In this document: in pieces, positions 1-64,000 of the stretch | Layout of the letters: the number at the start of each line of letters is the position of its first letter | How positions within the stretch are numbered: the stretch's first letter is position 1 | Assembly: GCA_030141605.1 (NCBI GenBank) | Contig: JAQGDQ010000729.1 | Coordinates: 1-64,000, forward strand | DNA from: Tubiluchus corallicola | Lineage: Eukaryota; Priapulida; Priapulimorpha; Priapulimorphida; Tubiluchidae | DNA: 64,000 nt | Reading direction: 5' to 3' | Position numbers and translations under genes: made by a program | The notes under the pieces: generated by a model | The model's input: the letters and a program-made list of their open reading frames with translations, nothing else | What the model was told of the DNA's origin: nothing | Database searches by the model: none

Positions 1-76
1 TCCCATCTATGTACCCGTCTATAATCTGTTTTATTTAGAACGATAGACCATCTTCACAACATTGTCTTTTTGACAG

Positions 77-12786
<12,710 letters not shown>

Positions 12787-13296
12787 TGAACTAGTTTTTT
12801 ATGCAGCTTATCGTCTGTAAGCCACTGCTTATTTAACGTAGTTGGGTGTGGCAGAACCGAAATCTAGCTGTCAATGATAACGTTCTCTATAGCGTATAGT
12901 ACTGACTTTACACGAAGGCAACTCAGGTAGAAACCAGCCGCTAACCAATTAACTTCGTTTACCACTAGGCGGCTCTTGCGCAGTGGCAGCCAAATTAGTG
13001 GGGGTGGTGCAAAATTAAAAAAATTTTTAGCCATTGTTTTTAATACTTTGTAAAACGAAAAAAAATACACAGAATTCTAATGTTACCATTGTAATTTTAA
13101 ATAAACAAACAAATTTGTACATAAAGTTGATAAAACCCTAAATCAAAAATATTATTTTCTTACGAATAGCCTAAATTGTCGTAGTTGAAGAATATGCCGA
13201 TACAACGGATAAACGGCTTTTAAACACGTGACAACTGACAACACGTACTGCAGTAAGCGACAGTACTCTTTCTACCTAAAGTACAGCGTCTTATCT
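12787..13296. other. Intergenic: 3' flank of PAN gene
   Basis: Apart from the AATAAA at 13100 I see no gene, repeat array or recognisable element here. Confidence 0.5.
13100..13105 (+). promoter_or_regulatory. Candidate polyadenylation signal of the PAN gene
   Basis: AATAAA about 315 bp after the stop at 12786. It supports exon 12 being terminal, but the hexamer is common in AT-rich DNA. Confidence 0.3.
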
Positions 13297-15017
13297 CAGA
13301 CATGTGCGCATGGCCGCATGCGCACAGCAGCTAAACACACCACTGTGCTGGGCTGTAAAGCAAACAGTACTTCTCTCACGTGCTCCGGTTCCACACAAGT
13401 AAAAAAAGAACTAAAGGAAAAAGACTCATTATATTTTATATTATCGATAATATCGAGTGAAAATAGGGGTGCTGCAGTACCACAGTCAATAGTCAATAGT
13501 CATTTATTTCACCATGCACATTTACAGGTTACATATACAATATCAGTGAAAGGGCCTACAATGGATATAATACAAATAAGAAATACTGCACAGGAAAAGC
13601 CTCAAGCACTATTTACTTATACACGAAGGTAAATGTGTTGCGGGCAATCAAAAAGCAGGGCTTGTTAGATTGTCCCACACAGTGATAGAGAAAAAAAAAG
13701 TAATGGAGATAATCTGAAAATTTAAAGTGAATCGTGATAAAAAAAACGTTTAGTGCTTAAAATGGAATGATGTAATGAATGAAGCTCATATATGAGATGA
13801 TATAAAAGATAGAAAGACTATTATTTTTTAATAGTATGTAAAATTAAAATAACTTGATTAAGTTAACACCACTGTTTTGCAACTACTGTGAGGATGGATA
13901 CAGATAGAAATTTTGATTACTCACTGATACTTACTTAAAATTTGATTTTTTAGCATTATTTTAAATCTAGTAATAGATCTGCTATTTTTTGCGGATTGAC
14001 AAATCTCATTCCAGACTTTTGGTCCTTGATATATTATAAAATGTTTAGCTATGTTGGTTCTACAGTACCTACACACGAGCTTCCACTTCTCTTGTGGCAG
14101 CTGAGAACACCTCTGACGTGTTGCATCATGTACCGGGGGTGAGAGAGATGTTGCAGCTTTTTAAGTAACGAGCACGAATCTATCCTCTTGAATATTCTGG
14201 TTGCCTAACGCAGCGTGAAGCTAATTTGTTTGACACCAGGCACAGTGGGGCTAACCTGTTCGGAAGTTGATTAGCCCGATACATATTTTCGCAAGATGGC
14301 GAACAATAGGGATAACATACAGATTCATCCTGCATGGCCTTCATGTAAATTCCATATAAGCACAATATGGCAGAAATATTTCAGCCATATTTGACTGCAT
14401 TTATATCCTAGTCAATGAGTTAAACACTCCCAGAAGTGTTGCAGATGAAGCCACTTTGTATGCCAATCCATTTACTAGGTAGAAGTGGTGTTGCTTAACT
14501 TGTGCAACTAATCAAAAATAACTGGATAACACTCAATACATGCAATTCAAACATCGGCAAACATTTGCAGCTAAGCGTTCTCACAACATTCTCTAATTGT
14601 TATTTCAAGATCACGAAGGGCGTTTAAAGGTCTTCAGTCTCGTGTAATTTCAGCCTACTTATAAAAAATTACTGGATATCAGATCTGTCAAGTCTCAAAC
14701 TTTCAGTCAAGGGAGCCTTAGCTATCAATTCAGTCGCAAGTCGGACATCTTGCCTTGAATGTCTCACGGCTCGTGAGTGGTTTGACAAAGGATTTTACCT
14801 TGTTCAGTGACGGCTCGCGTATAGGTACTGTGGAACTGCAGCATACCCTATTTTCACTCGATATTATCGATAATATTAAAAATAATAAGTATTTTTTCTT
14901 TAGTTCTTTCTTTATACTTTGTACGGAACCAGAGCACTTGAGAGTAGTACTGTTTGCTTCACAGCCCAGCACGGCGCGCTCCAGCAATGCGGTGTGTGGC
15001 TGTTGTGCGCATGCGTA
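13297..15017. mobile_element. About 1.7-kb region with long inverted ends (family G)
   Basis: The left arm (13297-13490, from GCGCATGGCCGCATGCGCAC to the TATCGATAATATCGAGTGAA block) is repeated in inverted orientation at about 14800-15017. Both arms have similar short open frames, explained by the DNA match. The interior (13491-14799) has no recognised gene. It could be a foldback-type transposon or two independent copies facing each other. A further copy begins at 63925. Confidence 0.5.
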
Positions 15018-15593
15018 AATTTGCTGGGAATGAAACAAATGTTCACAAACCTTAATGAAAACGTACGCATAATAAATTCTCAAGTATTTAATTGTTATTA
15101 AGCTTATTAAATGTTGATCATAATATTTGGTGTATGCAGGTAAAATCATTGTTTTTCTACAGTGTGTGATGAATGTACAGTTGCAATTCATTAATGTTTT
15201 GTTGATGTTGTACATGCTAATTTAATTCTTAAAATAAACTTGTGTTTTTATGTGACTGGAAAGGCTAGTTTGAAGTGAATTGCTAAAATTTTAATGTTGT
15301 TATTCTCATGTAAATAAAATTGATAAAACGTTAAAAATAATTAAAATTTATATCGCTAATTATAATTTATGATTAGCTAATCGTGTAATTATTGCACTTG
15401 TTAATTGAAATGTTCAGCTAGTTTACCCAGCTCGAAGTTTTGCAGGCAGAAACTGCAACAAATAAGCAATGTACTATGCAGAAATACTGCCATTTGGTAC
15501 AAATGCTGCACAGTGGCGTCATCTGTATGTAGAAAAGCTAAACTAAAGTCTAAAATGTAGCTTACTTGGTATTAACTATACATCAACTAGGTA

Positions 15594-16307
15594 CAGCAAG
15601 TCCTCGTTTAACGACGCTAAATGTGTTCCAGCAAAACGCATTATTAAACGAAACGTCATTAAATAGAACCACAACTTCCATAAAAACTAACGTGAAAAGT
15701 AAACTAATGTTCAGAGGCAAGCGTCAGTCCTGCTCAATTCATATAATTAAAGATTTTATGTGTTCATATTTCAAATGATTAATTTCTGTTTGCTTGAAAC
15801 TACCTATTTTTCTTACTGCTACTTAGGTACTGGCCTCTCTTTCCTTAACCTTGAAGCTAACCGCAGTTAAACACTGCATTAAGACAATTTTTGTCTGGAT
15901 ACTTGTTGCGATAGCAACAGGTTGTAGACAAAATTCCTTTGCACAAAGATTTAGCTGCACGCAGGTGCTTAATATAGAGTATATAGATGAGTATAAATTG
16001 CAAATAGATCTCACTTGATACAATCAGGCTACAGTAGCATTAAAGTTTAGCAGTCATTCCGGAAGCAAAAACATAAATAATAGTACTCTTTTGCATTACT
16101 ATAGTGAACTTTTAGAACAGAATAATGCAAAACATACTGTTGTAATGTTTCAAATTAGATAAAAAAGTTAAAACAAAAATAGCCTTGACCAAAGTAAAAA
16201 AATGTCGTTTAAACGAAACATACGTCATTAAACGAAAAAAAGTGTCAAATAGACAGCGTCGTTAAAACGAAAGATCACTAAAATGGGGAGTCGTTAAGCC
16301 GTCTTTG
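15594..16307. mobile_element. Tigger/pogo-like MITE (family E), copy 1
   Basis: Bounded by TA on both sides (15592-15593 and 16308-16309). The left end CAGCAAGTCCTCGTTTAACG pairs with an inverted right end containing CGGCTTAACGACTCCCC. The interior repeats the ACGAAACGTCATTAAA motif. TA duplication and these ends fit the Tc1/mariner superfamily. Non-coding. Confidence 0.6.
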
Positions 16308-16430
16308 TACAAGGAGTTTACATAGAACACAAGTGGAACTGGTTACGTACAATTGAATTTGCATAAATTTTCATTACTTCATTTCTGCCTTGTCTTCATA
16401 AACACACAGAAGTCACAAGAACAAGTAACA
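16155..16430 (+). repeat. Direct repeat downstream of AARS2 (partner at 20210)
   Basis: Similar at roughly 85-90 percent by eye to 20210-20460. The match includes the right end of the family E element plus about 115 bp of otherwise unique sequence beginning TTTACATAGAACACAAGTGG. The two copies bracket the large AARS2 exon. Confidence 0.7.
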
Positions 16431-16699
16431 ATAATAATCTTGACGTGATATGTCAAAAGCTGGAGTTTGTTCGAGGATAAATGATGTCTGCCATTTAGTG
16501 CACGTTTACACATGACCATCGTTACGGCTGAAAAATCCACTTGTTAGCGCAAAATAAGCTAGAATGAAAAGATTCTTTAAAAATGGGACAAAAAGCAAAA
16601 TTAGAAGTACTAAAGCTTGCACAATGTGACAATTGTTTTTGTCATAAGAAATTGTTTCTGTCATATAATAGTTAAACAAGCTTAAGATAGAGTTAGCAT

Positions 16700-19600
16700 T
16701 TAGCCAACAAAATGTTTTCTAGCAAATTGTACAGCCGCATTCATGCCTCTTTCAACTTCGTCTATTCTTCTTGTTTCAAAACAGTAAAGCATAGTTTCAT
16801 CCACGGTCTGTCCAGTGTCCGTGCTTGTCCAAGCCTGCGTCCTAATCGCCAGGCCTTCGGCCATTGACTCCAGCCACTTTCTAGCGCCAACTTCTGAGTT
16901 CACAAAATGCTCAGGCACGGCACACGCACCAAAAACCACCTTACCAATTTCGTTATAACCGTAAGCGAGTAGAGGCTTTTCTCTCCACGTGTTTGTAAGA
17001 TCATTCAATACAACTTTGTTCATATTACAAGACAGTTTATGTATTACATACGGGTCTACAGTACTTTCTATCACAGCCGCCATTTCTTCTATTGCGAACG
17101 CTAATATTTCGTTCCAGTACTGGCGTTCTATTGACTTTAATCCGCGCTTAAGGTCACCAGCTTTTTGTAACAGAAAAGGAATCTTACATGCCGGCAGAAG
17201 TAACCGATTTATTTCTCTGTTAATGGTTTGTAATGTGTTTGCACAGTTAACAAAATTACTAGTATTCATAATGGCTGCACAATTGTCTATATCTGCTTCT
17301 AGCTTGTGTAAGTTCTGCAATGTTTCCTTGGCATGTTTGCCAGTAACTGCTATAATTCGTTTAACGCCCTTAGCTTCGGTGCGCATGCGGACGATAGTGA
17401 CCCGACCCAAATGAGATGTGTTTGACACGTGCGTTCCACAGCACAATTCAGCAGAGCAATCAGATTCGGCATCAATTTCACTTGGGGTCTCACCAATAGA
17501 CACAACAGTCACATCTGTGGGGTAATTCTGTCTAGGTAAAGTCACAAGATTTGGTATCTGCAATGCTGCTGACAGATTTACTTGATTGCGATAAACTGGA
17601 AGACCGTCCGAAATCAGCCGATTAACTAATAAGTCTGTCTGTTCTACATGTTCGACGGAGAGATTATTCTCAGAGACGACGTCCAAGCGAATTTTATCTT
17701 CGGAAATCTGTGAACCTTCCTGCGTAATCCTGCCACCTAGCACCCTTTTCAGGCCATACAGCAGTAGATGTGCAGCCGTGTGATTTTTCATGTGATTCAG
17801 TCTAACGGCCTCGTTAATGCTCAGCGACGCCTTATCATGAACACAAGTTTCACCTGAAAGAACTGTTCCTTTGTGAAACACGTAACCGCCATCAATTTCT
17901 ACGGCATCGACGCTGAACGAAAACGAATCCGATTTTATCACACCGATATCGTTCGCCTGTCCGCCAGATTCTGAATAAAAATTTGTACGATCACAAATGA
18001 GAGCGCATTCACTTCCTGTTCTCACAGAATCTACTAAACAATCGTCCGCCACGATCGCCATTATTTCACTGGTGATTGTTGGAAAGTTATATGTGCCACA
18101 ATCACAAGTATAATCATATTTATGGTCGTCGATGGTGCTTGGAATATTCATATTCCTCATTTGATTAATAAGCCTTTCTCGTGTACTAGGGACATTTTCT
18201 GACCGCTCTAAGAGGTTCTCAAACTCATTCATGTTAACACTCAAACCGTGACACCGAGCAAAGTACATGATCATCTCTTTTGAAAGCCCAAAATCGTGGT
18301 TCAGCTCAAAGGCGTGGTGCCCAGAGAGCTCAAAGCTGCTTCTAGCATTGAGTTTACTTGCAATTTTTGCAAATTGCTTCTGACCTTTATCAAACACGTC
18401 AGAAAACTTACTCTCTTCCTCGTTTATCACGTCTTTTATCAGATCCGATTGAGCAGTAATTTCCGGGAAAGCGTCTCCTAGACTCTGCTCAACTACCGGA
18501 AAAAGGCTAGCCAAGAACCCCCGATTACCTCCGAAATACAGCATAGATATCATGAATGCACGACGCATGATTTTGCGAAGCATTCCGGGAGCACCACCGC
18601 CATGATAGGGGCGAACGCCATCGCTTATTGCCACGACAGCCATCCGCGCATGATCCGCCAGTGTTCTATAAGCAGTATCAATCCCAGTAGTATCGGCATT
18701 ACCAAACCGTCCCATGTAAGGAGGGCATTTTGAGCCTTCCTGAATGGCAGAGAAGAGAGGCGTAAACAAATCAGAGTCATAATTTGACGATTTACCTAAC
18801 AAGATGGCGGCTAGTCTCTCTAGCCCCATTCCCGTGTCAACATGCTGCCGAGGCAGACGTTTCAGACTGCCCTCACACTGCCTTTCATGAGTCATAAAAA
18901 CCAAATTCCAAAGTTCAATCACGTTCGGATCATCTTTGTTAATTCTGTTTATTACATTTTCATTGGTGTGATTGTAATGAATCTCAGTGCACGGACCACA
19001 CGGTCCTACATTTCCCATCTCCCAAAAGTTATCCGCCACTCCAAATGGGAGAATCCGGTCTTTTGGCACGCCTAATTCTAACCAGATGTGCTTGCATTCC
19101 ACGTCTTCTTCCAGTTGCTGTTTAGCGTCTCCGGCAAAGTAAGTGATGTACAGTCTGTCACGCGGAATACCGTATACATTTGTCAACAGGTTCCAAGCCA
19201 TGGCACATGCCTCTTTCTTGAAGTAATCACCGAAGGACCAGTTGCCTAGCATTTCAAAAAAGGTGTGATGGTATGTGTCATGGCCGACATGATCCAGATC
19301 ATTGTGCTTACCTAGTGGTAAAGAAAACATTTTAAATATTGCATAAAAACTTGACTTGTTAACACACTTACTTGCAGTTTTTTAAAGTTAAAATCAAACT
19401 AAAAGTTAAAACGCATGACATTTTGACCTCACTCTGATGTTTTTCACTGCTCTAATAATGTTCAACCTGCACAAATGTACTTAGACGAAATTATATCAAA
19501 TTTATTGCAAGCTCGATAGATCAGAGCTGCAACCAGAAATATTATGAAAGTTAGATCAACAGTTCTGTTTTGTAATGCTCTCCTACTTGACAAAGCCATC

Positions 19601-20828
19601 TTATAAACTACAGTAAGTCATTGCTCAACTACTCCCCATTTAGCGAAGCTTCGTTTTAACAACGCACTTTGTTGGAACCCATTAGCGTCATTAAGTGAGG
19701 ACTTACTGTGTTCAGTTTAACCAGTTTAGACGTTTGTTTCGACGAGTATCAGATCTGATATTAGTGACTAAATCTACATGTTCCACGATCCACCAGTTAT
19801 TCTCGTTAGTGATGGATGACTCGGAAGTTTTGTAATTCAATTATAATCTTGTTCTTGTAATTTGTTGTAATTCTCTAATTGTAGTTGTTATTACGGTAAG
19901 CTGCTAGCTGAATTGATGAAAAGAACAAATGATAAAAACAGCAACCGCTATGACGTCATACTGATAATGACGTTTATGACTATAAAAAGATAGTGACGGC
20001 ATTCTTTAAGAAAGAAAACAAAATTTATACTGAATTTTCATCAATTTCCTTTTCTTCTTTTTTCTTGCAATTTTTTCCATTCTTCCTTCTTCCTTTCTGT
20101 CTTTTTCCTCTCTTTCACTGCCTTTCTTTTTCTCTTCCCTTTTCTTACACTTTCTGTCCATCTCTGTCTCTCTCTCCCCCTCTCTCTTTAACTTACTGAA
20201 TTTAAGATAAAATAGCTTTCACCAAATTAAAAAAAATGTTGTTTAACCAAAAAATGCGTCGTTAAATGAAAAAAGGTGTCAAATGGTCAGCATTGTTAAA
20301 ACGAAACGTCACTAAATTGGGAGTCGAGTGTCTGTACATGGAATTTACATAGAACACAAGTGGAACTGGTGATGTACAATTGAACTTGCATAAATTTTTA
20401 TCACTTTTATTTCTGTCCTGTCTTTCGTAAACACACAGAAGTCACAGAACAAGCAGTGTTCAACTACTCTCACCTCCAGTTCTGATGCATTTCTGGCTGT
20501 TACACACACGCTTATAGTTAAAGTGACCATCCATCTCAGTCGTTCCTTGGAAGATGCTCTTAAACTGGTTCATGCCTGCATTGACGAAAGTGAGACTAGG
20601 ATCATCATGGGGTACTACGGAAGCTGATGGGACGAAGACATGTTTGCACTCGCTGACGAAGTAATCGATAAACGTGCGACGTACGCTTTGTGAGGTCCAC
20701 TGATTTGACTGACACCGGATTAAGCGATTGGCATAAACTGTACGCTTTGATACCAGTATGAGAAGAAGCTTCCATAGATTGCGTTTTGTGCATGTAGATG
20801 TCAGCACCGGTGCCATCATTTCTTTCAC
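16700..20828 (-). CDS. AARS2: Alanyl-tRNA synthetase, mitochondrial
   Basis: Two exons on the minus strand, 20474-20828 and 16700-19311, joined in phase 1 across a 1162-bp GT-AG intron; about 988 residues, close to animal mitochondrial AlaRS. It charges mitochondrial tRNA-Ala. Exon 1 begins with a basic stretch fitting a mitochondrial targeting peptide, then the class II core ([23 protein letters not shown] completed across the intron by KHNDLD). Exon 2 has [26 protein letters not shown], the editing-domain zinc site HTAAH and CCGTH, and SESGGQ. The editing site residues look intact. Three in-frame Met codons (residues 1, 4, 5) compete as start; the first was taken. A 2.6-kb exon is unusual beside the small exons of its neighbours. 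Tail-to-tail with the PAN gene. Confidence 0.93.
19611..19708. mobile_element. 98-bp Tigger-like mini-element (family E)
   Basis: Nearly all terminal repeat: begins CAGTAAGTCATTGCTCAAC and ends with the inverse of CAGTAAGTCCTCACTTAATG. Intron of AARS2. Confidence 0.55.
20033..20195 (+). repeat. Polypyrimidine tract
   Basis: About 160 bp of almost pure C and T on the + strand (purine in the AARS2 transcript), within the AARS2 intron. Confidence 0.9.
20210..20460 (+). repeat. Direct repeat in AARS2 intron (partner at 16155)
   Basis: Second copy of the 16155-16430 segment. It ends about 14 bp from the exon 1 donor of AARS2 (donor GT at 20472-20473). Confidence 0.7.
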
Positions 20829-20957
20829 AGTGCTTGATTGCTAGCACCAAGCTGCTCAGTGCTAATGAAAACCAAAATGAAATAAATTGAAGACATAATC
20901 AGCTAAAATGAATCAGTAAACGAAGAATTAAGTTAACTAAGAACCATTAGATATAAA

Positions 20958-21740
20958 CAGTGTGGGAGTAACACATTACAAATGTAGTCAGTTCCAAAAT
21001 TGTAGAACTGGAACTGAAATAATTTTTTAGAAATAACTGTAAAGGTTTCTTTTTTGTTGTAAGTTCTAATGGAAACATTTGTTTAGAAACAAACCAAAAA
21101 GTATATTACTTACACATCGTATCAACAGGGGCGTATCAAGACTTTACGATGCCCTAGCCTAACAGTTATGTCATCTCTATTGTGCACCTATGGTTGCTTA
21201 TGTAATGAGCAGATTAAGTAATTGCTTGTGGTGTATTAACCTAGTTTCTACGTAGTTATTACTAATTACATGTATTTGCAATGCACTTATATTTAAGCAG
21301 GCTGTGCAACTGCTTGTTGTGCAGTACCTTGCTCCTGTTCGTTATGTGGCACTTATATAAAAGCTGCTCTCAGTAATTGCCTGTGGTGTGCTACAAAATG
21401 GGCCTTTTGCATGAATATGAACGTATACGCATCTTCCGAGGAGATTAAGAATTTTTTCTAAAATGTGACGCCCTCAAACTTTGGCGCTCTAGGCTATAGC
21501 CAAGTTAGCCTATTAGTTAATGCGCCCCTGCGTATAAATATTGTATTCTACCCATCATACTTCGCTTTCAGTACGGTACAGTCAGCTGTTATACAGAAGT
21601 TTCTGCCATGCAAGTTAGCAGCACGTCTTCATTCTAGCGTGAAGCTTGCTGGTCTCATGCCCACAGCAGATATGATAACTTCATGTAACAGCTATTTTTA
21701 ATGAACTACAACTAGTTACTTTTCTAATGGTGGAGAAGGA
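20958..21740 (+). mobile_element. hAT-like non-autonomous element (family F), left part
   Basis: Starts CAGTGTGGGAGTAACACATT, a typical hAT-type terminus. It shares several hundred bases with 49786-50200, including the stretch around GTACGGTACAGTCAGCTGTT. No right terminus is visible. It begins 130 bp upstream of the AARS2 start codon, so the AARS2 promoter is either very short or lies in this element. Confidence 0.55.
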
Positions 21741-22227
21741 ACTGTGAGGCTGGCTACAAAAAAAATTTCTGTCTTACATCATGAGCTCAAAAGCTATCAG
21801 CACGGAAGGACGAAATTTTTTTTTAAAACTTTGTGAATATTTAAAGCTGAGTCGTGCAATATTTAAAATCAGTTGAAATCAAAGTTGTTTACTTCCCACT
21901 GGTTAGGAGTTATGGTTTCAAATTTAGTTTCAATGCACATTTTTTCATGCTTTATTTTTTAGTTTCGCATTACCAAATCATCATATAATTATCGATTATT
22001 GTATAGTCCCTTTTTTGTATCATGAATGTGGCAACATTACTTGGATGTTAATACACCGATTTGGCAAAACATTTGATACTTATATCCTCCAATACAATGA
22101 GAATTATACAAAATAGCAACCCTGGCCGAAAGTTAGCCGTGAAAAAACATGGCCGCTTCTTGAGTTCCCGAAAGAACGATGTTATAATAATTATTGCGTT
22201 TCACGTTTCAAATTAAGAAAATACTCT
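21741..22227. other. Intergenic, no gene seen
   Basis: AT-rich sequence between the hAT-like fragment and the 42-bp array. No open frame or recognised repeat. Confidence 0.5.
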
Positions 22228-22800
22228 TTTAGTAACTTTGACTGGTTACTTTTCTGATGTTAGAGAAGGAACAGTAACTTTGACTGGTTACTTTTCTGAT
22301 GTTAGAGACGGAACAGTAACTTTGACTGGCTACTTTTCTGATGTTAGAGACAGAACAGTAACTTTGACTGGTTACTTTTCTGATGTTAGAGAAGGAACAG
22401 TAACTTTGACTGGTTACTTTTCTGATGTTAGAGAAGGAACAGTAACTTTGACTGATTACTTTTCTGATGTTAGAGACGGAACAGTAACTTTGACTGGTTA
22501 CTTTTCTGATGTTAGAGAAGGAACAGTAACTTTGACTGGTTACTTTTCTGATGTTAGAGAAGGAACAGTAACTTTGACTGGTAATTTTTCTGACGTTAGA
22601 GACGGAACAGTAACTTTGACTGGTTACTTTTCTGATGTTAGAGATGGAACAGTAACTTTGACTGGTTACTTTTCTGATGTTAGAGGAGGAACAGTAACTT
22701 TGACTGGTTACTTTTCTGATGTTAGAGACGGAACAGTAACTTTGACTGGTTACTTTTCTGATGTTAGAGACGGAACAGTAACTTTGACTGGCTACTTTAC
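22228..22800 (+). repeat. 42-bp minisatellite, about 13.5 copies
   Basis: Units of 42 bp with GTAACTTTGACTGGTTAC and TTTTCTGATGTTAGAGA. Because 42 is divisible by three, one frame stays open for 210 codons as a 14-residue repeat (TGYFSDVRDGTVTL). The unit resembles the GTAACTGTGACTAGTTAC block near the end of the hAT-like element at 50180-50250, so it is probably a transposon-derived array rather than a gene. Confidence 0.93.
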
Positions 22801-24394
22801 TTTACCTTACTTTGACTTTAAATTTAAACTCATTGGAACTTTTTGCCTCATTTTTTTGTTAAGTTGCTGATTATTTTCATTTGTGCATACCTTACTTGAC
22901 AGGTCACATAATTTTCTTCAATTTGGATAGGGTGGTTGACTTGGTGACCCTTGGTCTTTTCGCCACCCCATCTATTTTCCATCATTACTTTAGTTTTTTG
23001 CTTTTGTTTATGTTTATTTTGTAACACTTACAGACAAATAAATTACTTACATTCTGAAAAAGATTTTGGTACTGATAGAGATTAATTCTTTTCATTTTAA
23101 ACTGAAATTCAACCTTCGCTGTTTCAATTATTATAATTCATCATACTTGAACTATGTAATTTAGACCTCGATTCTCCAGAACCTCGTAAACTGACACGGC
23201 AAGAATCTCTTTAGACTCTGGGAAAATATGTGAAAACTTAGCCCTGATTGCTAGTAATAAAAATGTTCTAACAGTGCAGTTACCACGCAATGTAAAATAA
23301 AATGAAAAAGTTAAACATTCAACAGTGCCATTAAAATTAAAGGTGAATACGTACATCATGTAGGCTATACGTGAAGCGGTGGTGACCGGGAATTGCAGGA
23401 AATAAAATCTTGCCACCCACACCGACGATTTGACAAATGAATAAAAGTTTCTAAATAACAGACACTGCCATTGTTTTATGAATGTAGTAGCAGTAGTGGA
23501 TATTACTGTACGGGCAAAATTATATTTTGACTGCAATGCCTATAAATGCGATTCGTTTTTACACATTTTACTGGTCATCTGATTCAGCAATACACGACAT
23601 CAACGCATTTATTGCTGCAATTTTCCGATAGCTAATTGATTCTGCTCTTTATTCGCGACCTGTCACATTTACACAGCGAACTAGGTGTCTATAAAGGCTA
23701 CTTTCAATCCCACAAAGATGTACAAGTTGTTTATAGCTGTATATTGTTTGTGGCTTGTACCAGCGCGATTTATACCAGAGAAATAATAAAAATTACAAAG
23801 TATTTCTTGTTTCCTTTGTCCACTGTCCAGTTTACCACTTTGCTTGAAGTGTCTTCTTGACAATGAACAGCATAGTGGTACACGATGTCACAATAATGAG
23901 GTTTCTTATAGTATAAGCAGAAAGCTTTAAGTGTGATACCCGCCACTGCTGAACATGGCTGTCAAAGCCTTGATTTTAAAAAGATTGAGCAAATTATTAA
24001 TTTCTTTTAAGTTTAAAATAACGTAATTGCTAAATTTTGGCGGAAGAATCTCAAAAATTAGTTAGCTTATTAATAATCAGTTCGTACTCTGACACTGATA
24101 GTAAATGTTGTCAAAGACAGATATGACAGGTTCAATGATGTGTACTAAGGTAATTACTGTCACGAGATATAATTATAATTATGTAATCTATAATTATAGG
24201 CTGTGTTCGTTTTATTAATCTTAGGTCTTTGTCTTTAACAGTGTTATCTATAACAAAGTGTTAACCCTTCGGCTCTGAAGTTCCGCTTCAAGTTTCAAGT
24301 AGTTCTTTTCAGCAACATCTTTGCAGGTTCAGCTCATTTTTTATTTTTTTTAGCTGCTTGAAAGCAAGCCAACAATTATAAAATAAAGTAGCTA
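22801..24394. other. Intergenic, no recognised gene
   Basis: Open frames of 60-131 codons occur (for example 23141-23536 minus) but none shows domains, splice signals with partners or similarity I recognise. Confidence 0.45.
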
Positions 24395-24740
24395 ACAAAA
24401 TTATTATTAACTTGTGCACTCAATAAGCTTACATGGTTTATCATCATGTAACAAAGTCGGTGGACATTCGTATGTTTATAAGGCTTCCATCAATGTGGTT
24501 TTTAATGATAACAATATATATATCATTTTTATTCATACTCGTGGTACAATCACATCAAATAAACAAACAGATGGATAAGCAATGTATGGACAAACAAAAT
24601 TTATTGCCAACTTGCGCACTCAGTGCACGTAAATACTTTTCCCACTATCTCATGCAACCAGTTAGACATTACGCACGTTCGTAAGGCTTTCATCATTATG
24701 GCTTCTTAGTTTATGATGAGCAAACATCTTACAAATGAGC
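24395..24740. repeat. Diverged tandem duplication
   Basis: The stretch AACTTGTGCACTCAATAAGC with its following 90 bp (24411-24505) recurs as AACTTGCGCACTCAGTGCAC at 24608-24705. Weak match, non-coding. Confidence 0.4.
24600..24605 (-). promoter_or_regulatory. Candidate COG8 polyadenylation signal
   Basis: AATAAA on the minus strand about 460 bp after the COG8 stop codon. It is the nearest canonical hexamer I found. Confidence 0.3.
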
Positions 24741-25062
24741 AAACATCTTCAAAGTTGATTACATTTCTTAAATATATCAGTCAATATCACATATTAATGA
24801 AATCACCTGAAACATCTATTGTTCATCACTTGTCTCAGATTGGTCTAGCCACTATAGAGCCACCTCCGGTATCCCTAGTTCTCATTTTCGGTCGTCCAAC
24901 AAAAGGGAAGCACACACTTGTATCTATTTGTTGATGCTTCAAAAACTGGAAATACATGAAGTGACTTCGTTTTCTATGCGAGTATGTGCCACCGTCTCAG
25001 AAGTAATTACATTGATGTCGTTCTGTGAATGCTCCTTTGATTCAAATTGAATTATAATATTT

Positions 25063-28000
25063 CTAATTCTTATCTGTGGTTATTTCCCCTTCTAGATGTG
25101 GCTCAGTTTGTGATTTAGAAGCACCACAAGAGGATTCAGTCTCTACCTGCTGTTCCTCTGGTGATTCAGAAGTACTTGGAATGACGTCTGTCTCCAAATC
25201 AGGGTTTACCTGAGATTCAGAAGCACTCTTAGAGGTTTCAGTCTCTACCTGTTGTTCCTCCAGTGATTTAGAAGCACTCTTACCAGCTTCAGTTTCTACA
25301 CGTCGTTGACCAACAGATTCAGAAGCACTCTTAGTGGCTTCAGTTTCTACACGTGGTTGCTCAACTGATTCGGAAGCACTCTTATCAGTTTCAGTTTCTA
25401 CATGTGGTTGATCAACTGATTCAGAAGTACTCTTAGGAGTTTCAGTTTCTACACGTGGTTGATCAACTGATTCAGAAGCACTCTTAGGAGTTTCAGTTTC
25501 TACACGTGGTTGATCAACTGATTCGGAAGCACTCTTAGGAGTTTCAGTTTCTACATGTGGTTGATCAACTGATTCAGAAGTACTCTTAGGAGTTTCAGTT
25601 TCTACACGTGGTTGTTCAACTGATTCAGAAGTACTCTTGTGAGTTTCAGTTTCTACAAGTGGCTGCTCAACTGATTCGGAAGCACTCTTATCAGTTTCAG
25701 TTTCTACACGTGGTTGCTCATCTGATTCAGAAGTTTCAGCGTGTACACGTGGTTGCTCAACTGATTCAGAAGCATTCTTATCAGTTTCAGTTTCTATATG
25801 TGGCTGATCGACAGATTCAGAAGCACTCTTATCAGTTTCCGTTTCTACACGTGGTTGTTCAACTGATTCAGAAGCATTTACAGTGATATCTGTCTCTAAA
25901 GGATTTGGTAAACTTTCACCACCATCCAGCAAAGTATCTGCTACAGCAATAATCTTGTCATTATTGTCGACAGCCTCGATCCTTTCGTCTTTAAATTCGG
26001 TAGTCGATGTCGTGCAATCAACATCAGAAAGTACACTTTCCTTTGAAAGTTTTGTTTCTTCTATGTCAAACTTCGTACCATTTTTCAAAATTTTTGAACC
26101 AGTATCTGTGGCTGTTTCCTCCGTAGCTTTCTCGGTCAATACTTCTTCTGCTGATTCGGACAAACGTTTCAAAGGGGAAATTTTGGTTTCCTCCCCCGAA
26201 TCTCCTCCTCTTTCAGAGGTGCTGAATGTAATGCCAACATCAGTTTGTGATGGTAAGAACGGTTTTAGCGGTTCTGCAATCAAGTCTTGGTTTAGCATTC
26301 CAATATTGCCCTGAAACATTATTGATAAGTTTCTTAAAAAACACTAAAATCAAAATTGCTTCCTATTGTGTCTTTGCAAACCAAAATCGTCTGTAAGTCA
26401 GCACAGTTAAAATTACGTTATGATGCTTCAAAGTAGAATGCACCAAAAATTTGGGCAAATGTCAATTTTTTGTTTTTTTATAAAAACAAACGCTAAATAT
26501 ATTGGACTTTAATATTCTAGCATCAAATTGTCAAGAAAATATTCAAAAAATACTAAAAATCTAATTTTATTACCCCATACACACTTTTTTGGCTAGAAAC
26601 TAGTACTGCAATTGTAAAAAATTTGTACTTTCCAACTCCGATACTAGCTCCTGGAAGCTGTCATTTTACTTCGCACTTTTTCTGTTACCAAGCCCAAATC
26701 TTCGTCAAAAAGAGCCATCTACTGGATTTAAGCATAACTTCATTGTGTTCTTGCAAAGTCTATAGCAAGTAACATTTGTGCGGTTGCTAAGTGTTTCGTA
26801 GAAACATGACAAAAACAATGGAGCAACTTTAACACCAATTTTCTGTAGGTTATGTTTATCAGTGTGTAGCCTGCATCTCAACTTTAACGTAGATTATTAG
26901 AGGTTAGAAATAACATAGAGCAATCAACTTGGTATCAAAATCATACTCATGAAATGGAGATTCTGGACATGTGAATAACTAGAATTTCCAACTTATGGAC
27001 GATTTTTCTATGCAAGCACACATTTGTTCATGGGGCTAAATTGAAAGTCAGCGCATCAAGATTTGATATGTTTTTTAATGGTTAGTTTCCTTTTTTCTGC
27101 AGGTGTACAAATTCGGGGTAAAGGATTATTTTTATCTACTGTCACTACTAGTACTAGTGAGGCTAGTGGCAATTGTGGTAAATCTTCAACTATGTTAATT
27201 TTTCATATCAACAAATGACCAGCAAGCTACTTTCATATCATAAGAGTAAATTAGTTTATATTTATATACTAAACTATGATAGCTGCAACATACCTCACAG
27301 CAAATGTTTACAATGCAAGAACAACTAGAAAATGATACCTATGATTTATCACCATTTTGTCTTTATGTTTAAAATTATTAAAGTAAAAACCAAGTCTCTC
27401 GCGGGAAGTTCAGCTTATTTTAATATTTGAGAAAAATGTTAGAAAGTTTCAATAATAAAACTGTGATAAGTGCCTCGTGTAACGAGTAAAATAAATTTAA
27501 CATTGTGCCTAGGGACACACTTTGAGTCAGGCTTGAGAAAGTTCATTTTGAACGAAAAATGGCGTCATCCGGTTACTGTGCAATATAAACAGTTCGCCAG
27601 GTGCTTGAGTCACCTTTTCTGAGTTACTATTATCAATTGCAAACAATCCAAAATGTTAAAAGAAAGATTAATTTGTAAAAACTGTTTTTTTTTTTTTTGC
27701 TTTTTGATGAATCCAATTGCTGACTATTTAATGAAAACTCGTTAATGATGATAGTATAGTAAGTTTCAACTCGACTAGTTTGTGTCGACTAAGTAATGAA
27801 ATAGGTTAATTATTTTACCAAGCTAAATCTGAACTCTATAAGCTAAGTAATTTCAAGTTTAACATGAGAAATCAATTCTTGAGTCGTATGGGCCTAATTT
27901 CTATAATTGAAAATAACACATCCATCCTTATATTGTTTTATAGTTTCATATTTTAACACAATTCTTGTAGCAGTTGCAAAAATGGCTAACTTGGTTTAAA

Positions 28001-28101
28001 TCATCGATCCTGCCGCATTATCACTATTAGTGTCAATTCATTATTATTGTCATCACCATCACCATTGTCATCACATTAATATCACCATCGTTGTCAGCAT
28101 T

Positions 28102-28138
<37 letters not shown>

Positions 28139-31100
28139 ACATCGTCATCATACTTTTCTCGCATCTGTTAGCTTCGCGCCATTTAACGTATTTTGTTGTT
28201 GTTTATGTCATTAATTAAGTCTTATCCATGTTGAGCATAACTCATAATTTCTTCTGCTGCGCTCATAGCACTGTAATGCACCATTAATTTGTAAATGCAT
28301 AACTTGTATTTTGTTGTATTGTGCTGGTTGGATGAACAAATAAATCTAAATCTAACCTGCCCAGCACTCTGCAGAACTCTTGCAGAATTCCATGCTTATC
28401 TGTAATTGTATATGTGTAGCATGTACTTTAAAGTATAATCGTGTGGATAATGCTATGTAAACGCTTGGAAGTTGTTACTAATTGATGTGACAGTTAGTTC
28501 TTACATAAACACAAAGATTTAATTACAGAAGGTGTCATTTATTAGACTCACAGTTAATAGACTCAATCGCTTAATTGACTCAAAAACGCCTGACACGGGC
28601 CGCTTCTATTCAAATATACATAAAAACAGTCTGCAATTGACTCAAATAACTCTGCATAATTGACTCAATATTTTTACTTCACGTGCTTAAATAAGACTAT
28701 TGTTTGTGACCAATGAGCTTTTATTACTTTTATGTCATCTTAGTCCACTATAATATCCGTAGAAACAATCATGTTAAGTACCGTTTTGTTTGTAAGCAGG
28801 GACGTTTATCATGCGCTAATATGCTACCCTAACGGTTTTGCTTTGAATCTGTTACCCAAAGAATTTCTGGAAGCTAAACATTCAATCACTTGTCTAGCGG
28901 TTTCCCGCTATCAGTTACCACTCAAAGATGCAGCCATCATACAGGCATAGTAATACTACAGATACAACCTTTGCAGTGCATACTAAGTTGATGATTCATA
29001 CTTCTATATTAGTAACACTACTTCTGTCGGTTAATAGGGTCAAAACACTTCGGTCCCAAAGTGAGTCTATTAAGCGGTCCCTACTGTAGCTAGGACAGCA
29101 GAATTTCTGAGTGAACTGAAGAAGTTGTGCTACAAGTGCATTCATGCTGTCCATTAGCCTGCGCCATTTTTTCACATATTCCCGCAGCGAGGTTCATTTG
29201 GCATGTGACAAGAATAATTTAAATTTCTTCTGCTTTTTTACGCAAGGCGTTTTACAAGCAAATATTATGTGGTGATTTCAATATTTCTTAATACAATCAG
29301 TGTTGCTTTTATCTTTCCTTTGGTTTTTCCTTTAAGAGAATGTATGAGTTAACGTTTTCTCTCCATAATTGCTACTTACCAATTTAGAGAGGTCGTGTAT
29401 TGAAACTCCTAGTATTTGTGCCGTGGTAGATTGTGGAAAAACGGCGTTCAGGCAAGACGAAAAGTATGGAAGTAATTCCAGGACAAAAGTTCCGCACATT
29501 GCCGAGAACCGATCACGCTCACGATCGGTCATCGAGCTCTCTTCAGCTCTGCAAGCAAAAGAGATGGTTTTGAAACAGGTTATTATACTTCTGCTTTGTC
29601 CGGATCTGAATAGACGAAGCTTATTTTACAGTTCTGCAGCAACAGCTGCATTTAAACATTTGCTGATCAAATCTATGACACAATTAGATAAATGTATAAA
29701 TGTCTGAAATGCAAGAAAAGCTACGATACATATGTAACTGAAATTCTTAATTATCACACAAACTGCTAGGCCTGTAATGATACATTGGTGCAGGTGATAT
29801 CTTTTGTGACGATATGTGTATCGTCAAAGTAAGCCAGTATCGTGATAATCTGAATTATTGATATTTAGCATAAGCTTGACAGCCCACTGCTAAAAACAGT
29901 GTGAAATAATTCAAGCTACAGCTGTAGAATTTGCTGTAGATACCTAGCAAGACAGAGTTTAACTCCGTGGTCACAAGTGTGCTGTTAGGGCAACATTAGC
30001 AGAGGAGCAGACTTGACCTTGACACAGGCGCCTGCTGCTAGCAGCCATCCAAAGCAAAGTGGTTGAAAGCACAATGTGTTTATATTATATAATGTATAGT
30101 ACGCTAATTACATTTTTGCTTGTAAGTTTCTGAAATAGCTTGCAGTAAATGCGGACTATAAAATGCACCACTACATGTTAAATCAAAAGGATTGAACTGT
30201 TTTGCATTTCTGATGGCTTACAATGCAAACTACAAAAGAGTATAAACAGAAATCAAACAGTTTAATGGATTATTTTAGCACTTAGCAATTTAAGATAATT
30301 TGATAAATCTAATATATATAGGAAAACACACACACACACACACAGTAGTTACATTTCAACATTAATTTAATTTAAATGTTTAGCTTATGGTACCTTCATC
30401 AGAACAAAGGAGTCGATTGAGAGAAATATTATGGCAGGCCTATTTAAAAGAACGTGTGAATGCATAAGGCGTCAAATTATGCATTGTAGACAGTGGACAT
30501 AGGCTGAACACACATGCACGCACGCACGCACGCACGTACACACACACACACACACACACACATATTGGATTAAGCAACAAATTAATATAGTTTTTTTTAT
30601 CGAGGCCGTTAACTCAATGTGTATCGTGATACATATCACATAGTGAGGTTAGTATCGTGATACATAACGTATTGTGATACATCTCGTATCGTGAGGTTAG
30701 TATCGTGATGCATATCGCATCGTGAGGTTAGTATCGTGATACATATCGTATTGTGAGGCTAGTATCATGATACATATCATATCGTGAGGCTAGTATCGTG
30801 AGGTTAGTATCGTGATACATTTTGTATCGTGACTTAGGTATATTATTACAGCATTATAAAGTGCACTTTCCAGCTTCTGTCACAAGCTGAAAGTTGTGGA
30901 TATTGAAAATGGTGAAATTATGTTGGCTTCAAAATACCACTGACGAACTCACATGATGATACAGAGCCGCAATTAATTGGATGCTGAAACCAAATTTTAC
31001 AAGCAGCAAAAGCAAAAAAGTACGAACACAGCCTGGATTTGAACCAAGGACCTTCGCTTTACAAGGCAGACACAATGATTGGTTCTTGATACTAACATTA

Positions 31101-34100
31101 TAAATAATTAACGAATGCACGAATACAGTCAAACCTCGTTATAACGCCAGGTCTGGGACACCACTAAATATGGCACTATGGCGCGGCTGGCCGCCAGGCA
31201 AGGTTCATTAAATGCGCACTTGCATATCAAAATCGTCCATAAATCGGCAATTTTCTTTATTTATTCACATATCCTGAATCTTCATTTCATGAGGATCATT
31301 TTAATACCAAGTTCATCACTCTGTGTTATTTCTAAGCTGAGATAATCCAGGTTGAAGTTGAGGTGCAGGCTATGCAGTGAAAAACACAACCTTGAGAAAA
31401 TCACTGTTAAGGTTAGCCATTGTTTTTTGTCGTGTTTCTGCAAAACACTTAGCAACCGCACAAATGTTTGAAGATTTGGGCTTGGCAACAGAAAAAAACC
31501 CGAAGCACGAGTTACTATTGGAGTTTGAAAATACGAGTTTTTTTGCAATTGTAGTGCTAGTTTCTAACCAGAAAAGTGGGTAACATAAAATTGACATTTG
31601 ACCAAATTTTTGGTGCACTCTTCTTTGAAGCAACATAAAGTAGTTTTAATTATGCCGACTTATGGACAATTTTGGTTTGCAAGCACACAAGTATCAAAGA
31701 CATTCCAGTCTGTAACCTCTATTTTGTTTCCTAGTTAATTTTAATATGTCATAAATAGTATAATATTAATATATCTACAAGAATACGTTTGTTATACTGT
31801 ACATTTTTGTTGCATTAACAGAATTAATGCATGTGTAGTTCTATGGGGGCGCATTTAAAAACTTTTAGGTAACGCATTGTGGAGTAGCTTGTGAAGTACT
31901 GGTGTCTCTTGATAAGAGAAATATGCAGCCAGGCAGACCACCCACACGCTCCCAACGTAACATTACTAGATAATTAAGCCTATAAATAGCTGCCGCATAT
32001 AACTTGGCCTTCAGTTATGGCGAGGCTGGCATTATCAAGGGGGGCTGTATAACGAGGTTCGACTATACTTGAAAACGTTTTTTTGCACGAAGTTTCGGAC
32101 TTACTTTCTGAACTTTAATATCTTTTCTCTCCATTTCACTCCTACTATTTTTATGAGTGACACTATCGATTCTCCGCCCACTCTAGTATTATTCTAATGA
32201 ATACTTACAACCCAAAGTTAATGTGAACATTAAAGGTGCGCTTCAAACGTTTTAGTTTGAATGTTCAAATTTGAACAAGTGTTTTCAGTTCGAATTAGAT
32301 TCGAACAAAAAATTATAGATTCGAATAATTCAGCACTTCAACTACATACATTCTTTATCATTAAATGTTTGAAACAGCATGCAATTAGCACAATTTAGTT
32401 TCAGTTTCTGTGCAAAATTTTTAACAAACTAATAGTGGTTTTACTGCAGAACAAAATAAAATAAAATGCATGATTTTTGTAAGACCACCTTTTACTAATG
32501 GTTCGAAAACTAGTTCGAAAATCTTTCAAACTCGATTCGAATTCGATTTTGATTCGAAATAATAAAATTTGGCTTGATTCGAATTCGAAAGTTGCAAATT
32601 CGATTCGAAGAATTTGCTTTCTACTACAGAATGCACACCTCTAGTGAATGCACCACCATAAAGTTATGCACCATATGGCAGCAAAGCCACGAAGTACTGC
32701 TCTGTTAGATACGTCACTAGACGTAAACATACCTATGATACATGAGTATAGCATCTGCTACCCTGATGAGTGAACTTTGTAGAGACAGCGCCACCTCGTG
32801 TGCAACGGAAACTGGCGCACACAAGCGTAGCTCGTTGAAAGCTGTCAGTATGTTGTTGCAGTAAACGGCAAGCGGCTGAAATTCTAACAAAGATGGAGGC
32901 GGGTGCAAAGCTTCTGATGCAGACGTGCTGCCGCCTGTCAGAATGTTAGACATGTAGGCCGCTGATCCAATAGCTAAAGTAAAGGAAGGCATTGACTGGT
33001 CGAACCTACAAGTACAAAAGTATAAAAAACAATACTACGTTTCCAGTAAAAGAAAAGAGAACGACTCGTACTCCATTTTGAAGTACGGTAAAAAAGAATA
33101 CATTTTAACACCTATAATAATGGCAAAGCATTTCTGATGATTAAATAATAGGTTAAAAGCTTAAGTAATGGTGTGCTAGCCAAACTACTGACGACATCAC
33201 AAACTAACACAATTTTCAACGGCAAAAACATTCCACGATCGTGTTTGCACGTGTTTGCAAAAGCAAAAATTGAAGCACAGTGCTATTGTACAACATTCAG
33301 TGTGATACACAAGAATTCGGCAAATTTTAAATTTAAAATTGAAATTTGAGGTTTACAGCTATGCTCACACATGAGCTCTCGAACGTGTGCACCACATCAG
33401 GACCGAACACTGCAAAGTACAGCACCTGTTTTTTGTGCAACACATTTCCGAGATGTAGGCGTTAGCGCCCGTCTAACTAACAAATGGTGAAACGCATGTA
33501 GCAGCGTAGAACTAGTGGCGCGAATGCAAAATTACCATTTGTGGTAATAATTCTTTCACGTAAGTCATTCCCGAAAAAGTATAGCATGTTCTGTTTCAAT
33601 ATTTTATCGGGTACATTGTTTTGAGTTATAGTTTAAGATTAGGTCTATGTTGATAAGTGAAATACCAAACTGTCGAGATTTTTTTTAGAGAATGGGGCCA
33701 CAAAAACAACCATGTATGTGTTTGCCTAGCAAAATCATCCATAAGACGGCATTAGACTTCTCTAGTTATTCACACGTCCTGAATGTCCATTTCATGACGA
33801 TCATTTTGATACCAAGCTCATTGCTCTATGGAATCGTTAAAGTGAGATAATCCACGTTGAAGTTGAGGTGCATGCTACATCTTGAAAAACCACAACCTTG
33901 AGAAAATCGTTGTTAAAGTTAGCCATTGTTTTTTGTCGCGTTTCTACACAACACTTAGCAATTGCACAAATGTTGATTGCTACAGACTTTGGAAGAACAT
34001 ATTGATGTTTAAATCCAGTAGATGGCTCTTTCTGACGAAGATCTGGGAGATAATATCAGTGTTTGAAAATACCAGCTTTTTACAATTGAAGAACTAGTTT

Positions 34101-37100
34101 CTAGTCAGAAAAGTGGATATGGGGTTATAAAATTACGTTTTTTAAACATTTTCTTGATAATTTGATGCTAGAACATAAAAGTCCAATATACTTGGCATTT
34201 ATTTTTACAAAAAAACAAAAAACTGACATTTGACTAAATTTTTGGTGCATATTACTTTGAAGCATCATAACGCCATTTTACCTATGGTGACTTAGGTTGC
34301 CAGGCCATAGAAACTCATGCTTCATGCCTCACGCTCATGCTTCACGTCTAAACGTGTGAGTGGAAAAATGAACAAACGTAATCTTATTTGCGGTGCGCCA
34401 TAGACCTCCGCTCACGCCTCACACTTCAAGCTTCACGACTCATGCGTGAAGCTAGAAGTGAACATGTTCACTTTTTCGAGACGTGAGTCCGGGGGCAGAC
34501 TGGATATCAGAGCGTTTTTTGACTGCAAGGTAAGCCTAAATTTGTACAATTAGCAGCCAACTAGTTCAGAAGCGTGCTGTTTGCATTGACTGAACTTTAT
34601 CAATGCTTTCGAGGTTGTTTTCTGAAATTTATTCGCCCATGCCATTCTGGGAGACCACTCCTCGTTATCAGAGCACTCCCTAGCTGGCACGACATCTCAT
34701 GGTCCTGAGGACTATTCATTTCACGATCAGAGTTAGAACGGGACATTGTGACCTAAACCTTTTCAAATTTTTCATTTTCGTTTTTCGGTTTTTGTTTTTA
34801 TTATATGGTCATGTCAGTATATCTGAAAAACATAAAATAATTAAATTTTACCCTTCAAAAACATTTTGGAATTTTTGTGTGGCCTTTCCTTTTTATTGGG
34901 GGGGGGGGGGTGTTTAGATCTACTCATGTCAGTGCATGTTTATCTGACAAACATACTTTGACTAGTAATTACCACCTGAGAGTTATGATGAGCTTTTGTT
35001 CTGCTTCGATTGGCCTCCTCCAATTTGAATGGCGTGGCTTCAGATGTCCTAGCACGAGGGACTTTAATGTACTGTAAGTCTTGTACGACATCCTTGTATA
35101 ATTATGAAATAGTTCTTCATCAGGATCGTCCACGAGGTGTTGAAATGTATGCTGAAATTCTCCTCTGGATTCTCTGAGCAAAAAATGCTCCAGGCACCAT
35201 ATTCTCCGTCTCTCTCACTTCCTTCTTCTGAGACACAACAAAATCAAGAAATCTTCCTCGTCAGATGATTCCATTTTGAATGCGCAACGCAGACTCGAGT
35301 GTGAAGCGTGAGAGCATGAGCCCCTATGGCCCAGTGGGCCGTGAAGCATGAAGTATGAAGTACGAAGTATGAAGCGTGAGGCATGAAGCATGAGTTTCTA
35401 TGGCCTGGTAGCCTTATGGACGATTTTGGTTTGCAAGCACACAATTACTTATAAGTTACTGAAACTTGACAAGCCAAAGGTACAAAAACATAAAAGAAAC
35501 AGGTGTAGTTCATAATCACCTTTTAGCCGCTTGCTCGGCTGAATGACGGAAACCTCGTACAGCTGCCTCTTGGAACAGAGGTGCAATGAGCGGCCTAAAG
35601 TCGGCACCCACGCGGCTGAAGGACAAACCGAAGTACATGCATTGACCGAGGACCGAGTCCAATCGTCCCCCCACACCCTGTTCCAGATCGCGCTTCAGAG
35701 TGGCCAGAAAGTTGGAAATCTGGAATCAGTAAAATATTATTCTAACGAGTCACTGAGCTGCCAGTGTAAATGTTATTAGGATTATGTTCCTGAAACTTTT
35801 CCATTCTAATCCATACAGCACGAATCTTTGAAGCTAATAAGCTCTTTGGCTGTCATTCTAAAGCAATAAACTTTGACGTGTAAATTTAATGTTTTTGCAA
35901 AACTTGAAAAACGACAATTTTGACATTTGACAATTTTTTATTATATACGACACGTCTCATTTTTGATAAGTGACCACAAAAGTGGCCAACTTTTGGAAAA
36001 AAGACAATTGGGCGGTTATCACTTTCTCATTTATCCGCATCCGCAAAATCCGCGAATTGAGTGAAAATTGAATATCCGCGTATCGGCAGCAAATTAACTA
36101 GGCTTGTTGCGTGTGCCTTATAATCATCTTCTTTGTATGAAGCTAGGAGTTATAATCAGGAATCATTCATAAATCACTAGCCGGACCCCAATTTTGCTTG
36201 TGAACCTTCAACGACAACTCACACAGCATGATGTAGGCCACATAGTACATCACTCAATCACATCATGCCCATCACATCACATCACAAACCATAATAGGCT
36301 GGAGTAAAAAGCTACAATATTTGTAATTATAAGCAATGTTTTGCATCTGGGACTTTCCAGGTAAAATATCAGGAAGCAGCAAAAAAGCAAGAGGCTATGA
36401 GGACATCTTAAAATAAACTAGTGATGAAAGGCGTTTAATGTTGCAACAAGCCTTTTAATGCACAAGGGAATGCTTAACAAACTGAAATTGGGTAAACTTT
36501 TTGTGCAACACTTGAAAATTTACGTTACACAAGTGGCTTTTGTATGCTGCAATTTCGCATAAAATTTGCAATTTTAGGCACTAAAAATCAGCAATCTGCA
36601 TGCCCGCATATAATTTAGTATCTGCAATCCGCAAATCCGCAAAATTAGTGCGGATTCCACAACAGCATGGCTGCAAATCTGCTATCCACCCATCTGTGAA
36701 TTAGGGACAGATAAATAATAGGATTTTTTGAAAACTGACTGATTACTGATTACAATCGAATTAAAAGTGATAAACCTAGAATGTAGAACAATGCAGATGC
36801 TACGGATAACAGAGTTTAAAATATCCCACCTTCTGATTCAACCAGCCGAAAAATATCGCACTATCTGCGACGATGTCGCTCTTTGTCGTTGATAAAAGTG
36901 GGTCCTCGTCACTAAATATCGCCCTGTACTGTGTGATTATGTCAAATAGGTGCACCCTACTGAGCTCAATTGTCTTTGTTATGTGTTGATATGCTAAAAG
37001 TAAATCACAAATATAAACAATGAGTGTTAATTAGTGACCTTGTGACCTTGTGATCTTAATATTATGCTACTGTATGAGGCTACTGAGTTGTCTACGCTGA

Positions 37101-40100
37101 CCAGACGTCACGTGACATGTACAATAATGCATGTTACCTTGCTTTTAGTGTTTTGAAGCTGTACCATACATCATATAGTCACAATAGTAAAGGATCGATA
37201 GCTCTGATATTATTGTCAATATGCATCAGGGAGTCATAATAGCAACCGACAAAAAACACGTGGATTTTTCCGCCGTAGGAAACGTGATATTTGCTTGTTT
37301 TCTAAGAATCATTTAAGCAAATACCAGTAAGAAGGTTGTAGTTATGATTTAACTTTTTTTTAAAATATTAGTGGAGCAGTAGGCCTACAGTCTATTATAT
37401 GTATAAGTTGAGTACAAGATATGTTTATTATGTAATTTTGATAAAGATGATCGATTCTGAATGAGTCATTAATTCACAAATGACTCATCTAATAATTATC
37501 TTTTAATTCATTAACCTTTAGAGTAAAATTTTCTAACACTTGTAATGACTGTTCTGTGATTCATCTATGGCAAAAGTTAACCCTTTCACTACGTAGTTGC
37601 TTTATAACAGAGCAGTTTTGCCTTTTGCTCAGTTGACAATAACTTCTTGTGGTGTGTTACTAAAACAGAATCTTGTAAATAAACAAATAGCCATTTGTTA
37701 TTAAACACTAACATTAAATATTACTTTTATTTATACAAATGCACACGCATCCGAGCACACATATATGTGCTCATGCATGCACGCACGCACACTTCCACAC
37801 ATATAAGCATGCACTTATATTTAAAAGCCAATTTTTACAAAAGCCATATTACTAATCCATTATATACAATCATTTTATAAGAATGCAGAACAATCAACTA
37901 AACATACGTTTCATCAACGATCTACAAGTGATTTTGCGTGGGAACATACTATACAATACAGTATTGTGGTATACACCTGGCGTCACATTGGTTGGTTAGG
38001 ATTACTTGTTGCAAAGCAACCACAATCCCACGGCTGTTAAACTTTTTTACAATGTTTTTGCATGGCCGAAGTAGTGAAATAGACAGACCTGGGTAACTGC
38101 GCTTAGTGCTGAGCTCGTGTGGCGGTGTGCCGCCTTCCGTAGAGAAAGAGTTAATAGGATTACTCAAATTTAAACTACTTCGTTGATTTCTGCAAAACTT
38201 TGCGGGAGAGGCACGTGAGGAGGAACAACACTTTCAATTTTGGTGCAGTTTTGGGATGTCTGGGAGAACTTATGCAAATTTAATCTACTCAGCCGATTTC
38301 TGCAAGACATTGTGGGAGGGGTGGGGCATGCGAGGAGGAACACCACCTTCAATTCTTGGTGGAGTCTTGGGACGTCCAAGAGGAACAGGGGACAAAAGAT
38401 CACTAAAATGAGCATTTTTTGCGCCATTTTTTTACGAAACTTGACGAACAGAACATAGGAAAGCAACTCATGAGGGTCTTCAGGAAGTTTGATACCTCCT
38501 TGGAAAGAGGGGAAACTGGGCTACTAAACATCTTGTACAGGATGAATGATTAGGAATTATTACTAGGTTATATTTCTGGGAAATCTCACCTGGAAGTGAC
38601 AAGGACGCTGTAAAACCATTGTCACAATATCACATCTTTGCGTTTGAAAATAAAGTGTCATTGAATCAAGTTTGACATGCAAGTTTTAGGTGAACTTATC
38701 GAAAATAAGAGAAAGCTGATTGTGGGTAACGGTGTAAAACGCGACAGTAGGAGAATTTTAACCAAAATTCAAGCTTCAAATTTACTGCCGGTGTTCACGC
38801 ATCAGATGTCGTAGGTGTGTAGTTCTTCAGAAAACTAACACATCTGAACTGAGAAGTACAGCACCTGTCTTTTGTGCAATGTGCTTTCGAAATGCAGGCG
38901 ATAGTGCCCATCTAACTAGTGAATGGTGAAATGCATGTAACAGCGGGGAACTAGTGGCGCGAATGTGAATTTGTACTTGTGTGGTAATAATTCTTTCACG
39001 TGAGTCATTTTTGAAAAACGAGTATGTTTCCTTTCAATATTTTAAAGAGTAGATTGTTTTGACCTACAGTTTAGGATTGAGTCCGGTTTTGCTTTAAGTT
39101 AAGCAGTGATGCACTACTGTAAAGTATGCTTGGCAGAGGTCACTGCTTTACTGAGTGCTTTTCCAATTATCTAACAAAACCAGAAGTCACGATACTCTAT
39201 AACTTACGATCATCAGTCCGGATGGCTGCCAGTATGCCGCGGAACCATCCGTCTCTGGCTTGAAGGAACTTGATGCGCAACTCCGGTTCGGTAAAGACGT
39301 CCATGCGCCGCAAGTAGCCAATCACTTTCAAGCAGGCTGGCAGTTGAACGTTCGTACGGAGTTGCTGAATGAGCTGGTTCAGCATGAGGGTTACAGATGC
39401 CTTGACTTCATTCACGATGTCCTGTGAAATGAGAAAATCCCTGTTAAAGTCAGCCATTGTTGTTTGTCACGTTTCTACAAACCACTTAGCAACCGCGCAA
39501 ATGTTGGTTGCTACGAACATTACAAGGGCAGATTGAAGTTATACTTAAAGTATTTTTTGCCCACTGTAATATAAAAGCACATTTATTTCATAAAACGTAC
39601 TACACCACAAGTAGTTACACAGCCTGATTTAAATATAAGAGCTATGCAAACATATGTAATTAGCAACAACCATGCAGATAATCATGCTATTAATACACCA
39701 CAAACAATTGTATACTTGAGCTCCATAATAAATAATCATATATAATCAATAATAAAGGGATGGGCAGGACTGAACTGCCAGGTTAAAGGGTCATAAGCAC
39801 TCGACAGCACACCTACGTAATCTAAATCATTATCAGTACTGTCAGTTACCATAACAACAGGGATGTTCTCATGTTTCTTCTCCAGGCGTTTAACGTAGGC
39901 AGCTAGTTCCAGCGCCTCTTCGTAATAGCCGTTACGTACGCACGTGTCTATGAGCTGTGGTACTTCTAGCACTTCTAATATCTGCGTGTGTCGACTCAGC
40001 GTCAGCGTATTCATCCGTCGACTGTAACAGTAAACGGTCATTATCCACACAAGTACTTTTAGTTTGGTAGCCATGGTCATAACAAGACAGGAGTACTTAA

Positions 40101-43100
40101 AGGGGAAGGAAAGGGAATTTTAATATCTCAAAAAACTTTCCATGTAAACTTGTATAACTTACCGTTATGCTTACCTGCTTGAAAGACTTAATTTAGGATT
40201 CCCACAGAATTTTAAAATGACTATTCCCTGACCAGATACTGATTTTCAATAACCAAGGCAAGCAGAAATGGCATTACCAGTATACATATTCAAACATTTT
40301 TGTGCGGGGACATTCTTACATATACTGATATGTAATGTATCGGCACAGTTGCAGTAGTGCTAAAGAAATTACACTAATCACATTAAATAAACTTTCTTAA
40401 TCCAATCATTATGTTTGGAATACAAAGCGAAACTGGGAGCCTGTCATAGCAAAATTTTGTTTGAACAAGAATCGCTGAAATATATGTTTGGAGAAATATC
40501 AGTTCACAGTGATTATTTTTGCAACCCTCTCCAATTTCCCTGACTTTTTGCCCCGTTTCCATCATTTCCCTGACTTTTTATCAAATTATCTTTTCCCCTG
40601 ACTTTTCCATGACTTTCCAGGATAGCCCGGATTTTCAAGGACTTTCCAGGATTTTCTCTCAACGTGGGAACCCTGAACTTATGTAAGTGGAAAAAATGTG
40701 TTAATAATTGGTAAAGCCAATTTGTAAAATATGGTTAACTCACCTTCCCAGTGTGCACCACTCACTCGCCAAGAAACCTATTTTCAATCTCACTACAAGA
40801 TAAGGCAATTTAATCTTTTACTTAGATAGTGAAGAGTATGCTACGAATGCTATGCAAACTTTAAGCAATGTTATCTAAATTTGTTTCAAATGATTTATTG
40901 TCAAAATGGCTGCATCTAACGGTCATTGTGGGAGTTTAAATTTACAAGTTTTATACAGCGTTGCTGCTAACATAAGCCCATATCCAGTAAGACAGCATGT
41001 AAGTTGTATAAAATTTCAAGATGATTTTTAAAGCTTTATGTAAATGAAAGGTTTAAGTGCTTTGAACAAAAACACAATACCAAAATTTACCACATCATGA
41101 GTATCACATCAATACATGTACTACATCTTCTGTATCACATCAATACATGTACCATATCATGAATATCATATCAATACATGTACCACATCGTGAGTATCAC
41201 ATCAGTGCATGTACCACATCATGAGTATCACATCAATACATGTACCTCATCATGAGTATCACAACAATAATGTACCACATCGTTAGTATCATATCAATAC
41301 ATGTACCACATCGTGAGTATCACATCAGTGCATGTACCACATCATGAGTATCACATCAATACATGTACCTCATCATGAGTATCACAACAATACATGTACC
41401 ACATCGTGAGTATCATATCAATACATGTACCACATCATGAGTATCACATCAATACATGTACAACATCATGAGTATCGCATCAATACATGTACCACATCAT
41501 GAATATCACAACAATACATGTACCACATCGTGAGTATCACATCAATACATGTACAACATCATGAGTATCACATCAATACATGTACCACATCATGAGTATC
41601 ACAACAATACATGTACAACATCATGAGTATCACATCAATACAAGTACCACAACATGAGCATCACATCAATACACATACCATATCATGAGATTTTGCAGTA
41701 TATACAAAATTTGCGGTGTTATGCCTGTTTATGCAACAATGCTGTGAAATAGGCTAAAACAAAATTTTTTTGACCAAAAAACTTTTTTCATCAGAAAACA
41801 AAGTTGTGCTGCGATATTCCACACACCTTTCTCTAAGTAATGTAGCTCAGATTAGTTCCTAAACAGCACAATTAGATAGCAGCTCACACATGAACAAGAA
41901 GCAAAGGAGACAAGTCATTCAGTTCAGCTTGTAGGCACTTTAAGCAAACTCATTTTTCTTTGTGAAGCTAAAACATCGCCCTACGAAGTATTGAACCTAC
42001 TGCAAACCAATCACATGTGCATTTTATTTTACATAAACTTGATCATTTTGTTATGCTAGATTTCTCAAACAACATGCAATGTTCAGCATTTAAGCAATCT
42101 CAAAAACCCATAAGATAAATCCTTGCTTAACGACTACTCGTTTAGCGATGTTTTGTTTTAATGCGCTAAAGATATGATACCTTATTCTTACTTAAAGATG
42201 CATATTTTACTCTAATAATGATTTTTTAGATTTCTCAGTCATTTTTTTATTTTATCAACAACATTGTTTCTAATTTGAAGCATTAAAAACGTACCTGTTG
42301 TATTACTAGTAATGTAAAACAATACAATTATTTACGTTTTTGCTTTCCAAACAGACTGCTAAATGCTAGTCATTTGTATAATGCGAGATCTATACATGTT
42401 GCATGAATTTTAGGAGTCTTGCCTGTAAACAGTTGCTGTAACAGCCAGTATGTAGACGAAATTATCGCAAGGTCTCCCTACAGCTTGACTTTTATTATGC
42501 AGTGTTCAACCAGTAACTGGATTAGGGTTTCAACGTTAAGGAAAGAGGAACCGCTAGCTACGTATTGGGAAGAAAGACATGTGGTTTCAAGCAAGCCGAA
42601 CGAAATTAATCATTAAAAACATAAATAAAACTCATTAAACGTTTAATTTATATGAATTAAGTATAACAGTAGGGTCGATTTTTGCTTCTGGAACGCGTCT
42701 CAGTTCTTTTACTTTACTTTCTATGGAAGTTCTGGTCTGTTTTACGATGTTTCGCTTAACAATGTATTTTGCTGTAATGCATTAGGGTAGGTAAGTGAGG
42801 AATTACAGTATCTGTAAAAAAGAAACCACGAAATTCACTAATTCACCTTGCATTAATGTCCTGTGCTTGTTTCAAGAATGTGTTGCAGCTGTCTTTGAAT
42901 TCCGGCAGCTTTTCCAGCATATTTGCAACATGCTGTTCGACCAAAGTGAACTAAAAGTAGACAAAATGCTAGTCAAAGTTAAACATAATTTAGTAAAGTT
43001 CCAGTAGCTGCACAACCATTTTCTGGAGAGTTTCCGAATGGTGGTGTTGGCAACATCACAAAATGGAAACATAGAGAGTAATTAAAAATGTATATATGTC

Positions 43101-46100
43101 ATAGCAAAATTGTCCATAAGTCTGCAATTAAGTTCTTCTAGTTATTCACATATCCTGAATCTCCATTTCATGAGGATCATTTTGATACTAAGCTCATCAC
43201 TCTATGTTATTTCTAAGCTGAGATAATCCACGTTGAAGCTGTGAGATCTTGAGAAAATCCCTGTTAAAGTTAGCCATTGTTTTTTGTCGTATTTCTACAA
43301 AACACTTAGCAACCGCACAAATGTTGGTTGCTATGGACTTTGCAAGAGCACATTGAAGTTATGTTCCAATCCAGTAGATGGCACTTCCAGACGAATATCA
43401 AGACTTGGCAACAGAAAAAACCTGAACATGACTGCTTCCAGAAGCTACTATCAGAGTTTGAAAATACAAGTTCTTTTTACAGTTGCAGTACTAGTTTCTA
43501 GCATGAAAATGGGTACAGAGTTACAAAATTAGATTTTTTTGTATTTTTTGAATATATTTTCTTGATAATTTGATGTTAGAATACAATGATCCAATATATT
43601 TAGCATTTGTTTTTATAAAAAGCAAAAAAATGACATTTGACCAAATTTTTCGTACATTCTAATTTTAGCTATAATAACAAAGTTTTAACTATGCTGACCT
43701 ATGGACGGTTTTGGTTTGCATGCACACACACACACACACACACATATACATATACATACATACATAACCCGAAACGAGTAGAAACAAAATTTAATGATGG
43801 CTTAAAATAAAACATATTTACAACTACTTACAAAAATTAAAAATAGTTAACTGCCACTGTTAATTTATGTAATTTTAAACTTATAATTGTAGTATGGGTA
43901 GCAGTAGAGTGCAGCACTGTTGAACAACAATTGACCATCCTCACCTAGGGGTTACTGGGCATGGCCTTTCAAAACTCCTTTTACTGAATATGATTTGTTA
44001 TCTACTGTGTTTTAATTAGCGTATCAAAGCTTCAGTGATGGGAGTCATGCATTACAAATGTAACTACAGTAGACACCGCTTAACAGACTCACGGTTAATA
44101 GACTCAGTCGCTTAATTGACTCAAAAATGCCTGGAATGGGCCGCTTCTATTCAAATGTACGTAAAAACTGTTGGCAACTAACTCAAATAACTCTGCATAA
44201 TTTATTCAATATTTCTCCTTCACATACTCAAAATAAGGCACTTCTCTTTGTATCCAAAGAGCTTTTACTGATTTTATGTCATCTTTGCTTGGCTTTTGTG
44301 CCCTAAATATACATAGAAACAACCACGTTAAGTACATGTAAGCAGGTACAGTATGTTTATCATATGCCCTAATATGTTAGCATAGCGGTTTTGCTTTGAA
44401 TCTGTCACCGGCTTATCCGCTGCAATTTGTAACGTTTGCAAGATACAGCCACAACAGTTTAATAATTAGTGAATACTAAAACAAACGTTTATTAAAAGAG
44501 CATCAGTTTAGATAATCATGAACAAAGCAAATCCCATATTACGTAACTTCTACCTCGTGGTGAGCCCGATTAAATAAATAAGGGAAATCTTAGTAAGACC
44601 AAACATTAAACTGTTAGCCACAGATAAGAACACGTCACATCCTCTTCGTTTTAAAAGTAAGTAACGTAGACCAACTAAACTGAAAAACATCAATGCAGGC
44701 AGATATCAAGGTCACAAAATTAAAGGTCAACATCAAGGTTATTAATACTCAAACTAGGTAACATAATCATTAAGAAACTTAGGTCTCTGAATTCGCCTAC
44801 CAGAACGTGTTCTAATCTCGTTATCATTCCTCTGTCTGTTATCGTTAAGTCTGTCTGGTATCACGTCTTGTTTCTGTCTCATGTTGTCGTATGGGCAGTA
44901 TACAGATTCATCTATATAAGTCTCAGACGTCTTGCGCAGATGAACTCTGTTTCTTCTGTACACGGTTCCACTTTCAGTCTTTACAAGGTAAGACCTTTCA
45001 CCAATCTTCCGTATCACTATAGCTTTCTCCCACATCTTCCCTTTTCGTAGAGGGTCCATACGTACAACATCCCCAACCATTAATTGAATCAAAGGTTTCG
45101 CCTGTTGGTTGTAATATGTAGCTTGGCGATCCTTCTGAGCAATGATTTTCTCTCTAGTATTTGGCACAAGTTTCGGCTCTAGCAAGGAAGATGGCATTAG
45201 TAGAGTAGTTCGTGTCCGTCTTCCAAACAATCGTTGAGCTGGTGATGCATTAAGACCTTCTGCTGGTGTATTTCTATAAGCCAATAGAGACAAGTATGGG
45301 TCTTCTTTTGCAACTAGCGCTTTCTTCATCAAACGCTTAGCAGTGTTGACAGCATTCTCAACTTTGCCATTTGATTTTGGATACCTCGGTGAAGAAGTTT
45401 CATGCTGGAAGCCATAAATTTTAGCAAAAGTTTTAAACTCTTCAGAATCAAATCGCACATTATCAGAACGGAGCATTTCTGGTATTCCATGCCGAGAAAA
45501 ATGTGCTTTCAACTTTGTTACGACTGTTCTAGCTTCTTTTGATTCAAGCTTGTCTATTTCGAAGAAGTTGGAATAATAGTCAACAGTTATGAGATAATCA
45601 GTATTATTTACCTCACACAGATCACTTCCTACAATCTGCCATGGTCGAGTTGCAATTTGTGGAATCAATTCCTCCTTTTGCTGTGACCGTGGATATGCAT
45701 TACAGATTTCACACTTTTGAATGTAAGATTCAAAATCAGCGTTCATCCGAGGCCTGAATACAACTTCACGTGCTCTTCGCAAGCAGCCTTGTATTCCCAG
45801 GTGGCTAGCATGAACCATTCTAATGAAAGACAGCCTTTCGCTTGGTGGGTATACAATTCTCTCACCTTTAAATATCAAACCTTCATTTATTGCCAGTTCA
45901 TCTCTATAATTAAAGTATTGCCGTAGATCTGGTTGTACCTCAGATACTTTGCAAGGCCAGCCAGACCTAATCATAGTTTGCAAAGCTTTCATCTCTGGAT
46001 CGGTCACTGTAGCCACTTTGAGCAATTCAAGTTTCTCATCTTTAAAAGTAGCAGGTACGTATTCCAAAGCACGTACAGTTTCAAATTCTAAAGCAATGTC

Positions 46101-49100
46101 ATCAGTCTCGGGGAGAGAAGCACGAGACAAGGTGTCAGCCATCAGCATGGTTGCTCCTTTCCTATATACTACTTCAACATCATAGTTCTGCAGCACCAAC
46201 ATCATGCGCTGTATTCTCTTAGGAGCACTAAGTATGCTCTTCTTGAGTATGGATTCAAGAGGCTTGTGATCAGTTTCCAGCTTTACTTTACGAGCGTAGC
46301 AGTAGTGGTCAAACTTTTGAATACCAAAAATTAGACTCAGCATTTCCTTTTCAAGTTGCGCATAGTTCTGTTCGGTTGCAGTCAAAGTTCGAGAGGCGAA
46401 CGCAACTGGTTGACCATTCTGCATTAGACATGCACCTAAGCCTGACTGACTGCTGTCACATTGCAGAGTGAGTTCTTCATCTGGGTTGTAATATCTGAGC
46501 ACGGGAGACGTAGTTATGAGCTTTTTAACCTGTACAAATGCCTCTTCTTGTTCAGAGTTCCATCTGAATTCTGTTTTGTCAGACATTAGGTTACTAATAG
46601 GTTTTAAGACTTCAGAAAGCATAGGCAAAAACTTTGCCAGGTAATTGACAAAACCACACAGTCTTCTTACTCCCGTCTTATCGATTGGAGCTGGCATATT
46701 TTGCACCGCTACGACCTTGTCGAGGTCAGCTTTAATACCATTAGCACTCAGAATATGCCCGTGGTATCGCACTTCACTACGTCGAATCTGACTTTTATCT
46801 GGATTCAGTTTTATATTTCTTTCACGACATCGGTCAAAGAATGCTCTAAGTTTGTTGTCATGGTCAACACCGGCTTCTGTAATGGTAGTACCACAACCAT
46901 AAATTAGAACGTCATCGTGGAAGTCTTCTATTCCTTTTAGGCCTTGTATTTGCTCATCCATTTTCTTCTGAAAAATCTCAGGCCAAGCCGAAATCCCAAA
47001 CGGAGCTCTAGTATAACGATATCTACCGAACGGAGTATCAAATGTTGTTAGATCTTTGGTCTTTTCGTCTAGCTTCATGTGATGAAACCCACTTGTCACA
47101 TCGAAAGTAGAAAAGAGCTTCGCATTGCACAGTCTAGGAGTAAGCTCCTCCATTGTAGGAATATGGTAGATTTCTCGTCTGATAGCCTTATTCAGTGGTT
47201 TAGGATCCAAGCAGATTCTGATACTGCCCAAACGTTTAGTAGCAGTTGTGTAAGCGTTAACCCAGTCAGTAGGGTGGTCTACACGTTCAATGATGTTGTT
47301 TTGTTCGAGTCTGTCAAGTTCAGCTTTAAATTTATCTCGCATGTTATAAGGAAGTCGCCTACATGGTTGAACAACTGGCGGTACAGTAGGATCAATTTTC
47401 AAACTTACACATCCAGGGAATTCTCCTGGTACCTCACTGAAAATATCAGAAAATTCAGTTAGTAAAGCATTACAATCAGCAACACTACAAACATCTGAAA
47501 CATGTACTGTAGGCCTAGTACTGCTATCACTACACAACATATTAGCAACATTGGCTGATTCAACCCTTTTGAAGTTATTTTCATTTACAGTAATAAGCTT
47601 CATTTGCTGTGAAGCACAAGAACCTAACAATGGTACATAATTTTCGTTTACGACCAAAAAGTTCACAGAGTAACTTTTCTTATTCACTGGATTTACAATT
47701 GGCAATCTGACTTGCCCAATGGGACTTATTTTAGTTTTGTTCCACATTTCTAACACAGTGTTTACAGTAGCAAGTTTATCACACAAGTGATGTGGCACAA
47801 GTCTTTCAGGTATAATGTTTACACTGGCCCCACAGTCAATCTGAAAAATCGTAGGTGTACCCTCCATAAGCCATTCACTGTAAATCTGAGGCTGTTGTGT
47901 GGTACACTGTTCAGTAGCATGAACAGTATGAGTTACAGTTCCAATCATATACTCATTCGACTTTTCCTCACAGTTTGCCATGCCAAAGACACTTTGGCCT
48001 CTTCTCGACAGAAATGATTTTGCACGAGTGTCAGTTCTACCTCTAGATTTGCACATAGACTGAAAATGATTTCTTCCATGGCAAATGTTACATGTTTTGC
48101 CATAAGCAGGACATTTACTTTTGTCCCATTCATGCTTATGCCCACAGAAGTGACAGTCAATCACCTTTTTCTTAGCACCCGTGGCTTTACTAGCACTACC
48201 TTTATGAGTTTTGGGTTTGACAGCTTGCACTTGTTCAGAGTACGAGGCTTGTTCAGCCTTTATATCTTTAAGTTGACTTGCAGACTCAGCAAACGAGCGA
48301 CAAATAGTTATGCAGCTACTCAATGTTAGTTTCGACTCTTGCAGTAGTCGCTTACGAGTAATATTGTCAGTTATGCCTAGGATTATCCGATCCCGTATCA
48401 GACTCTCAGTTAGATTGCCGTAATTACACCTTTTGGCTAGTGTGCGCAAAGATGAGACATAGGCATCGATTGTTTCACCAGGATTTTGATCGCGTTTATT
48501 AAAACAATATCGTTCGTAAGTTTCATTAGTTTCTCCGACACAAAATGCTTCAAATTTTTGTAGAACCATTGCAACATTTGTTTTGTCTGCCTCATTTTCA
48601 AATTCTAGTCCATCAAAAATTTCCACACACTCAGGACCCAAAACGGTCAATAATGTGGCTGTTCTAACAGCATCATTTGCTTCATTGAGCTTCAAAGCCA
48701 CCTCATAATTGTCCCACACCCGACGAAATTTTCGCCAATTCGCAGCTAAATTTCCATGCAGGTCTAGTCTAGGTGGTGCAGGTAGAACACTATACGGGGA
48801 AGTAACTTGAACATGACCTTCGCCGTCAGCCATTTTATCTTACCACAGTCTTCCCGATAGAAAGTTTGGCGTTACGTAAAGAAGTGATGTTATCAGCGTA
48901 TCAGTAGTTAAGCACTTGCCGATAACTTCCATCCGTACTACCATGTAACGTTTGCAAGATACAGCCACAACAGTTTAATAATTAGTGAATACTAAAACAA
49001 ACGTTTATTAAAAGAGCATCAGTTTAGATAATCATGAACAAAGCAAATCCCATATTACGTAACTTCTACCTCGTGGTGAGCCCGATTAAATAAATAAGCG

Positions 49101-52100
49101 AAATCTTAGTAAGACCAAACATTAAACTGTTAGCCACAGATAAGAACACGTCACACAATTAACCTCATTGTTTCTGGAAACTAAACATTTAATCACTTGC
49201 CCAGCCATTTGCTTTTAAACCTCCTGCTGCTATTCACAAGCTCATCACCAACTGCAGCTCAAGCATGAAGTGAATTGGTGTTTTGTGAGAATACCTGCAG
49301 CAAACAGCAACAGATGTTCAACATTTTTATCAATATCAGAATTTAAAAAAACCAACTTTTTCGTGAAGAAATGAACAACTGACTTTGAAAGAATTTTTGT
49401 AATTTTTAATGGTAATAATCAGATTTTTGCGATTTTTACTTTTTTTTATTAATTCACTTACATAAATTATGCTTCTTAAATAATTGACATTAATTCGTTT
49501 CTAAAATTCATTTAAAGCCTTTGCAATGCATACTGAGGTGAAGAGTGACTCATACTTGTATTGTAATAATATACTAAACCCTTCGGCTATTGACTCAGTT
49601 GGTTAATTGGGTCAAAACACTTCCGTCCCAAAGTGAGTCTATTAAGCGGCGTCTAACTGCAATGAGTCACATGTTTTTAGAAGTACCTTGTAACTACAAC
49701 TAGTTCGTTTTTGTTGTAACTTTTAACTGAAATAATAGTTACTTTTTTACTCTAGAATAAAAAAAAATCAACACTGAGTGCACATAAATATTGTATTCCA
49801 CCCATCATGTTTATGTAATGAGTAGATTAAGCAATTACTCTCTTCGTGCATTAACCTAGTTTCTATGTGGTCATTATTAGTATTAAAATTAGTATTACAC
49901 ATTTTCCGAGAATAAGAGTTTGATTCTAAAATGTGACGTCCCTCAAACTTTGGCACCCTAGGCTATAGCCAAGTTAGCCTATTGGTTAATGTCCCCTGCA
50001 TATAAATATTGTATTGTACCCATGATACTCCTGTTTCAGTACGGTACAATCAGCTGTTGTTGTATAGGAGTTTCTGCCGTGGAAGTGAGCAGCATGACTT
50101 CATTCTAGCGTGAAGTTTGCTGGTCTCAAGCCCACAGCAAATATGATAACTTCACGTAACAGCCACTTTTTAAACGAACCTAACTAGTTACCTTGCTGAC
50201 AGAACTGTAACTGTGACTAGTTACTTTTTTGACAGTGTAACATGTTACTGTAACGAGTTACATTTTCAAATGCAACTGTAACTGTTTACACAACAGTCAT
50301 ATTGGCTAAGGAACTATCCCAACACTGCCGGGTACATAATTAAAATATGCGTACAAATCTACTGCACTATACCACACTTTCTTCTTGTATTTAGCCTATG
50401 ATTTCAAGCAAGCAATACATGTGTGTATTGATTCAATAAGCCAACTGAGCCTATTAACCAACGGGTGTAGTATTACTGGTGTAGAAGTATGAGTCATCAG
50501 CTTAGTATGCGCTGCAAAGTCTGAATTCCTTTGTGCATGTTAAAAATGTTCAAAAAATATTTTAAAATATTAATTTATGTAAGTGAATTACCAATAAATT
50601 AAGAAGTATACTTTTCTAAATCACACAAGTCTATTTATCTGAAAAAATTCCTTCAAAGTCAGTTGCTTCATTGTCGAGAGCTTCAAAAGGAAACTGTTAG
50701 ACCAGAAATTCTTGGTAACGGAGGTTAACTGCAGTGGACGAGATGGTAACAGATTTCAAAGCAAAAGTGTTATCCTAGCGTATTAGCACATGATAGACAT
50801 ACCTGCTTAACACAAAATGGAAGTAAAGATGACATAAAAGTAGGAAAGGCTCTTTGGGCACATACAAATGTCTCATTTTAGACACTTATGCGAAGTTATT
50901 TGAATCTAAGTCTATTAATCATGAGTCTAATAAACAGTACCTACTGTACTATGAAAGCCTACGGGTCGCCTGACTACTCACGTCTTTATAAATGTCTTTT
51001 GAACATTCCGCGGTGTGAATAAACGTCTTGTAGTTATGAAATGCCAATTCCTGCGTTTGTTCCGTAACCAGAGCCCGTTCTTCCGACAGTCTCTCGGGTT
51101 CTCTCACTAAACGAACAAGTAAGTTCAATCAAGGGGGAAGGCAGTTCACAGGCACCAGAGAGAGGTAAATCTTAGAATCTCAAAATTAACACGGAAATAA
51201 TTTTTAACGGATGATTTTGACTAAATAATTAAAAAAATTCTATAATAAATGAACTTTTTAAGAGCTATCTTTAAATTGGCAAAAGAAACATTTTTTTCAT
51301 TTCTTTATTGTTATATTCTTTTAAATCTCAGAACTACAATAAATAGGCCTACTCTAATAATATACGTGCGCTAGCAAACTAAAACCGTCCATAAGTCGGC
51401 ATAGTTGAAACTAGATTATGATGCTTCAAACTAGAAGGCACCAAAAATCTGATCAAATGTCAATTTTCCGTTTTTTGTAAAAACAAACGCTAAATAAATT
51501 GGAGTTTTATGTACTAGCAACAAATTATCAAGAAAATGTACAAAAAATACTAAAAATCTAATTTTATAACTCCGTGCTCACTTTTCTGAGTAGAAATTAG
51601 TACTACAATTGCAAAAAACTTTTAAATTAAAACTCCGATAGTAGCTAGTGGAAGCAGTCATTTTGCTTTGAGTTTTTTCTGTTGCCAAGGCCAGATCTTC
51701 ATCAGAGAGAGCCATCTACTGGATTTAAACATAACTTCAATGTGCTCTTGCAAAATCGTACCAACCATGCACTTATACGGTTGCTAAGTGTTTTGAACAG
51801 AAACAACAAAAAACAATGGCTAACTTTAACAGTGATTTTCTCAAGATTATGTTTTTCAGTGTGAAGCCTGCACCTCACTTCAATAGATTATCTCAGCTTA
51901 GAAATAACATAGAGTGATGAACTTGGTATCAAAATGATCCTCATGAAATGGAGATTCAGGATACATGGATAACTAAAAAAGCTTAATGCCGACTATGGAC
52001 GATCCTGCCATGCACACATATAATGGATGTCAAGCATATTAAAATCTTTTAATAATACAAGGCAAGGAGTAACATTAACTACCAAAAAAAAAAATCAAAC

Positions 52101-55100
52101 TGTTTATATTGATTTATATTGTCAATATTAGCTTAGGTTATTTACCAAGTTTCTTGACTCCCGACGAACAGAGTTCCTGTAAATACAACGAGAACTCTGC
52201 ACTGTCTCTCCATGAATCTGAAAACGAAACGTATTTTTAAAAATTATGTTGATTTAAGCATTAAAATTATTTTAAAAAAAGCAGGTTTGCCAAGTGGTGG
52301 TGAAACCAGATCTGAATGGATGCAGCTTGCCGAACTTCAGGACACATGGTCAACTTTTGCCACCTAATAAAAAATTATTCAGCTGCAGTCGACAAGAAAA
52401 ATCGAGGTTGATGCAACACTTTACAGAGCTTGCTCACATCTCAAATAGATATCAGTTTAGTTAGTTTAAACATAATTTATTATAGTTTATTATGAATATA
52501 GCCCAGGCAAGCTTCGAAAATGTCTATGTGCGCTTTAACTGTGAAGTTCATTTCAAAATGACTGACTTTTTACACGTCTCAGGGTCTAAGGTTCAAATCC
52601 TGTCTGGTTCCTAAATTTTCTTCAACTTTTTAAGCAGAAAACTTAAAGTGCAGCTGTACAGTACAGCCAAAAGATTACAGTTTAAAACAAATATGTTTTT
52701 GAAATTAGCCTTTACGTTTTTGTTTATTAGAAGGGAAATAACGTGAAAAGCTGGAACAATTAACGTTCCACTACCGAAAAGTCAAATTCCTGAATCTTTT
52801 TGAAGGTAGTACCTATTTTTTCCCTTTTACTTAAAAAAATGAAAAAAATTCTAAACAAATTGGGACTTGAACATGAGACACTGACATGTCTAAAAAACAT
52901 TCTATTTCTTTATTGCTTCCGATATCTTAGTTTAAACATTTTATTATAGGATTGGATCAGACAGTTTGAACAACATGATTTAGGATCCTCACCACAACAG
53001 TCTATACACACTATTTACAAAAACATTTACAGTAAGAATTGACTATAACTACACAAGCTGTCAAGTTTTACTGCAAGATTACATTAGACATTAGTAGAAA
53101 ATGATATTTAGAATATGAATATTTAAGACAGATGGATTTCATATCAGATAGAAACTACTGGAAGCATTTAGTACACGTGTAATATAAAGTCATGTATGCA
53201 TTGGAATATTTTAAGAATATAAAAGACAGAAAGGCCTTGACAAAATTTAGAACTCGTGCTCATCAATAAGGAGTTGAAACTGGTAGATACGTAAGACCAT
53301 CTATTCCATGTGAAAATTGAGTTTGTAATGTTTGTAATATTGTTGAATGACGAATGCCATTTTTTATTATACTGCTCAAGACACAATGTTGCACGTAACT
53401 TTATGTTGAATACAGTTTCTCAGTGTGTTCTACTTTTAATGCTTTAACCTGAAAATGAAAAATTACTTTGTTTGATGCAACCAGAAAACACTGTTATACA
53501 ATGTGCAGTGGAAAAATTTACAAGAATATGAATGTAATCAATTGTATGAAATGTTTATTATTATTTTGATCGGCCCTGTTGGCCATATGTCAATAAACTA
53601 TCTATCTATTGTATGAAATGTTAATTATTATTTTGATTGGCCCTGTTGGCCATATGTCAATAAACTATCTATCTATTGTATGAAATGTTTATTATTATTT
53701 TGATTGGCCCTGTTGGCCATATGTCAATAAACTATCTATCTATTGTATGAAATGTTAATTATTATTTTGATCGGCCCTGTTGGCCATATGTCAATAAACT
53801 ATCTATCTATTGTATGAAATGTTTATTATTATTTTGATTGGCCCTGTTGGCCATATGTCAATAATCTATCTATCTATCTAACTATCTACAATAAAAACAA
53901 ATTAAATCGACACCCATAATAGGTAAACAACCTTATAAACAAACACTCATTGGATCTTTATAATTGGCCTATTTTGACTTTGTCAGTTACTGATCGTTCG
54001 ATGTCCTCTTCTTATTTTTCTCTTCTCTTATTTCTCTTTTTGTAAGGAACTAAAACACCATTTCCGCCAATCAGTGTTTGTTACACACATCTTTATAAAC
54101 AATGCCGGGCCTCTGAATTTTCCATTTCGAAATTGACCAAATTCCAGGTCAAAGAATTGTCAACTCTGATTCACAGAAGTGAGAAACTACATGGTTCAAT
54201 AGCTAATTTTTATCATCAAATAAAAAATAAACTACAGTAGGTGCCACTTAATAGACTCACTTTGGGACCGAAGTGTTTTGACCCAATTAACTGACTGAAC
54301 CTATGAACCGATGAGTGTAGTATTACAGGTATAGAAGTACGAGTCATCAGTTTACTATGCACTGCAAAGGCTTTTAATGAATTTTAGAAACAAAGTAATG
54401 CCTAAATTCCTTTGTGCAGTTAAAAATTAGAAAACACGTTTTAAAATATTAATTTATATAAGTGAAATAACAATAAATTTAAATGTATACTATTTTAAAT
54501 CACAGACTTTTCTAAGTCTGTTTATTTGCAAAAATGACAAAAATTCCTTCAAAATTGGCTACTTCATATTCCCGCTAAGAAGTTGGCCCACAAAGTTCTT
54601 GTAATTATAAAAACGTTGAAAATCTGTTGTTGCGCGTGACTAAAACAGTTCTAAACCACCTGCTCACTTACACTGCCCTTATTTGCTGTACGATATTTAC
54701 TCTTGTAAGTCACAAGGAATACCAACTGATTACTGTACCTGCATCTTTGACTGTTAACTCATTAAGCCTGAAAGCATGAAATGAGAGCATCAGAAGGAAA
54801 CCGCTAGGCAAGTGATTAAATGTTTAGCTTCCAGAAATTCTTTAGGTAACAGTGGGCGAGTGGGTAACAGATTCAAAAACAAAACCGCTACGCTGGCGTA
54901 TTAGCGCATGACAAACGTGCCTGCTTATAAACAAAACGGTACTTAACATGATTATTTCTGCATACATATTGCACAAAAGGGAAGTAAAGATGACATAAAA
55001 GCCGGAAAGGCTCTTTCGGTACATAAATATGTCTTATTTTAAGTAGGTGAAGGAAAAAATTGAGTCAATTACTGGCAGTTCTTATGTATATTTGAATCTA

Positions 55101-56099
55101 TTATGTATGTATAATTGAGTCTATTAACCGTGTGTCTATTAAGCGGCACCTACTGTATGTATGAATTAACTAGATTGTAAATAAGAAAATAAATTATATA
55201 TGAATTAACTGTGTAGTCTATCAAGCATTAGTCGTTGGCTTCTCACAACATATCAACACCAATATTTAATTCGCACACACAATTTATAGAACAATATCCA
55301 GTAAATTGTATAGATCACCGAGTCTTCAAAAGCTGCTCTAAAATTGGAAATCAGGACTATTCCGTCTTTATAGTTTTTCTGTTTCAGTTGCCCATTTCCG
55401 TGAATTTCGTCTGTTCAGTGATGACGGAAAATCGGAGGCCCTAGCTATATGACATGATCAGTTAACGATTTCAAACAATTAATGCTTGACGTTTAAGAGA
55501 TCAATTACCTATTCTGGTTGAACATCATTTTACGGGAGATTAATTTGATACAACTTGGTAAAATGAAATTAAACTTATCACGACTATGCATTAGGTTGAT
55601 GCTACTTATAAAAGTTAACTGTATTACGTTGCATTGAATAATTCACCAATTAATTATAGGTACAATGAAATTTCATCAGTACTAATAAAGACACGCCAAA
55701 AGTTGAAGATCTGCATAAGCTTTTGAAACGCTCAACAGCCGCCACCCAGGTGAAACCGAAAGTGAAAGAAATTATGGTGAATAAAGTTTGTAGTTAGTAC
55801 ACTCCACACTATAATCAAATCTCAAGTAGTAGAAGTCTTGAATAATATACTTCTAAAAGTATTTAACGATACAATGGAAGTTCGTGGTGCGCATGGTTAG
55901 TACAAATGCTGAGAAAAACAACTCGCTAACTGGCGATGGTATTAGAGGTTATGAATAGAGGTGAAGCAGCCACATGCCTGTTTTTTTTACAATATTACAA
56001 TTAGTTATTACCAGGAAAAGAATTTCTAAAAGTTGACGTTAGAATATCATCATCTGGATTAAAATCTAATTTGTTGCCGATGCCATAATGGGCAGCCAT
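25063..56099 (-). CDS. COG8: Conserved oligomeric Golgi complex subunit 8, with repeat-rich tail
   Basis: Eleven minus-strand exons: 56012-56099, 52146-52217, 50982-51106, 42847-42950, 39850-40021, 39208-39421, 36830-36993, 35520-35719, 32733-33005, 29380-29548, 25063-26310. All introns are GT-AG, phases agree, and the total is 942 residues. COG8 belongs to lobe B of the eight-subunit COG tether for retrograde vesicles at the Golgi. Diagnostic blocks follow the family in order: [107 protein letters not shown], and an exon 10-11 junction matching the family's LSK-GNxG motif. The start ATG has a strong GCCACC context and agrees with the family N-terminus. The core ends near residue 530. The last exon adds 415 residues, far beyond the usual length of about 610. 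Intron 3 hosts a Ty3 element. Confidence 0.93.
25066..25878 (-). repeat. COG8: COG8 tail: about 16 coding repeats of 17 residues (51 bp)
   Basis: In-frame repeats with consensus [17 protein letters not shown], rich in Glu, Ser and Thr, with no aromatic residues. Central units are nearly identical and those at the 3' end are diverged. Two units in the first third are shortened but keep the frame. The array fills nearly all of the final two thirds of exon 11 and is predicted to be disordered and highly acidic. S-x-x-E and T-P motifs could be phosphorylated by CK2-type or proline-directed kinases (inference). Confidence 0.95.
26366..27026 (-). mobile_element. MITE family A, copy 2 (reverse)
   Basis: Full-length copy, inverted relative to copy 1, starting 55 bp upstream of the COG8 exon 11 acceptor, in intron 10. 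Confidence 0.75.
27027..28021. other. COG8 intron 10, partly repeat family J
   Basis: 27395-27620 matches the element near 6145-6310 (shared AATAATAAAACTG and AGTAAAATAAATTTAA). The rest shows no recognised feature. Confidence 0.4.
28022..28157. repeat. (ATC)n microsatellite
   Basis: Imperfect ATC triplets with a pure run of about 15 near 28104. Confidence 0.95.
28526..29086. mobile_element. Tigger-like MITE (family D), copy 1
   Basis: Flanked by TA on both sides. The left end CAGAAGGTGTCATTTATTAG pairs with an inverted right end CAGTAGGGACCGCTTAATAG. The interior repeats AGACTCA/GACTCAA motifs. No transposase. COG8 intron 10. Confidence 0.7.
30515..30563. repeat. (CA)n / (CGCA)n microsatellite
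   Basis: ACGCACGCACGC followed by ACAC repeats. A shorter CA run is at 30328-30343. COG8 intron 9. Confidence 0.9.
30617..30840. repeat. Short tandem repeats of TATCGTGA type
   Basis: About eight imperfect units of roughly 27 bp built from TATCGTGATACATATCG and GTGAGGTTAG. Similar motifs at 29780-29860 suggest a surrounding palindromic transposon. Confidence 0.8.
31010..31095 (-). repeat. Possible tRNA-derived SINE fragment
   Basis: The minus strand has a good Pol III B box (GGTTCAAATCC) preceded by TGTCTGCCTTGTAAAGCG, like a tRNA anticodon/T-arm region. There is no complete cloverleaf. Confidence 0.35.
31126..32065. mobile_element. Tigger-like element with nested MITE A
   Basis: TA on both sides (31124-31125 and 32066-32067). 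The left end CAGTCAAACCTCGTTATAAC pairs with an inverted right end TAGTCGAACCTCGTTATA. A family A MITE sits inside at 31214-31690. No transposase frame. COG8 intron 9. Confidence 0.7.
31214..31690 (+). mobile_element. MITE family A, copy 3 (internally deleted)
   Basis: Both termini are present, but about 170 bp of the interior is missing relative to copies 1 and 2. Confidence 0.7.
32234..32644. mobile_element. hAT-type MITE (family H), copy 1
   Basis: The left end AGGTGCGCTTC is the imperfect inverse of the right end GAATGCACACCTCT. Near both ends it is filled with palindromic TTCGAATTCGAA motifs. The interior matches 59305-59678 in inverted orientation (AACAAACTAATAGTGG versus CCACTATTAGTTTGTT). 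Confidence 0.65.
33130..33560 (-). repeat. Repeat family C, copy 4 (reverse)
   Basis: Inverted match to 772-1215 and 4846-5350, in COG8 intron 8, about 125 bp from exon 9. Confidence 0.55.
34295..35413. mobile_element. PIF/Harbinger DNA transposon (decayed)
   Basis: 1119 bp with long imperfect terminal inverted repeats: GGTTGCCAGGCCATAGAAAC at the left mirrors GTTTCTATGGCCTGGTAGCC at the right. It is flanked by TTA (34292-34294 and 35414-35416), the 3-bp target duplication typical of PIF/Harbinger. Many subterminal TCATGCTTCA-type motifs are present. It encodes a transposase remnant on the minus strand. Confidence 0.88.
34969..35274 (-). pseudogene. Harbinger transposase N-terminal remnant
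   Basis: The minus-strand start at 35274 (MESSDEED) soon meets a stop/frameshift. In another frame follow [10 protein letters not shown], then [17 protein letters not shown] and [16 protein letters not shown]. This is the pattern of the N-terminal part of Harbinger (DDE_Tnp_4-type) transposases. The catalytic DDE region is absent, so it cannot be an active enzyme. Confidence 0.8.
36030..36720. repeat. Repeat with CCGCAAATCCGC-type ends, probable MITE
   Basis: Dense ATCCGC/GCGGAT motifs occur at both ends (36046-36085 and 36600-36690) with a unique interior, reminiscent of hAT-type MITEs. Boundaries are uncertain. COG8 intron 7. Confidence 0.4.
38160..38400. repeat. Diverged tandem duplication of about 110 bp
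   Basis: Two units, each with GATTTCTGCAA...GAGGAGGAACA and a following TCAATT...GGTG stretch. No gene recognised. COG8 intron 6. Confidence 0.55.
38750..39010 (-). repeat. Repeat family C, copy 5 (reverse, truncated)
   Basis: Matches the 33130-33560 copy, ending about 200 bp from COG8 exon 6. Confidence 0.5.
39431..39560 (+). mobile_element. MITE family A fragment abutting COG8 exon 6
   Basis: GAGAAAATCCCTGTTAAAGT and the following 110 bp match the middle of family A. The fragment starts about 10 bp from the exon 6 acceptor (exon starts at 39421 on the minus strand), so it supplies the sequence just upstream of that 3' splice site. Confidence 0.7.
40082..41084. other. COG8 intron 4, no gene seen
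   Basis: 40530-40680 is a C/T-rich stretch with repeated CCCTGACTTTT and GACTTTCCAGGA motifs, possibly a MITE end. Nothing else recognised. Confidence 0.4.
41085..41690. repeat. 31-bp minisatellite, about 19 copies
   Basis: Units contain ATCAATACATGTACCACATC and ATGAGTATCAC. Mild divergence between units. COG8 intron 4. Confidence 0.93.
42111..42808. mobile_element. Tigger-like MITE (family E), copy 3
   Basis: CCTTGCTTAACGACTACTCG at the left pairs loosely with an inverted right end (CAGTAATTCCTCACTTACC-like). The interior contains TTTCGCTTAACAATG. The match to 15594-16307 is at the ends only. COG8 intron 4. Confidence 0.5.
43093..43735 (+). mobile_element. MITE family A, copy 5
   Basis: Near full length; its right terminus runs into a (CA)n tract at 43723-43745. 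COG8 intron 3. Confidence 0.75.
44428..44639 (-). repeat. 3' LTR of the Ty3 element
   Basis: 212 bp, differing by eye from the other LTR at a single position (AAGGGAAATC versus AAGCGAAATC). Confidence 0.95.
44754..48833 (-). CDS. Gag-Pol polyprotein of the Ty3/gypsy element
   Basis: A single 1359-residue frame. Gag-like region at about 25-195 ([20 protein letters not shown] is typical of Mag/K02A2.6-like elements). Two zinc knuckles at about 227-261 (CHFC...H...C and CNIC...H...C). Aspartic protease DCGAS at 333-337, where Asp-Thr/Ser-Gly-Ala is usual. Reverse transcriptase with FHDD at 638-641, then RNase H ([16 protein letters not shown]). Integrase with an HH-CC zinc site (about 1008-1044) and catalytic candidates D1071, D1124, E1159, then a C-terminal GPY/F-like module. 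All domains are present in order with no stop or frameshift. Gag and Pol are fused without a visible frameshift signal. Lineage assignment to Mag-like is tentative. Confidence 0.95.
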   Translation of the reverse strand: MADGEGHVQVTSPYSVLPAPPRLDLHGNLAANWRKFRRVWDNYEVALKLNEANDAVRTATLLTVLGPECVEIFDGLEFENEADKTNVAMVLQKFEAFCVGETNETYERYCFNKRDQNPGETIDAYVSSLRTLAKRCNYGNLTESLIRDRIILGITDNITRKRLLQESKLTLSSCITICRSFAESASQLKDIKAEQASYSEQVQAVKPKTHKGSASKATGAKKKVIDCHFCGHKHEWDKSKCPAYGKTCNICHGRNHFQSMCKSRGRTDTRAKSFLSRRGQSVFGMANCEEKSNEYMIGTVTHTVHATEQCTTQQPQIYSEWLMEGTPTIFQIDCGASVNIIPERLVPHHLCDKLATVNTVLEMWNKTKISPIGQVRLPIVNPVNKKSYSVNFLVVNENYVPLLGSCASQQMKLITVNENNFKRVESANVANMLCSDSSTRPTVHVSDVCSVADCNALLTEFSDIFSEVPGEFPGCVSLKIDPTVPPVVQPCRRLPYNMRDKFKAELDRLEQNNIIERVDHPTDWVNAYTTATKRLGSIRICLDPKPLNKAIRREIYHIPTMEELTPRLCNAKLFSTFDVTSGFHHMKLDEKTKDLTTFDTPFGRYRYTRAPFGISAWPEIFQKKMDEQIQGLKGIEDFHDDVLIYGCGTTITEAGVDHDNKLRAFFDRCRERNIKLNPDKSQIRRSEVRYHGHILSANGIKADLDKVVAVQNMPAPIDKTGVRRLCGFVNYLAKFLPMLSEVLKPISNLMSDKTEFRWNSEQEEAFVQVKKLITTSPVLRYYNPDEELTLQCDSSQSGLGACLMQNGQPVAFASRTLTATEQNYAQLEKEMLSLIFGIQKFDHYCYARKVKLETDHKPLESILKKSILSAPKRIQRMMLVLQNYDVEVVYRKGATMLMADTLSRASLPETDDIALEFETVRALEYVPATFKDEKLELLKVATVTDPEMKALQTMIRSGWPCKVSEVQPDLRQYFNYRDELAINEGLIFKGERIVYPPSERLSFIRMVHASHLGIQGCLRRAREVVFRPRMNADFESYIQKCEICNAYPRSQQKEELIPQIATRPWQIVGSDLCEVNNTDYLITVDYYSNFFEIDKLESKEARTVVTKLKAHFSRHGIPEMLRSDNVRFDSEEFKTFAKIYGFQHETSSPRYPKSNGKVENAVNTAKRLMKKALVAKEDPYLSLLAYRNTPAEGLNASPAQRLFGRRTRTTLLMPSSLLEPKLVPNTREKIIAQKDRQATYYNQQAKPLIQLMVGDVVRMDPLRKGKMWEKAIVIRKIGERSYLVKTESGTVYRRNRVHLRKTSETYIDESVYCPYDNMRQKQDVIPDRLNDNRQRNDNEIRTRSGRRIQRPKFLNDYVT
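48944..49155 (-). repeat. 5' LTR of the Ty3 element
   Basis: 212 bp, the promoter-proximal LTR for the minus-strand gag-pol. Same length and termini as the 44428 copy. Confidence 0.95.
50420..50946. mobile_element. Tigger-like MITE (family D), copy 3 (left end damaged)
   Basis: The right end is ...AACAGTACCTACTG followed by TA. The left begins within the family at about 50420 (AAGCCAACTGAGCCTATTAA). It ends about 35 bp from COG8 exon 3. Confidence 0.6.
51364..52020 (-). mobile_element. MITE family A, copy 6 (reverse)
   Basis: Full length, inverted relative to copy 1, between COG8 exons 3 and 2 (intron 2). Confidence 0.75.
52560..52620 (+). repeat. Possible SINE fragment with Pol III B box
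   Basis: AAGGTTCAAATCCTGTCTGG resembles a tRNA T-arm. No A box or full tRNA fold seen. Confidence 0.25.
52890..53560 (+). pseudogene. Non-LTR retrotransposon (LINE) 3' coding remnant
   Basis: The plus strand translates, with stops and a frameshift, to pieces typical of the C-terminus of LINE reverse transcriptases: [37 protein letters not shown] and [12 protein letters not shown]. The CxxC...HxxxxC arrangement is the usual C-terminal zinc motif. Several stops show it is dead. Confidence 0.65.
53538..53877 (+). repeat. 67-bp tandem array of a LINE 3' tail, 5 copies
   Basis: Units contain GGCCCTGTTGGCCATATGTC and AATAAACTATCTATCT. The array directly follows the LINE coding remnant and ends in a short (ATCT)n run, as LINE tails do. 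Confidence 0.9.
54235..55155. mobile_element. Tigger-like MITE (family D), copy 4, full length
   Basis: 921 bp flanked by TA. CAGTAGGTGCCACTTAATAG at the left is inverted at the right as ATTAAGCGGCACCTACTG. No transposase frame, so non-autonomous. COG8 intron 1. Confidence 0.85.
55160..56011. other. COG8 intron 1 beyond family D, nothing recognised
   Basis: No repeat, exon or RNA gene seen in this stretch apart from short AT-rich runs. Confidence 0.4.
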
Positions 56100-56377
56100 G
56101 GTGGCGAATGCATGATACGTGGCGTTCCGGAAATCTTTAAACGGCAATGCTTTGGTTACTCCTGCTTTTTTGTACGACCATACCTAATAAATCAATGGTA
56201 ATAATAGCGTTCGGTGATGATGGGCTGTACTTGTACAGTGCACTGTGCTTTAATAATTTTTCGTTAATTATTAAATTAACCAAAGGATTTGAATTTTATT
56301 GCAGACCATCTGAAAACATCAAAGTTTTCCAGCTTGCACAGGTGCACCACAAGTCTAAAATGTTAACATACTCCAAG
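56100..56377. promoter_or_regulatory. Shared divergent promoter region COG8 / TRAPPC4
   Basis: 278 bp separate the two divergent start codons. It is free of the repeat families seen elsewhere in the window. An in-frame open stretch precedes the TRAPPC4 ATG but is not family-like and is taken as 5' UTR/promoter. CCGGAAAT (ETS-like) is near 56127. AAGATGGCG at the TRAPPC4 start codon (56376-56384) fits the core of the YY1 motif often found at such positions. No TATA box is evident for either gene. Confidence 0.55.
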
Positions 56378-59300
56378 ATGGCGATTTACGCCGTTTACGT
56401 TGTTAACAGAGCTGGTGGACTGATTTATCAATACGACAATAATTTGCCGAAAACAGAAGTAGAGAAGACATTTAGTTACCCACTAGAATTGGTTTTAAAG
56501 TTACAAAACGATAAAGTTGTTGTTGCGTTTGGTCAGAGGGATGGCATAAAAGGTTCGACTACTTCTTCCTGTTGATTTTAGCTTTGGTGTTTAGCTTTGC
56601 TGCCTGTCTAAGAACATAGGCGTAGGAGGATCTGGGCGCTATGGAGTTGACACTTGTACTATTTGCTTCTCAGTTTCACAGATTTTGCTGCAGCTGAGAA
56701 CATAGTAGCACCACCACCAGGGGCATGTTCTAAGGATCGGCAACTCCAAACAAGAAGACATGCCGTCGTTTTGTCATGCAGATCTGAATGTGACACTTGA
56801 CTACTTTATATGAATGCCCTTTAGTCTGTTGTTGAATTGACATCTTGTAACATAATCATCGGTATATATTTTATCGATGCTGTGTATAATCCTGTAGATT
56901 TTTATACCTGCCTTTGTTCCAAGGGCCTGTACATAAACGTGCTTAGATCGAGTTCTTTAATCTTTAATGAGCAAGTTCTATCACTTAGTGCTCGAGTCAA
57001 CCCCGTCATCTTATTGATTTCTTTCTTGCATAGAAAAAATGATAGCATTCTGATGGGGAAAACGAATTCTTAGAATGAAAATAACTGTTGGGCCCCACTT
57101 AAGCAAAGGCATGGGTTTTATTCAGACACAACATCTGCAATGGTGATTTTTGTCATTTTTTCACACTGTATTTTTATTTAAGTGGATGTTTGTGTGAACA
57201 TGACCTTAGCGGGTCAAAACGCCACAGATGTTTGTGTCTGAATAAAAACCATGTCTTTGCCTATGTGTGTGCTGGCTGTTATTTCCATTGATAGAATTCT
57301 GCCTCGATGGGTGCCATACCCTGGTCCACATATCTACATAATCGACGCCAAGTCTAACTGTATACCACTTCAGAACAATCACTTTACCAAGGAATTTAAA
57401 GTAGTCCTTAATTAGTGAGCCTATTTTCTAATTAATGATGTGATGGCCGCAAGTCGATATTGATCACAGTGACTCCGAGGTCTGTTTCTTTATAGATTTT
57501 GTCAATATTTGAAACTCAATTCTTTAAAACTATTCAAATGACAAAGACAAGATTTATTTACCGTTGCTCTTTAGCGCTTTTGGCTAAATTGCGTCGATAT
57601 TGATCACAGTGACTCCGAGGTCTGTTTCTTTATAGATTTTGTCAATATTTGAAACTCAATTCTTTAAAACTATTCAAATGACGAAGACAAGATTTATTTA
57701 CCGTTGCTCTTTAGCGCTTTTGGCTAAATTGCGTCTTACACTTACACAATACAAGTTAGTACGCAACACACAAATAACGAATGACATGTAAGGTATATGT
57801 CCTGGCGTTGGCAACCATTAGTATCGAACTCAAGACTATGTGGTTGCAGTCCTGAAATCAGCGTCACTTAGCCACTCAAACCAGGATGGTCAACATAAGA
57901 AAAATTTGTCTGACAAAGAAGCAAAATGGCCAGTATTGAAAACTGCTAAAGGATCCTTGATCTCATTGTTCACTGGTCATCTTGGTGGCCATCTGACAGT
58001 TGAACATTCACTGTGAAAAATTGTTTTTTGACTCTAACAAACTAGGTTCACCAATGAGTCATCATTCAGACTAGAAGTGAATTATCTATCTTGCATTTTG
58101 TGGACTTAGGTAAAATATGACTTGTTTTGATCTGAGGTGGCAAATTTGGTAACCATGTTGAATGATTTAAATTCCTTAAGATCAGGATGACAGGTTTTAA
58201 ATTCTTGAATGTTACTCTTAAAAAATGCGAGCTTGTCGAAAAACACATTGTGGACTTCATTTTAAAATTTTCGTATGCAAAATTATTTCTCACTGCTAAA
58301 TCTGCATCTTGCTAGATTTCGAAATTTTTTGTGTTTTGTTGGCGTGAAATCCCGATATTTGTATTTTTGCATGGCAAGCTGTACTTGTGCATGTAAAAAC
58401 CTCATTATAACATTATACTTTATCAACATGTAATTTGTTAGTTTCTGGGTAGTCTGGCAAGTGATAAAATTTAATTTTTAATACTTTTTGTTAGTGATGG
58501 GCGATTAATAGATTAATCAAGATTATAACCACGTATAAATCGACATAATCGGTGATTGAACAGTAACTCAGTTAATCGAGGATAAAATTTATGTGTTACA
58601 CACTGACTAAAAGGCAGTGTTTTAGCACAAGTAAACAGAATTCTTGCATTTTTCTTTGCTTTTCTCATGTTGCACAATTCAGACAATTGTAAACTACAGT
58701 GTTGCAAACTAGGGCTTCAAATTCGCTTTCACACGTCATGTACACAGTAACAGAGTAGTTAATGAATGTACATGTTTATAAAAATAGTTTGCGAGTAGGA
58801 AAATGGCAGACAGCGACGAAAGCCATGAAGAAGTTTATAGGCTATACTTCAATTCTGGAATGTTTGAAAAATATGGATAAAACACTAAAAAATTACCCCA
58901 AAATATTAATCGTGATATCTAGTTACAAGAACAAGATTGTAATCGAATTAGAAAATTTCATAATTGCCAATCTCTACTTTTTGTACTTTTTTAGTTGGAC
59001 ACACTCTTTTAGCAATTAATGGCGAGCCAGTGTTTGGAGCTAAAATGGAAAATGGACAAGAGGTTCTGGATTTCATCGCAAACGAAGCAAATTACCCGAT
59101 CTCGATCAAGTTCGGACGTCCAAAACTTCAGACGAATGAGAAGATAATGCTAGCTAGCATGTTTCACTCGTAAGTATGCAAAAAAGGATGCCAAAAACGC
59201 TGCAGATGGCGCTTTGTTCCATTTTGTTTATGAGCAAACACAGATTTAAATGGTGCAGTTGCTAACCTGCGCATCGAAGAATTCTTCGAAAGCATGTTAT

Positions 59301-62300
59301 TAATAGGGGTGAGCATTCTCTACCAGAAGCGATGCTAACCTGTACATTGAAGAATTCTTCGAAAGTATGTTATCAATAGGGGTGAGCATTCTCCACCAGA
59401 AAGCGAATTTGTTACTTGCGAATTCGAATCGAACCAAATTTCAGTGTTTCGAATCGGAATCGAATTCGAATTCAGCTTGAAAGATTTGTGAACAAGTTTT
59501 CGAACCAGTATTACCTGGTTTTGTTCTGCAGTCAAACCACTATTAGTTTGTTAAAAATTTTGCACACAAATCACAGCTAAATTGTGCTAATTGCTTGATG
59601 TTTCAAATATTTTAATGATATCTAACATATGTGGCTGAAGTGCTGAAATCGAATTCGAACGTTCAATGCTCACCCTCATTTGCTGTTTTTGCCTCACAAT
59701 TAAATATAGTTCTTGGTTTTTACAACATGGCACCCACTGTTTGCCGCAGAATTTGCATAAATCTAGCAATCTCTATCTGCGTAAGTATAGAACTTAAATC
59801 TATGTAAGCAAGTTAATTTTTGGGTTGTATATGTTCTATTTTTTCTGATAGATGGCTCTGCAATGTCTTGTATGTACAGTTTCTAAGTTTTCTTGTGAAA
59901 TTTTTTTTTGGTCATATTTTCGAGCTGTACAAATTCACTTATATCTCGGTCATTCCGCGAACTGGCCATTAGACCATGACCTAAGACTTATACACGTTAA
60001 TTTACTTGGTATATCTTATTGGCATAAATTAGTATATCTTGCTTAGAGCAGGTATATTACCTGTATCAACAGACTAGAAATGAATAAATCTATTTTAAAC
60101 TTTTATAACATGTAATTGTTGTTTTGATATATTAATTTATGACTTGTTATTCTTTGTTTTATATATATATATATATATGTTGTCGTGTTTGCTTTCCTGT
60201 TCTTGTTATTGTTTTATTGTATGCCAGTAAATCTTAAATCATAAAGTCTTATATCTCAAAATGTTACCATTGTTATTAGAACCGTTTCAAAGGATGAAAC
60301 AAGTAAAACGAAACTGTGCATTTAGACTCAAGCTAGAAAATAATAGTCCTACTGAAATAAACTGCAATGACCCTATATATTAAAAAGATTGTGTTGAGTT
60401 TTCTTACAACTAAAATATTGAACTAAAAAACCAGTTTGTTTAAACTGTAATTATTGTATTGTCAACATTTTATTACAACATCTAAAATCTATCGATTTAG
60501 TATTAGTATTACTTGGCGGGCCGTCACTTTGTTTACATCATTAAATCAGTGCAACTAAGCAACGTGTAACGACACGTGTGTAGCTTAAGGCATGAGTGTA
60601 GCTTCATTTAATGTTTAATGATTACAGTCAAACCTTGTTATAACACCTTCCTTTATACTGCCAAACTCGCTTAACACTTAGCAAAACGAAATATCTTTTA
60701 TTTACATATTAACATATTTTTATGAAACGAAGGTAATTTTTAAGTACAACTAAGTATCTGCCATATCTGCCATGAATTTTCAGTCATTATAATGCACATC
60801 GTCACACTCATGAAGTATACTGAGTTATTGAGGGTAGCATTTCTAATTGTGAAGGGTTGATACTGGTGGAAAAGGAAGCCAGGTGATTTGCTAACGTGTG
60901 TGATGTTATGGATGGCTGAGAACTCAAAATGCAATGTGTGTGCATGTGTGAAAAACTTAAAATACGTGTGACAAACTCCTAATGTGTGAGAGATGGCAGG
61001 ACTGCTTTCGGGACTAATGTCAAAAGAAGCCAACTGGTTTGCAAACTTGCATGTGAAGTTGTGGAATGCGTGAAAATTGAAATCTGATGCATGTGAAAGA
61101 GTTAAAATGCATATGACACATTCCTAGTATGTGAGAGATGGCTGATCTGCATTTGGGACTATATAATATCTTGCTTTGCTTCTAATTGCAGATTGTTTGC
61201 AATCGGTTCACAGTTGTCACCGGAACCACAATGTTCCGGAATCGAAGTTCTGGAAACGGACGGTTTTAAGCTGCACTGCTATCAGACATTAACAGGTATT
61301 CCACGTTGCCATATTATAGTCTGTTGTATTGCGCAAATGCGACACGAATTCCTGGGTTCAATACCCGGATTTAAATGCTGCGTGTGCTCTGGATTAAGGT
61401 TGCTAGAATTGAGCAAAGAATAAAAAAACAGGTGCCATGTTCAAATACAATTTCTGTGATCTGCTGTTTGGTCTTTTGTAAAATACAAATACTGTACTCG
61501 ATACTTTAAATCTACGGTATAACAATGCAATTTTACCCCCTTTTTTCTAGGCATAAAATTCATTGTTCTAGTCGATCCTAAGATGCAAGGCGTGGATGCT
61601 TTACTTAAAAAGATACACGAAATATATGCAGATTTTGCTCTTAAAAGTCCTTTCTACTCAATAGACATGCCAATTAGGTAAGTAAAGGGACGTGTAAGAA
61701 AGTAAACTGAACATTTCAATCATGTTAAGAAGAGCGTTCATTTTGATAAGCTAGAGCGCTGAATGTAGATTCTTTTGAATGTGATGTGCATGATATGAAG
61801 TGTCTGCAATTGATTGTGTTCCTTATAAATTGTGTCAAAGAATTAGAATCGTGGGTTTGATTATCTGGTGCTTACAGTGTGTTCAGTCTAGCGACTTTTC
61901 TCTTCATACAATCTCACCAAATAACTCGCAAGTGTGTTCTCACTAGAGAACACAACTTGTTGTGAGTTACTCTTCGACAATTATCACGAGCTGACACTCG
62001 CTAGACCACTTCTCTATTCACTTCAAGAAGTGTCGAGAGTAACTTGCCAAGGCATTCACACTAGACTTTTCTCGTCATACAATCTCGCCAAGTAACTCGC
62101 AAGTGTGTTCTGACTAGAGAACACAACTTGCCGTGAGTTACTCTCCGACATTAATCACGAGCTGACACTCGCTAGACCACTTCTCTATTCACTTCGAGAA
62201 GTGTGAGAGTAACTCAACGTGGCATTCACACTAGACTTTTCTCGTCATGCAATCTCAAGTGACTCGTAAGTGTGTTCTGACTAGAGAACACAACTTGCCA

Positions 62301-63414
62301 CGAGTTACTCTCCGACATTAATCACGAGCTGACACTCGCTAGACCACTTCTCTATTCACTTCGAGAAGTGCGAGAGTAACTTGCCAAGGTGTTCACACTA
62401 GACTTTTCCCATCATACAATCTCGCCAAGTAACTCGCAAGTGTGTTCTGACTAGAGAACACAACTTGCCATGAGTTACTCTCCGACAGTAATCACGAGCT
62501 GACACTCACTAGACCACTTCCCTATTCACTTCGAGAAGTGTGAGAGTAACTCAATGTGGTGTTCACACTATACAGTAAATCAACTCGCAGCAACTGTCGG
62601 AGAGTTTGTATTACTAAAAATATAATTTTATAACCTCATAACCACTTTTCTGTCTAGAAATTAGTAATGCAATTGTAAAAAAAACTTATTTTTAAACTCC
62701 GATGGTAGCTCATGGAAGAAGTCATTTTCTTTGGTTTTTTCTCTTGAACTTGAAGCCCTGAACTTAATCAGGAAGAGCCATCTACTGGATTTAAACTTCA
62801 ATGTGTTGTTGTAAAGTCCATAGCAACCAACATTTGCGTGGTTGCTAAGTGTTTTTGTAGAAACATGACAAAAAACAATGGCTAACTTTAACAGCGATTT
62901 TCTCAAGATTATGTTTTTCAGTGTGAAGCCTGCACCTCAACTTCAACGTGGATTATCTCAGCTTAGAAATAACATAGAGCAATGAACTTGGTATCAAAAT
63001 GATCCTCACGAAATAGAGATTCAGGATATTTAAATAACTAGAAAAGCTTGATGCCATCTTATGGACGATTTTGCTATGCACGCAATGATGTTGCAATGGT
63101 TGCTGTTACTGCTGTTATTTTTGAACTGGTGAGGCACAAAAGCTGTAAGAGAAGTAGAACCCACAGCAAAAAGAAGCAATTATAAATGGATGCTCCATGA
63201 TTCCTGTATTCAATGCAGATAACAGCATATTGTGCGTAACATAGTGACATATAGTGGAAGAAACAGGAAGTGTTACGTGCTTATGCTCCTTTAATCGTTT
63301 CAATTAATCGACTTCTTGTAATTTTTCTTTGCTTATTTTAGGTGTGAGCTGTTCGACCTAAATTTACAGCTGGCTTTGGAACAAGCAGAAAAAACGGGAA
63401 TAACAAACGTGTAA
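56378..63414 (+). CDS. TRAPPC4: Trafficking protein particle complex subunit 4 (synbindin)
   Basis: Five exons: 56378-56552, 58995-59169, 61192-61295, 61551-61677, 63342-63414; GT-AG with consistent phases; 217 residues (human about 219). TRAPPC4 is a longin-fold core subunit of the TRAPP II and III complexes, exchange factors and tethers acting on Rab GTPases at the Golgi and in autophagy. Family blocks are conserved throughout: [51 protein letters not shown]-like [53 protein letters not shown]. The region between [11 protein letters not shown] and [12 protein letters not shown] is the small inserted PDZ-like segment known in this subunit. The start was chosen to match the family; an in-frame ATG six codons upstream is not conserved-looking. 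Divergent neighbour of COG8. Confidence 0.96.
56553..57101. other. TRAPPC4 intron 1, first part
   Basis: No recognised element. A 78-codon open frame at 56837-57073 has no recognisable content. Confidence 0.4.
57102..57260. mobile_element. Short MITE with about 35-bp inverted ends
   Basis: GCAAAGGCATGGGTTTTATT plus CAGACACAACATCTG at the left is inverted at the right as CAGATGTTTGTGTCTGAATA...ATGTCTTTGC. 159 bp, strongly foldable. TRAPPC4 intron 1. Confidence 0.7.
57452..57735. repeat. 142-bp perfect-looking tandem duplication
   Basis: 57452-57593 and 57594-57735 (starting at the GTCGATATTGATCACAGTGA block) differ by one base by eye. Recent event in TRAPPC4 intron 1. Confidence 0.92.
57792..57888 (-). 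repeat. tRNA-derived SINE (or degenerate tRNA)
   Basis: The minus strand carries TGGCTAAGTGA (Pol III A box) and, about 45 bp on, GTTCGATAC (B box, perfect consensus). Flanking arms do not pair as a complete tRNA, so a SINE head is more likely. Confidence 0.45.
57889..58994. other. TRAPPC4 intron 1, last part
   Basis: Nothing recognised. Small open frames lack family features. Confidence 0.4.
59305..59678. mobile_element. hAT-type MITE (family H), copy 2
   Basis: Ends AGGGGTGAGCATTC and AATGCTCACCCTCA are inverted. TCGAATTCGAA palindromes lie near the ends. The left end is duplicated about 72 bp on (59305 and 59377). The interior matches 32234-32644 reversed. TRAPPC4 intron 2. Confidence 0.65.
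59690..61191. other. TRAPPC4 intron 2, mostly unrecognised
   Basis: Holds a (TA)n run near 60160-60178 and, at 60625-60648, a Tigger-type end (CAGTCAAACCTTGTTATAAC) like the one at 31126. No exon seen. Confidence 0.45.
61328..61400 (+). repeat. Possible SINE fragment with B box
   Basis: CCTGGGTTCAATACCCGGAT resembles a tRNA T-stem-loop and contains GTTCAATAC. No A box confirmed. TRAPPC4 intron 3. Confidence 0.3.
61875..62590. repeat. About 170-bp tandem array with two hairpins per unit, 4 copies
   Basis: Each unit contains CAAGTGTGTTCT...AGAACACAACTTG and CACTTCTC...GAGAAGTG, both inverted pairs able to form stem-loops, plus TAATCACGAGCTGACACTCG. TRAPPC4 intron 4. Confidence 0.88.
62607..63084 (-). 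mobile_element. MITE family A, copy 7 (reverse, left end lost)
   Basis: Matches copies 2 and 6 from the ATAACCTCATAACCACTTTTC region to the right terminus (TTATGGACGATTTTGCTATG). It directly follows the hairpin array. TRAPPC4 intron 4. Confidence 0.72.
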
Positions 63415-63924
63415 CGCCCGCCATCTTAAAACGAAGTCGTTTGTCGGCCATTTTGACAGCTTGAAATGATAACTGTCGACTGCGATATGGCTATTCTCAC
63501 TGGTGGCGAAAACAGTTCTGTTTCAATGTCAGAAAGTTGTCGCTCTTCGCTTTGAGGTGTTGACTGTTTTATGCACGTGTTTTGAGGAAACATCCCAGCT
63601 ATAGAACCAGTCAAAGTACATATATGCATTTCACTGTGGCATTTCGGAGTCAGTTGGTTGGTCGTGTGTGTATAACCGTGGTAACTAAGAATTGTGGACT
63701 TTTAGTAAATATACTCGAGCTACGATTTTTAGAAAATCGTCAAAAGGTGAAAATTCAAGTGTGATACATCCTGTTTGTTTGCTAGTTATGTGTGTGATGA
63801 CAAGACATCTTTGTACAGCCTCACTTTGATTCGTTTTGGCTTGTCAGAAAGTGGTCGAATTTGAATGAAATCTACCTTTGCTACATAATATTTAGAGATG
63901 TTCTATCATCTGTTTAAACAGTCG
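63415..63924. other. 3' flank of TRAPPC4
   Basis: Likely 3' UTR and downstream DNA. No canonical AATAAA was noticed. GCCATCTT just after the stop is a reversed YY1-like core, probably incidental. Confidence 0.4.
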
Positions 63925-64000
63925 CGGCTCGTGCATAGGTACTGTGGAGCTGCAGTATCCCCTATTTTCACTCCATATTATCGATAATATTCAGTATGAT
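63925..64000 (+). repeat. Family G repeat, start of a further copy
   Basis: CGTGCATAGGTACTGTGGAG through CCTATTTTCACT and TATTATCGATAATATT matches 14815-14875. Runs off the window. Confidence 0.65.

Follow-up and report, generated by a model that had tools for sequence, protein, structure and literature searches.

The 64,000-nt window analysed here (Tubiluchus corallicola, contig JAQGDQ010000729.1, below also C650) raises the question of whether a tandem array at the end of a COG8 gene is really part of the encoded protein and, if so, what selection has acted on it. COG8 is a lobe-B subunit of the conserved oligomeric Golgi tether. From sequence comparison, we consider it likely that a length-variable coding minisatellite has enlarged an existing disordered COG8 tail, with selection on the reading frame and no detectable hold on the residues of the repeats.

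The COG8 gene lies on the minus strand, with 11 exons from 56099 to 25063 (2829 bases, 942 aa), and reads as complete. All 10 introns have GT donors, AG acceptors and matching phases. The encoded protein carries the Dor1 domain (Pfam PF04124, residues 43-377) with E=4.6e-123 and 410.8 bits, against a cut-off of 23.3. Human COG8 served as the query for tblastn (matches listed up to E=50) and matches all eleven exons in order, exons 1, 2 and 11 weakly. The numbering of the human sequence is consistent with the human variants Y537X and F563HfsX4 as given in an excerpt of PMC7369703. Exon 1 (56012..56099, on the minus strand like all others) has its ATG in CGCCACCATGG context and a GT donor of fitting phase; its match to human COG8 is weak (E=12). 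Exon 2 (52146..52217, E=0.13) has AG/GT boundaries and a fitting phase, and AG/GT boundaries are also found for exon 3 (50982..51106, E=1.2e-11). Exon 4 (42847..42950, E=5.6e-4) is part of the gene model and is identical in a second copy of the gene (see below). Tblastn, the gene model and the second copy agree for exons 5 (39850..40021), 6 (39208..39421), 7 (36830..36993), 8 (35520..35719), 9 (32733..33005) and 10 (29380..29548), the last of which ends with ...LSKL in phase 0. Exon 11 (25063..26310) follows in phase 0 after the acceptor TTTCAG and codes for 415 residues and the stop. Neither the COG8 body nor exon 11 has a relative among solved structures at E up to 1. The gene model can be read from the DNA itself, and COG8 is presumably expressed from it.

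Exon 11 is contained in an open frame of 426 aa (26343..25063, minus strand, stop to stop) and consists of three parts. It begins with a C-terminal stub of 22 residues (26245..26310, minus strand), the counterpart of human residues 538-559. The tblastn match of this stub (E=2.5) is weak alone, is in the right place and frame, and is the sole match covering human 538-559 among the matches listed (E up to 50). A non-repeat acidic stretch of 122 residues follows (25879..26244, minus strand). The remaining 271 residues are the repeat region with a short end, most of it a coding minisatellite with 16 units of 51 bp, corresponding to 17 aa (25075..25878, minus strand). TRF reports the 51-bp unit in 13.2 copies (25214-25876, 84% matches), while codon reading of the array gives 16 units, with a 12-bp loss common to one adjacent pair and with strongly diverged last units. 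The sequence-only reading had described the last COG8 exon as running on in frame into about 16 repeats of a 17-mer, and the frame, the splice phases and the 16 units confirm this. It had also described a 415-residue acidic tail made of 17-mers. Length and acidity were correct, but the tail is not all repeat, since it includes the 22 residues of the stub and the 122 non-repeat residues. With a unit longer than 6 bp (51 bp), present in many copies (16) within a coding exon (exon 11), the array is of a known kind, a coding minisatellite (VNTR), here in a subunit of the COG tether.

Among the 415 residues of the tail, 99 are D/E, 38 are K/R and 111 are S/T. The charge-hydropathy distance is -0.075 and -0.332 for two parts of the tail and +0.193 for the body. 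The tail, which is net negative, falls on the disordered side of the charge-hydropathy line and the body on the folded side, so that the composition suggests a disordered tail. Pfam assigns no family to exon 11 at E up to 1.

The assembly (343.5 Mb, 2344 contigs) was searched, and contig C2195 carries a second copy of COG8 exons 4-11, collinear, with gaps, with the window from 48676 to 14531. Exons 1-3 are outside the comparison because C2195 begins inside a retroelement in intron 3. This is a gypsy-like LTR retroelement (44428-49155, minus strand) with a 1361-residue open frame (RT, RNase H, integrase) and flanking repeats of 212 bp that are 99.5% identical; the part covered by C2195 is present in C2195 too. 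Exon 11 of the second copy (C2195:20944-22548) codes for 534 residues and has 23 units (22 full ones and a shorter last one), in frame and with the same non-repeat part. The tails differ by 119 residues, a net difference of seven units (16 versus 23), and their net charge per residue is nearly equal (-0.147 and -0.142). The array in C2195 contains four consecutive two-unit blocks of 102 bp each that are nucleotide-identical, and both unit types of the block are present five times each without difference. Thus, the expansion of this array is recent.

The reading frame is maintained between the two copies. In 1248 aligned bases of exon 11, there is no small frameshifting indel. Intron 10 and the 3' flank have 27 of these in 4976 aligned bases, so that 6.8 would be expected in exon 11 (P=0.001); the rate from all 8 noncoding segments (49 in 15053, summed from segment counts) gives an expectation of 4.1 (P=0.017). 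When the rate of intron 10 and the 3' flank is applied to the parts of exon 11, 4.4 are expected for the repeat part (P=0.012) and 2.3 for the non-repeat part (P=0.096). Multiples of three make up 20 of the 69 small noncoding gaps between the copies. As several frameshifting indels were expected and none is seen, the frame has been kept. This comparison indicates that selection keeps the exon 11 frame open; the gap counts depend on the alignment, and frame keeping within the array may partly reflect homogenisation of the units.

The residues behave differently along the protein. Between the copies, exons 4-10 have 1 nonsynonymous and 11 synonymous changes in 432 codons (P=1.5e-6 against neutrality). 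Outside the repeats, exon 11 (144 codons including the stub) has 8 and 7, respectively, which is fewer nonsynonymous changes than neutral (P=0.036) and differs from the 1:11 of exons 4-10 (Fisher P=0.019). When the non-repeat tail is pooled with five paired units near the array end, 17 of 25 changes are nonsynonymous, and neutrality is not departed from (P=0.20). The constraint on the non-repeat tail thus appears weak in this comparison. For the repeats, no constraint is detected. The five paired units have 9 nonsynonymous changes and 1 synonymous change, and the first 12 units of the window copy show 25 distinct changes, 7 of them synonymous, in line with the neutral share of 0.24-0.28 (7 of 28 when units of both copies are pooled). 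Codons free of nonsynonymous change number 6 of 17, against a simulated mean of 5.2 (P=0.39). The charge-changing share of nonsynonymous changes is 0.56 versus 0.44 expected, so that charge is not protected site by site. Selection on the repeat residues was thus sought in the synonymous share, the codon distribution and the charge changes, none of which departs toward constraint. A pN/pS of 0.67-0.70 among units, considered as a sign of weak constraint, was set aside since shared changes are counted many times. Within the reach of these tests, the repeat residues appear to drift freely. The earlier argument that repeats staying in frame suggest selection on the protein therefore holds for the frame, which is kept across copies seven units apart, and is not borne out for the residues, as the synonymous share is neutral.

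Minisatellites elsewhere in the genome (L030 (G000:C1542), L026 and L027) are open over 320-562 codons, and in L030 two frames are open simultaneously. They are open by repetition alone, and a long open repeat by itself is therefore no evidence for coding. The absence of stops among the units was discarded as evidence: the probability of no stop ranges from 0.004 to 0.41 depending on the units taken and the counting used, and it was therefore left out. The case for coding is instead built on three observations, from the non-repeat part, from the splice phase and from comparing the two copies. It is conceivable that COG8 transcripts use another last exon or stop before the repeats, in which case the array would be an untranslated minisatellite with an accidental frame. 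The open minisatellites elsewhere would be in line with this, as would the low third-position GC of exon 11 (0.23, versus 0.44-0.66 in exons 2-10) and one antisense frame that is also stop-free over the 122 non-repeat codons (score -1.8). However, third-position GC is likewise low in exon 1 (0.24), the stub with its singular match begins exon 11 in phase, and no frameshift separates the two diverged copies. The 122 non-repeat codons lack a stop and have a positive codon score in the sense frame only, out of six, whereas none of 4851 intron windows of the same length (overlapping) is free of stops. Over its full 415 codons, exon 11 has a coding score of +89 in the sense frame and negative scores in the other five. 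We regard an accidental frame as improbable and predict that the COG8 coding sequence really ends with exon 11. When exon 11 was compared with the whole genome, 13 matches were obtained, 3 in the two COG8 copies and 10 elsewhere at 21-27% identity. Five of the loci elsewhere were viewed: L026 and L028 (one place), L027 and L030 are tandem repeats, and L029 has no open frame of more than 150 residues. A further match place, on C1131, has an open frame of 780 residues. As for the relationship of the copies, C2195 and C650 might carry paralogous COG8 genes with unequal tails, originating from a recent segmental duplication, rather than alleles. COG6_N and COG7 are each found once in the assembly, which is consistent with paralogy. 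The same holds for the switch of homology at 14531, where the shared block stops: window positions 14531-48676 correspond to C2195:32290-1, but positions 1-14500 to C1895:71795-86183. C650 thus joins two loci at this point, by rearrangement or by chimeric assembly. On the other hand, a second copy also exists for the part to the left of 14531 (91-99% identity in longer collinear pieces), exon 3 has a single match among the 9 matches listed, and both COG8 copies are near contig starts, overlapping there like unmerged haplotypes. Paralogy is therefore doubtful in our view, and C2195 is quite probably the other haplotype, left unmerged at contig ends.

The position of the tail can be related to the human protein. 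Human Y537 presumably aligns with the last residue before exon 11, and Y537 and F563 would flank the counterpart of the stub (538-559). In human COG8, the region from residue 537 is at the same place, after the LSK and EPL..LP segments; this human tail has 76 residues and is not known to contain 17-residue repeats, while the tails found here have 415 and 534. The repeats of the Tubiluchus corallicola protein lie beyond the stub. In the excerpt of PMC7369703, two COG8-CDG truncations are described, Y537X (76 C-terminal residues lost) and F563HfsX4 (47 lost), and Y537X is said to affect the COG8-COG1 interaction. As Y537X removes 76 residues, the statement that typical animal COG8 ends soon after the conserved region is too strong, for human at least. 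Findings that speak against a vital role of this end come from an excerpt of PMC4935880, according to which COG8 lacking residues 537-614 is predominantly Golgi-localised, GNL binding in knockout cells is reduced by C-terminally truncated COG8, and the first 136 residues of human COG8 are enough for the interaction with COG1. In the counterpart of this COG1-binding part, the alignment is clear for exons 3 and 4 and weak for exons 1 (E=12) and 2 (E=0.13). The available text of PMC2927914 mentions that alignment ends were sometimes trimmed because they aligned poorly, a step of most consequence for COG5 and COG8; a variable tail would be in keeping with this.

The repeats might also be under selection as a functional module that alters vesicle capture by serving as a repeated platform for phosphorylation or docking, with the number of units tuned by selection. 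This would agree with the S/T-rich acidic composition, with the kept frame and with the similar net charge of both copies. It would also agree with the disease caused by human truncations in this region, where losing 76 residues is described as affecting how COG8 interacts with COG1 (PMC7369703, in the part available). The phosphorylation platform had been suggested by the sequence-only reading, but the repeat part shows no enrichment, with 19 CK2-like sites versus a mean of 20.0 in 5000 shuffles and 5 S/T-P sites versus 5.6. Thus, nothing singles out phosphorylation. A neutral synonymous share among the units and the charge-changing share of replacements (0.56 versus 0.44 expected) also speak against such a module, as do the results in the excerpt of PMC4935880, where human COG8 without residues 537-614 is predominantly on the Golgi and C-terminally truncated COG8 lowered GNL binding in knockout cells. 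We therefore hold a selected module to be unlikely. Most likely, a disordered C-terminal end that already existed has been enlarged, to a variable length, and this is tolerated; any effect would stem from bulk length and charge. One might speculate that the repeat number segregates in the species and acts as a quick knob on the Golgi tether, affecting its reach or the association of lobe A with lobe B, and thereby glycosylation, with only length and charge under selection. We give this a slim chance.

For the enlargement that we favour, exon 11 would replace a shorter, human-type COG8 tail with a long, acidic, disordered one, lengthened by the 51-bp minisatellite. The array would grow and shrink through slippage or unequal exchange. 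Because the unit corresponds to 17 codons without a stop, units may be gained or lost without breaking COG8. If the tail acts at all, it would most likely do so through bulk properties, being long, flexible and negatively charged (net charge about -0.15 per residue in both copies), possibly as an electrostatic or entropic fringe at the COG8 end. Tandem arrays with a period of at least 10 and at least 4 copies cover 5232 of the 64000 bases of the window, and thus minisatellites are common here. They are found in 14 rows (some overlapping), one of which is in COG8 coding sequence. A noncoding 42-bp minisatellite (22231-22798) has 13.5 copies, versus 7.3 in the second copy (C2195:24809-25114), so that length variation between the copies is not confined to the coding array. 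At 39430-39549 and at six more places in the window there is a dispersed repeat (about 75-120 bp, 80-88% identity between its copies), one copy of which starts about 9 bases from COG8 exon 6. COG8 is adjoined by a coding exon on the minus strand (18000-20700, open over 18000-19310), which is putatively alanyl-tRNA synthetase-like.

The locus illustrates that, in a genome rich in minisatellites, a conserved protein can be extended by an array whose unit length is divisible by three. There is a single residue change in the 432 codons of exons 4-10, yet the tail has 415 or 534 residues in one genome. As the tail sits just past the place of human truncations that cause a glycosylation disorder, nature here provides a test of whether the bulk length and charge of a tether's end are important.

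Among the papers found in one literature search on COG8, tandem repeats and the Golgi, none, judged by title, deals with a repeat-tailed COG8. The heptad of the C-terminal domain (CTD) of RNA polymerase II subunit Rpb1 is well conserved. This domain is also a long, unstable coding repeat at a C-terminus; unlike in this domain, no residue-level constraint is seen in the COG8 units. According to an excerpt of PMC7341143, the coding region of the Rpb1 CTD is unstable and the CTD is essential. Protein repeats are reportedly often located at sequence flanks and enriched in disorder-promoting residues (PMC7230257, as excerpted). Coding minisatellites (VNTRs) likewise have an in-frame unit, copies that differ in length, disorder-promoting residues and a location at the protein end. 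What sets the present array apart from other coding VNTRs is its host protein, a subunit of the COG tether.
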